Part shown: positions 1-33,029 of the stretch, piece by piece
How positions within the stretch are numbered: the first letter of the stretch is position 1
Layout of the letters: each line of letters opens with the position of its first letter
Made by a program: the position numbers and the translations under genes
The notes under the pieces: generated by a model
What the model was told of the DNA's origin: nothing
The model's input: only the letters and a program-made list of their open reading frames with translations
Databases searched by the model: none
Virus record (IMG/VR): IMGVR_UViG_3300047476_000319
Span: 1-33,029 of that record
Strand: one strand, 5' to 3'
DNA length: 33,029 nucleotides
From: a virus

Positions 1-1
1 G

Positions 2-766
2 AACGAAGACCAAGCCCGTGCTTTATTCCACGACATCGTAGTTGAAAAGTCACGTGAAATCTATGAATCAATCATGGAAGACGAAATGGCAGGTCAAACT
101 GCTGACTTGCTAGACGAAATCGGTGACACTGTTGCTGGTGACGAAGAAGGCATGGCAGAAGGTGAAGACGAAGATTTAGACCTAGGTGATGACGAAGGTG
201 AAGACGAAGTTATCGATCTAGACGGCGGCGACGAAGAACTAGACCTAGAAGGCGGTGAAGAAGGCCTAGAAGACCGTGTTGTTGATTTGGAAGACAAACT
301 AGACCAGTTGATGGCTGAGTTTGAAGAAATCATGGGCGGTGAAGAAGAAGTAGCCGGTGAAGAAGATTTTGGCGATGCTGAAGAAGACTTTGGTGCCGCA
401 GAAGAAGATGAAGAAGCTGCAATGATGGAAGCTGTTCAGTTACAAAAAGTTTCTGTAACACACGGTGACAATGGTGCTCAAACAAAGAGCCCTGGTCTAG
501 TAAACAGTGGTCAAGCTGGCATGGATTCTAAGCCAGTTAAATTCAGTGGTGCTAGCGAAGCAGTTCCAACAAGTCCAAAAGGACCAAGCAATGCTTATGC
601 TAAAGGCGAGACACAAGTTAAAGGTGCTGGATCATTTAAGAATGCCCCAGGCGCAGGTAACTTCAAAGAAAAAGGTGAGTCAACACCTAAGCCAGTTACA
701 AAAGACGAAGCAGGAGCAGTAAAGAGCCCAGTAGCTGAGTCAAGAACCGCTAAGAAGCGTATCTAA
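2..766 (+). CDS. Prohead core protein, gp67-like (5' partial)
   Basis: The frame is open from the left edge, so the true start lies outside the window and at least 254 residues remain. An ATG at 74 is internal: the codons before it read as good protein (ARALFHDIVVEKSREIYESI), which resembles the helical N-terminus of T4 gp67 (PIP). A long Asp/Glu-rich block follows, roughly visible residues 30-140, then a Gly/Lys/Ser/Pro low-complexity tail ending in a basic AKKRI. T4 gp67 is a small, very acidic internal core protein needed for prohead assembly. This protein is much longer but has the same acidic character and sits directly upstream of gp21, as 67 and 68 do in T4. The role is inferred from position plus composition. 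The basic tail might touch DNA or the capsid, which is speculation. The gap to gp21 is 14 nt. Confidence 0.65.
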   Translation, partial: NEDQARALFHDIVVEKSREIYESIMEDEMAGQTADLLDEIGDTVAGDEEGMAEGEDEDLDLGDDEGEDEVIDLDGGDEELDLEGGEEGLEDRVVDLEDKLDQLMAEFEEIMGGEEEVAGEEDFGDAEEDFGAAEEDEEAAMMEAVQLQKVSVTHGDNGAQTKSPGLVNSGQAGMDSKPVKFSGASEAVPTSPKGPSNAYAKGETQVKGAGSFKNAPGAGNFKEKGESTPKPVTKDEAGAVKSPVAESRTAKKRI

Positions 767-780
767 GGAATCTGAGAGAA

Positions 781-1416
781 ATGGCTTTGTATCTCAAAGA
801 ACATCTGACATTCGACCGTGCTAGCATGGTCGTTGAGTCGTCAGGTGAAGGCAAAGAAAAATCTCTTTATATGAAAGGGATTTTTATTCAGGGCGGGGTA
901 AAAAACGCTAATGAGCGTGTTTACCCTGTTTCCGAAATTGAATCAGCCGTCAATACTCTCAACGAACAAATCTCTACCGGATATTCAGTCTTAGGTGAAG
1001 TCGATCACCCTGATGATTTGAAGATTAACTTAGACCGTGTTTCACATATGATTACTCAAATGTGGATGGACGGCGCGAACGGATTCGGAAAACTAAAGAT
1101 TTTACCAACTCCAATGGGACAGTTAGTGTCTACAATGTTGGAGAGTGGTGTCAAACTAGGCGTATCTAGTCGTGGTAGCGGAAACGTGAATGACTTAGAC
1201 GGCCGTGTCAGTGACTTTGAAATAGTTACTGTGGATATCGTTGCTCAACCGAGCGCACCTAATGCTTATCCTAAAGCAATTTATGAAGGTATGATGAATA
1301 TGCGTCATGGTCATAGAACGCTTGAGATAGCAAAAGATGCTCAGAGCGATGCGAAAGTACAGAGATACTTGAGAGAAGAGGTTACTCGTCTTATCAAGGA
1401 TCTCAAAATTAAATAA
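781..1416 (+). CDS. gp21: Prohead core scaffold and maturation protease gp21
   Basis: This 211-aa protein matches the T4 gp21 (peptidase S80) family, which cleaves scaffold and capsid proteins inside the prohead before DNA packaging. Visible signatures are GEVDHPDDL with the putative catalytic His76, GVSSRGSG with the nucleophile Ser129 or Ser130, and VDIVAQPSAPNA with Asp152. Together they fit the His/Ser/Asp arrangement of herpesvirus-like prohead proteases. The N-terminal RVYP segment near residue 47 is also typical. The start at 781 follows a purine-rich stretch (ggaatctgagagaa) and lies 14 nt after the gp67-like gene; gp22 begins 12 nt downstream, so an operon is likely. Length is close to T4 gp21 (212 aa). 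Its expected substrates are gp22, gp23 and the core proteins. Confidence 0.93.
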   Translation: MALYLKEHLTFDRASMVVESSGEGKEKSLYMKGIFIQGGVKNANERVYPVSEIESAVNTLNEQISTGYSVLGEVDHPDDLKINLDRVSHMITQMWMDGANGFGKLKILPTPMGQLVSTMLESGVKLGVSSRGSGNVNDLDGRVSDFEIVTVDIVAQPSAPNAYPKAIYEGMMNMRHGHRTLEIAKDAQSDAKVQRYLREEVTRLIKDLKIK

Positions 1417-1428
1417 AGGGGATTAAGC

Positions 1429-2526
1429 ATGTTAGATGCTATCAAACCATTACTTGAAAGTGGTCTTATCAATGAGGAAACTAGTGTCGCTATTAATGAG
1501 GCATGGGCATCCAAATTGAATGAAGCCAAAGAGCAAGTACGTGCCGAATTACGTGAAGAATTCGCACAACGTTATGAACATGACAGAAGCGTGATGGTAG
1601 AAGCCCTTGATAAGATGGTTAGTGAAAGTCTATCTACTGAAATTCAAGAATTTCAATCAGAAAGACAAGCTATGAACGAAGACCGTGTGAAAGCACAACA
1701 AAAACTACGTGAAAACGCAGTTAAGTTCAATGATTTTATGGTAACTAAGTTAGCAGAAGAAATCAAAGAATTACGTGCTGAACGCAAAGTTCAACTAGAA
1801 AGCCAGCAGAAACTAGAACAATTCATTGTTCACGCATTAGCTCGTGAAATTAAAGAATTCGCCACAGACAAGCAAGCAGTAGTTGAAGCTAAAGTTAAGT
1901 TAGTAGCAGAAGGTCGTAAACAACTAGAAGCATTGAAAGCACGTTTTGTTGCTGAATCTTCTTCTCGTTTGAATGCTGCCGTAACTAAACATCTAAAGGG
2001 TGAAATGAGTCAGTTGAAGGAAGACATTAAGATTGCTCGTGAGAACAATTTTGGTCGTCGTATCTTTGAAAGTTTTGCTAGCGAGTTCAGTGTTACTCAT
2101 CTAAATGATAAGGCTGAAACACGTAAATTAATGGCAAAAGTTTCTGATATGGAACAACAACTATCTGAATCACAAGTCAAAGTCGCTGATGCTAAGAAAT
2201 TAGTTGAAAGCAAAGAACGTGAAGTTCGCATGATTAAAGAGTCTAACCTTCGTGAGAAGACTATGGCTGATTTGCTAAGTACTCTAAATGAGGAAAAAGC
2301 AGGTACAATGCGTAACTTACTAGAAAGCGTACAGACACCGCGTCTACAAGCCGCTTTCGATAAGTATCTTCCAGCAGTACTAAACACTGGCGCTGAAAAG
2401 AAAGTTGTAAAACAATCTTTATCAGAGTCAAAAGTAATTACTGGGGATAAACAAACTGCGAAACAAGAAGTTGATGTGGAACAACGTGATAACGTTATCG
2501 ACATTAAGCGTTTAGCAGGGCTATAA
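1429..2526 (+). CDS. gp22: Prohead core scaffold protein gp22
   Basis: This 365-aa protein is almost entirely helical and charged. Long Glu/Lys/Gln-rich heptad-like stretches run from about residue 30 to 290, it lacks cysteine, and it ends in the short hydrophobic motif KRLAGL. That pattern and its place between gp21 and gp23 fit gp22, the main scaffold of the T4 prohead core, which gp21 degrades to peptides. Several potential (L/I)xE cleavage sites are visible, including LLE near residue 10. It is longer than T4 gp22 (269 aa), apparently through extra coiled-coil sequence. The start at 1429 follows an aaagggg ribosome-binding site. The function rests on context plus composition more than on a unique motif. 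Confidence 0.85.
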   Translation: MLDAIKPLLESGLINEETSVAINEAWASKLNEAKEQVRAELREEFAQRYEHDRSVMVEALDKMVSESLSTEIQEFQSERQAMNEDRVKAQQKLRENAVKFNDFMVTKLAEEIKELRAERKVQLESQQKLEQFIVHALAREIKEFATDKQAVVEAKVKLVAEGRKQLEALKARFVAESSSRLNAAVTKHLKGEMSQLKEDIKIARENNFGRRIFESFASEFSVTHLNDKAETRKLMAKVSDMEQQLSESQVKVADAKKLVESKEREVRMIKESNLREKTMADLLSTLNEEKAGTMRNLLESVQTPRLQAAFDKYLPAVLNTGAEKKVVKQSLSESKVITGDKQTAKQEVDVEQRDNVIDIKRLAGL

Positions 2527-2529
2527 AAA
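2522..2529 (+). promoter_or_regulatory. Candidate late promoter element before gp23
   Basis: TATAAAAA differs by one base from the T4 late promoter octamer TATAAATA. It overlaps the gp22 stop codon and lies 25 nt before the gp23 ATG. In T4, gene 23 has its own strong late promoter, so a separate promoter here is reasonable. A single AT-rich octamer can easily arise by chance, so the support is weak. Confidence 0.3.
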
Positions 2530-2554
2530 CGACATATATTAGGAGAAATTAAAC

Positions 2555-3751
2555 ATGTCAAAAGTTCTATTAGAAGGCCGTTGGGACGAGACCAAAGAAG
2601 CCCTACTTGAAGGCTTAAAGGGCACACGCCGCTCAACAATGGGTGTTATCTTAGAAAACACCAAAAAGCAATTATTGGCTGAATCTTCAGCTGGTACAAC
2701 TACAGCAGGTAACATCGCTACTCTAAACCGTGTTATTCTACCGGTTATCCGTCGTGTTATGCCTACTGTTATCGCTAACGAACTAGTCGGTGTTCAGCCA
2801 ATGACTGGTCCAGTTGGTCAAATCCACACATTACGTGTTCGCTATGCTCAGTCATTGACTGACAATAGCGCGGCAGCAACTTCTGTTACTGCTGGTGAAG
2901 AAGCATTGAGCCCATTCAAGATCGCTCAAGCGTATTCTCGCACTCCATATGCTGATAGCTCAACAAGCTATTACACTGGTAATGATACTGCTGCCTTAGA
3001 AGGCAACGGTGGTAAGCAAATCAGCGTACAAATCTTACGTCAAGCTGTTGAAGCTAAGTCACGTAAGTTACAAGCACGTTGGACATTTGAAGCTGCACAA
3101 GACGCTCAATCACAACATGGTATTGACGTTGAAGCAGAAATCATGGCCGCTCTAGCACAAGAAATTACTGCTGAAATCGACCAAGAAATCTTATTGTCTC
3201 TACGTACATTGGCTACGACTGAATTCACATACAACCAAGCTACTGTATCTGGTACAGCTACTTACGTTGGTGACGAGCACGCTGCATTGGCTGTTCTAAT
3301 CAACCGTGTTGCTAACTTGATCGCTCAACGCACTCGTCGTGGTGCTGGTAACTGGGCTGTTGTTTCTTCAGCTGCATTGACTGTTCTACAGTCTGCTACA
3401 ACATCTGCTTTCGCACGTACTACAGAAGGTACTTTCGAAGCTCCTACAAACACTAAGTTTGTTGGTACATTGAACGGCGCAATGCGTGTGTTCGTTGACT
3501 CTTATGCTCCTGATACTACACCAGTATTGGTTGGTTATAAGGGTTCTAGCGAAACTGACGCTGCAGCATTCTATTGCCCATACATCCCATTGATGAGCAG
3601 TGGTGTTGTTCTAGATCCATCTACATTCGAACCAGTCGTATCATTCATGACACGTTATGGTTATATCGAATTGACTAACACAGCGTCTAGCTTCGGTAAC
3701 GCGGCTGACTATGTTGGTGAGATCGCAGTTCAGAACCTAACATTCCAATAA
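2555..3751 (+). CDS. gp23: Major capsid protein gp23
   Basis: This 398-aa protein forms the hexameric head lattice. Recognisable T4 gp23 blocks are VIRRVMPTVIANELVGVQPM near residues 64-83 followed by GPVGQIHTLRVRYA, and FEAAQDAQSQHGIDVEAEI near residues 178-197 followed by a helix ending in EIDQEIL. A probable gp21 cleavage site, LAE|S, lies at residues 41-44, so the mature protein would begin at Ser44, consistent with T4 (I/L)xE specificity. It is shorter than T4 gp23 (521 aa). Much of the shortening falls between residues about 110 and 160, where T4 carries its insertion domain. A strong ribosome-binding site (taggag) sits 9 nt before the ATG. No gp24 vertex gene follows; a terminator does. 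Confidence 0.95.
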   Translation: MSKVLLEGRWDETKEALLEGLKGTRRSTMGVILENTKKQLLAESSAGTTTAGNIATLNRVILPVIRRVMPTVIANELVGVQPMTGPVGQIHTLRVRYAQSLTDNSAAATSVTAGEEALSPFKIAQAYSRTPYADSSTSYYTGNDTAALEGNGGKQISVQILRQAVEAKSRKLQARWTFEAAQDAQSQHGIDVEAEIMAALAQEITAEIDQEILLSLRTLATTEFTYNQATVSGTATYVGDEHAALAVLINRVANLIAQRTRRGAGNWAVVSSAALTVLQSATTSAFARTTEGTFEAPTNTKFVGTLNGAMRVFVDSYAPDTTPVLVGYKGSSETDAAAFYCPYIPLMSSGVVLDPSTFEPVVSFMTRYGYIELTNTASSFGNAADYVGEIAVQNLTFQ

Positions 3752-3775
3752 TCAAGGAATCTTCTTGTTCGGGAG

Positions 3776-3793
3776 CACAGACTTCGGTCTGTG
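3776..3793 (+). other. UUCG stem-loop after gp23
   Basis: A perfect 7-bp stem (cacagac/gtctgtg) closes a TTCG loop, giving the very stable C(UUCG)G tetraloop in RNA. No U-tract follows, so it is more likely an mRNA-stabilising or processing hairpin than a complete terminator. It lies 17 nt upstream of a second hairpin with the same loop. Confidence 0.7.
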
Positions 3794-3810
3794 TTACGGG
3801 AAGGAACTAA

Positions 3811-3833
3811 AGAGCACTTCGGTGCTCTTTTTT
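3811..3833 (+). terminator. Rho-independent terminator of the head gene cluster
   Basis: A 7-bp stem (agagcac/gtgctct) with a TTCG loop is followed by six T's, counting the last stem base. It lies 59 nt past the gp23 stop and just before the end of the convergent HNH gene, so it should end the capsid transcript. On the opposite strand only three U's follow the stem, so it would be weaker in that direction. Confidence 0.85.
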
Positions 3834-3838
3834 ATTGG

Positions 3839-4204
3839 CTATAGTCTATAGTCAGTGTCAACGGTTATTTCTAACAACTTCTTTTTGCTTTCCTTTAACT
3901 TCTTCTGATACAGTCGGTTACAGTTGGCACATAGTGTTCGCATGTTAGATTTTTCTTTGTTCTTTTTATTGCCGTCTTTGTATATAATATCAAGCTGACA
4001 TTTATCTTCTGGAACAAAACCACACTTCTCACATTTATTTTTCTTGTTTAACAAGTATCCAGACTTGCTGTTATATGTTGCCTTAGCACAGCTAGCACAG
4101 TACTTGTGCCACTTAGTAAAGCCATGTTTACTCTTACCATTGGGCTTTGCCAATGATACTTTACACTGTGTACACATGGGTCTTGATGGTTGTCTAGTAA
4201 GCAT
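3839..4204 (-). CDS. HNH-family homing-endonuclease-like protein, active site degenerate
   Basis: This 121-aa protein carries four CxxC pairs (C11/C14, C36/C39, C58/C61, C92/C95). The C-terminal part, residues 58-98, has the layout of phage HNH endonucleases (CxxC...LDxDHxDGN...SNLxTLCxNCH). Here the block reads LDIIYKDGN, so Tyr75 stands where the first catalytic His is expected, and CANCN, so Asn96 stands where the last His is expected; Asn87 is kept. The zinc-binding cysteines survive while the metal/catalytic histidines do not. It is therefore either an inactive homing-nuclease remnant or a DNA-binding protein derived from one. It is the only confident minus-strand gene, and it converges on the gp23 terminator. 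No clear ribosome-binding site precedes the ATG at 4204. The reading frame is intact, so it is called a gene rather than a pseudogene. Confidence 0.75.
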   Translation of the reverse strand: MLTRQPSRPMCTQCKVSLAKPNGKSKHGFTKWHKYCASCAKATYNSKSGYLLNKKNKCEKCGFVPEDKCQLDIIYKDGNKKNKEKSNMRTLCANCNRLYQKKLKESKKKLLEITVDTDYRL

Positions 4205-4265
4205 ATGATATTTAGAAAAGAGATACCACGGGTACTTTTTTCCTAAGATTTAATTTGGGTATAGA

Positions 4266-4273
4266 GATAAATA
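4266..4273 (+). promoter_or_regulatory. T4-type late promoter for the first fibre gene
   Basis: GATAAATA matches the T4 late promoter core TATAAATA at seven of eight bases. It lies in the divergent 96-bp gap between the HNH gene and the 1082-aa fibre, 27 nt before its ATG. The same octamer precedes other fibre genes in this window. Nothing else is evident in the gap. Confidence 0.7.
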
Positions 4274-4300
4274 TATAATAAGAATTTATTAGGACTCAAC

Positions 4301-7300
4301 ATGTTTGAACCGTATGGTTTGGTAGGTGGTTTAAGCGTCGGAATACCTGCTGTACAAGTTATCGATGAAAATGGTAACATTATCAGCAATGTCGCTACTA
4401 CTGGTAATGTATCTGCTAACATAGTAACCGCCAATGCGTTTAAATTTGCCAACGGCGCAAATTTTACAACGCAAGCTGCCGGCACCAACACACAAGTTCA
4501 ATTCAACGACAATAACAATTTTGCCGGTGATGCGAACTTTACATTTGATAGTACGCAAGCATTATTAACAGTAAGTAATTTGAATATCACTGGCTTAACG
4601 TCTTTGGGTGATATCAGTAACGTTACTATACTAGGTGGAAACAACGGGTACTTTTTACAAACAGACGGCGCTGGTGTACTAACATGGGCACCAGCTAGCG
4701 GCGGTGGTGGTGGTAACGGAACACCTGGCGGTGCTAATACTCAAGTTCAATACAATAAATCGGGTGAGTTTGGTGGTGATTCTGGATTTACGTACAATGA
4801 CACTACTAATACTTTACAAGCAAGTTACATTAATGCTACGACCTTTACAGGTAATTTAGTAGGTAACGCATCAAGAGCCGGAACAGTAACTACAGCGGCA
4901 CAACCTAATATTACAAGTCTCGGCACGTTGACAACGTTGTCAGTAGCAGGAGCAATAACAGCAACAGGAAATATATCCGGGTCCAATGCTAATTTAGGAA
5001 ACACTGTAATAGCAAATTACTTTGTAGGTAATTTCTATGGATCAGCAAATACAGCACAGACGGTAACAGCTAGTTCACAGCCTAATATTACTGAAGTCGG
5101 AACGCTAACTTCATTAGAAGTATCAGGGAACGCAAATATTTCAGAATTATCAGTAACGCAGTTTACTAGTGATTTGATACCCGATACTGACGTAACATAT
5201 GACATTGGTAATACGTCATCTAGATGGAAAGATTTATACCTATCAGGTAACTCTATATACTTAGGTAATTCTACGATAACATCTACTGCTAATGGTATAT
5301 CTATCAATGGTGGTAATGGTGTAGTTGTTGCTCAAAACTTAACACAAGTTCCGGCAGCAAACATTGTAGGTCAAGTAGCAAACGCATTAGTCGCAGGAAC
5401 GGTATACACAAACGCACAGCCAAATATTACAAGTGTCGGTACTCTAACTGGGTTAAATGTTAATGGTAATATTGTTGCTGGTAACTCAGTAACAGCTAAT
5501 TACTTTGTCGGAAGACTATACGGCGCCGCCAATACAGCAGGCACAGTAACTACAAATGCTCAGCCTAATATAACGAGTATTGGAACTCTAGTAAGTTTAT
5601 CAGTAGCAGGAAACGTAACTGCTGGAAACATTTCTGGTGGTAATTTAGTAAGTGCTAATTATCTATCAGGTACATTAACTACTGCGGCACAAGCGAACAT
5701 AACAACACTAGGTACCTTAACTCAACTAAACGTAGATGGTAATCTAGTAGCGGCAAACATTACTAGTAATACCGGAATAATAAGCGGCAATGGATCCGGA
5801 TTACATCATATAACTGGTGCTAATGTAACAGGTACCGTTGCTAATGCGACATACGCAGTATCAGCAAACAGTGCTAATGTAGCATCTACTGTATCTTCAA
5901 ATGCTCAACCAAACATTACTAGTGTTGGTACATTAGTTTCACTATCTGTTACCGGCAACGTCACTGCTGGAAATGCTAATTTAGGAAATAGCGTAGTTGC
6001 TAATTTCTTTGTTGGTGATGGTGGTTTATTAAGTAATCTTCAGATTTCTAATGCTAGTGTAAGTAATGCCAATTATGCTTCTTATGCTGGTAACATAACA
6101 ATAGCCGGACAGTCAAATATTACTACAGTAGGTAATCTTACCAATCTAACTGTTGTAGGAAACAGTCAGTTAGGTAATGTAGCCACTGCTAACTTGTTTG
6201 TCGGTAATTTAACTGGGTATGCTAACACAGTAACAGAAAACGCACAACCAAATATTACTAGTGTTGGTACATTAGTATCGTTGGCTGTAACTGGAAATAT
6301 AAATGCCGGTAACGTACAAGGGGGTAATCTAGTAAGTGCTAATTATCTATCAGGTACATTAACTACTGCCGCTCAGTCAAATATTACAACAGTTGGTACG
6401 TTAAATAGTTTATCGGTCAATGGTAATATAGTAGCATCAAACATCACTGCTAACACAGGTGTTATTACTGGTAATGGCTCTGGACTACATCACATAACTG
6501 GTGCTAATGTAACAGGTACCGTTGCTAATGCTACATATGCCTTATCTGCTAACTACTCAGCCTTCGCAGGATTTGTCACTAACAATGCTCAACCGAATAT
6601 ATCTAGTGTCGGACCGTTAGTTACACTAGAAGTTGATGGTAACATTTATGTTAACACAAATTCTTTCTTAGGTAACATTGCTTACGCAAATTACTTTGTG
6701 GGTAATGGCAATGGACTTAGTAACATTAATGGTTCTAACGTAACACAAGTTGCTAACGCTAATTACGCAACATATGCTGGCCAAGCTAACTTTGCGAATA
6801 CAGTAACTGTAAATGCGCAGCCTAACATCACTAGTGTAGGTAATCTAACGTCATTGGTAGTCACTGGACAAGCAAACTTTACAGGTAATTTAAGAAGCAC
6901 AGGTAATTTAAGAGCAGTAGGTAATGTTAACTTTGGCGGCAGTCCAAACATATATTTAGGAGACATAGCAAACCTACATATTGCTGGAGGCTTTGCTAAC
7001 TATGTGTTGACTACTGGAGGTTCTGGTAATCTACAATGGACGTCTAGTGGTTCTATTGGTCTTTCTCCCGGTGGTGCCAATACATCCGTTCAGTATAATG
7101 CTAATGGTGTGTTTGGTGGTAGTAACGCATATTTGTTTGACCCTGATAGCAACACATTAACATTAACTGGAAATTTTGTATCCGACGCATTACAAATGGG
7201 CGTCGGGGCAAACGCTTTTTATAAATCTACTGTTTATGCGGCAACCACTGTTAGTATGGATCCAGACCAATTATTATGGTCAGTGCCAGTATCCGAGATT

Positions 7301-7549
7301 TCAGGGGTAGAATTTGTAATTATAGCTACTGACGACACTACTGGTTCTAGACAAACATGTAAGATTTTTGCTACATGTTATGGTAACGTAGTTACATATA
7401 ATGAGTATGCTGGATTAAGCATTAATATGGGCATAGGGTCATTTGATGTTGATTATGATTCGATAACGGATAGTCTAAGACTATTAGTAACCCCAGACAA
7501 TATGAATCTTGCGGTGTATAAAATACTAATAACACAGTATGCCCCATAA
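4301..7549 (+). CDS. Repeat-rich tail fibre / virion structural protein (1082 aa)
   Basis: This is a large shaft-like fibre protein. Residues 1-30 (LVGGLSVGIPAVQVI) share an N-terminal module with the products at 7584 and 14302 and probably attach the fibre to the virion. NTQVQFND-type modules occur near residues 63, 145 and 926. The middle holds about eleven variants of an AQPNITSVGTLTSLSVTGN repeat separated by NGSGLHHITGANVTGTV and ANYFVG segments, which suggests a beta-helical or beta-roll shaft. Residues about 970-1082 form a non-repeat C-terminal domain (GVEFVIIATDDTTGSRQ ... LRLLVTPDN), also present at the end of the 1545-aa protein. Cysteine is almost absent outside that domain. The start at 4301 has an AGGA ribosome-binding site. 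Virion location is inferred from the family; no receptor can be named. Confidence 0.85.
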   Translation: MFEPYGLVGGLSVGIPAVQVIDENGNIISNVATTGNVSANIVTANAFKFANGANFTTQAAGTNTQVQFNDNNNFAGDANFTFDSTQALLTVSNLNITGLTSLGDISNVTILGGNNGYFLQTDGAGVLTWAPASGGGGGNGTPGGANTQVQYNKSGEFGGDSGFTYNDTTNTLQASYINATTFTGNLVGNASRAGTVTTAAQPNITSLGTLTTLSVAGAITATGNISGSNANLGNTVIANYFVGNFYGSANTAQTVTASSQPNITEVGTLTSLEVSGNANISELSVTQFTSDLIPDTDVTYDIGNTSSRWKDLYLSGNSIYLGNSTITSTANGISINGGNGVVVAQNLTQVPAANIVGQVANALVAGTVYTNAQPNITSVGTLTGLNVNGNIVAGNSVTANYFVGRLYGAANTAGTVTTNAQPNITSIGTLVSLSVAGNVTAGNISGGNLVSANYLSGTLTTAAQANITTLGTLTQLNVDGNLVAANITSNTGIISGNGSGLHHITGANVTGTVANATYAVSANSANVASTVSSNAQPNITSVGTLVSLSVTGNVTAGNANLGNSVVANFFVGDGGLLSNLQISNASVSNANYASYAGNITIAGQSNITTVGNLTNLTVVGNSQLGNVATANLFVGNLTGYANTVTENAQPNITSVGTLVSLAVTGNINAGNVQGGNLVSANYLSGTLTTAAQSNITTVGTLNSLSVNGNIVASNITANTGVITGNGSGLHHITGANVTGTVANATYALSANYSAFAGFVTNNAQPNISSVGPLVTLEVDGNIYVNTNSFLGNIAYANYFVGNGNGLSNINGSNVTQVANANYATYAGQANFANTVTVNAQPNITSVGNLTSLVVTGQANFTGNLRSTGNLRAVGNVNFGGSPNIYLGDIANLHIAGGFANYVLTTGGSGNLQWTSSGSIGLSPGGANTSVQYNANGVFGGSNAYLFDPDSNTLTLTGNFVSDALQMGVGANAFYKSTVYAATTVSMDPDQLLWSVPVSEISGVEFVIIATDDTTGSRQTCKIFATCYGNVVTYNEYAGLSINMGIGSFDVDYDSITDSLRLLVTPDNMNLAVYKILITQYAP

Positions 7550-7557
7550 ACAATTAA

Positions 7558-7565
7558 GATAAATA
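7558..7565 (+). promoter_or_regulatory. T4-type late promoter
   Basis: GATAAATA followed by C lies in the 34-bp gap before the 692-aa fibre gene, ending exactly 18 nt before its ATG. The spacer holds the ribosome-binding site (tagg). The same spacing occurs at 19590 and 31177. Confidence 0.72.
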
Positions 7566-7583
7566 CAGATATAGGAAAAGAAG

Positions 7584-9662
7584 ATGGCAATTAAACCCTT
7601 AAACTCAGTCGGTGGCTTCTCAGTAGGTGAAGTCCCGGCAAACGTCATATTAGCTAACGGCGACATAACGACCGGTAATGCTACGGCTACGGGTAATATA
7701 ACAGCAAATTATTACTTTGGTAATGGCGCATACTTGACTGGCATTGATGCTACAAGTATTCAAAATGGCAACAGTAATGTAAAAGTATATGCGAATGCTA
7801 ACGTAGAAATATCAGCATATGGTAATGCAAATATTGTAACTATAACAGGTACAGGCGCTAACGTAACTGGAACTTTCAACGTTACAGGAAACGCTACTTT
7901 ACCGGATATCATAGCTGCCAACTTAACATCTTCTACTAACGCAAATATTAATATCGAACCAGACGGCACCGGACTAGTGGTAATAGCAAACACAGCAGGT
8001 GGAGCAACAGCTATTGCTATGGGTGATCCTTCTCAGGGTAACTTAATAAGCAACGCTGTAACACTGTCTAATTCTTCATCTGTATCTAATGCGATTGCTC
8101 AGTTAAATGTAGTTTTAGGTAAACTTGTACCTCCTGCTCCACCTAACTTCCCGGCTAGCCAAACAATTTCAATACAAAGTTTGTCAACTTATAGAATGGC
8201 AGACTTTACACAAATAGATAACACACCGGGCGCAAACAAAAACGTTGCCGGTGGTACTACAGTAACAACCGTTAGAAGAACATCTACTTATACTACTGGT
8301 AACATAACAACAGCAGGCCCCGGTGATAGCGGTTTTATCGCATCACGTTTAAACGGAGTAGACGCAGGTAACGTAACATTGACCTCATCCTTAATAGGTA
8401 ACGGTACATACGATGACCTAGTTATATACAACAACTATGATTATAACAGCGCCAACGCAAACATTACCGCTGGCTTCTGGTCTGTCTTCTCTGCTCGTTC
8501 GTCAGGTACAGTAACACAAGGTTGGAACGAAGTATATATTTCTGACTCTGCGGCAGGCAACACGAATACTACTGTTTGGTATTATGATAGTAGCGCGCCG
8601 GGCACACCTCAGTTCTCGTCAGTGACAATAACGCCACCAAGCTCACCAACATACGAATATTCAAGTACAGTACCGCACTACACTAGTAGCAATGCTTTTG
8701 ATGTAACCTTCAACGTTAACCGTTTAAGTGGTGACATGTACCCAACTGCTGATACATTTATCACTGGCGCAGCCGGCGGAGCTTTTGGCTCCCCCGCTAG
8801 CGTAACATACTCATCAGCCGGTGTCACTACCCCATTGGCACAAAATTTATATGTTTCGGCCGGCAGTCAAGCAGTAGCAACTACAGCGACTGTCATCTCA
8901 GGATTTGGCTCTAGCGCAAGTGCTCCTAGCGTAAGCGCATTTAATAGCTACGCAACTGGCACCCAGGCACTAACTCCGAGTGGTACAGTTTTATATAAAA
9001 CAGGTACAGCAAGTTCTTCCACAAGAATAGAAGAAGCAAACGTATACATTGGATCTACTATTGGTTCTGGGTCAGGATTAGCATATCGTATCGTAAATCC
9101 AGGGTCAGGGAATACCCCAACATATACTGGATCTGAATCACAATTCAACAGTCAATCATCTACATTACAAACGTATGATGCTACTGTAGTCGGTAATGTG
9201 TTAAAGCACGATCAAACAAACTATTCAACTGGTTACTTACCGGCTGGACCTAATTTAAGCACAGGACGAAGCGGAACACAATACTTCACATTCAAATTCA
9301 TTAGAACATCAGTTTCTAAGTTCGATGTTAAGTGGTCTGGAAATATCGCTGGCATGTGGGTAGCACTTCCAGGAAGTGTAATAGATTCTACATCAGGTGC
9401 TAACGGATGGATTAATATGGCAACAGCATATGCTGGTGCTGGTGTACCTGGCTCAAACGTAGGTGCCGGAGGAAACGGATCAGATGGATGTGCGCTTGGT
9501 GGCGTTGCTCCATTGAATTCAACACAAACAAATAAATCAGTTACCGCTACTTTTGGTACTGTAAGTAGCTCTAGTACAGTCACTAACGAAATTTATGTTA
9601 GAGTTGCTTTAACATCTGGACAGACAGTAACTGCCCTTTCATTACAAACTGCGAGTAACTAA
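7584..9662 (+). CDS. Fibre-like virion protein with large C-terminal domain (692 aa)
   Basis: Residues 1-30 (AIKPLNSVGGFSVGEVPANV) carry the same N-terminal anchor as the fibres at 4301 and 14302. A short repeat region follows to about residue 175, including a GNSNVKVYANANVEI module also seen in the 1545-aa protein. The rest, residues about 180-692, is a non-repetitive aromatic- and Gly/Ser-rich region that starts after a Pro-rich linker (LVPPAPPNFPASQ). It contains FSVFSAR-like and GWNEVYISDSA segments and ends in HDQTNYSTGYLPAGPNLSTG and a GGNGSDGCALGG loop. This large domain looks like a conserved marine-phage virion domain, perhaps a tip or receptor-binding module, though I cannot assign a named family. 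It is preceded by its own late promoter and followed 2 nt later by the 1545-aa gene. Confidence 0.8.
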   Translation: MAIKPLNSVGGFSVGEVPANVILANGDITTGNATATGNITANYYFGNGAYLTGIDATSIQNGNSNVKVYANANVEISAYGNANIVTITGTGANVTGTFNVTGNATLPDIIAANLTSSTNANINIEPDGTGLVVIANTAGGATAIAMGDPSQGNLISNAVTLSNSSSVSNAIAQLNVVLGKLVPPAPPNFPASQTISIQSLSTYRMADFTQIDNTPGANKNVAGGTTVTTVRRTSTYTTGNITTAGPGDSGFIASRLNGVDAGNVTLTSSLIGNGTYDDLVIYNNYDYNSANANITAGFWSVFSARSSGTVTQGWNEVYISDSAAGNTNTTVWYYDSSAPGTPQFSSVTITPPSSPTYEYSSTVPHYTSSNAFDVTFNVNRLSGDMYPTADTFITGAAGGAFGSPASVTYSSAGVTTPLAQNLYVSAGSQAVATTATVISGFGSSASAPSVSAFNSYATGTQALTPSGTVLYKTGTASSSTRIEEANVYIGSTIGSGSGLAYRIVNPGSGNTPTYTGSESQFNSQSSTLQTYDATVVGNVLKHDQTNYSTGYLPAGPNLSTGRSGTQYFTFKFIRTSVSKFDVKWSGNIAGMWVALPGSVIDSTSGANGWINMATAYAGAGVPGSNVGAGGNGSDGCALGGVAPLNSTQTNKSVTATFGTVSSSSTVTNEIYVRVALTSGQTVTALSLQTASN

Positions 9663-9664
9663 TT

Positions 9665-12600
9665 ATGGCCGTATCACAATCACAAATCGTTGACTTACTA
9701 TATAAGCAGGCATTCGGTGTTACAAAGACCGATACTGCTACTAATAAGAGTCCTAGTAACGAATCAATTCCTAGCCCAGCGCTGAATCGAGGAGATACTT
9801 TATGGACAGAAGCTGACCAAATACCCGGTACAGCGGCAGCTACAGCAGGTATTGTTCAAGCATATACCGGAGCGAACGCAGTACAATGTACAGCGGACAA
9901 TACTACAGTTCCGATAGGTGGTATATATCCTACATGGAAAACAAACTTAACATATTGGATACCTAGCGAATTTGGTTCAACATATAACGTTCAAGTTTTC
10001 ATCGATAACTCAGGAGCAGCCGACCCGACCAGTACAGGTACACAAATTTTCGCTGATGGATCAGGTGGTACAGGACAGTACTATTATGATTATCAGTCAG
10101 GTGTATTGAACTTTATTGGTGAGACGATACCTGCTGGATTAACTTCTGGTAAAGTTCTATATGTAGTTGGATACAGATATATCGGTAAAGTGGGTGTAAA
10201 CGATCTACCTGACGATACGACTATTGGTAACTTGAGTGTAAACGACACTACGATTGCGTCTATCAATACAAATGCTAATATTGAATTAAGCCCTAACGGT
10301 ACTGGTGTAGTTAACTCTACTGCTAACGTTGTAGCTCCTTACTTTATCGGTAACGTTGAAGGTAATATCAGTGGTAACGTAGTTGCTCCTGGTTCGAATA
10401 CTGAGATATTGTTTAACGATGGCGGAGTTATCGGAGCAAACACACTGTTCACTTTTGACAAAGCGACCGGCGAGCTAATACTAACTGGTAATGCTCAGTT
10501 TAATAATGCTAATTTAGGTAATTTAGGAACAGCTAACTATATTGACGTTACTAATCTAGCTAACATCGGTAACGTTACAATAACATATGAATTAAGCGGT
10601 AACTACGCTAACTTTACAAACAACGTTGTAACTAACAACACAACTATTAATTTAGAACTTGCGGGTAATACTGCGAACTTCAGCGGTAATGTCATACTAC
10701 CAAATTTACAAGTCAACTTAGAACTAGTCGGCAACACTGCTAATTTCAGTGGTAATGTTGTAGTTCCTAACTTAACTGTCAACTTAGAACTTGCGGGTAA
10801 TACAGCTAACTTCAGTGGTAATATCAAAACACTGAATGCCAACTTAGGTAATCTTGCTGAGGCAAACTACGTTAACGTTTCTTCTACATTGAATGTAACA
10901 GATACTGCTAACGTTGGTAATGCTGTTGTCAACAACTTGACACAATATCAATTAGTTTTCCCAGATAATACTAATAAGTTAGTCGGAAGCTCAGACTTGT
11001 ACTGGGACGTTGCGAGTTCAGCACTGTGGACAACTGGTATCTATTCAAATGGATTGATTAGTACTACATCTAATGTTGACGCAAATAACGCAAACATCAC
11101 TGCGAATCTAACATCCGGCAATGCTAATTTAGGTAACTTAGCTACGGCTAATTACATAAACGTTGCTAATGACTTAAACGTAACCGGTAACATAACTGGC
11201 GCAAATCTAATCGGGTCATTAGCTAATGGTAATAGTAACGTAAAAGTATATGGAAACGCAAACGTAGAAGTAACAGTATCTGGAAATAGCAACGTTGCTA
11301 CATTCGCAAGTACTGGTTTATATGTAGTTGGTGAGATTAACACTACTGCTGGCAACATGTTATCTAACGGTAACATTAGTGCTAACGGATTTTTGAATGG
11401 TGCTAATGCTAACATTACTGGTCAAGCAGAAATTGGTAGCGTTCTTACGGCTAACATAACAGCTCCAGTTGATAGTTTAACACTATCAGCGGCTGGTTCA
11501 GATCAAAACATATATCTAGTGCCTACTGGTTTAGGTACTGTAGATTTAGGATTACACAGAATCACTCAACTCGGTGATCCTACACAACCACATGACGCCG
11601 CGACAAAAGAATATGTTGATGCTATGGCAGGTGAAGGATTGGACATTCACACTCCTGTTAGAGTAGAAACTCCCGACACAGCCGGAAGTCTAAACGCAAC
11701 ATATGCTCAAGGTGGTACAACACAAACCACTACTGATATCAGTGGTGGAAAGACAATTACATTCAGCGCAAACCACGGTTTGTCTGTTAACGACGGTATT
11801 GTTTGGGATAATTCATTCAATGGAATCGTTGGTGGCGAAGCATATTGGGTTGAAACAGTACCAGCATTGAATCAGATTACAGTTCGAAATGGTTACTATG
11901 GTGCTGAAGTTACAACGCTTACAAACGGTACAGGGCTAACACAAGCATCACGTGCTAACCCAGGTGTCGGTGCTACACTTACTAACGCAGGCGCAAACGC
12001 AGCCTTGACAATCGATGGTATCGCACTAGCAAACACTAATCGTGTGTTGATATACAACCAAACGAATAGTGCTGAAAACGGTATATATGTTGTTACTGAT
12101 GTTGGTAACAGCACGGCTGCATGGGTATTAACACGTTCAAGTGATTTTGACAAATATATACCTGATTCTAGCGCAGGTATGAGCAAAGGATCATATGTAT
12201 TTGTAACCGCAGGTGCGACTGGAGCCGGTGAATCATATGTAATGACTTCACCAATCGGCGAAGTAATTATTGGTACAGATGCTCTAACATTTACTCAATT
12301 CAGTGCGGCAGGATCATATACCGCAGGTAACGGCATTGCTATAACTGGTACGACTATCAGCGCAAACACAGACGGTGTTACTACTGATGTAGTTGGTGGA
12401 AATATTGTTGTTAAATCAAGTGCTAACCTAACTACACCTAACGTAGGTGACGCAACGTTCAGTAGCTTGTCTTGGAACAATTTGAGTAATGGTAACGTTA
12501 CTGCTAACAATCTAAGCACTAGTAATATTGCTAACATTGGTCTTGATTTAACAGTCGGTGGTATCGCACAAGTTAACGGTAACATCAACAGTAACGCAAA

Positions 12601-14302
12601 CGTAAATTCAAACAATATATTTGTTACTAATTTTGTTGACATTGGCGCTAACTTACTAGCAAACAATATAACATCTAACCATGTTATTATTACTACTGAC
12701 GCAAACGTAAGTAACTTAGCAACTATTAACCAAGTAACAATCAACACTGAGTTGAGTGGTAACTATGCTAACTTTACAAATAACGTAGTAGCAAACAACG
12801 TAACAGTAAATTCAGAATTTAGCGGTAACACAGCGAATTTCAGTGGTAATGTAATATTACCTAACTTACAAGTTAATTCTGCGATTGCTGGTAACACCGC
12901 TAATTTCAGTGGTAATGTAATATTACCTAACTTACAAGTTAATTCTGCGATTGCCGGTAACACAGCTAACTTCAGTGGTAACGTAGTTGTTCCAAATCTA
13001 ACTGTCAACTTAGAGTTAGCAGGTAATACAGCCAACTTCTCTGGTAACGTAACCGTTAATAACATGTCTGTCACTAATGAGTTGACAGCCAACGTTATCA
13101 ACTTGACAGGTGAGATAACTGTTCCTAACTTAACAGTCAATAATTCTCTAACTGGCAACTATGCTAACTTCAGTAACAACGTAGTCACAAATAACGCAAC
13201 TGTGAATTTAGAGTTTAGTGGTAACACTGCTAACTTCAGCGGTAATGTCATACTACCAAATCTACAAGTTAATTCTGAAATCGCAGGTAACACTGCTAAT
13301 TTCAGTGGCAACGTAATTGTTCCGAACCTAACAGTCAACTTAGAACTAGCAGGTAACACAGCTAATTTTACGGGTAATATCAAGACACTAAATGCTAATT
13401 TAGGTAACTTGGCAACTGCTAACTTCATTGAAGTTTCTAGTAACGTTGTCACAAGTAATCTAACCGTTAATTTAGAACTAAGTGGAAACACAGCAAACTT
13501 CAGTAGCAATGTAGTTGTTAACAACTTAACAACTAACCTAGAATTAGCAGGTAATACAGCTAACTTCAGTGGTAACGTAGTTGTTCCAAATCTAACTGTC
13601 AACTTAGAGTTAGCAGGTAATACAGCCAACTTCTCTGGTAATATCAAGTCTCTAAATGCTAACTTAGGTAATCTTGCTACCGCAAATTACATCAATGTCG
13701 CAAGTGATATTGTTACAAGTAACTTGACAGTTAACCTAGAACTAAGCGGTAATACTGCTAATTTTACTGGCAACATTGCTCCTCTAGGTATACTAACTGA
13801 TAACTATTATTACGCAAACGGTAGCCCGGTTGACTTCCAACAAGCAGCCGGATCTAATAATGAGATACAATTTAATTCTAATGATGATTTCTCAGCTAGC
13901 GCGAACCTAACATTTGATCCTAGCACTAACGTGTTAGGTGTCATCGGTGATGCGAACATATCAAATGCCATAGTATTAGGCAACACTACAACAACGTGGG
14001 CGACAGTTACTACTACGGCAATTACGGCAAATCAAACAATCGCAAGTTTGTCAGTGACCGGTGTTACTGGTGTTGAGTACTTAGTTAAAGCAGTAGATTC
14101 TACTGGATCTAAATATAGTGTAGCAACAGTACAAGCAGTGACTGATGGAACTTCAGTTGATTACTCTACATACGGTACCGTGTATTTGGGTGGATCAACT
14201 GGTGTACTAGCAGTAAATATTGTAGGTGGATTGATAAGACTTCAAGTTACACCATCAAGTAGTAACAGCACAGTTTGGACAACACAATATAGGATCATAT
14301 AA
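9665..14302 (+). CDS. Giant repeat tail fibre protein (1545 aa)
   Basis: This is the longest gene in the window. Residues 1-180 are an N-terminal domain (IVDLLYKQAFGVTKTDTA ... DGSGGTGQYYYDYQSGVLNF) of a type I associate with marine myovirus fibres, different from the KPLN anchor of its neighbours. Next come an NTEILFNDGG module (about 245) and two blocks of a 22-residue repeat with core ELAGNTANFSGNVVVPNLTV: about four copies at 307-392 and about fourteen at 1024-1376. Between them lie the tail-fibre signature DAATKEYVDAM near residue 644 and a GVGATLT ... NRVLIYNQ ... FTQFSAAG domain at about 767-882 that recurs in phage fibres. The C-terminus (about 1438-1545) matches the end of the 1082-aa fibre. 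It overlaps the next gene by one base (TAATG). Confidence 0.87.
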   Translation: MAVSQSQIVDLLYKQAFGVTKTDTATNKSPSNESIPSPALNRGDTLWTEADQIPGTAAATAGIVQAYTGANAVQCTADNTTVPIGGIYPTWKTNLTYWIPSEFGSTYNVQVFIDNSGAADPTSTGTQIFADGSGGTGQYYYDYQSGVLNFIGETIPAGLTSGKVLYVVGYRYIGKVGVNDLPDDTTIGNLSVNDTTIASINTNANIELSPNGTGVVNSTANVVAPYFIGNVEGNISGNVVAPGSNTEILFNDGGVIGANTLFTFDKATGELILTGNAQFNNANLGNLGTANYIDVTNLANIGNVTITYELSGNYANFTNNVVTNNTTINLELAGNTANFSGNVILPNLQVNLELVGNTANFSGNVVVPNLTVNLELAGNTANFSGNIKTLNANLGNLAEANYVNVSSTLNVTDTANVGNAVVNNLTQYQLVFPDNTNKLVGSSDLYWDVASSALWTTGIYSNGLISTTSNVDANNANITANLTSGNANLGNLATANYINVANDLNVTGNITGANLIGSLANGNSNVKVYGNANVEVTVSGNSNVATFASTGLYVVGEINTTAGNMLSNGNISANGFLNGANANITGQAEIGSVLTANITAPVDSLTLSAAGSDQNIYLVPTGLGTVDLGLHRITQLGDPTQPHDAATKEYVDAMAGEGLDIHTPVRVETPDTAGSLNATYAQGGTTQTTTDISGGKTITFSANHGLSVNDGIVWDNSFNGIVGGEAYWVETVPALNQITVRNGYYGAEVTTLTNGTGLTQASRANPGVGATLTNAGANAALTIDGIALANTNRVLIYNQTNSAENGIYVVTDVGNSTAAWVLTRSSDFDKYIPDSSAGMSKGSYVFVTAGATGAGESYVMTSPIGEVIIGTDALTFTQFSAAGSYTAGNGIAITGTTISANTDGVTTDVVGGNIVVKSSANLTTPNVGDATFSSLSWNNLSNGNVTANNLSTSNIANIGLDLTVGGIAQVNGNINSNANVNSNNIFVTNFVDIGANLLANNITSNHVIITTDANVSNLATINQVTINTELSGNYANFTNNVVANNVTVNSEFSGNTANFSGNVILPNLQVNSAIAGNTANFSGNVILPNLQVNSAIAGNTANFSGNVVVPNLTVNLELAGNTANFSGNVTVNNMSVTNELTANVINLTGEITVPNLTVNNSLTGNYANFSNNVVTNNATVNLEFSGNTANFSGNVILPNLQVNSEIAGNTANFSGNVIVPNLTVNLELAGNTANFTGNIKTLNANLGNLATANFIEVSSNVVTSNLTVNLELSGNTANFSSNVVVNNLTTNLELAGNTANFSGNVVVPNLTVNLELAGNTANFSGNIKSLNANLGNLATANYINVASDIVTSNLTVNLELSGNTANFTGNIAPLGILTDNYYYANGSPVDFQQAAGSNNEIQFNSNDDFSASANLTFDPSTNVLGVIGDANISNAIVLGNTTTTWATVTTTAITANQTIASLSVTGVTGVEYLVKAVDSTGSKYSVATVQAVTDGTSVDYSTYGTVYLGGSTGVLAVNIVGGLIRLQVTPSSSNSTVWTTQYRII
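10585..10840 (+). repeat. 22-aa (66-nt) coding repeat, block 1
   Basis: About four tandem copies of a 66-nt coding unit with core GNTANFSGNV lie inside the 1545-aa fibre gene. The block ends in the spacer LNANLGNLAEANYVNV. The same unit returns in a longer block further along the gene. Confidence 0.8.
12962..13047 (+). repeat. 86-bp exact direct repeat, copy 1
   Basis: This 86-bp stretch is identical to 13556-13641, 594 bp downstream in the same gene (exactly nine 66-nt units). Recombination between the copies would remove or add 198 residues in frame. Confidence 0.88.
13556..13641 (+). repeat. 86-bp exact direct repeat, copy 2
   Basis: Second copy of the 86-bp exact repeat. The sequences diverge immediately outside at both ends (t versus c upstream, t versus c downstream). 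Confidence 0.88.
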
Positions 14303-17300
14303 TGGCATTGAAACCCCTTAACGTAGTCGATGGTCTCTCCGTCGGAGAGACACCGATTGATGTAATTGATGCTAACGGGAATGTCACTGCTACTAACTTA
14401 ACAGTATCAGGTATTTCTGACTTAGGTGCTATCGGTAATATTACTATTACCGGTGGTAGCAACGGTCAAGCAATTGTTACTGACGGTGCTGGTAATCTAA
14501 GTTTTATTACAATCGAAGGCGGTGGAGGAAATTCTGCCGCCCCTATGCCATATTTTATTCCGGCAGGAGATTCTCTTACTGTACCTACTAATTTTCAAGG
14601 TCTATTTTATGAACCAATCGACATAGAAGGTACATTTGAAGTTGACGGTATCTTGATAGACGTAAGTGGTGGCGGGACTGGAAACGGAATTCCCGGCGGT
14701 AACTCCACTCAAGTTCAATTCAATGACGGTGGTGTATTTGGTGGTAATGCCGGTCTAACATTTACAAAAGCTAACACTACTCTTACTGCTAACAACTTTA
14801 TAGCAACTAGTTCTGCTAATTTAGGTGACGTATCTAATATAACTATCAGTGGTGGTAACGCTAACTTTGTACTACAGACAGATGGATTTGGTAATTTATC
14901 ATGGGTAGAACAAACCGGTGGCGGCGGTGGAGTATCAGTAACAGTAGACGACTTCACTGGTAACGGGGTACAAACTCAATTTACATTGAGCGTAACACCA
15001 ACTGATATCGATTATACTTCAGTTAACTACAACGGTGTATTACTATTGCGCACAGATTATTCTTTAGCCGGTAATGTATTGACTACTAGTAGTGCTCCCG
15101 CAAATGGTTCTAGTTTAGAAGTAACTATTCTATCTAGTTCAAGCGGCGGCGGTGGTAATGGGACACCCGGCGGCGCAAATACACAAGTTCAGTTTAACAA
15201 TGACGGTGCTTTCGAAGGTAACGTTGGATTCACTTATGATTTAACAACCGGCACATTAACTGCCCCGGTACTTCAAGGTGAAGGTGCCAACATAGCAAAC
15301 ATCCCCGGCGGTAATGTAACTGGTCAAGTTAACTTTGCGGCTACAGCAAACAGCGTAGCAGGTGCCAATGTTACCGGATATGTGGCATTATCAACACTAG
15401 CAAACTCAGCAGTTTCTGTTAATGGATCTAATATTGTTGGAGCAGTTCCATACGCAATAGTTGCTAATGCTGTATCTGGTTCAAATGTAACCGGTGAAGT
15501 AAGTTTTGCGGCAGTCGCTAATAGCGTAGATGGATCAAATGTAAGTGGAGCTGTTAGTTATGCTACCACTGCTAACTCAGTAGCAGGCGCAAATGTAGCA
15601 GGTGAAGTAAGTTATGCAGCAATTGCTAACTCAGTAGCCGGTGCTAATGTATCAGGAGCTGTTAGTTATGCGACCACTGCTAACTCAGTAGCAGGCGCGA
15701 ATGTATCAGGTGAAGTAAGTTTTGCGGCAGTAGCCAATAGTATAGCCGGTGCTAATGTATCAGGTGAAGTTGGTCTAGCTACGTATGCTACAACGGCAAA
15801 TAGTGTAGCTGGATCAAATGTAAGTGGTAGTGTATCAAGTGCTACTACCGCCGGTACCGTAACTACAAATGCGCAACCTAATATTACAAGCGTCGGTACG
15901 TTGTCATCTTTATCTGTCACTGGTAACGTTACCGGCGGGAACATCGAAACATCTGGTACAGCTAATGTAGGAACTTTAAGTGTTACTACAGGCGGAGCGA
16001 GTATTACTGGTTTAGTGAATATCACAGGTGACATAGGTGTAACTGGTAACTTTAATGTATCTGGTAACTTGAATTATCAAAACGTAACTGATTTAGTTGT
16101 AGGTGATCCCTTAATTTATCTTGCGGCAAACAGTGTAGGGGATACCGAAGATATAGGTATTGTTGGTAACTACAATGACGGAGGATATGCTCATACTGGT
16201 TTAGCACGAGACCATACGGACAACACATGGAAATTCTTTTCGAACGTACAAGCAGAACCAACTACTAGTATCGACTGGGCAAACGCTAGTTACCCTTCAG
16301 TTAAAACAGGTAACTTGTTCTCTGCTAACATAACTGGCACTGGCTGGGCTAACATAACAGGTAACGTCACTGCTGGAAATGCCGATCTAGGCAACAGTGT
16401 GGTTGCTAACTACTTTATAGGTAGCGGTGCCAATCTAACTAGCATTTCAGGTGCTAATGTAACAGGTGAAGTTTCATTGGCTACATACGCAACAACTGCT
16501 AACTCAGTAGCAGCCGCAAATATTTCAGGCACTGTTAACTTAGCAAACTTTGCAACCGCCGCAAATAGTGTAGCAGGTGCCAACGTAACCGGTCAAGTAT
16601 CTAATTCGTTAGTAGCCGGTACTGTGTATACTGCCGCACAACCAAACATCACAAGTGTAGGTACGTTGACTACATTAGCAGTTACCGCAAACGCAACGGC
16701 AGGTAATGTATATGCTAACAGCGGAACTATCGGAGCTAGTTTATTAACTGGTACATTGACAACTGCTTCTCAGCCAAACGTAACAAGTGTTGGAACACTA
16801 TCGTCGTTGGCAGTTACAGCCAACATAACAGCAGGTAATGTATATGCTAACAGTGGTACAATTGGTGCTGGCACATTATCTGGAACATTATCAACTGCCT
16901 CTCAAACAAACATTACGGCAGTAGGTACACTAGCTTTCTTAGAAGTATCAGGTAACATCAATAGTGGAAACGCCGTGTTAGGTAATGCTGCCGTTGCCAA
17001 CTATTTAGGTGGTACATTAATAACGGCGGCGCAGCCTAACGTTACAAGTGTAGGTACACTAACTAGTGCCAATATATCCGGAGTGCTTACAGTACGTACT
17101 GCTAGCGCAACAGCCGGTGGTTTCAATCCAACTATCGCTGCAAAATCTATAGCAGATAGCATCGGTGGCGGCATTATGGTAGAAGGTAATGCTGCAGATG
17201 CGACATTGAACATGGGGTATGATGGGACTTCTATGTTCTTATCATCTAGCTATCGTTCAACCGCAGGATACAAACCAATAGCATTTTATACTTCGGGTAC

Positions 17301-17931
17301 TCAACGTGCTACATTAAGCACCGGTGGTGATTTTGCGTTAGGAACAACTACAACTCTTACTGGCGGCGGAAGCGCTAGATGGTTTACTATTAACGGCAGC
17401 GGCAGTAACTATAGCGGGGGTATAATATACGCATTAGAAGGTACTGCTAAAGCATATACGTATTATCAAGATGGGTATGTCTGCCATCAGGCATTGTCAT
17501 CATACGGTCATACTTTCTACGTAAACGGATCATCAATCGGAGCAAGAATAGATTCTAGCGGTAGAACATTGTTGGGTGGATATTCAGCTAGCGTAGGTTC
17601 ATACTCACTTCAAGTATCAGGTAATGTATACTTGAGCGGAACCCTAACAGAAGCGTCATCTATAAAACTTAAAGAAAATATAAGACCAATTACAAACGCA
17701 CTTGATGTTGTTTGTAATCTTGAAGGTGTTATATATGACAAGAAGGATGGTTCTAGTTATGACGAGCCTGGCTTCATCGCTGAAAAAGTCGCAGAAGTTA
17801 TAGAAACATTAGTTGATAGGGATAAAGACGGCAACCCAATGGGTGTCAAATATAACAAAACGATTGCGTATCTTGTAGAGGCTATTAAGGAACTTAAGGC
17901 AGAAATTGACTTACTTAAGGGAGATAGATAA
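14302..17931 (+). CDS. Tail fibre with C-terminal S74-type intramolecular chaperone (1209 aa)
   Basis: Modules in order: the KPLN anchor (1-30, ALKPLNVVDGLSVGETPIDV); an FQGLFYEPIDIEGTFEVDG segment (about 87-123); NTQVQF modules near 135 and 292; a DDFTGNGVQTQFTLS domain (about 211-276) typical of phage fibres; VAGANVSGAVSYATTANS repeats (about 334-516); a VVGDPLIYL ... GLARDHTDN ... EPTTSIDWANA module (594-670); five AQPNITSVGTL-type repeats; a globular region (about 928-1118); and an S74-like C-terminus from about 1118 (SSIKLKENIRPITNALDVV ... EPGFIAEKV, final coiled coil). S74 domains help fibres trimerise and usually release themselves by a Ser/Lys cut at their N-terminal edge; Ser1119/Ser1120 and the LK pair fit, although the usual SD is SS here. 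It shares TAATG junctions with both neighbours. Confidence 0.88.
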   Translation: MALKPLNVVDGLSVGETPIDVIDANGNVTATNLTVSGISDLGAIGNITITGGSNGQAIVTDGAGNLSFITIEGGGGNSAAPMPYFIPAGDSLTVPTNFQGLFYEPIDIEGTFEVDGILIDVSGGGTGNGIPGGNSTQVQFNDGGVFGGNAGLTFTKANTTLTANNFIATSSANLGDVSNITISGGNANFVLQTDGFGNLSWVEQTGGGGGVSVTVDDFTGNGVQTQFTLSVTPTDIDYTSVNYNGVLLLRTDYSLAGNVLTTSSAPANGSSLEVTILSSSSGGGGNGTPGGANTQVQFNNDGAFEGNVGFTYDLTTGTLTAPVLQGEGANIANIPGGNVTGQVNFAATANSVAGANVTGYVALSTLANSAVSVNGSNIVGAVPYAIVANAVSGSNVTGEVSFAAVANSVDGSNVSGAVSYATTANSVAGANVAGEVSYAAIANSVAGANVSGAVSYATTANSVAGANVSGEVSFAAVANSIAGANVSGEVGLATYATTANSVAGSNVSGSVSSATTAGTVTTNAQPNITSVGTLSSLSVTGNVTGGNIETSGTANVGTLSVTTGGASITGLVNITGDIGVTGNFNVSGNLNYQNVTDLVVGDPLIYLAANSVGDTEDIGIVGNYNDGGYAHTGLARDHTDNTWKFFSNVQAEPTTSIDWANASYPSVKTGNLFSANITGTGWANITGNVTAGNADLGNSVVANYFIGSGANLTSISGANVTGEVSLATYATTANSVAAANISGTVNLANFATAANSVAGANVTGQVSNSLVAGTVYTAAQPNITSVGTLTTLAVTANATAGNVYANSGTIGASLLTGTLTTASQPNVTSVGTLSSLAVTANITAGNVYANSGTIGAGTLSGTLSTASQTNITAVGTLAFLEVSGNINSGNAVLGNAAVANYLGGTLITAAQPNVTSVGTLTSANISGVLTVRTASATAGGFNPTIAAKSIADSIGGGIMVEGNAADATLNMGYDGTSMFLSSSYRSTAGYKPIAFYTSGTQRATLSTGGDFALGTTTTLTGGGSARWFTINGSGSNYSGGIIYALEGTAKAYTYYQDGYVCHQALSSYGHTFYVNGSSIGARIDSSGRTLLGGYSASVGSYSLQVSGNVYLSGTLTEASSIKLKENIRPITNALDVVCNLEGVIYDKKDGSSYDEPGFIAEKVAEVIETLVDRDKDGNPMGVKYNKTIAYLVEAIKELKAEIDLLKGDR
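15300..15850 (+). repeat. GANVSG / ATTANSVA coding repeats
   Basis: Tandem coding units of mostly 18 residues (54 nt) with core NSVAGANVSGAVSYATTA; some longer units carry GLATYATT. The same family recurs in the genes at 19616 and 31203. Confidence 0.8.
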
Positions 17932-18392
17932 TGGCTAATCTTGGTACTATTCCGGTCAACGTTGTAGCACCGGGTACGTTCCCGTCTAGTAATACTACGA
18001 AACTAGGGATTTACTATACAGTAACTTACTCTGGGGGCAATTACTATCATTACAAAACTAACATCACAAAGGGTGGAAGTTGGATGGGAATGGTAGAATT
18101 CGTAGGGAATAGTTACGGTAATGGAAGTGTGCCTATACGTTCTGCCATTTGTTTTTATGCCTATTCAGGTACACAAACTCTTATTAATGTTGGATTGAGC
18201 AATGCTTATAATGGTATGGCAGCAGAAACAGTATATCAATCTTCTGATAACTATGCTGTGTTAGTAGTATCAACTAGTAGCTACTTTTCAGGTTGGGTAC
18301 TGAATGCGTACCAATCTAATCCCACTACCCCAGGATATGACCTTCAAATACTTAGCGTAGCACAGTCAGGTAGCACATCACCGGTGTTTTAA
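17931..18392 (+). CDS. Small fibre-associated protein, trio A member 1 (153 aa)
   Basis: First of three consecutive paralogues (17931, 18395, 18844). Shared landmarks are the Y-H-[YFL]-KTN motif (HYKTNI here), a following M..VEFVGNSYG, SAICFYAY, YQSSDNYAVLVV, a FSGWVLNAYQ block and a C-terminal DLQILSVAQSGS before a final Phe. The pattern of short strands and aromatic residues suggests one compact beta-sandwich domain. No signal peptide or membrane segment is visible. Placement directly after an S74-capped fibre, with a TAATG junction and a strong ribosome-binding site (aagggaga), suggests a virion or fibre-tip role such as receptor or glycan binding. That is inference; I do not recognise a characterised family. 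Confidence 0.7.
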   Translation: MANLGTIPVNVVAPGTFPSSNTTKLGIYYTVTYSGGNYYHYKTNITKGGSWMGMVEFVGNSYGNGSVPIRSAICFYAYSGTQTLINVGLSNAYNGMAAETVYQSSDNYAVLVVSTSSYFSGWVLNAYQSNPTTPGYDLQILSVAQSGSTSPVF

Positions 18393-18394
18393 AT

Positions 18395-18844
18395 ATGGCA
18401 TACTTATCTTATCCTGTAAATATGTATCCAGACAGTGGTGGATATGCTGTAAAGAGATCCATTTATAAAGCATTCACTACTGATAGTTCAGCGACATACT
18501 TACATTTTAAAACAAACGTTCCAATAGCGTCATATATCATGACAGTAATTGAAGCAGTAGGATACAACTATGGTCCATCACAGCCAGTTAGATGTGCTTG
18601 GGGATTTTATACGTATGGTACTTATATTGTCAGTAGTTCAGTTAGAACTTGCTATTCAGGTGTAGAAGCTAATGGAATGTACGCATCATCTGACGGCTAT
18701 GTTTGTATACGAGGATATGCTCCGGGCGGGTCTTACTTCAATGGATTTATTTTAAACGGATATCAAACAGCAGGAAATGGAAGAGGTTACGATTTACAAA
18801 TCACTGCCGCCTCATATGGTACTAATTCGGGAAGTGCTTTCTAA
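18395..18844 (+). CDS. Small fibre-associated protein, trio A member 2 (149 aa)
   Basis: Second paralogue of the trio. It has YLHFKTNVP near residue 39, VIEAVGYNYGPSQPVRCAW, YASSDGYVCIRGYAPGG, FNGFILNGYQTAG and DLQITAAS before a terminal Phe. It is the only member with several cysteines (RCAW, RTCYSG, VCIRG). It starts 2 nt after the previous stop and its own stop overlaps the next start (TAATG), so the three genes look like one translational unit. Sequence identity to its siblings is modest by eye, so the duplications are old or the genes have diversified under selection. Function unknown; a fibre tip or adhesin role is inferred from context only. Confidence 0.68.
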   Translation: MAYLSYPVNMYPDSGGYAVKRSIYKAFTTDSSATYLHFKTNVPIASYIMTVIEAVGYNYGPSQPVRCAWGFYTYGTYIVSSSVRTCYSGVEANGMYASSDGYVCIRGYAPGGSYFNGFILNGYQTAGNGRGYDLQITAASYGTNSGSAF

Positions 18845-19293
18845 TGTCTACACTACAAAGTTTACATTCTTATTATGATACTGGAACCTGGGTAACTCAG
18901 CTTGGTGTTTATTGTTTTGCTACAACTGACGGGTCGCTCAGTTACCTACATTTAAAAACAAATGTCCCGGTTACAGGTGGCAGAAACACAATGTGGATGA
19001 TAGAATTTGTAGGTTATGCCTACGGAGGAGCACAAAACATTAGATCAGCGATAACATTTCACACTAGCGTTGGTACATTGTACCATGTGGGTACACAAAA
19101 TGCTTATCCCGGGCTCACCCCGCAAACAGTCTATATAAGCAGTGACGGTTACGCAGTAATTAGAGTCACTGCTCCTTTCTATTACACCGGGTTCGTGATA
19201 AACGCATACAGCACAGCGCCATATTCACCTAACGAACCTTTTAGGATATTATCGGCATCACAAAATAATAATTCAGGAACAGGAACATTTTAA
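18844..19293 (+). CDS. Small fibre-associated protein, trio A member 3 (149 aa)
   Basis: Third paralogue. It keeps YLHLKTNVP near residue 39, MIEFVGYAYGGAQNIRSAIT, YISSDGYAVIRVTAP, YTGFVINAYST and FRILSASQNNNSGTG before a final Phe. It is closer to member 1 through the IEFVG and IRSAI blocks. It begins inside the stop codon of member 2 and is followed after 1 nt by the 99-aa gene. The conserved H-x-KTN and SSDGYAVIR blocks are probably core strands, while the loops between them vary most, as expected for binding loops. That reading is inference. Confidence 0.68.
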   Translation: MSTLQSLHSYYDTGTWVTQLGVYCFATTDGSLSYLHLKTNVPVTGGRNTMWMIEFVGYAYGGAQNIRSAITFHTSVGTLYHVGTQNAYPGLTPQTVYISSDGYAVIRVTAPFYYTGFVINAYSTAPYSPNEPFRILSASQNNNSGTGTF

Positions 19294-19294
19294 T

Positions 19295-19594
19295 ATGGAT
19301 AGCAATTTAACAATGAAACACTACATAAATCCAGTTACTGGTGACAGATATTGGATTAGACCAGAAGATTCTCCGCAACCGGGCTGGATTGAAGTAGAGC
19401 AAACAGAAGAACCGTCATTACCTGACCCCAGTTATGTGCCACCGTATACAGCACGTAGGGTCAATGAGTATCCATCTATATCGGATCAGCTTGATATGTT
19501 ATGGCATGCTATGAACAATGACGAGATACCCGGCAAAGGTGGAGAATGGTATAATACCATATTAGCAGTCAAGACGCAACACCCGAAAACATAA
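19295..19594 (+). CDS. Small hypothetical phage protein (99 aa), fibre-associated
   Basis: The N-terminal half reads like a short beta segment (YINPVTGDRYWIRPEDSPQP) and a Pro-rich linker. The C-terminal half (VNEYPSISDQLDMLWHAMNN ... GEWYNTILAVKTQHPKT) follows a pattern I recognise from many small phage virion-associated proteins, YPSI.DQLD.L followed by W...I..VK..YPK. A structural or fibre-assembly role is plausible from the family pattern and from its place between fibre genes, but it is not established here. The ribosome-binding site is aggaac. Its stop codon overlaps the late promoter of the next gene. Confidence 0.65.
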   Translation: MDSNLTMKHYINPVTGDRYWIRPEDSPQPGWIEVEQTEEPSLPDPSYVPPYTARRVNEYPSISDQLDMLWHAMNNDEIPGKGGEWYNTILAVKTQHPKT

Positions 19595-19597
19595 ATA
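19590..19597 (+). promoter_or_regulatory. T4-type late promoter
   Basis: CATAAATA overlaps the stop codon of the 99-aa gene and ends exactly 18 nt before the ATG at 19616. This is the same spacing as the elements at 7558 and 31177. Confidence 0.65.
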
Positions 19598-19615
19598 ATA
19601 TAAACGGATTAAAAT

Positions 19616-22333
19616 ATGGCATTAACGACAATACAACCTTATAATATTAACACAGTAGCTACATTCAGTTTCACGGATGTGGCTGCTACCGACGTTTCTG
19701 CCACCGGTAATGTTGAAGCTACAGGTAATGTTTCAGGTGATTATTTTATCGGCAACGGTTCTAGCTTAACACATTTGAACGGAGCCAACGTAACAGGTGA
19801 AGTAGATTATGCGGCTACTGCTAACAGTGTAGCCGGATCTAATGTTTCAGGTGAAGTAGATTATGCCGCAGTTGCTAACAGTGTAGCAGTAGCAAATGTA
19901 TCAGGTATCGGTAACATAGCTACTATAAATTTAGATGGCAACGCAGGTAATATATTATATGGCAATGGTGTATTTTCTTCTGCCCCAAATGTAGAGAACG
20001 CCAATACAGCTAATTATGCTAGTGTCGCTAATTCTATTACTGGCTCAAATGTTTCTGGAGAAGTATCTTTTGCTAATACCGCTAATAGTGTAGCCGGCGC
20101 TAATGTATCTGGGGCAGTTGCTTATGCGACTACTGCTAACTCAGTAGCAGGCGCCAATGTAAGCGGAGCAGTTGGGTTAGCCACATACGCAACAACAGCT
20201 AACTCAGTCGCGGGAGCTAATGTAAGTGGTCAAGTTAACTTTGCAGCAACAGCAAACAGTGTAGCAGGAGCTAATGTAAGTGGTCAAGTATCGTATGCCG
20301 CAGTAGCTAATAGTGTATCAGTTGCTAATGTATCAGGTATCGGCAACATCGCTGTACTAAATTTAGATGGTAATTCAGGTAATATACTATACGGTAACGG
20401 TTCTTTTGCTACAGCACCAAACGCAGAATATTCAAATATAGCAAATACTGCCGGTACAGTTACAACTAATGCTCAGCCTAACATCACTAGTGTAGGCACA
20501 TTAACTATTTTAACATCTACAGGTAACATCACTGGCGGCAATCTAGTAACTGCCGGATCAGCCAATGTGGGCAGTGGTATCAGTGTCAGTGGTGGCGGCG
20601 CAAGTATTATAGGTGCTGTTGGTATTACTGGTGATATTAATGTTACTGGTAACTTTAACGTATCAGGTAATCTAAATTATCAAAATGTAACTGATTTAGT
20701 AGTTGGAGATCCATTGATATATCTTGCTGCCAACGGTGTAGGGGATACAGACGATATAGGTATTGTTGGTAACTACAACGACGGAGCATATAGACATACC
20801 GGACTAGCGAGAGATCATAGTGATGATATTTGGAAATTCTTTACTGACTTAGCGCCTGAACCAACTACCGTGATTGATTGGGCTAACGCTAGTTACCCCA
20901 CAGTTAAAGTGGGCAATTTACTATCTGCTAATTTAACAGGTACTGGTTGGGCAAATATAACAGGTAACGTCACTGCTGGAAATGCTAATTTAGGTAATGC
21001 AGTAACTGCTAATTACTTTGTCGGTAGCGGTGCTAACTTGTCAAGCATTGCCGGAGCAAACGTCACTGGTGCTGTTAGTTATGCGACTACTGCTAATAGT
21101 GTAGCAGGAGCCAATGTATCAGGGGCCGTATCATACGCAACAACAGCAAACAGTGTAGCCGGTGCTAACGTATCGGGGGCAGTAGGATTAGCTACATATG
21201 CTACTACTGCTAACTCAGTAGCCGGTGCTAACGTATCAGGAGCTGTTAGTTATGCGACTACAGCTAACTCAGTAGCCGGTGCTAACGTATCAGGAGCTGT
21301 TAGTTACGCGACTACAGCTAACTCAGTAGCCGGTGCTAACGTAAGTGGTACTGTTGGTAGTGCGACTACAGCAGGTACTGTAACAACTGCAGCACAACCA
21401 AACATAACAAGCACAGGTACATTGTCTAGTGTTAACTCGTCAGGCAACGTAACAGCACCTAACGTAGTAGCAAACACGGGCGCATTCTATGGTTCTGGTG
21501 CTGGATTATCAAGCATACCAGCCGGTAACTTAACCGGTACAATTGATAATGCTAGAGTTAACGGTCAAACATATACAATAAATATCACTGGATCTGCTGG
21601 AACAGCAAGTACAGTAACAACTGCGGCTCAACCTAACATCACTAGTGTTGGTACACTATCTAGTGTTTCTGTTTCTGGAACATCAACGCTACCTCAGATT
21701 TTGGTTAACAGAAGTTCAGGTGCCGGTACTGGTATATCTTGGTATTCTAGTAGTTATTCGGCCTGGACTGATTATATGTCATCCGCAGGAGCAACAGGTT
21801 GTGGTCCTTTTGGTAATATTACAGCACCTAGCGGCAACTTAGTCACTAACTGGGGCCTAAGAAGTTTTATCGAAGATGCTTCAGGTTATGGATGGACATG
21901 GGAATCTGGTTCGGCGCAACAAACAACTCCTACGATTAAAGCAGAAATTCGTTCAAGTGACGGGTCATTCAGAAACACAGGTAATATCTATTGTGTAGGT
22001 GACGTTATCACTAACTACTCTGATGTCAATTTGAAAGATATCATCGGTCCTATTGAAAACGCAGTAGAAAAAGTATGTGCTATTGAAACTTTCTACTATC
22101 GTCCTAATCAAATAGCAAAAGACTTAGGTGTAGCTGATGAACTTCAAGTTGGTGTCAGCGCACAATCTGTCAAACGAGTTGCTGAAGAAACTACTAGACC
22201 CAGCCCAATTAATGATAAGTACTTAACGGTTATGTATGAAAGATTGGTTCCATACTTGATAGAATCAATCAAAGAACATGAAAAAACAATACAAGACCTA
22301 AAAGAACAAATCAATAGTTTGAAGGGCAAATAA
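19616..22333 (+). CDS. Tail fibre with C-terminal S74-type intramolecular chaperone (905 aa)
   Basis: The N-terminus (ALTTIQPYNINTVATFSF) differs from the KPLN anchor. GANVSG/ATTANSVA repeats cover about residues 56-232 and 479-582. Between them lie a GNAGNILYGNGVFSSAPN-type spacer repeated twice and a VVGDPLIYLAANGVGDT ... HTGLARDHSDD module (356-435). Three AQPNITS-type repeats follow. Residues about 696-800 form a globular aromatic region (SWYSSSYSAWTDYMSSAG, WGLRSFIEDASG), probably the tip. From 802 comes a canonical S74 start, SDVNLKDIIGPIENAVEKV, continuing to VGVSAQSV and a final coiled coil (LIESIKEHEKTIQDLKEQI). The SD..LK arrangement suggests the chaperone cuts itself off before Ser802. 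The stop overlaps the next gene (TAATG). Confidence 0.88.
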   Translation: MALTTIQPYNINTVATFSFTDVAATDVSATGNVEATGNVSGDYFIGNGSSLTHLNGANVTGEVDYAATANSVAGSNVSGEVDYAAVANSVAVANVSGIGNIATINLDGNAGNILYGNGVFSSAPNVENANTANYASVANSITGSNVSGEVSFANTANSVAGANVSGAVAYATTANSVAGANVSGAVGLATYATTANSVAGANVSGQVNFAATANSVAGANVSGQVSYAAVANSVSVANVSGIGNIAVLNLDGNSGNILYGNGSFATAPNAEYSNIANTAGTVTTNAQPNITSVGTLTILTSTGNITGGNLVTAGSANVGSGISVSGGGASIIGAVGITGDINVTGNFNVSGNLNYQNVTDLVVGDPLIYLAANGVGDTDDIGIVGNYNDGAYRHTGLARDHSDDIWKFFTDLAPEPTTVIDWANASYPTVKVGNLLSANLTGTGWANITGNVTAGNANLGNAVTANYFVGSGANLSSIAGANVTGAVSYATTANSVAGANVSGAVSYATTANSVAGANVSGAVGLATYATTANSVAGANVSGAVSYATTANSVAGANVSGAVSYATTANSVAGANVSGTVGSATTAGTVTTAAQPNITSTGTLSSVNSSGNVTAPNVVANTGAFYGSGAGLSSIPAGNLTGTIDNARVNGQTYTINITGSAGTASTVTTAAQPNITSVGTLSSVSVSGTSTLPQILVNRSSGAGTGISWYSSSYSAWTDYMSSAGATGCGPFGNITAPSGNLVTNWGLRSFIEDASGYGWTWESGSAQQTTPTIKAEIRSSDGSFRNTGNIYCVGDVITNYSDVNLKDIIGPIENAVEKVCAIETFYYRPNQIAKDLGVADELQVGVSAQSVKRVAEETTRPSPINDKYLTVMYERLVPYLIESIKEHEKTIQDLKEQINSLKGK
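21211..21343 (+). repeat. Near-perfect 54-bp tandem repeat in the 905-aa fibre gene
   Basis: Units at 21211-21264 and 21265-21318 differ at one position (tat versus tac), and a 25-bp partial third copy follows. The unit encodes NSVAGANVSGAVSYATTA in rotated phase. Neighbouring units encode the same peptide with different codons, so this pair is a recent expansion. Confidence 0.88.
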
Positions 22334-23466
22334 TGGGATTCTATGTAGGTAATAGCGGCAACGCAAATGTAAACGCAACTTCTAGTGGATTTAAGGCACC
22401 GGTATTCACCTCATCGACATTGCCCGCTAGTCCAGTCGAAGGACAAGTAATTTATAATTCTACTACCCAGTACATGCAGGTGTACGCTAACGGTAGTTGG
22501 AATAACTTGGGGGTATTTCCCGGAACAGCAGGTTATCCATACAGACAAATAATTGTAAAGAGTTTTGTTATGGGTGGATATCAAAATACTAGCCCATGGC
22601 GAAATGTAAACAAGATGGTACACAGTACAGATGTGTGTACTAACTTAGGCGATCTGTTAAGTTATGCAGGAGTATACACAAGTGGTGTTAATAACCTAAC
22701 CAGAGGTTTCTTGTGGAGTACAGACGGTTCATTCCCTGGAGCAAGCACAACTACAAGTGCAATTAATATGAACACCGAGACTACAGCCGGTACCAATGCT
22801 AATTGGAATACTAGAATTGCTAGAGATGACATGGGCACTGGATTCAAAGAAACTGAATTTGCTTATATCGTAGGTGGTGGATCAGCCGTATTTGATATTT
22901 TTAATCTTACAACCGAAACTATGTATTACGGAACACCTATGTACTTACCATTTGATACGGTGTTGTCTTATACTGCACAAGGTAGTGGTGATACAAGTGC
23001 TGTAAGCGATGAAAACGCATGTTGGTTTTGGGCTACAGGCCCATTGAACACAAAACTTTCGTTCAACACTCATACTTTTACAAGCAATGGATTAGTGGCT
23101 GCAGCTGGTGGATTGCGAGGTTCTTCTATTGGCGGAGCACACGGACAACAAAAGGGTATTAATAGTAAATGGGGTCGTGGTTATGCTGGTGGAAATGGTA
23201 GCTGGAACGGCGGCTATATATTAAATCGCATGGTGTTCTCGACAGAAACATCCACCACAATCAATAAGCCAATCGGTAATACCGGCGAAGAGAATTTTGA
23301 CATGGGACAAAACTGGCAGTATATGATGGGCTGTTATGATGGAGCACAAAACAACAGAGGTTGGAAGTTTACATATGCTACTGACTTGGGTGTCGAACTA
23401 GGTTCAGGAAGCGTAAGAACCGGCGTACCTGGCGGCAGTTCTGGTCATTGCGTTTGGAGCACATAA
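22333..23466 (+). CDS. Propeller-like fibre/adhesin protein, trio B member 1 (377 aa)
   Basis: First of three tandem paralogues. The N-terminus has a common phage fibre module, LPASPVEGQVIYNSTTQYM, followed by W. The body has recurring S-T-[DE] turns about every 45-60 residues (HSTDVCTNLGDL, NMNTETTAG, NLTTETMYYG, VFSTETSTTI) next to Gly-Gly strands, as in kelch-like beta-propellers. The C-terminus is highly conserved: GEENFDMGQNWQYMMG, DGAQNNRGWKFTYATD, ELGSGSVRTGVPGGSSGHC. It is more diverged from members 2 and 3 than they are from each other. A fibre-tip or carbohydrate-binding role is inferred. TAATG overlaps occur at both ends. Confidence 0.75.
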   Translation: MGFYVGNSGNANVNATSSGFKAPVFTSSTLPASPVEGQVIYNSTTQYMQVYANGSWNNLGVFPGTAGYPYRQIIVKSFVMGGYQNTSPWRNVNKMVHSTDVCTNLGDLLSYAGVYTSGVNNLTRGFLWSTDGSFPGASTTTSAINMNTETTAGTNANWNTRIARDDMGTGFKETEFAYIVGGGSAVFDIFNLTTETMYYGTPMYLPFDTVLSYTAQGSGDTSAVSDENACWFWATGPLNTKLSFNTHTFTSNGLVAAAGGLRGSSIGGAHGQQKGINSKWGRGYAGGNGSWNGGYILNRMVFSTETSTTINKPIGNTGEENFDMGQNWQYMMGCYDGAQNNRGWKFTYATDLGVELGSGSVRTGVPGGSSGHCVWST

Positions 23467-24536
23467 TGGCATTTTCTATAGGTAGCAACAACATAATGAC
23501 AGTAAACGGCTTGGTAATGCCAATATATACCACAGCCACTAGACCAGCGAATCCTGTGATCGGACAAGTCATATACAATTCTACTACAGCCTACATGGAA
23601 AGATTCGATGAAGGAAATGTATGGAGACCTGTTATATATTCCGGGGCTCTACTGTACAGACAGATTATTACAACTAGCTATGTTGCTGGCGGATACAAAG
23701 ACAGCAGTCCTTGGAAAAACGTTAATAGAATGACACATAGTACTGATGTTATGGTTAACCTAGGTGATCTGTTAGCGACGGCAGCTAACTATACTTCGGG
23801 AGCATGTAGCCTAACAACAGCTTTTATGTGGTGTGCCTCACCTGACGCATTTCCTACAACACCAACTAATACTACAGTAGCATTTGCCATGACTACTGAA
23901 ACAACATTAGGTACAGCAACTCGGTGGAATTTAGGTAACGCAAGAAATGACTGCGGAACTATATTTAAAGAAACAGAATATGCTTATGTCACCGGCGGCG
24001 GTCCAGCTGCAGTGGACGTATTTAATCTTAGTACAGAAACTGTTACAGCAGGTGGCGTATCCGGACAAACGGGTGACGCCTCTTATCAGAATGGTGTTAG
24101 CGCATTCAGCGGGGAATTCGTAGGATATTGGTGGGGTAGTAGTGGTCAAAAACTTACGTTCAGTACAGGAACATCGTACACCGTCGCAGATGCGTCTGGG
24201 GTAAGTACTAATGGACAGCAAAAAGGTATCTCAAGTAAAGTAGGTAGAGGATATATGGGTAATGAAGGTACGTACAATGGCGGGTACAATTTACGTAGAT
24301 ATGTAATCTCAACCGATTCGTACACTACTGTTGCCAAACCTGTAGGTAATTCAGGAGAAGAAAACTTTGACATGGGTCAAAATTGGCAGTATATGATGGG
24401 TATGTACGATGGAGCACAAAACAACAGAGGTTGGAAGTTTACCTACGCAACTGATAGTGGTTATGAATTAGGCTCTGGTAGTGTACGTACGGGTGTCGCA
24501 GGTGGCAGTTCTGGTAACTGTTTCTGGAGAAGTTAA
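23466..24536 (+). CDS. Propeller-like fibre/adhesin protein, trio B member 2 (356 aa)
   Basis: The start at 23466 is chosen over an in-frame ATG at 23448. It gives MAFSIGSNN, matching the MAF/MGF starts of both siblings, it overlaps the previous stop by one base (TAATG), and a GGAG ribosome-binding site precedes it. Landmarks are TRPANPVIGQVIYNSTTAYM, GGYKDSSPWKNVNRMTHSTD, RNDCGTIFKETEYAYVTGGG, WWGSSGQKLTFSTGTSYT and GEENFDMGQNWQYMMGMYDG. Recurring STD/STE turns suggest several blades of a beta-propeller. It is closest to member 3, sharing DNA tracts of more than 30 identical bases. It is followed directly by member 3 with no gap. Confidence 0.78.
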   Translation: MAFSIGSNNIMTVNGLVMPIYTTATRPANPVIGQVIYNSTTAYMERFDEGNVWRPVIYSGALLYRQIITTSYVAGGYKDSSPWKNVNRMTHSTDVMVNLGDLLATAANYTSGACSLTTAFMWCASPDAFPTTPTNTTVAFAMTTETTLGTATRWNLGNARNDCGTIFKETEYAYVTGGGPAAVDVFNLSTETVTAGGVSGQTGDASYQNGVSAFSGEFVGYWWGSSGQKLTFSTGTSYTVADASGVSTNGQQKGISSKVGRGYMGNEGTYNGGYNLRRYVISTDSYTTVAKPVGNSGEENFDMGQNWQYMMGMYDGAQNNRGWKFTYATDSGYELGSGSVRTGVAGGSSGNCFWRS

Positions 24537-25607
24537 ATGGCATTCAAGCTAAATTCTAATATTGTATTATCAAACGATGGCATAAACATACCGGTGTTTG
24601 CCGGCAATGCTAGACCAGCAAACCCTGTTACAGGACAGGTTATCTACAATTCATCTACTAACATCATGGAGATATATGATGGTGGTTTGTGGAAGGATGT
24701 GACACAGAACGCTAGTGGAACTGCATTTTTATATAGACAACTTATATCAACTAGTTATGTTGCAGGTGGGTATCAAAGTGCTAGCCCATGGAAAAACGTA
24801 AATCGAATGAGCCAAAGTACCGATATTATGACTAATTTAGGTGACTTGTTATCGATAGCAGCCAACTATACATCAGGCGCGAATAGCTTAACTACTGCTT
24901 ATATGTGGTGTGCATCTCCAACATGGGACGGAACAGCAGTTGCTACAGTAGCATATAATATGGCTACTGAAACAAGCGCTGGCTCATTATCATCATGGAA
25001 TATGCCAGTTGCACGTAACGATTGTGGTACAATATTCAAAGAAACACAATATGCTTATGTAACAGGGGGCAGTAGCGCAGATGTTAGTGTTTGGACATTC
25101 TCAACCGAGAGTTTTTCATCTGGTGCTGTATCTGGACAAACAGGTGATTCCTCTTATCAGTATGGTGTTGCGTCAATCAGTGACGAGACCTCAGGTTACT
25201 GGTGGGGTAGTAGTGGTCAAAAACTTACGTTTGGTACAGGTACTACATACACAATAGCTAATGCTGCCAACGTTAACGTTAATGGACAGCAAAAAGGTAT
25301 CTCAAGTAAATTAGGCTTTGGATACTTTGGTAATGAAGGTGGATATAACGGCGGATATAATCTTAGAAAGTACATAACTAGTACTGATACATATACTACT
25401 ATTCCTAAACCTATAGGTAATTCAGGAGAAGAGAATTTTGACATGGGACAATATTGGCAGTATATGATGGGTATGTATGACGGAGCACAAAACAACAGAG
25501 GTTGGAAGTTTAGTTACACAGCCGATACAGGATATGAGCTTGGTTCGGGAAGTACAAGAACAGGGGTTCCGGGAGGAAGTTCTGGGCACTGTGCGTGGAA
25601 GGCATAA
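24537..25607 (+). CDS. Propeller-like fibre/adhesin protein, trio B member 3 (356 aa)
   Basis: The ATG follows the previous stop with no gap, after a GGAGAAG ribosome-binding site. It shares ARPANPVTGQVIYNSSTNIM, GGYQSASPWKNVNRMSQSTD, RNDCGTIFKETQYAYVTGGS, WWGSSGQKLTFGTGTTYT and the NNRGWKF C-terminal block with member 2. The most variable stretches lie between the conserved turns, where propeller top loops would be expected. Cysteines are few and mostly conserved (WCAS, NDCG, GHC). No signal peptide is visible, as expected for a virion part assembled in the cytoplasm. The binding target is unknown. Confidence 0.78.
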   Translation: MAFKLNSNIVLSNDGINIPVFAGNARPANPVTGQVIYNSSTNIMEIYDGGLWKDVTQNASGTAFLYRQLISTSYVAGGYQSASPWKNVNRMSQSTDIMTNLGDLLSIAANYTSGANSLTTAYMWCASPTWDGTAVATVAYNMATETSAGSLSSWNMPVARNDCGTIFKETQYAYVTGGSSADVSVWTFSTESFSSGAVSGQTGDSSYQYGVASISDETSGYWWGSSGQKLTFGTGTTYTIANAANVNVNGQQKGISSKLGFGYFGNEGGYNGGYNLRKYITSTDTYTTIPKPIGNSGEENFDMGQYWQYMMGMYDGAQNNRGWKFSYTADTGYELGSGSTRTGVPGGSSGHCAWKA

Positions 25608-25632
25608 GTAGAGTATTAAACCGGAGATATAA

Positions 25633-26397
25633 ATGAAAGATTTCACTACTGAAGTAAGCAACGAACACAGAGCATTAATTGAAAAATCAGCAGACCGTAA
25701 TTTGGTTATGCCTGAATTCAAAGTAAAAAACTTTGTGGGTAACGCACAAATTACTCCATACGCAAAGTTAAAACAGTATATAATTGAATTGAACGGCCGC
25801 GAAATGGCAGTTGAGAATATGATCTATGAATACAAAAAAATTCAATTAGAAATTCAATTAGAAAAAGAAAAAGCAGAATCCATCAGAGAATCTAGTCCTA
25901 TACAAGCCGCATTGCATGATCTGGAAATTTTTAAAATGGAAGGCGTACTAAAGCGCAGTGAACTTAGATTACGTGACTCAGTACAAGAACGTGATTTGTT
26001 TTTAAAAGTAATTGATGATTTTAACGCAAGCCCGGAAGGTACATTACCCGATGGTACTAAATTAATAGATGCGTTTGATAACCCCGAACTGTGCGAGAAG
26101 TTGGAAAAAGATTATTGGACTCTACGACTAGCTAAACAAACTGCTATGGATATGATAGCATACGGCAGAGCAGGCGTGGGTAACATGGACGCTGTAGTTA
26201 TGTTAGAACCCGACCAACAGTTAGAAGTAATGCGTTTGGCGTGTGATTTCTTTGTAAGAAATGAAATGAGAACAAACAATTTACTAAGTCAGGTTAACCA
26301 AGGTATACAGCAAAATATGTTGCCTAACTCAGCGTTAGTTCAACAGTTAATGTTTAAGGCAGACGATAATGTTCCTAGTGTTCAAAACAGTAAATGA
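25633..26397 (+). CDS. Hypothetical helical phage protein (254 aa)
   Basis: I do not recognise a named family. The protein starts with a short extended region (NLVMPEFKVKNFVGNAQITP), then a long charged helix at about residues 45-125 (KIQLEIQLEKEKAE and onward) that probably forms a coiled coil. Two or three more helices follow (residues about 150-230), with a Gln/Asn-rich C-terminus. There are no membrane segments. A good ribosome-binding site (ggaga) sits 5 nt before the ATG. It lies between the trio B fibre genes and a protein with a fibre-assembly-like domain, so a role in fibre or tail assembly is possible but unsupported by any motif. The next gene probably overlaps its end. Confidence 0.65.
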   Translation: MKDFTTEVSNEHRALIEKSADRNLVMPEFKVKNFVGNAQITPYAKLKQYIIELNGREMAVENMIYEYKKIQLEIQLEKEKAESIRESSPIQAALHDLEIFKMEGVLKRSELRLRDSVQERDLFLKVIDDFNASPEGTLPDGTKLIDAFDNPELCEKLEKDYWTLRLAKQTAMDMIAYGRAGVGNMDAVVMLEPDQQLEVMRLACDFFVRNEMRTNNLLSQVNQGIQQNMLPNSALVQQLMFKADDNVPSVQNSK

Positions 26398-27097
26398 ACA
26401 ACAAATGGGTCTGGTCAAACGTGTTGGCCAGTACCTAGATTATGTTGTGGGATGGTTGGATGATAGTGTTAAAGATATCGTTCCAATCAAACACCTTAAC
26501 GCAACAATCATCGATGATGAAAAAATAGCTATGGCGTGGAAATTTGCCGGAAACTATTCTGGATACATCAGTGTAAGATCAAAGACACTAGCCAATGACC
26601 AATTAGATATCGTCAGTAGCACTGAAGCAGATGGTACAAAAGTTAAATACTATCTAACTGAAGAAGATATAGCAAGCGCCGCGGTCTTTATGAAGATTGT
26701 GTTGCGAAAGATGCTAGATGAAGTTTACGACCGAAGACTTGAACATATAAACGCTGAAGTATCTAGGCTAGAAACTGCGTCTTGGGCTACTCAGTTATCA
26801 GAAGCATGGTCGTATAAAATAGATCATACTGCTAGTGTACCATTGTTGTCATCATTAGCAGAAGCTAGGGGTATATCCAAAGATGATATGGCTGACAAAA
26901 TAACTAAAGCACACGAAGCATATGAAGCGAACATTGCTAAATTATTAGCTAAGAAACAATTAGTCGAAGCTGAAATAAAACAATGTAGTACAGTCAAAGA
27001 ATTAAATGTAGTAATACATAGACGCTTTGGGTACAACATGCCAGCAAAACAACAAGCAGATATGAATTGGGTAGAAAGTTCTGTATACGACCTATAA
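26369..27097 (+). CDS. Putative tail-fibre assembly-like protein (242 aa)
   Basis: Two starts are possible. ATG 26369 gives a 28-29 nt overlap with the previous gene and has a weak AAGG upstream. ATG 26405 gives MGLVKRVGQYLDYVVGW, lies 7 nt after the previous stop, and has no clear ribosome-binding site. The N-terminal half is mixed alpha/beta. The C-terminal half, from about residue 130, reads RLETASWATQLSEAWSYKID, then TASVPLLSSLAEARGISKDD, then a helix. That order of a W..Q..EA...Y helix and a TP.L..LA..RG turn resembles the C-terminal region of DUF4376-type phage tail-fibre assembly proteins. The similarity is by eye. A chaperone or adaptor for the many upstream fibres would fit the context. 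Confidence 0.6.
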   Translation: MFLVFKTVNEQQMGLVKRVGQYLDYVVGWLDDSVKDIVPIKHLNATIIDDEKIAMAWKFAGNYSGYISVRSKTLANDQLDIVSSTEADGTKVKYYLTEEDIASAAVFMKIVLRKMLDEVYDRRLEHINAEVSRLETASWATQLSEAWSYKIDHTASVPLLSSLAEARGISKDDMADKITKAHEAYEANIAKLLAKKQLVEAEIKQCSTVKELNVVIHRRFGYNMPAKQQADMNWVESSVYDL

Positions 27098-27116
27098 GTA
27101 GGCGATATATAGATGC

Positions 27117-28730
27117 ATGTTCTCAATTCCTATAAATCCAAAACTAGATCCAAAACAATTTCAAGAATTTTATGATTTCTTAAAGGATCATAAAGAATTT
27201 ATATACGACTTGTACTTTACTAGTCGTATGCCACCCTTCATTCAAGATGCTATGGGTGATGTTTTTGATATCAATAATACTGCCCCTATCGAGGCAGCAC
27301 TACACATTCAACACACATTGGGTATTCCAGTATCTGCTACGTTCAATAATACATTAGTTCGACCCAGTCAAGAAAACTTAGACTTGTTTATTTCTAATTT
27401 TAGAATGCTCTACGCGGCTGGTGTACGTTCTGCTACAATACCGCACACTCATTGGGTAATGACTGGTCAGCTTCAAAAAGAATTCCCTGAATTGTTTATT
27501 AAGAATACTATTCTTTGGGACACCAACAAAGCTAATGAAGTTGCTAAACTAGCAGAAGCCGGATTTAAGTACGTAAACTTAGACCGTGACTTGATGCGTG
27601 ACCGTGATGAATTGATTAAGATACGCAAAGTTGCTGACAAGTATGGCATCAAAATTAGCTTATTAGCAAACGAAGGGTGTGCTGGCGGATGCCCGGTCAT
27701 GAAAGAGCATTTTCAATTTAACAATACTCGCGGCCAAGATGGTGCTCAGTACTTTAATGATACTATTAGCCGTGTGAGTTGTCCTAAGTGGGATTATGAA
27801 GATCCTAGTAGTATGTTGAAGACTGCCAACTTCCCACCTTGGAAAGAAGATTGGGACGAGTTACTACAATATGCTGACGTAATCAAGATGCATGGTCGTG
27901 AATCTATCGATAGATTATACGAGACAATGAATATCATTAAACGCTACAAAAACAACGAAGAATACTTGTTTGATACGTTTGAAGAATACATCCAAGATAC
28001 TAATCTAGCCGGCAAACCAATCAATGCTTGGCGAGACAAGATAAAGAATTGTAAGTTTGATTGCTGGGATTGCGACTATTGCGATAAGATATATCAAGCA
28101 AAGTCAAAAGAAGTAGCGCATCCAAAAATAATTACAGTAACAGAAGAATTAGTAAACTCAGCTAATATTGACCTAGATATTAAAGTAGAAGGATTAACGA
28201 GCCCTAGAGTTCAGAAATTATTGTACGCACTCGCAAAACGCAGTAGCAACTATCTAGAAGTAGGCAGTGCAATGGGGGCTACAGCAACTGCGGTTGCCCA
28301 AGCGGGAATAAACATGCACTGTGTTGACAGTTGGACAACTGACATTCAACCCATGAGTGAAGAATTTGAATTACCCGATAATACTAAAAAGGTCTTTCTG
28401 GATAATTTAAAAGGATACAATGTCAACGTTCACGACACTGATTTGTTTAATGTAGACAAGTCGAAAATTAAAGATATTGATTTGTTTTTCTACGATGGTC
28501 CTCATGACATAGAGACTACAATGAAAGCAGTCAAATACTATAGTGAGTGTTTTGCGGATACTGCCATATTGATATTTGATGATGCTAATTGGATGGGCGT
28601 AGTTCAAGGAGCAGAGATGGGTATAGGATTAGCTAAACTGAAGAAACTATATTCTAAGATGATGCTCAACAGCCCTGAGAATAAGACACAATGGTGGAAC
28701 GGCCTGTATATTGTAGTGGTACAAAAATGA
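27117..28730 (+). CDS. U32-like Fe-S barrel protein fused to a class I methyltransferase (537 aa)
   Basis: Two domains are visible. Residues 1-330 alternate strands and helices like the TIM-type barrel of the U32 family (IPVSATFN, VRSATIPH, YVNLDRDLMRD). They include the family-like NEGCAGGCP (C188, C192), SCPKW (C222) and VIKMHGR near 255-261, comparable to the KIEGR motif of U32 proteins, and end in a Cys cluster C312, C316, C319, C322. U32 enzymes bind a 4Fe-4S cluster and hydroxylate RNA bases or quinone rings. Residues about 335-537 form a Rossmann methyltransferase: YLEVGSAMGATATAV (SAM loop, 379-393), CVDSW (402-406), DLFFYDGPHD (455-464), LIFDDANW (485-492). The stop overlaps the next start (ATGA). 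Substrate unknown; hydroxylation followed by methylation is an inference. The strain of evidence is motif-level only. Confidence 0.75.
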   Translation: MFSIPINPKLDPKQFQEFYDFLKDHKEFIYDLYFTSRMPPFIQDAMGDVFDINNTAPIEAALHIQHTLGIPVSATFNNTLVRPSQENLDLFISNFRMLYAAGVRSATIPHTHWVMTGQLQKEFPELFIKNTILWDTNKANEVAKLAEAGFKYVNLDRDLMRDRDELIKIRKVADKYGIKISLLANEGCAGGCPVMKEHFQFNNTRGQDGAQYFNDTISRVSCPKWDYEDPSSMLKTANFPPWKEDWDELLQYADVIKMHGRESIDRLYETMNIIKRYKNNEEYLFDTFEEYIQDTNLAGKPINAWRDKIKNCKFDCWDCDYCDKIYQAKSKEVAHPKIITVTEELVNSANIDLDIKVEGLTSPRVQKLLYALAKRSSNYLEVGSAMGATATAVAQAGINMHCVDSWTTDIQPMSEEFELPDNTKKVFLDNLKGYNVNVHDTDLFNVDKSKIKDIDLFFYDGPHDIETTMKAVKYYSECFADTAILIFDDANWMGVVQGAEMGIGLAKLKKLYSKMMLNSPENKTQWWNGLYIVVVQK

Positions 28731-29338
28731 CAAAGCGATTTCCTGTATTAAGTGCCGATATATTTTATAGAAACGTCGGCACACCAGAACAACGACAAGA
28801 TTTAATTGACCAGGCATTAGCTGAACAAGCAAGAAATTCCCAGACAGTCGCATGGACTAATCGAGGGTGCTGGAGAAGTTATTTTCAGTACAATAACATT
28901 GAATGGCTGAAGAAGGAACTCAATGAAATGGTCGCGGAAGCCGGCAATTACTATCAAGAAATAGATCCTATCTATAAGAGAAAAACAAAAAGTTTTGTAG
29001 GTAGTGAATTAAAATATTGGACTAACATCAACAAGCCTGGCGGTCGCAATGCCATGCACGAACACAAATTATGGCATTACGTTGCTTGCTATTATTTACA
29101 AGCAGAAGACACAGGGGACATTGTGTACTTCAACCCTATTAATTTAACTGAAGGATGTAATCCATATGCCCCCTTCGTAAGTCCAATGTCGTTCTCGCCT
29201 AAAGATGGGGATTTATTGATGTGGCCCGCGTGGCTTCCCCATGAAGTAGAAATGAATATGTCTGATAAATCTAGAATAAACATTGCCTTCAACATCAGAT
29301 TTCAAGCACCAGTGAGTTTAGAAGATGCGGAAGATTGA
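28727..29338 (+). CDS. 2OG-Fe(II) oxygenase-like protein (203 aa)
   Basis: The start at 28727 (ATGA overlap with the methyltransferase fusion) is preferred to the upstream in-frame ATG at 28691, because MTKRFPVLSADIFYRN is the natural start of this family. The C-terminal half has a double-stranded beta-helix layout: NAMHEHKLWHYVACYYLQ with candidate iron ligands H111/H113, GDIVYFNP, GDLLMWPAWLPHEVEMN with H172, and SRINIAFNIRF with R183 as the likely 2-oxoglutarate anchor. This resembles the TIGR02466-type putative 2OG-Fe(II) oxygenases that are frequent in marine T4-like phages. Such enzymes couple 2-oxoglutarate decarboxylation to hydroxylation. The substrate is unknown. It overlaps the next gene by 14 nt. 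Confidence 0.8.
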   Translation: MTKRFPVLSADIFYRNVGTPEQRQDLIDQALAEQARNSQTVAWTNRGCWRSYFQYNNIEWLKKELNEMVAEAGNYYQEIDPIYKRKTKSFVGSELKYWTNINKPGGRNAMHEHKLWHYVACYYLQAEDTGDIVYFNPINLTEGCNPYAPFVSPMSFSPKDGDLLMWPAWLPHEVEMNMSDKSRINIAFNIRFQAPVSLEDAED

Positions 29339-30083
29339 ATTTTATAGTGATGTGTACGGGTTAGTAGACACTGTACCTATATTGAAGCCAGTAGATTGCT
29401 TACCTAAATGGGTATCTACAGTACGAGCAGACTACAAACAAAGTAACAAAGAGAAACCACATTTGTATAGATGCCCAGGTATATTCGATTTGTTTAACTA
29501 TGGTTATATAGTATCAGCATGGCATGACATAACATTGAATACTGACGGTGAACAATATGGTTGGGAAATACCTAGCAAAGAGCTATTGAACTATAAATTG
29601 AACGGTGATTTGGCTTCAGCGCATAGTCACAAAGACGTTGCTAAGTATTTACCTAGACCTAAATGGACACACCCCAGTGTATTGAAACTAAACACGCCGT
29701 GGCATGTTATAGCGCCTAAAGGAGTTAAATTGTTAATAACTAGTCTACCATACCCTGACTCATATGAGTTTGAAGCATTGACTGGGATTTTAGATCCAAG
29801 TATCAGTACAGAAATCAATATTCAATTGAATTGGAATACGCCAATTGGCACAGGCAGAATCACAGCAGGCACACCGCTAGCACACATTATTCCATTGAGT
29901 GAAGAAACGTTTGAATTAGTAGTTAGAGATAAAAACGCTAACGATGAAATATGGTCTAAAAAACGTAATTTTGTCAATAGCATGAGTTACATATTAAATC
30001 GTTCTAGGATCAAGAAAATGTATGACAATCATTTTCATAAAGAAGAACCTAAGAAATGCCCCTTTCACTTTTGGAGAAAATAA
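29325..30083 (+). CDS. Hypothetical protein, DUF6065-like (252 aa)
   Basis: The protein carries a YRCPGIFDLFNYGYIVSAWH block (residues 48-67), followed by an extended beta-rich region (GVKLLITSLPYPDS, EINIQLNW, GRITAGTPLAHIIPLSEE) and a basic helical C-terminus with KKCPFHFW at the end. The CPG..D.....GYIV..W.D pattern and the beta-barrel middle recall DUF6065 proteins found in phages and bacteria. I am moderately sure of the resemblance and know of no assigned function. It overlaps the oxygenase gene by 14 nt and abuts the membrane protein gene with no gap, so it belongs to the same translational unit. The His-rich NHFHKEE plus the terminal Cys could bind metal. Confidence 0.65.
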   Translation: MRKIEFYSDVYGLVDTVPILKPVDCLPKWVSTVRADYKQSNKEKPHLYRCPGIFDLFNYGYIVSAWHDITLNTDGEQYGWEIPSKELLNYKLNGDLASAHSHKDVAKYLPRPKWTHPSVLKLNTPWHVIAPKGVKLLITSLPYPDSYEFEALTGILDPSISTEINIQLNWNTPIGTGRITAGTPLAHIIPLSEETFELVVRDKNANDEIWSKKRNFVNSMSYILNRSRIKKMYDNHFHKEEPKKCPFHFWRK

Positions 30084-31139
30084 ATGAGTTTAGAGTTATT
30101 AAAGGGATTAGAATATCTTTGGTTGATATTCTTTATTATGATTGTTTCTGGTATAGCAAAAGAACAGAATCTTTTCATGCCGGTTTATTCCTACATTAAA
30201 TCAGCATTTAAAAGCAATCGTGTAGTATTGTTTTTAATTAGTGCTGTCAGTGGTGTACTTCCCATTGAGGGTCGAGTTACTGTATCAGCAGGAGTATTAG
30301 ATACAATTACCAAAAAAGATTGTTCATGTGGTCATGACCATGGTCGTCAGCGAATGGGTATAGTAGATTATCTAGCAACGCATCATTACTATATGTGGTC
30401 TCCGTTAGAGAAAACGGTTATATTGCCAATGGCTATGTTTGGCATAGGGTATACCGCTTGGCTCGGTATAGTTTGGCCTATATTAGCGGTTAGTTTGTTG
30501 TTTATTTTCTATTACATATTCACTCAAGTCAAAGAAGATGATATAGAAATTGACTTTGTTCCATTCAAAATAAGCTCCGTAATACGTAATGTTCTACCTT
30601 TCTTTGTCGCAATAGCTGCCTATATCTATGTGGGCGGAAACACAAATGTTTTCCCTATATTTGGATGTTTAGCATTATGGTACATGTTCTTGACACAGAC
30701 ATGGGATATTAAGAAATTACTAAGCTATATCAATTGGGAAGTCATACTAACTGTTGCGGCTGTGATAGTTTTAGGTAACTATTTAAAGTCGCATAGCGCA
30801 TATTTTACTGATATGATTAAATCTGCTGGAGTAGACCCTGCGACATTTTATGGTATGACTATCATATCATTGTTTGGATTTGCCGCTAGCTTTTTGATGG
30901 GTTCTAGTGGTAAATTTGTTGCTCTTGCTGTGCTAATGTCAACGGTCTTTGGTCATCAATACTTTTTATGGTTTTTTGCGGTAGACTTTGTGGGGTATTT
31001 AATAAGCCCTACACACAAGTGTGTTATGGTCGGAAATAGATATTTCGGCACTTCTATCAAGCAATACTTCACGGTTTTAGGTATTTGGGGACTGTTATTA
31101 CTAGGATCTGCTGGAACGTTCACATTCATAGGGGCATAA
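30084..31139 (+). CDS. DUF401-like multi-pass membrane transporter (351 aa)
   Basis: Roughly nine or ten hydrophobic segments are visible, for example residues 8-25, 47-63, 111-149 (two), 168-185, 190-206, 218-233, 253-305 (two or three) and 328-350. SGVLPIEGRVTVSAGVLD (56-73) and LISPTHKCVMVGNRYFG (306-322) resemble the paired re-entrant or helix-break motifs of DUF401 proteins, which belong to the citrate/ion transporter superfamily. A loop after segment 2 contains C80, C82, H84 and H86 (DCSCGHDHGRQR), a potential metal site. The gene starts at the base after the previous stop with a GGAGA ribosome-binding site. A full-length inner-membrane transporter is unusual inside a phage fibre locus. 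It could move an anion, metal or small organic substrate during infection; none can be named. Confidence 0.75.
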   Translation: MSLELLKGLEYLWLIFFIMIVSGIAKEQNLFMPVYSYIKSAFKSNRVVLFLISAVSGVLPIEGRVTVSAGVLDTITKKDCSCGHDHGRQRMGIVDYLATHHYYMWSPLEKTVILPMAMFGIGYTAWLGIVWPILAVSLLFIFYYIFTQVKEDDIEIDFVPFKISSVIRNVLPFFVAIAAYIYVGGNTNVFPIFGCLALWYMFLTQTWDIKKLLSYINWEVILTVAAVIVLGNYLKSHSAYFTDMIKSAGVDPATFYGMTIISLFGFAASFLMGSSGKFVALAVLMSTVFGHQYFLWFFAVDFVGYLISPTHKCVMVGNRYFGTSIKQYFTVLGIWGLLLLGSAGTFTFIGA

Positions 31140-31142
31140 ATA
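31135..31142 (+). promoter_or_regulatory. Candidate upstream late promoter
   Basis: CATAAATA followed by C overlaps the stop codon of the transporter gene, 42 nt upstream of a second such element. It may be a tandem late promoter for the fibre at 31203 or a chance match created by the stop codon. Confidence 0.4.
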
Positions 31143-31150
31143 CACTATTA

Positions 31151-31170
31151 GGCACCACAGTGTGGGTGCC
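31151..31170 (+). other. Stem-loop between tandem late-promoter-like elements
   Basis: ggcaccac and gtgggtgcc can pair as an 8-bp stem with one bulged G and a 3-nt loop. Six A's follow instead of T's, so it is not a standard terminator on the plus strand. It could be a 5' hairpin of a transcript begun at 31135 or a weak barrier. Confidence 0.4.
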
Positions 31171-31176
31171 AAAAAA

Positions 31177-31184
31177 GATAAATA
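31177..31184 (+). promoter_or_regulatory. T4-type late promoter
   Basis: GATAAATA followed by C, ending exactly 18 nt before the ATG at 31203, with a taggaag ribosome-binding site in the spacer. Sequence and spacing match the element before the 692-aa fibre. Confidence 0.72.
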
Positions 31185-31202
31185 CTTGTAATAGGAAGAA
31201 TT

Positions 31203-33029
31203 ATGTCTTTAATTTTAAAACAAGAAGCCGCAAACACAGTACCGACACCCGCTGCCGGGAAAGGTACGATATTTTTAGACGACAACGATCAGATTGCTGT
31301 CAAAACATCAGGAGGGAACACTAGTGTTTTCCCCGCCGTTACAACCAGCAACACACAAGTATTTTATAACGATCAGGGCAGTTTAGCCGGATCCAACGCA
31401 TTTGTCTTTAATGATACGTCCAACACCGTAACGGTAGCAAATCTCACCGTTACTGACACACTAATAGCAGGTGATATCGCAGTTTCATCTATTGCTAACG
31501 GTACAAGTAATGTTGATATTGTAGGCGTTAGTGGAAACGTAACAATAAGTGTAGCAGGTAATGCTAATATTCTCACAGCGACTGGTACCGGGGTCAACGT
31601 TGCGGGTACGTTGAATTCTACTGGCAACGCAAACGTAGGAAATATTGGTGCTACAGGTGGTGTGTTTACTACTGTAGCTGGATCACTAACCACAGCATCA
31701 CAGCCAAATGTCACTAGCGTTGGTACACTTACATCATTGGGGGTCAATGGTACAATTACCGGGGTAAATATAACAGCTAATACAGGAGTATTCACTGGTA
31801 ATGGATCAGGTTTAACTAATATTGCCGGAGCAAACGTCACCGGTGCTGTTAGTTATGCGACTACTGCGAACGCAGTAGCCGGCGCTAATGTGTCAGGAGC
31901 AGTAGCATACGCAACAACTGCCAACTCAGTCGCCGGAGCAAACGTAAGCGGAGCAGTATCATACGCTACCACTGCCAACAGTGTAGCTGGAGCTAACGTA
32001 TCAGGAGCTGTTGGCTTAGCTACATACGCATCAACAGCGAATGCTATAGCAGGTGCTAACGTATCAGGCGAAGTAGGTTTTGCGGCAGTAGCTAATTCAG
32101 TAGCCGGAGCAAATGTATCCGGTCAAGTAAACTATGCGGCAACAGCGAATGCTGTAGCAGGTGCTAACGTATCGGGTCAAGTAGGAAACAGTCTAGTAGC
32201 AGGAACTGTATATACGGCAGCACAACCAAATATCACATCCGTTGGAACTTTAACTTCGGTTGATGTGACCGGTAATACTGTCTCTGGAAATGTATACGCT
32301 AACTCAGGGACAATTGGCGCTAGCTTATTAACTGGTACACTAACAACTGCCTCACAACCTAACATAACAAGTACTGGAACTCTAACCTCATTGTCAGTAA
32401 CAGGTACCGCTTCTGCTGGAAATTTAATCACAGGTGGAACTCTGTCAGTAACTGGTAACGCCAACGTTGGCAACATGGGTGCGGCAGCCGGGGTATTCAC
32501 CGCTAACGTTTCAGCAAACAATCTATCAACTACAAACAAAGTAACTGCTGGTAATGGACTACAAGTTACTACGGGTGCTCTTACTATCTTGTCAGGTAAC
32601 CTAGATATCACCGGTAATTTAAATGTAACTGGTAACGTAAACTATAGTAATGTAACTGACTTGGTTGTAGGGGATCCATTGATTTATATCGGTGAAGATA
32701 ACTCCGGCGACACGGTCGATTTAGGTATAGTTGCTAGCTATAATAACGGGTCATACGTACATACCGGTCTTGCTAGAAATGCTGCAACTGATTACTGGAC
32801 ATTCTTTGATGGTGTAGCGGCGGAACCAACAACAGTAATCGACTGGGCTAACGCAACATATCCTACTGTAAAAATGGGAGCATTGCTGTCTACTTCTACA
32901 GTAACTGGTACACGACTAATATCTAATATAGCAACCGGTACAGCACCATTAGTAGTATCATCTACTACACAAGTTGCTAACTTAAATGCGGCGACCGCAG
33001 GTCTAGCAACATACGCAACAACTGCGAAC
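31203..33029 (+). CDS. Repeat tail fibre protein (3' partial, 609 codons in window)
   Basis: An open frame runs from ATG 31203 to the right edge without a stop. The N-terminus SLILKQEAANTVPTPAAGKG, then TIFLDDNDQIAVKTSGG, is a fibre start I associate with marine T4-like phages and differs from the KPLN anchor. Then come an NTQVFYNDQGSLAG module (about 60), three AQPNITS-type repeats, a run of GANVSG/ATTANSVA units (about 210-330), and a VVGDPLIYIGEDNSGDT ... HTGLARNAATDYW ... EPTTVIDWANAT module (about 483-560) shared with the two S74 fibres. By analogy an S74 or similar C-terminus may lie past the window. The ribosome-binding site is taggaag. The late promoter at 31177 serves it. Confidence 0.88.
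   Translation, partial: MSLILKQEAANTVPTPAAGKGTIFLDDNDQIAVKTSGGNTSVFPAVTTSNTQVFYNDQGSLAGSNAFVFNDTSNTVTVANLTVTDTLIAGDIAVSSIANGTSNVDIVGVSGNVTISVAGNANILTATGTGVNVAGTLNSTGNANVGNIGATGGVFTTVAGSLTTASQPNVTSVGTLTSLGVNGTITGVNITANTGVFTGNGSGLTNIAGANVTGAVSYATTANAVAGANVSGAVAYATTANSVAGANVSGAVSYATTANSVAGANVSGAVGLATYASTANAIAGANVSGEVGFAAVANSVAGANVSGQVNYAATANAVAGANVSGQVGNSLVAGTVYTAAQPNITSVGTLTSVDVTGNTVSGNVYANSGTIGASLLTGTLTTASQPNITSTGTLTSLSVTGTASAGNLITGGTLSVTGNANVGNMGAAAGVFTANVSANNLSTTNKVTAGNGLQVTTGALTILSGNLDITGNLNVTGNVNYSNVTDLVVGDPLIYIGEDNSGDTVDLGIVASYNNGSYVHTGLARNAATDYWTFFDGVAAEPTTVIDWANATYPTVKMGALLSTSTVTGTRLISNIATGTAPLVVSSTTQVANLNAATAGLATYATTAN
31830..32170 (+). repeat. GANVSG / ATTANSVA coding repeats
   Basis: About seven tandem units with core AVAGANVSGAVSYATTAN lie in the partial fibre gene. 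The first unit is nearly identical at DNA level to one in the 905-aa fibre gene (31831 onward versus 21051 onward). Confidence 0.8.

Follow-up and report, generated by a model that had tools for sequence, protein, structure and literature searches.

An S74-capped phage fibre followed by a fixed trio of jelly-roll genes: a candidate heterotrimeric tip

Introduction

The tips of phage fibres are currently pictured either as homotrimers or as single adhesins. A 33,029-nt stretch of DNA from an uncultured T4-like phage (the window) raises the question of whether a tip could be built from three different gene products: it contains two fibre cassettes, and in each of them an S74 fibre gene is followed by three paralogues. 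The first-pass annotation of this DNA proposed a twofold architecture, in which the two trios sit in equivalent places and may provide either three alternative or heterotrimeric tip proteins for each fibre or banks for the diversification of host range. A heterotrimeric tip, if real, would let a phage alter its receptor faces one by one, would require three tip genes to co-evolve, and would bear on the prediction of host range from sequence and on the annotation of unnamed genes.

Results

Two fibre cassettes with unrelated trios

All the genes described here lie on the plus strand. The first cassette (14302–19594) begins with fibre 1 (14302–17931, 1209 aa), which carries an S74 cap at its C-terminus (PF13884, chaperone of endosialidase, residues 1119–1171, E 1.1e-8, above the Pfam cut-off). 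The second (19616–25607) begins with fibre 2 (19616–22333, 905 aa), whose C-terminal S74 match scores 21.5 bits, slightly below the curated Pfam cut-off of 22; tail-fibre PHROGs match over the same region. The S74 domain previously assigned to both fibres is thus confirmed for fibre 1 and falls just short of the threshold for fibre 2, with the tail PHROGs in agreement. Both fibres and their aligned relatives keep the serine with which the S74 domain begins, the cleavage site of such caps; the caps would be shed by self-cleavage. The caps also sort by head class, fibre 1 grouping with other fibres that precede trio 1 genes and fibre 2 with those that precede trio 2 genes (SH-aLRT 99).

The open reading frames bear out two tandem trios. 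Trio 1 consists of A1 (17931–18392, 153 aa), A2 (18395–18844, 149 aa) and A3 (18844–19293, 149 aa), and trio 2 of B1 (22333–23466, 377 aa), B2 (23466–24536, 356 aa) and B3 (24537–25607, 356 aa); the listed frame of B2 begins at an upstream TTG (23448), and the ATG at 23466 gives the 356-aa product. Four of the six gene junctions are 1-nt overlaps of the TAATG type and B2/B3 has no gap, as first described, but A1 and A2 are separated by 2 nt. We quote exact gaps for the window only, as start codons picked by script in relatives are unreliable for this purpose (window A2 is an example). Between the trios lies a 99-aa gene that had been overlooked (19295–19594; phrog_1787, E 4.5e-14). It belongs to the first cassette and has no Pfam family; that it encodes an assembly factor is a guess.

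Members are homologous within each trio, with pairwise identities of 37–47% in trio 1 (BLASTP E 1e-17 to 9e-29) and 49–66% in trio 2 (E 1e-111 or better). Between the trios the best E-value is 0.24 and the profile–profile probability 0.9%, in keeping with the earlier view that they are unrelated. A 24-nt repeat (family D20) is common to A3 and trio 2, but profile and BLASTP comparisons reject homology.

Trio 1 is predicted to adopt a fibre-tip fold

An AF2 monomer model of A2 (pLDDT 83.1) is all-beta, made of strands without a helix, and forms a jelly-roll that resembles the trimer domains found at the C-termini of phage fibres and tailspikes, at modest Z-scores of 8.5–6.2 (Foldseek E 2e-4 against 6e1r). 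Matches at this level may reflect the common jelly-roll arrangement. A1 and A3, by their homology to A2, the arrays and the tree, are predicted to be tip subunits of the same kind.

In sequence searches, none of the trio 1 members matched a Pfam family at E-values up to 0.1, the PF07484 collar included, or a PHROG family. A tblastn search of 50,697 phage records with A2 gave no match, and neither did two fused relatives (described below) in the phage-record search. A search of genome contigs for relatives returned 88 pattern matches, none of them confirmed, and comparison to PDB sequences returned two chance-level xyloglucanase rows (E 0.11).

Trio 1 always comes in three

All 20 complete trio 1 arrays, which form 11 clusters at 90% identity, have exactly three standalone members, and none has one, two or four. 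An S74 fibre lies upstream in all 19 arrays with upstream sequence, and the small conserved gene lies downstream in 21/21. Left out before counting, as duplicate fetches of contigs or of the window, were L037–L046, L072–L086, L088, L089, L092, L095, L098, L100 and L115.

The same domain also occurs as a single fused copy at the extreme C-terminus of 30 out of 30 long fibre frames, with 1–13 residues beyond it, and none of these 30 fibres has an S74 domain. In L069 and L087 the fused gene occupies the slot of the trio. We built a 57-row tree in which each 90% cluster is represented by one array (11 of the 20 complete ones), together with 24 of the 30 fused domains. It contains position clades with support of 97/90, 97/86 and 98/89, and positional orthologues are resolved across 6–8 of the 11 arrays; window A2, window A3 and the deepest arrays fall in no resolved position clade. 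The AU test comes close to rejecting a single origin for the standalone members (p 0.067). All three members are under purifying selection (dN/dS 0.02–0.18, six pairs). Net charge across the three positions showed no pairing pattern and no complementarity, and no pair of repeats between members reached a length suggestive of switching.

Trio 2 is a tandemly expanded adhesin

B1, B2 and B3 match phrog_1417 over most of their length (E 5e-52 for B3 to 7.7e-57 for B1), and B2 and B3 are sister copies in the tree. The AF2 model of B2 (pLDDT 86.1) has an N-terminal docking domain (residues 1–65) and a six-bladed propeller (66–356) that matches Kelch domains with a Z-score of 28.3 over 264 residues (rmsd 2.4); the same architecture is predicted for B1 and B3. 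The propeller is Kelch-type by fold and not a Pfam Kelch member, as no Kelch family was matched up to E 0.1, nor did trio 2 match any PDB sequence. The docking domain is also present in other fibre genes, and the heads are probably fibre-borne. The fold gives a structural hypothesis for phrog_1417.

Complete trio 2 arrays have one, two or three members in 4, 17 and 14 of 35 cases (L116, read separately, is excluded), and five loci (L001, L002, L036, L049 and L116) have no adjacent S74 fibre. Because the copy number varies and the S74 fibre is not always adjacent, trio 2 is a tandemly expanded adhesin and not a fixed trio. The first-pass annotation had held that copy numbers not linked to S74 fibres would speak against its proposal, so in part it is contradicted by its own standard. 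Three-member clusters make up 11/11 for trio 1 versus 5/17 for trio 2 (Fisher p 2.5e-4, with clusters that are not fully independent). The two trios are not equivalent, and the twofold symmetry is a chance agreement between their copy numbers in the window phage: of 12 records with trio 1 that were searched in full, 10 lack full-length trio 2 genes (these records may be fragments). Nor do the trios look like diversification banks, given dN/dS values of 0.02–0.19 in all members tested of both trios and the constant number of trio 1.

Discussion

There is good support for reading trio 1 as three tip proteins that belong together. Because its count is fixed at three, an S74 fibre lies upstream, its domain ends other fibres and positional orthologues can be followed across 6–8 of the 11 arrays, a heterotrimer is the best reading of trio 1, and the idea of three heterotrimeric tip proteins per fibre survives for this cassette but not for trio 2, with its one to three copies. 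We see an even chance that trio 1 forms a detached, obligate 1:1:1 heterotrimeric tip in place of a fused homotrimeric one while trio 2 supplies the duplicated Kelch heads of the second fibre. In this scheme, the homotrimeric fibre 1 would fold and then shed its S74 cap, and A1, A2 and A3, one of each, would form a receptor-binding knob that docks onto the bared end. This knob would stand in for the single jelly-roll that related phages fuse to the fibre C-terminus, there presumably in three identical copies; triplication and loss of the shaft would have led from a tip of identical chains to an obligate heterotrimer. Fibre 2 would bear Kelch-propeller heads held via their N-terminal docking domains, and tandem duplication of the head gene could place different heads on the sites of one fibre. 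The broader proposal, which we hold a little more tentatively, is that this is a heterotrimeric tailed-phage fibre tip, in which a chain-fused homotrimer was detached and triplicated into three non-interchangeable subunits with three faces to the host, and that this class of S74 fibre travels as one cassette with the three subunits and the small gene behind them.

Each trio 1 protein could instead form its own homotrimer, with the knobs stacked on one fibre or carried on different fibres and offering three receptor specificities. The fused relatives are single genes and therefore presumably homotrimers, the lineages of window A2 and A3 are not resolved, and charge complementarity is absent, all of which would fit. 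Separate homotrimers however leave three in 20/20 complete arrays unexplained while trio 2 varies, and the individual proteins have no second fibre or docking domain of their own, so we regard them as unlikely, if the most credible of the alternatives. The number three could also be an accident of tandem duplication, as it is for trio 2; the cluster comparison and the age of the trio 1 members (37–47% identical) speak against this, and we consider it improbable. We are equally doubtful of a host-range bank in which the subunits mix freely or are used singly: duplication of receptor-binding genes is frequent, but here the copy number is invariant, the position-specific lineages are ancient, purifying selection is uniform and repeats of switching length were not seen.

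Least probable is that trio 1 encodes fibre chaperones or transient caps that are absent from the mature tip. The trio does directly follow the fibre gene, as chaperone genes do in the Alteromonas phages A5 and V22 (excerpt of PMC10579305). The caps described in that excerpt have an alpha-helical body, however, whereas the A2 model is all-beta; other fibres end in the trio 1 domain, and fibre 1 already has its own S74 cap.

To place these findings, we compared both trios to known systems. The trio 2 family is already known singly in cyanophages: phrog_1417, or T4-GC 351 ('sericin 1 precursor-like'), was matched in 123 cyanophage records, similar genes follow in both settings, and the two cyanophages examined (L001 and L002) have one strong copy each (464 aa in Syn33) compared to three tandem copies of 356–377 aa in the window. 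Literature searches for 'sericin' in cyanophages returned nothing useful, and the S-SM1 virion proteome gave no evidence on this cluster, as no GC 351 label appears in the S-SM1 stretch examined (excerpt of PMC3037559). Phage CBB has Kelch-domain proteins, and mass spectrometry detected one of them, CBB_552, in the particle (excerpt of PMC5259590); likened by description, it places a Kelch-type propeller in a virion context, although trio 2 has no Pfam Kelch match. Two further candidates, PMC10713586 and PMC10329688, were discarded, as 'Kelch' is merely an author name there.

For trio 1, T4 gp9 and Acinetobacter phage tailspikes offer C-terminal trimer domains that share the predicted jelly-roll and the C-terminal place seen in the fused relatives. 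Those domains lie within one chain, whereas trio 1 is split over separate genes, three in every complete array, and no sequence similarity between them was detected. A detached tip has a parallel in gp38 of T2-like phages and S16, a separate tip adhesin encoded directly after the distal fibre gene; by this description gp38 is one adhesin and trio 1 a fixed three paralogues. The proposed design of three obligatory, non-interchangeable subunits follows the logic of the heads of C1q. The fused and split forms of the trio 1 domain stand side by side and make the transition from homomer to heteromer directly testable.

Among the papers that searches for heterotrimeric phage fibres or tailspikes listed, PMC12724248 alone describes a heterotrimeric fibre, as judged from titles and abstracts; in the excerpt of PMC10966104, 'heterotrimeric' refers to baseplate wedges. 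We found no earlier report of a fixed-three heterotrimeric fibre tip in a tailed phage; the heterotrimer principle itself is known from virophage DSLV2. According to the excerpt of PMC12724248, three consecutive paralogous genes there encode a heterotrimeric tail, whose co-purified subunits support a 1:1:1 composition, and phage homologues of the tail proteins were modelled as homotrimers. The DSLV2 proteins, of 196, 205 and 247 aa, are mounted on a virophage capsid and contain a collar like that of T4 gp37 (PF07484). Trio 1, by contrast, has no Pfam match and is predicted to be a jelly-roll, and in its T4-like phage an S74 fibre precedes it. Both systems have three consecutive co-directional paralogues; the DSLV2 genes have positional orthologues across relatives, and those of trio 1 group by position in 6–8 of 11 arrays but not in the deepest. 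By analogy DSLV2 may serve as a precedent for the principle of the heterotrimeric tip proposed for trio 1.

Genomic setting of the two fibre cassettes

The window covers the whole of a 33,029-base virus record, and both trios lie inside a series of long fibre genes. Upstream are genes for a prohead protease of the T4 type (PF03420, E 1.7e-28) and for the major capsid protein gp23 (PF07068, E 8e-99), whose nearest relatives (66-67%) belong to jumbo phages related to T4, for example Vibrio phage 2.275.O and Pseudomonas phage PA5oct. A small ORF (3839-4204, - strand) that lies between gp23 and the first fibre, opposite in orientation to all others, has a weak HNH endonuclease match below cut-off (E 0.0054) and is perhaps a homing endonuclease. 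A 1545-aa ORF (9665-14302) has a 66-nt repeat (~22 residues per unit) and matches the head-decoration family phrog_2647 over residues 740-944; its sequence indicates a mixed fibre/decoration protein.

The first-pass annotation had described two S74-capped fibres, each followed by three paralogues, and we confirmed this observation; its interpretation is partly supported. Fibre 1 (14302-17931) precedes trio 1 (A1-A3, 17931-19293) and fibre 2 (19616-22333) precedes trio 2 (B1-B3, 22333-25607). Members are homologous within trio 1 (37-47% pairwise identity, E 1e-17 to 9e-29) and within trio 2 (49-66%, E 1e-111 or better); in sequence, trio 1 and trio 2 are not related. The S74 domain is clear in fibre 1, but borderline in fibre 2. 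Between the trios we also found a 99-aa gene (19295-19594), absent from the earlier description, which matches phrog_1787 (E 4.5e-14) and proved to be part of the first cassette.

Trio 1 is a set of exactly three

Three scans, two of them queried with trio 1 sequences and the third with domains of the fused type, detected standalone copies of the trio 1 domain, encoded as separate genes, on 21 distinct contigs including the window. All 20 complete arrays, which form 11 clusters at 90% identity (31-83% identical to one another over the joined proteins), have exactly three members; the sole incomplete array ends with its contig (L060) after two. An S74 fibre gene adjoins the array in 19 of 19 with upstream sequence and a small gene of the 99-aa type follows in 21 of 21, giving the cassette order S74 fibre, three trio 1 domains, small gene. 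No single or paired standalone copy was seen, though the same scans readily caught single fused copies. Each of the 12 array-bearing records searched whole (36-199 kb) carries three standalone copies, and one (L050) has an additional fused copy.

In its fused form the domain ends 30 long ORFs (259-1665 aa, six starting at a contig edge) across 28 loci, with 1-13 residues beyond it, and none of these 30 ORFs contains an S74 domain. An S74 fibre gene lies immediately 5' of the fused gene in eight loci (L069, L070, L087, L094, L099, L101, L102 and L105), and two of these, L069 and L087, also have the small gene after it, so that here the fused fibre occupies the slot held elsewhere by the trio. 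Two consecutive long fibre genes both terminate in the domain in L103 (581-7383) and L069 (8075-12903), in the latter with the small gene between them.

In a 57-row tree from the 11 arrays and 24 fused domains, supported clades united position 1 of 8 arrays (97/90), position 2 of 7 (97/86) and position 3 of 6 (98/89), whereas no supported placement was obtained for positions 2 and 3 of the window or for the deepest arrays; an earlier 33-row tree was consistent with this. A single origin for all standalone copies was neither demonstrated nor rejected (AU p 0.067). The third members of two divergent arrays (L048_p3 and L061_p3) fall together with domains of fused fibres (97/87), a hint that split tips had more than one origin or were exchanged with fused ones.

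We modeled A2 from a 24-row alignment and obtained an all-beta fold (pLDDT 83.1). Among solved structures it best matches the C-terminal domains of several fibre-like proteins: WceF (Z 8.5), T4 gp9 (Z 8.0), the tailspikes of Fri1 (Z 7.8), AM24 and vB_ApiP_P1 (both Z 6.6) and the tail fibre of Pa193 (Z 6.2). All of these scores are modest, and a clostridial protease also matches (Z 6.6); Foldseek placed 6e1r first (E 2e-4). C-terminal domains of this fibre and tailspike kind are homotrimers. Given the predicted fold and the position of the domain at the C-terminus of fused relatives, trio 1 is likely a trimeric tip knob.

Trio 2 varies in copy number

B1, B2 and B3 all match phrog_1417, which in cyanophages is matched at one place per record (123 records), with some members labelled 'sericin 1 precursor-like'. 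A B2 model (37-row alignment, pLDDT 86.1) has a small N-terminal domain and then a six-bladed Kelch-type propeller (Z 28.3 to 7pvp, 28.1 to Keap1 1x2j); the family is already known though unnamed, and the Kelch-type fold is newly assigned from the model. Outside this family, the N-terminal domain occurs 29 times in ORFs of the loci examined, including consecutive genes around T4-GC 347-350 of Syn33 and P-SSM4, suggesting that it serves as a docking module and that its heads are exchangeable.

Among 35 complete arrays, 4 have one copy, 17 have two and 14 have three, and three copies occur in 5 of 17 clusters. The array is adjoined by an S74 fibre in 33 of 37 cases not cut upstream; in L116, an additional array of three was counted separately, and no S74 was found in the fibre preceding it. 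In the lineage of the window, the copies at positions 2 and 3 are sisters of each other. The variable copy number, incomplete S74 adjacency and sister copies argue for a tandemly expanded adhesin gene rather than a fixed set.

The two genes 3' of trio 2 (25633-27097) are in reverse order in the cyanophages Syn33 and P-SSM4, with the third gene in the same place. A methyltransferase-domain protein (27117-28730, C-terminal PF13578), kept 3' of trio 2 in most loci, is followed by a 2OG-Fe(II) oxygenase (28691-29338). Further on, a membrane protein (30084-31139) matches DUF401 above cut-off (E 2.3e-8) and, weakly, a citrate-transporter family; this transporter-like gene, unusual for a phage, is possibly a host-metabolism gene.

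Discussion

The proposed equivalence of the two cassettes did not hold. The S74 caps 5' of trio 1 (19 rows) and trio 2 (33 rows) fall into two separate classes (SH-aLRT 99), with one window cap in each, which indicates that each type of cap goes with a head type of its own. Of the 12 trio 1 records that were searched over their full length, just two have full-length trio 2 genes (two in L049, three in L064), which makes the doubled "three" a coincidence of this phage. The suggestion that each fibre carries a set of three tip proteins survives for trio 1, whereas trio 2, with 1-3 copies and partial S74 linkage, does not fit it. The alternative that the trios are host-range diversification banks is not supported: dN/dS is 0.02-0.18 for all three trio 1 members (six array pairs) and 0.03-0.19 for trio 2 (seven pairs), so no tested member looks like a spare copy in decay or like a cassette under hypervariation.

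We hypothesize that trio 1 would assemble into an obligate heterotrimeric knob seated on the exposed end of the S74 fibre. The fixed count of three, the old position-specific lineages and the tight co-directional spacing are all consistent with this, as are a fold of the trimer-forming kind and the existence of a homologue acting as a single fused tip. It is possible that the three proteins instead form three homotrimers, and the charges of the members do not suggest any pairing. We regard trio 1 as a strong candidate for a heterotrimeric tip of a phage fibre.

Literature searches assessed from titles and abstracts yielded no heterotrimer of consecutive paralogous tail genes in tailed phages. 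In the virophage DSLV2, three consecutive paralogous tail genes encode a heterotrimer with biochemical support (PMC12724248). The DSLV2 tail proteins differ in having a PF07484 collar, which trio 1 lacks, but their positional-orthologue pattern is similar to that of trio 1, and the heterotrimer principle thus has a precedent (PMC12724248).

What the first reader, a model, noticed from the sequence alone, without database searches (positions are those of the whole stretch)
27117..28730. U32-like Fe-S barrel fused to a methyltransferase in a phage late region
Seen: one 537-aa frame with a barrel-like half carrying NEGCAGGCP, SCPKW, VIKMHGR and a C-x3-C-x2-C-x2-C cluster, then a SAM-binding half with EVGSAMG, CVDSW, FFYDGPHD and IFDDANW. 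Known: U32-family enzymes TrhP and RlhA hydroxylate RNA and UbiU/UbiV hydroxylate quinone rings; in Bacillus, TrhP-type hydroxylation of tRNA wobble uridine is followed by O-methylation by TrmR. Inference: the fusion may perform both steps, hydroxylation then methylation, on an RNA or other target, joining in one polypeptide what cells do with two.
Basis: partly seen in the sequence, partly recalled or inferred. Interest (0 to 1): 0.85.

Follow-up and report, generated by a model that had tools for sequence, protein, structure and literature searches.

The report
Phage tail-protein modifying enzyme fusion
A marine phage gene joins an iron-sulphur enzyme of the U32 family, whose known members hydroxylate RNA or quinones, to a methyltransferase, and because it almost always sits beside genes for the same propeller-shaped tail protein and beside enzymes of protein- and peptide-modifying kinds, it probably decorates that tail protein rather than RNA, which would be a new kind of chemistry for a virus particle.

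Summary
The ORF is real (27117-28730, 537 aa) and conserved full length in 123 cyanophage records and hundreds of marine and freshwater phage contigs. The N-half is a divergent U32-superfamily TIM barrel: the best barrel match in the PDB is U32 protein 5d88 (TM 0.64), and homology runs through archaeal proteins that pass Pfam's U32 cut-off. Its seven cysteines (C188, C192, C222, C312, C316, C319, C322) are invariant from phage to archaea. The C-half is a Methyltransf_24 enzyme with conserved COMT-like metal and SAM positions. The RNA target does not find support. In 50 of 53 phage clusters (85% identity) the gene follows genes for one tail protein, modelled here as a kelch beta-propeller; all 70 propeller loci with enough downstream sequence carry the barrel. 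Next to it lie exchangeable 2OG-Fe(II) oxygenase, DUF6445, tryptophan halogenase or radical-SAM genes. In one phage clade the fusion is split into barrel + methyltransferase behind a radical-SAM gene. Bacterial and archaeal relatives mostly lie by secretion systems or peptide-maturing radical-SAM genes. Best reading: hydroxylation, then O-methylation, of a side chain on the tail propeller. Identity is well supported; substrate and chemistry are inferred.

The parts
27117..28730 (+). Fusion gene, 537 aa: U32-superfamily barrel + Methyltransf_24 methyltransferase (T4-like GC 354 / phrog_1458)
27117..28106 (+). Barrel half (aa 1-330), TIM barrel of U32 type
   Evidence: AlphaFold pLDDT 88; 5d88 is the best barrel hit; profile link through archaeal U32 proteins
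27678..27692 (+). C188-x3-C192 (LLANEGCAGGCP), first two invariant cysteines
27780..27782 (+). C222 (SCPKW), third invariant cysteine
27885..27899 (+). K257-M-H-G-R261, counterpart of the U32 KIEGR motif after strand 8
28050..28082 (+). C312-x3-C316-x2-C319-x2-C322, second cysteine cluster
   Evidence: invariant in 33 barrels; kept as C-x4-C-x2-C-x2-C in archaeal U32 relatives
28179..28727 (+). Methyltransferase half (aa 355-537), Rossmann fold, COMT-like
   Evidence: Pfam PF13578 above cut-off, 33 of 35 members match; Foldseek
28254..28277 (+). SAM motif I, LEVGSAMG (E381, G383, G387)
28485..28508 (+). FFYDGPHD with D460, predicted metal ligand
   Evidence: invariant D460; role inferred from COMT
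28575..28592 (+). FDDANW with D488, D489, N491, predicted metal ligands
   Evidence: invariant; role inferred from COMT
22333..23466 (+). Kelch beta-propeller tail protein 1 (phrog_1417, 'sericin 1-like'), candidate substrate
   Evidence: AlphaFold pLDDT 84, Keap1 kelch TMt 0.80
23448..24536 (+). Kelch propeller paralogue 2 (phrog_1417)
24537..25607 (+). Kelch propeller paralogue 3 (phrog_1417)
25633..26397 (+). phrog_1409 (GC 352 or 353) module protein, same count and organism breakdown as the fusion in phage records
26369..27097 (+). phrog_1604 (GC 352 or 353) module protein
28691..29338 (+). 2OG-Fe(II) oxygenase (2OG-FeII_Oxy_5 / TIGR02466), overlapping the fusion gene's end
29325..30083 (+). 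DUF6065-like protein (phrog_7084), in 22 of 53 clusters
30084..31139 (+). DUF401-type membrane transporter, in 25 of 53 clusters

Best explanation
The gene encodes a bifunctional enzyme that modifies a protein of the phage tail. The N-terminal U32-type Fe-S barrel most likely adds a hydroxyl group, probably to an aromatic or other side chain, without radical SAM chemistry. The C-terminal metal-dependent methyltransferase then caps that hydroxyl with a methyl group. The likely substrate is the kelch beta-propeller (phrog_1417) made from the genes just upstream, with the two small module proteins as possible adaptors. Downstream oxygenases, halogenases or radical-SAM enzymes, which differ between phages, add further modifications. 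Shown: fold, family, conserved sites, fusion and its natural split form, and the near-obligate linkage to the propeller. Inferred: metal centres, hydroxylation, order of steps, and the propeller as substrate.
For: U32 identity: best barrel match in the PDB 5d88, TMt 0.64; profile finds archaeal proteins at E 4e-14 that score 32-45 bits against a U32 cut-off of 22.4; hhalign barrel-archaeal E 2.6e-16, archaeal-U32 2e-16, barrel-U32 direct 1.9e-5, unrelated controls 0.5-0.7. Methyltransferase: PF13578 above cut-off, COMT-like fold, ligand positions invariant. Coupling of the halves: split into adjacent overlapping genes in some phages, with the split state needing at least 3 changes on the tree. 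Protein target: propeller gene in 50 of 53 clusters, and barrel present in 70 of 70 decidable propeller loci; phrog_1409 protein found in 123 phage records with the same organism breakdown as the fusion; tailoring genes concentrated next to the barrel (75 of 261 near genes, 23 of 516 further genes); radical-SAM gene directly upstream in the split clade; tryptophan halogenase directly downstream (L195, E 6e-92). Cell relatives: C39-ABC/HlyD/TolC secretion operon, DUF6445 + radical-SAM/SPASM, halogenase and M50/HlyD export genes, SapC, archaeal radical-SAM/SPASM peptide maturase.
Against: No member has a tested function. Neighbourhood shows association, not substrate. Phage clusters share ancestry, so counts and the Fisher test are not independent trials. 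15 of 53 clusters have no redox tailoring gene close by. One cellular barrel (G194) lies behind a type III CRISPR operon, which fits no protein-modification story. Characterised U32 enzymes act on RNA or quinones. No precursor peptide was identified. Only one bacterial genome with a barrel has a convincing tryptophan halogenase.
Confidence: 0.55

Rival explanations
1. RNA modification: the fusion hydroxylates a tRNA or rRNA base and then O-methylates it, a one-protein version of TrhP-TrmR, to retune host translation.
For: Characterised U32 enzymes TrhP and RlhA hydroxylate RNA and TrmR methylates ho5U (PMC6599085); Foldseek also lists RNA methyltransferases for the C-half.
Against: Linkage to one tail protein and to protein- or peptide-tailoring genes; late structural location; most stand-alone relatives beside secretion and peptide-maturation genes; no recognised U32 C-terminal or RNA-binding domain.
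Confidence: 0.15
2. Small-molecule or cofactor synthesis: the cluster makes a hydroxylated, methylated (sometimes halogenated) aromatic compound from a free metabolite, used against the host or loaded on the virion.
For: UbiU/UbiV act on quinone rings (PMC6747719); halogenase, 2OG oxygenases and a DUF401 transporter lie nearby.
Against: The fixed partner is a structural protein, not a biosynthetic enzyme; no carrier protein or ligase recognised next to the window gene; radical-SAM/SPASM neighbours point to peptides.
Confidence: 0.12
3. The barrel does other redox chemistry on the tail protein (cross-linking, epimerisation, dehydrogenation) and the methyltransferase methylates an existing side chain, so no hydroxylation is involved.
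For: The cysteine pattern (C-x3-C ... C plus C-x3-C-x2-C-x2-C) differs from characterised U32 hydroxylases (C-x6-C-x15-C-x3/4-C, PMC6747719), and seven cysteines suggest two clusters.
Against: The characterised U32 enzymes known to me mostly hydroxylate, and the partner is an O-methyltransferase type; inference only.
Confidence: 0.18

Closest known systems
U32 hydroxylases TrhP, RlhA, UbiU/UbiV (Pfam PF01136)
   Same: TIM barrel; conserved Cys after strand 6; K-x-x-G-R after strand 8; profile similarity directly (E 1.9e-5) and through archaeal members
   Different: Below the PF01136 cut-off directly; seven invariant cysteines in another spacing; methyltransferase appended; no U32 C-terminal domain found; tail-protein context
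Archaeal ~380-aa U32 proteins beside radical-SAM/SPASM genes (L139-L146)
   Same: All seven cysteines, H198, F213, K257, R261 conserved; L139-L142 share the radical-SAM neighbour
   Different: Stand-alone, no methyltransferase, about 20% identical, function unknown
Bacillus TrhP1/TrhP2 + TrmR pathway, and TrhO(YceA)-TrmR fusions of Phytophthora/Phaeodactylum
   Same: Logic of hydroxylation followed by O-methylation, in the fusions by one polypeptide
   Different: TrhO is not a U32 protein; target is tRNA U34; TrmR belongs to another methyltransferase family (own knowledge)
RiPP/peptide maturation sets (radical-SAM/SPASM, MNIO, 2OG oxygenase, FAD halogenase), e.g. biphenomycin
   Same: Mix of redox tailoring enzymes encoded beside a ribosomal substrate; aromatic side-chain hydroxylation known there (MNIO, PMC12707348)
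   Different: Substrate here would be a folded virion protein; the hydroxylase would be a U32 barrel, not an MNIO
Methyltransf_24 / COMT-type O-methyltransferases (PF13578)
   Same: Family score above cut-off, fold, SAM motif, D-D-N metal positions
   Different: Carries its own C-terminal E-x4-WWNG motif and is fused to the barrel

Membership tests
U32 superfamily (Pfam PF01136) | Direct match above the Pfam gathering score | tested here: not met
   No PF01136 hit for the window protein or 35 homologues
U32 superfamily (Pfam PF01136) | Homology through intermediate members that pass the cut-off | tested here: met
   Barrel profile to archaeal proteins E 4e-14, these at 32-45 bits versus 22.4; hhalign chain
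U32 superfamily (Pfam PF01136) | U32 TIM-barrel fold | tested here: met
   5d88 rank 2 and best barrel, TMt 0.64, rmsd 3.7; also best PDB sequence hit of the joint profile, E 0.0016
U32 superfamily (Pfam PF01136) | Four-cysteine motif C-x6-C-x15-C-x3/4-C | tested here: not met
   C-x3-C-x29-C plus C-x3-C-x2-C-x2-C, seven invariant cysteines; UbiV also departs from the common motif (PMC6747719)
U32 superfamily (Pfam PF01136) | K-[IL]-x-G-R motif after strand 8 | tested here: met
   K257-M-H-G-R261; K257 and R261 invariant into archaeal members
U32 superfamily (Pfam PF01136) | Binds a [4Fe-4S] cluster | not testable with these tools
   Needs UV-vis/EPR; model coordinates not available
U32 RNA hydroxylase (TrhP/RlhA type) | Equivalog score and recognised C-terminal U32 domain | tested here: not met
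   No TrhP/RlhA NCBIfam or U32 C-terminal domain hit
U32 RNA hydroxylase (TrhP/RlhA type) | RNA substrate | not testable with these tools
   Gene context points away from RNA but is no test of the substrate
Methyltransf_24 (PF13578) | Score above gathering cut-off, SAM motif | tested here: met
   32.2 versus 26.3 bits; 33 of 35 homologues match
COMT-like metal-dependent O-methyltransferase | Asp/Asp/Asn metal ligands | tested here: inconclusive
   D460, D488/D489, N491 invariant; equivalence to COMT ligands is by motif, not superposition
Radical SAM (PF04055) | CxxxCxxC at the first barrel loop, PF04055 score | tested here: not met
   No PF04055 hit; the C312-x3-C316-x2-C319 spacing lies after the barrel and is not kept in archaeal relatives
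MNIO / DUF692 (PF05114) | Pfam match | tested here: not met
   Not among hits of 35 members

The most novel reading that the evidence does not exclude
Marine T4-like phages run a RiPP-like tailoring line on a folded tail beta-propeller: a new seven-cysteine U32 subfamily hydroxylates a side chain, its fused methyltransferase caps it, and exchangeable radical-SAM, 2OG-Fe(II), DUF6445 and halogenase enzymes diversify the receptor-facing surface. This would explain why cyanophages carry tryptophan halogenases and many 2OG oxygenases.
Probability: 0.45. Interest if true: 0.9.

Novelty: new variant of a known kind. Interest (0 to 1): 0.78.

Why it matters
If right, it would extend U32 chemistry from RNA and quinones to proteins, reveal enzymatic tailoring of a virion propeller in widespread ocean phages, and give a testable role to cyanophage 2OG oxygenases and tryptophan halogenases, usually listed as auxiliary metabolic genes. 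It also hands over a clear substrate-enzyme pair for the bench.

Tried and rejected
Direct Pfam/NCBIfam search for U32 in the phage protein: nothing; homology had to be shown through archaeal intermediates. phmmer and profile search of the fusion alone against PDB sequences: nothing. First hhalign with four E. coli U32 proteins was weak (E 0.0018, probability 15%) and was replaced by deeper profiles. U32 search in relatives of the Chloroflexota MAG gave no sequences. Plain xylose-isomerase-type barrel: PF01261 only below cut-off (E 0.03-0.08). MNIO and radical SAM as identity of the barrel: no hits. Tryptophan halogenase as a constant partner in cells: convincing in only one of five barrel-bearing Campylobacterota genomes. 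The deposited 'denV' label on the next gene in Syn33 is not supported: weak 2OG-FeII_Oxy_3 match instead. Literature: DUF6445 unreported, U32 + radical SAM + RiPP unreported, and no held paper found on this tail modification. Propeller profile A10 could not seed a collection scan; single propellers were used.

Full report
Observation. The window holds one 537-aa frame at 27117-28730 with all the motifs described. It lies at the end of a late cluster: head protease and major head protein, tail-fibre proteins with endosialidase-type ends, three phrog_1417 proteins, two module proteins (phrog_1409, phrog_1604), then the fusion, a 2OG-Fe(II) oxygenase overlapping its end, a DUF6065-like protein and a DUF401 transporter. 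The same order is annotated in cyanophages as T4-like gene clusters 346-354; the fusion is GC 354 and is called hypothetical. It is found over most of its length in 123 phage records, all cyanophages, and widely in IMG/VR.

What the N-half is. No member matches a U32 model directly. Four lines nevertheless place it in the U32 superfamily. The AlphaFold model (pLDDT 88, pTM 0.80) has U32 protein 5d88 as its best barrel match in the PDB (TMt 0.64, rmsd 3.7 over 226 columns). A profile of barrels finds archaeal proteins of about 380 aa at E 4e-14, and these pass the Pfam U32 cut-off by 10-22 bits and match TrhP models weakly. Profile-profile comparison gives E 2.6e-16 for barrel-archaeal, 2e-16 for archaeal-U32 and 1.9e-5 for barrel-U32, with unrelated controls at 0.5-0.7. 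Alignment keeps C188, C192, C222, C312, C316, C319, C322, H198, F213, K257 and R261 from phage to archaea. The cysteine spacing differs from the C-x6-C-x15-C-x3/4-C of most U32 proteins (PMC6747719), so this is a distinct seven-cysteine subfamily. I infer one or two Fe-S clusters; this was not tested.

What the C-half is. PF13578 above cut-off, a Rossmann fold close to COMT and other O-methyltransferases, with SAM residues and Asp/Asp/Asn positions invariant in 35 fusions including distant cyanophages. Both halves evolve under strong purifying selection.

Fusion and split forms. Of 53 clusters at 85% barrel identity, 46 are fused and 7 are not. In five of the seven the order is propellers, two module genes, radical-SAM gene, barrel (342-346 aa), methyltransferase (about 220 aa), with overlapping ends; Pfam confirms Radical_SAM and Methyltransf_24. 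A sixth (L192) has barrel and methyltransferase split without the radical-SAM gene. The split state needs at least three changes on the tree, so the two activities have stayed together through more than one fusion or fission.

Partner protein. The phrog_1417 protein models as a kelch beta-propeller (pLDDT 84; Keap1 TMt 0.80) and matches 'sericin 1-like' proteins of cyanophages. It lies upstream in 50 of 53 clusters; the module proteins in 51 of 53. In the reverse direction, of 99 loci fetched by propeller sequence, 70 hold the barrel, 29 end too early to tell, and none lacks it. The phrog_1409 protein is found in 123 phage records with the same organism breakdown as the fusion. Conserved residues of the propeller include Y83, Y115, Y330, Y335, Y348 and W89, possible targets.

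Variable neighbours. 2OG oxygenases, DUF6445, tryptophan halogenase (L195, E 6e-92), radical SAM, split methyltransferase and DUF6065-like genes make up 75 of 261 genes within -2 to +3 of the barrel but 23 of 516 further away. Shared ancestry inflates any p-value, and 15 clusters have no redox tailoring gene close by.

Cellular relatives. Few Campylobacterota genomes have stand-alone barrels. Contexts: C39-ABC/HlyD/TolC export operon; DUF6445 plus radical-SAM/SPASM; tryptophan halogenase, SecA-like and M50/HlyD genes; SapC beside two tandem long barrels; and, in one, the end of a type III CRISPR operon (by eye), which I cannot explain. Archaeal relatives of the L139-L142 type lie back to back with radical-SAM/SPASM genes of the peptide-maturase kind.

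Mechanism. Characterised U32 enzymes hydroxylate, with prephenate needed by TrhP and RlhA (PMC6599085), and metal-dependent O-methyltransferases cap hydroxyls. The target is where the evidence turns: fixed linkage to a tail propeller and to protein- and peptide-tailoring enzymes favours a protein side chain over RNA. This remains inference from context. Hydroxylase-O-methyltransferase fusion has a precedent in TrhO-TrmR genes (PMC6599085), so the fusion alone is not the novelty; the U32 subfamily, the protein target and the phage tail setting would be.

Noticed in passing
L095 (reverse complement 8974-10050): A cellular stand-alone barrel starts 13 bases after a csm5-like gene at the end of a type III CRISPR operon in a Campylobacterota genome (G194); gene names are by eye only.
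   Followed up: no
L081:10695-11192: The gene after the fusion in Syn33, deposited as denV, matches no endonuclease model but weakly a 2OG-Fe(II) oxygenase; the label looks wrong.
   Followed up: partly
window 22333-25607: Three tandem kelch-propeller paralogues, related to proteins deposited as 'sericin 1 precursor-like', which the model shows to be beta-propellers.
   Followed up: yes
window 30084-31139: A DUF401/citrate-transporter-like membrane protein recurs beside the module in 25 of 53 phage clusters; its role is unclear.
   Followed up: partly
L124 (G338): Two tandem long barrels (539 and 553 aa) with a divergent extra N-terminal region, followed by a SapC gene.
   Followed up: partly
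L091:5114-7044: Stand-alone phage barrel preceded by a DUF6445 gene inside an array of related tail-like proteins, with no kelch propeller nearby.
   Followed up: partly
L096:1713-2624: 303-aa protein with a C-terminal cysteine cluster next to the barrel and a radical-SAM gene; perhaps a degenerate SPASM protein.
   Followed up: no

Follow-up and report, generated by a model that had tools for sequence, protein, structure and literature searches.

A fibre-linked locus with a variable set of enzyme genes in marine T4-like myoviruses

The 33,029-nucleotide stretch of viral DNA analysed here (the window; IMG/VR record IMGVR_UViG_3300047476_000319) carries genes for putative enzymes and a membrane protein packed between fibre genes, which raises the question of whether these genes form a unit with the fibre genes and what they act on. 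The window virus is T4-like and not a cyanophage, and its capsid is nearest to those of PA5oct-type jumbo phages. The first-pass annotation had described positions 27117 to 31139 as a four-gene cassette, and the ORF calls in the window contained all four genes, on the + strand and in the order given:

22333..23466, + strand: FIB paralogue 1 (phrog_1417), with a conserved C-terminal tail GGSSGHCxW
23466..24536, + strand: FIB paralogue 2, from the ATG at 23466; the longest ORF starts at the TTG at 23448
24537..25607, + strand: FIB paralogue 3, from the ORF call and the FIB scan
25633..26397, + strand: P1409, small core-unit protein (phrog_1409)
26369..27097, + strand: P1604, small core-unit protein (phrog_1604)
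27117..28730, + strand: U32MT (phrog_1458), predicted U32-type barrel (model residues 1-267) and catechol-type O-methyltransferase (346-537)
28727..29338, + strand: 2OG-Fe(II) oxygenase (PF13759, phrog_81), start probably 28727, longest ORF from 28691
29325..30083, + strand: D6065, predicted dUTPase-fold protein (phrog_7084)
30084..31139, + strand: D401, DUF401/CitMHS-like membrane protein (phrog_14035)
31136..31202, + strand: gap in which ATAAATAC occurs twice, with a GGCACC/GGTGCC hairpin, followed by the next fibre-like gene
31203..33029, + strand: fibre-like ORF that runs off the window, related to 19616-22333

The tight spacing reported for the cassette was exact in the ORF coordinates for the 14-nt overlap of the 2OG oxygenase and D6065 genes and for the 0-nt junction of D6065 and D401. 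The 4-nt overlap reported for U32MT and the 2OG oxygenase holds if the latter starts at 28727 (an ATG over the TGA stop) but not for the longest ORF from 28691, which gives 40 nt; the methionine equivalent to 28727 is the start in many homologues. A late promoter had been proposed just after D401, and the word ATAAATAC does sit there, at 31136 and 31178, at or within the gap after the last cassette gene, but the window has 3 copies of it, against a mean of 3.01 after shuffling, so that by count it is not above chance. Scans for sigma-70 promoters and terminators gave chance levels only. A comparison of base composition, proposed as a check, gave no signal: the GC content of 1-kb windows was 0.355 to 0.390 in the cassette and 0.357 to 0.466 in the rest of the window, and since the cassette lies near the window's range, recent import is not indicated.

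We then asked what the four proteins are. For U32MT, annotated as a U32-methyltransferase fusion, the methyltransferase part was borne out by profile (Methyltransf_24, 32.2 bits versus a cutoff of 26.3) and the U32 part by predicted structure but not by the Pfam U32 profile PF01136, which left the window protein unmatched up to an E value of 1 and matched 0 of 42 U32MT members at 0.1 and 0 of 10 records at an E value of 10, at which controls were matched. Alignment to U32 profiles with hhalign gave very weak similarity (probability 4%, E value of 0.0092). In the predicted structure, model residues 1 to 267 resembled the U32 protein Mk0906 (5d88; Z 16.7, rmsd 3.3, 218 residues aligned), with a Foldseek E value of 4.8e-7. 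The best fold matches of the methyltransferase part were TomG, COMT, and SafC (Z 15 to 17.7), with catechol/phenol O-methyltransferases on top; TrmR (5zw3, Z 16.6) was one of dozens of near-tied O-methyltransferases. C188, C192, C222, C312, C316, C319, C322, K257, G260, and R261 were invariant in 39 U32MT sequences, as were D460, D488, D489, and N491, which we take to be the metal site of the O-methyltransferase. The stretch K257-M-H-G-R261 was invariant too; three of four E. coli U32 members have KIEGR, with cysteines at other spacings. These fold matches indicate that in U32MT a U32-type barrel is fused to an O-methyltransferase of the catechol type, and the model shows the class I SAM fold seen in COMT-group enzymes together with the conserved, putatively metal-binding acidic site. 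The presence of both domains in one protein suggests hydroxylate-then-methylate chemistry. A cellular origin of U32MT was sought and rejected: genome contigs, when scanned, yielded just two relatives, on the short MAG contigs L122 and L123, and L122 looks viral since it also carries FIB, P1409, and P1604.

The 2OG-Fe(II) oxygenase was confirmed by PF13759 (59 bits versus a cutoff of 27) and TIGR02466 (63 bits, cutoff 62.5), with 3bvc and 2rg4 as solved relatives; its invariant residues H123, H125, H184, and R195 show HXH where the canonical iron triad has HX(D/E)...H. The membrane protein was likewise confirmed as DUF401-like (PF04165, 34.3 bits versus a cutoff of 24). The label "DUF6065-like" was not sustained for the third protein, as the PF19541 profile was unmatched in the window protein and matched only 1 of 32 homologues, at an E value of 0.0052; a literature search for "DUF6065" found no paper. 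Its predicted structure instead has a dUTPase jelly-roll fold, with dUTPases making up all 50 VIA matches listed (best Z 9.9, 120 residues aligned) and a Foldseek E value of 2.4e-4. The Pfam dUTPase profile matched 4 of 32 members (best 3.3e-4), and D6065 carries GILDP..S.EIN and AGTPLAQLIP, which we presume to resemble dUTPase motifs III and IV. Sequence searches against solved structures gave nothing convincing for U32MT, D6065, D401, or FIB.

Whether these genes belong together was examined in marine viral contigs by HMM searches of stop-to-stop frames, a locus counting as well flanked if it had 5 kb of sequence on either side. Each scan kept only its best 80 hits (of 269 for U32MT, 128 for D6065, at least 584 for D401, and at least 591 for halogenases; for FIB, the best 80 hits were 72 loci, of 453), so the percentages describe the relatives nearest the queries. 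Among these nearest relatives, the FIB scan found U32MT, P1409, and P1604 in 25 of 25 well-flanked loci and a 2OG oxygenase in 24 of 25, the U32MT scan found FIB in 32 of 32, and in the D6065 scan all 41 had U32MT close by and 39 had a 2OG oxygenase. D401 was less tied to the locus: U32MT lay near just 18 of 32 well-flanked D401 loci and was absent nearby in 14, and an outer-membrane beta-barrel-like gene (cluster c17) often came directly after D401. The near-constant unit is thus one or more FIB paralogues with P1409, P1604, and U32MT, the order and therefore perhaps the labels of P1409 and P1604 varying among loci. The flanks turn over: 14 gene families follow DUF401 among 26 lineages, and 11 precede the fibre array among 29. 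A gene order conserved across divergent contigs amid changing flanks is more than chance. In named phages, 123 records contain U32MT and 121 contain FIB, of 418 cyanomyovirus records retrieved through their helicase; both genes thus fall short of being universal. The core unit is contiguous but differs in genome position, lying at about 30 kb in Syn33 and at 90-103 kb in P-HM2 and ACG-2014j. A fibre-linked locus of this shape almost certainly exists in marine T4-like myoviruses.

These results bear on the proposal that the four genes are a transferable module. The gene set was found again in divergent marine viral contigs, and co-occurrence was so strong that refutation by independently occurring homologues fails. 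A self-contained four-gene module was nevertheless not what we found, because U32MT belongs with the upstream FIB, P1409, and P1604 genes. Nor is the set present or absent as one block: 2OG oxygenase, D6065, halogenase, and D401 genes formed 13 combinations in 65 rows, with 19 changes on the tree. On the U32MT tree the state changed 8 times for the 2OG oxygenase, 6 for D6065, and 9 for D401, demonstrating that the four genes do not move as a single block, and flavin halogenases marked two clades. The stretch from U32MT to the structural genes that follow may hold genes for 2OG oxygenases, flavin halogenases, the dUTPase-fold protein, and the DUF401 transporter, all of them optional. The 2OG oxygenase, D6065, and D401 all followed U32MT in 27 of the 56 contigs that extended far enough beyond it. 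This is an undercount from simple ORF calls, superseded by the HMM searches; those calls missed D6065 in L061 to L063, where it was found directly by tblastn (L061 and L062) or, for the third, as L223 on the same contig.

The likeliest reading of the cassette, as had been suggested, is that it decorates virion fibres; we infer this from its neighbours and predicted chemistry. That the locus chemically tailors fibre-tip proteins, with fibre-side proteins as the substrate, has in our judgement somewhat less than an even chance. In the late phase of infection, the U32 barrel, whose invariant cysteines probably hold Fe-S clusters, would hydroxylate a residue, probably aromatic, on the neighbouring FIB protein, and the fused O-methyltransferase would cap the new hydroxyl. 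Further marks would come from the 2OG oxygenase and also, where other phages have them, from halogenases, and the tailoring would change or shield the receptor-binding tip. D401 might supply or clear a small carboxylate, the weakest step. The stacking of several oxidative enzymes with no assembly enzyme in the maps examined argues for tailoring of an existing macromolecule. In its fuller form, a dedicated post-translational chemistry for the receptor-binding tips of marine T4-like phages, with a U32 hydroxylase/O-methyltransferase fusion specific to the adjacent fibre protein and with 2OG oxygenases and flavin halogenases added in some lineages, the idea is somewhat unlikely.

Several observations speak against tailoring. 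About 7.5 kb separate U32MT from FIB in S-ShM2, and syn9 and P-TIM40 have halogenase-D6065-2OG sets lacking U32MT in the stretches examined, though still behind fibre genes. A FIB C-terminal Trp went together with the 2OG oxygenase (43 of 55 versus 4 of 17) before tree correction, but as a 2OG mark it was rejected after correction (8 independent pairs, median p 0.5). Late fibre regions may gather accessory genes generally, and D401 fits no clear role.

Other readings were weighed against the same data. The enzymes could act on a host-surface component or small molecule, in receptor masking, superinfection exclusion, or auxiliary metabolism, with D401 carrying the substrate across the inner membrane and fibre adjacency reflecting shared late expression. 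The CitMHS relationship of D401, its frequent occurrence away from U32MT beside the beta-barrel-like gene, and the halogenase and 2OG oxygenase genes in cyanophage stretches where FIB was not found are in keeping with this, but it does not predict the near-obligate two-way pairing of U32MT and FIB, and we regard it as unlikely. That same linkage is unexpected of a tRNA enzyme, and this, with TrmR being just one near-tied match and, more weakly, with the window containing no tRNA gene, makes it quite improbable that U32MT is a fused wobble enzyme, equivalent to TrhP plus TrmR, making 5-methoxyuridine beside separate accessories, despite the TrmR fold match and the precedents of the separate TrhP and TrmR enzymes and of a TrhO-TrmR fusion in some eukaryotes (available text of PMC6599085).

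A site behind fibre genes permissive for unrelated single insertions, with no joint function, would explain the separate state changes and the abundance of D401 elsewhere; the joint downstream occurrence in 27 of 56 contigs and the near-constancy of U32MT and the 2OG oxygenase around D6065 while flanks turn over render it just as improbable. Virion parts or assembly chaperones whose enzyme folds are kept for binding rather than catalysis would suit the late structural region, and dUTPase folds can act as binding or signalling proteins; phage dUTPase entries of that type are among the D6065 fold-match titles. The invariance of putative catalytic and metal positions in U32MT leaves this reading very unlikely. 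The dUTPase fold and the S-B43 case (PMC12783734) led us to consider DNA base hypermodification, which was set aside; U32, 2OG, halogenase, and dUTPase are absent from the available main text of that paper.

Fibre tailoring, if true, would mean that host recognition by ocean phages involves chemically altered fibres that are invisible to sequence alone, and viral tryptophan halogenases would gain the natural substrate that they have so far lacked. Cyanophages commonly carry 2OG oxygenases and tryptophan halogenases; close association with a fibre-like protein offers a concrete candidate substrate testable in cultured phages, and the U32MT domain fusion suggests which reaction. Gkotsi et al. 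2019 reportedly described an iodinating viral halogenase, from Syn10. In the available text of PMC3037559 and PMC9964418 the roles offered for the cyanophage enzymes are only guesses (DNA repair, nitrogen metabolism, antibiotic protection), and neither FIB nor U32MT is mentioned in the section of PMC3037559 examined for proteomics. Searches on viral and cyanophage halogenases, 2OG oxygenases, tail-fibre hydroxylation, and sericin had, among the matches listed, no title on this locus.

Among named cyanophages, the T4-GC 351-354 run (sericin 1 precursor-like, 352, 353, and 354) of Syn33, P-HM2, S-H25, and ACG-2014j has the window's order of FIB, two small genes, and U32MT, with about 40 to 44% identity to the window's U32MT, and its genes are annotated as hypothetical or sericin-like. 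Unlike the window, these loci have no 2OG-D6065-D401 run beside U32MT, S-H25 having one phrog_274-type gene and D401. The tryptophan-halogenase clusters of syn9 and P-TIM40, like the window, pack a D6065 relative and 2OG oxygenases behind fibre or fibre-assembly genes, but they contain halogenases, which the window cassette does not, and U32MT was not found in the stretches examined, which indicates that those enzymes are independent of the core unit. With the U32 enzymes TrhP, RlhA, and UbiU/UbiV, U32MT appears to share the barrel fold (from one solved U32 protein) and a K-x-x-G-R motif, and it differs in its cysteine spacing, its fused methyltransferase, and its very weak profile similarity. 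In B. subtilis, according to the available text of PMC6599085, TrhP is a U32 protein, trhP1 and trhP2 lie in tandem within one operon, and TrmR resembles catechol O-methyltransferase. Although this mo5U34 pathway is encoded by separate genes, targets tRNA, and has no fibre-gene link, it resembles U32MT in pairing U32 hydroxylases with a catechol-type O-methyltransferase.

The four open reading frames that the first-pass annotation placed at 27117-31139 are present on the + strand of the window: U32MT (a U32-type barrel/O-methyltransferase fusion), a 2OG-Fe(II) oxygenase (2OG), D6065 (a dUTPase-fold protein), and D401 (a DUF401 membrane protein). The claimed junctions of a 4-nt overlap, a 14-nt overlap, and 0 nt hold with the oxygenase start at 28727, the one favored by many homologues. 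A small gene, P1604, ends 19 nt 5' of U32MT; a second, P1409, and three paralogues of a fibre-like family (FIB; 22333-25607) also lie upstream, and another fibre-like ORF lies downstream of the cassette. The gap that separates D401 from the fibre gene after it holds a hairpin (GGCACC...GGTGCC, 31151-31170), which is followed by AAAAAAG with no T run. The left part of the window encodes a T4-type prohead protease and a major capsid protein (2555-3751). The 15 matches listed for the capsid protein share 64-67% identity with it, the nearest coming from Vibrio phage 2.275.O, PA5oct-type Pseudomonas phages, and Sinorhizobium phage Phosso. The virus is therefore T4-like, its capsid ties it to jumbo phages, and it is not a cyanomyovirus, yet the only cultured relatives of U32MT are cyanophage genes.

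U32MT relatives were confirmed in 269 viral stretches, of which the best 80 were annotated. All loci were annotated with HMMs, only those with 5 kb on both sides were counted, and families were scored within 7 kb. In the U32MT scan, FIB, P1409, and P1604 each occurred in 32/32 well-flanked loci, D401 in 31, D6065 in 17, and 2OG in 16. The FIB scan (best 80 hits, covering 72 of 453 loci) gave U32MT, P1409, and P1604 in 25/25, 2OG in 24, D401 in 23, and D6065 in 21. Around D6065 (best 80 of 128), U32MT was found in 41/41, 2OG in 39, D401 in 27, and a halogenase in 22. U32MT accompanied D401 (best 80 of at least 584) in 18/32 loci, with the other families all absent in 9. It accompanied halogenases (best 80 of at least 591) in 13/28 loci, and 2OG did so in 19/28. 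By these counts, FIB and U32MT are near-obligate partners, D6065 follows both, and D401 and halogenases are freer. After dereplication of the U32MT lineages at 92%, 14 gene families were seen directly behind D401 in 26 cases and 11 directly ahead of the fibre array in 29; the unit is thus retained as the genes around it turn over.

The first-pass annotation had proposed a transferable module of these four genes. When 85 U32MT sequences were placed on a tree by a quick method and the 65 rows with sufficient DNA downstream were scored, 13 accessory combinations and 19 changes appeared, with state changes of 8 for 2OG, 6 for D6065, 9 for D401, and 2 for halogenase. Accessory labels were clustered relative to shuffled ones (0/200 shuffles as low), so gain and loss is occasional, not random. 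The four genes do not travel together as a single block. The cassette is real and conserved, its proposed boundaries were wrong, and its function is inferred.

Of 50,697 phage records, 123 carried U32MT and 121 FIB, all cyanophages and with almost identical host counts, the comparison covering totals and host counts; as a yardstick, a helicase was found in 418 cyanomyovirus records. By search, U32MT was found in two more Prochlorococcus records than FIB. In P-HM2, though, the annotation places a gene of the FIB class (GC 351) three genes 5' of U32MT, so there at least a shortfall would reflect search sensitivity. The FIB-to-U32MT run lies at about 30-37 kb in Syn33, S-H25, and MbCM1 and at 90-103 kb, near neck genes, in P-HM2 and ACG-2014j; S-ShM2 is an exception, 2OG, petE, and gnd genes separating FIB from U32MT.

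In the predicted U32MT structure (pLDDT 85.9), residues 1-267 align with the U32 protein 5d88 at Z 16.7, and residues 346-537 align with catechol/phenol O-methyltransferases, TrmR included, at Z values of up to 17.7; the middle (about 280-330) has low model confidence and four invariant cysteines. Sequence profiles did not recognize U32 in this protein, so membership was assigned from the fold and a conserved K-x-x-G-R motif. D6065 (pLDDT 90.3) is predicted to have a dUTPase fold with extra helices, with slight profile support, and the oxygenase pattern is HXH...H, not HXD/E. Across 94 dereplicated FIB proteins the C-terminal tail is strongly conserved, as GGSSGHCxW[KR] in the window's clade and SSGACSSAAA-type in another; its Trp did not track the 2OG gene after accounting for phylogeny.

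Several neighboring genes were also recorded. Genes of phrog_274, labelled "DNA endonuclease V / denV" in cyanophage clusters, overlap 2OG oxygenase profiles; they occur in cyanophage records and in three viral contig loci:
L041:2972-3604, phrog_274-type gene, also matching phrog_81
L075:7563-8084, phrog_274-type gene (PF13640 E 4e-13, phrog_274 E 2e-10)
L077:4225-4758, phrog_274-type gene
Judged by these profiles, they look like misannotated 2OG-like oxygenases. On the 3' side of D401 (L015, L016, L017, L019, L023, L028, L033) there is often a gene for an outer-membrane beta-barrel-like protein, grouped as cluster c17 (PF13505 E 8.5e-8 for L028:9037-9624), a pairing also seen outside the fibre-linked locus. 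A Nudix hydrolase gene (L026:9021-9467 and relatives), beside a T4 gp15-like tail sheath stabilizer, borders many loci, often on the opposite strand. Two flavin halogenase genes, several oxygenases, and a ferrochelatase-labelled gene surround U32MT in some loci (L041:2972-13140, L042, L034, L026).

Most simply, a U32 hydroxylase with a fused catechol-type methyltransferase would hydroxylate one site and then O-methylate the same site. The constant pairing of U32MT with one fibre family is unexplained by any tRNA function, and this gene linkage speaks for a protein target over tRNA. The locus maps contained no assembly enzymes, and 2OG oxygenases and halogenases are stacked in L041 and L034 and oxygenases in L075, which fits tailoring of an existing macromolecule. 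The TrhP and TrmR pair is a direct parallel to the two domains of U32MT (PMC6599085).

Follow-up and report, generated by a model that had tools for sequence, protein, structure and literature searches.

The 33,029-nucleotide stretch of viral DNA analyzed here (the window) encodes a putative inner-membrane transporter that is a divergent member of the DUF401 family, within a phage-specific and N-terminally shortened branch, and in many related phages the corresponding gene lies beside, or is fused to, a gene for an outer-membrane barrel. For the window itself the claim is one of membership of the transporter family, the two-membrane cassette being seen in relatives only. We propose, with moderate confidence, that the transporter supplies the inner-membrane part of a two-membrane uptake route encoded by the phage.

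The window consists of T4-like phage DNA with genes for a head maturation protease, a major head protein, fibre and baseplate-related proteins and a 2OG-Fe(II) oxygenase. The transporter gene is a complete ORF within a tightly packed same-strand gene run (22333-31139), its start directly abutting the end of the upstream neighbour, and hydropathy analysis identified its product as the sole multi-pass membrane protein in the window. The initial annotation had counted nine or ten hydrophobic segments in this protein; 7 to 10 were obtained here, the number varying with the threshold applied. Its description of a transporter among fibre genes is true of the window but not of the relatives, which occupy several different neighbourhoods. 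Late-promoter-like ATAAATA sites were found before the genes at 4301, 7584 and 31203, and a scan of the window revealed none directly before 30084; the gene run itself is the basis on which late expression of the transporter is presumed. The features of the window were assigned as follows.

28691..29338, + strand: 2OG-Fe(II) oxygenase gene, part of the transporter's gene run and upstream of it (profile matches)
29325..30083, + strand: upstream neighbour abutting the transporter, phrog_7084, listed without function (ORF and PHROG match)
30084..31139, + strand: putative phage DUF401-type inner-membrane transporter, 351 aa (ORF, PF04165, phrog_14035, predicted ion-transporter-superfamily fold)
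30249..30275, + strand: first hairpin tip, S56-R64, SGVLPIEGR (model and alignment)
30321..30341, + strand: Cys/His loop, residues 80-86, CSCGHDH, non-conserved and of low confidence (model and alignment)
30378..30413, + strand: broken helix with T99-K110, THHYYMWSPLEK (model and alignment)
30897..30914, + strand: second hairpin tip, M272-K277, MGSSGK (model and alignment)
31005..31022, + strand: second helix break, S308-C313, SPTHKC (model and alignment)
31203..33029, + strand: fibre-like repeat protein, downstream, leaving the window at its end (ORF)

The window protein matched DUF401 (PF04165) with an E-value of 2.3e-8 and 34.3 bits against a gathering cut-off of 24 bits, and seven further phage members scored 26.9-46.9 bits. 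A match to phrog_14035 (E=2.4e-81) places it with the direct family members of PHROG 14035, including Synechococcus phage proteins (S-CAM4, S-H25, metaG-MbCM1), while its score of 39.3 bits lies below the TIGR00529 equivalog cut-off of 378.4 bits. The PF04165 match begins at profile position 62, the N-terminal approximately 60 profile residues being absent. The corresponding residues, a region in which cellular DUF401 proteins have at least two hydrophobic segments, are likewise missing from the phage members, all 72 distinct examples of which are 340-363 aa long as against 396-431 aa for cellular DUF401. As these residues are not demanded by the Pfam cut-off, their absence marks a shortened branch. 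At eight loci, including L085:5619-5969, the gene just upstream of the transporter encodes a 116-aa protein with several hydrophobic segments; this protein, which matched no family, could act as a stand-in for the missing N-terminal helices.

An AF2 model of the window protein, built from 27 aligned relatives, had a pLDDT of 85.8 and a pTM of 0.85. Searching the PDB by sequence gave no match, and the best PDB matches of the model in Foldseek were VcINDY, Pho90, TRAP membrane subunits, NaS1 and ArsB, with a VIA Z of 23-24 over about 340 residues for comparison with NaDC3, NaCT, VcINDY and Pho90. The model has the fold of the ion-transporter superfamily (VcINDY/DASS), and this together with the PF04165 match bears out the DUF401 and superfamily membership proposed in the initial annotation. 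Two re-entrant hairpins and two broken helices are present in the model, as in the DASS carriers VcINDY, NaCT, NaDC3 and Pho90, and the predicted transport half is complete (hairpin 45-75, broken helix 88-119, helix 123-148, hairpin 255-289, broken helix 291-321 and last helix 325-349), with a pLDDT below 50 at residues 61-69 of the first hairpin tip. The phage protein differs from these carriers in that identity is about 10-13% and the first helices are missing, the structural alignment beginning at VcINDY residue 85 so that the first ~84 residues have no counterpart. Moreover, the S-N-T sodium-site motifs of VcINDY are absent at both hairpin tips, which read LPIEGR and MGSSGK, and the window protein is therefore not filed as a DASS member proper.

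Conservation was assessed over 93 phage and 26 cellular proteins, with 72 distinct phage homologues as a smaller set; the cellular DUF401 sample derived from two plasmids and from one Atribacterota genome and its phylum. Conserved sites of the phage family fall at the two hairpin tips and the two helix breaks (LPIxGR, THHYYxWSPLEK, GSSxK and SPxHKC). The phage proteins have the DUF401 features of an S-P-x-H-x-C motif and first-hairpin glycine and proline, and residues G57, S68, H100, P107, G273, P309, H311 and C313 are common to phage members and to cellular DUF401/TIGR00529 proteins of the same Pfam family, such as WP_025436672.1 from a Peptoclostridium plasmid. P60 and S308 are nearly invariant across the same proteins, so that both break motifs noted in the initial annotation (G57, P60 and S68 in the first, S308-P309-x-H311-x-C313 in the second) proved invariant or nearly so. 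Apart from being shorter and without the N-terminal segments, the phage proteins differ from cellular DUF401 in a set of residues invariant in phages: R64 (G in 26/26 cellular proteins), H101 (I or V in the 26), K110 (mostly P), K277 (mostly A) and K312 (L in 26/26), with E109 also invariant in phages only. The substrate site of VcINDY is formed by the two hairpin tips and two helix breaks. The occurrence of phage-specific basic residues at these very sites suggests, from alignment, that the substrate may be more anionic than that of the cellular proteins.

A C80-x-C82-x-H84-x-H86 cluster in a loop had also been noted. The letters are present in the window protein, but the loop is absent in close homologues: C82 occurs in 1/72 distinct phage homologues with a gap in the other 71, and in the larger phage set (n=93) C82 is found in one protein, with a gap in the other 92, C80 in nine and H84 in seven. 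Positions 80, 82 and 84 are gaps in 26/26 cellular proteins, and residues 80-84 of the model have a pLDDT below 50. A metal-binding loop was accordingly rejected as an idiosyncrasy of the window protein, not conserved and located in a low-confidence loop.

Relatives of the transporter were identified in IMG/VR at 31 loci and then in 152 stretches, and nine Synechococcus phage records carry relatives at 35-37%. The transporter is widespread in phages, many of them aquatic. A DUF401 protein is already on record in Ralstonia phage RP12, and this protein (36% identity) was the closest structural match in a structure search. In the openly licensed literature, no paper combining DUF401 and phage was found, and none was found whose title or abstract has DUF401 function as its topic. 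A tree separated phage from cellular proteins with full support, although its root is unsure given the long branches. The statement that DUF401 occurs in cellular organisms is correct for the family, but the branch of the window protein is a phage lineage. Searching the species-genome collection with phage-family patterns gave no relative, and on this scope, with cellular DUF401 sampled from Atribacterota and two plasmids, a recent bacterial donor was rejected; a plasmid search with the window protein likewise gave no match. Over 102 close pairs dN/dS had a median of 0.08 and a maximum of 0.13, indicating strong purifying selection on the phage transporter.

Gene content around the transporter differs between relatives, yet the +1 gene is very often a secreted barrel. 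A signal-peptide barrel was found at the same-strand +1 position in 33/63 cases compared to 52/1058 other genes, an odds ratio of 21 obtained with a crude signal-peptide rule and from related loci that are not independent. Overall, about half of the transporter loci have an adjacent outer-membrane barrel and about half do not. Six unrelated barrel families occupy the neighbour slot; a TonB-box-like start, where one is given, is a pattern read by eye.

OMP_b-brl group, ~190 aa: 19 loci
Barrel of ~290 aa with a TonB-box-like start (LPxVxVTA)
TonB-dependent siderophore-type receptor, 717 aa: loci L023 and L025
Protein of 584 aa with a TonB-box-like start and a very weak plug match
TorF porin
DUF2490-like protein, slightly below cut-off

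The gene for the siderophore-type receptor is complete and lies 10 bases downstream of the transporter gene (L023:8176-10329 and L025:9030-11183), on a contig with phage genes close by. Its product matched the plug domain PF07715 (9.7e-13) and the TonB-receptor barrel PF00593 (2e-43) and scored 198.3 bits against a TIGR01783 cut-off of 223.5 bits, so that 'siderophore-type' denotes likeness rather than filing. The openly licensed literature searched yielded no report of a comparable phage TonB receptor. The ~290-aa secreted barrel-like family (L084:7085-7951, L106:7080-7946, L195:3001-3855 and relatives) gave no Pfam or PHROG match over cut-off, and no plug was detected.

The association was also evident when the barrels were used as the starting point. 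Viral contigs contained the 290-aa family at 48 loci, three of which end at a contig edge and could not be evaluated, and the transporter was adjacent or fused in 45/45 of the remainder (25 with the barrel first, 17 with the transporter first and 3 fused). The transporter similarly adjoined the 717-aa receptor in 3/3 and the 584-aa type in 4/4 evaluable cases. For the ~190-aa barrels, whose alignment was too diverse for scanning, single members served as queries, and the transporter was adjacent in 5/5 and 2/2 loci checked for two representatives. Neither in the window nor in its seven closest relatives does a barrel gene adjoin the transporter; in several of these, the window included, the +1 gene is fibre-like, and that of the window (31203..33029) fills the slot where many relatives carry the barrel. 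The two main barrel families were not found in 16 contigs without an adjacent barrel, which are fragments and include no positive control, nor was a TonB plug in 18 such contigs, the records again being fragments, and no barrel linkage was visible in the three cyanophage loci examined.

In one clade, represented by three loci with two distinct sequences, transporter and barrel form one ORF.

L184:2185-3810: fused transporter-barrel ORF
L189:911-2551: fused transporter-barrel ORF
L188:1-1200: fused transporter-barrel ORF

In these ORFs the sequence after the last transmembrane helix reads ..TTEAKA/DVIEEVIVEGKEYPQF or ..SSAVNA/EEKEQIVEEVVVVSAG, the cut sites being read by eye, and this helix occupies the position of the signal peptide of separate barrel genes. 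If the barrel is exported, the C terminus of the transporter would lie outside the cytoplasm, where that of VcINDY also lies. The fusion argues strongly for a functional link between transporter and barrel.

Transport activity, import and an anionic substrate are inferred from these observations. The putative inner-membrane secondary transporter would most likely import a small anion, either organic or a chelate, with its transport half moving in elevator fashion. In many relatives the outer-membrane half would be the barrel encoded beside, or fused to, the transporter, whether this is a TonB-dependent receptor, a small porin-like barrel or one whose start resembles a TonB box. In the lineage of the window the host's own outer-membrane proteins may serve as the outer half. 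A phage location and an uptake role had been suggested in the initial annotation and are supported by HMM matches, by the fold and by the genes that surround the transporter in relatives. Bacterial TonB-dependent siderophore uptake loci likewise have an outer-membrane receptor or porin gene beside an inner-membrane carrier gene; the arrangement here differs in being phage-encoded, in having a DUF401-type carrier and an interchangeable partner, and in being fused in one clade, and no TonB-like gene was noticed close to the transporter.

Outer-membrane proteins such as FhuA-type receptors serve as phage receptors. The 717-aa partner matches FhuA, and partners are exchanged frequently: the partner label switches 24 times on the transporter tree, and in L085 compared to L084, and L097 compared to L106, near-identical transporters with the same flanks have the barrel swapped between the 290-aa and 584-aa types. 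Swaps of this kind between near-identical transporters favour the two-membrane cassette. Frequent exchange is also as an arms race predicts, and the barrels might mask or replace host receptors in superinfection exclusion or surface remodelling, with the inner-membrane protein assisting or accompanying them. This explanation appears unlikely, however, as it does not account for a constant part that is a carrier with conserved substrate-site architecture and a variable part that is the barrel, nor for their fusion. It is slightly more improbable that the carrier works as an exporter of a metabolite or a toxic anion, in the manner of ArsB, with the barrel as exit. The superfamily includes exporters (ArsB), so the fold leaves direction unfixed, and the structural matches of the model include, besides ArsB, MtrF and YdaH, exporters of the AbgT type; the TonB-dependent receptor and TonB-box-like starts among the partners nevertheless indicate uptake, and it is from these that the import direction is derived. 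An ion leak or scaffold, in which the shortened carrier alters membrane potential late in infection, would accord with loss of the ~60 N-terminal residues in all phage members but is very improbable, both hairpin tips and both helix breaks being complete and conserved and an outer-membrane partner being needless for a leak.

Within the preferred reading of uptake through both membranes, some neighbouring genes touch on the substrate. Nine loci of related phages, L084:8041-8478 among them, have a ferritin-like (Dps-type, PF00210) gene in the +1 or +2 position. A TctC-type (tripartite tricarboxylate receptor) gene lies on the minus strand three genes from the transporter of a phage contig (L101:3522-4490). 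As a separate observation, a tryptophan-halogenase-like gene (L014:4256-5785; PF04820, 3e-94) belongs to a cluster found near the transporter in 19 loci. The siderophore-type receptor and the Dps-type gene, each in single lineages, point weakly to iron, and an iron chelate as the transporter substrate is a guess. The most specific version of the proposal is a doubtful one: a phage uptake system across both membranes, serving an iron chelate or comparable anion in short supply and made up of the DUF401 carrier, an outer-membrane receptor (in many cases TonB-linked) and a Dps protein in a single lineage, with the last helix of the carrier serving as signal peptide of the receptor in the fusions.

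The repeated linkage and fusion of this transporter to unrelated barrels are strong genomic evidence for a phage-driven change of uptake through the entire Gram-negative envelope during infection, and offer a first lead to the function of DUF401 and PHROG 14035, both of which are listed without function.
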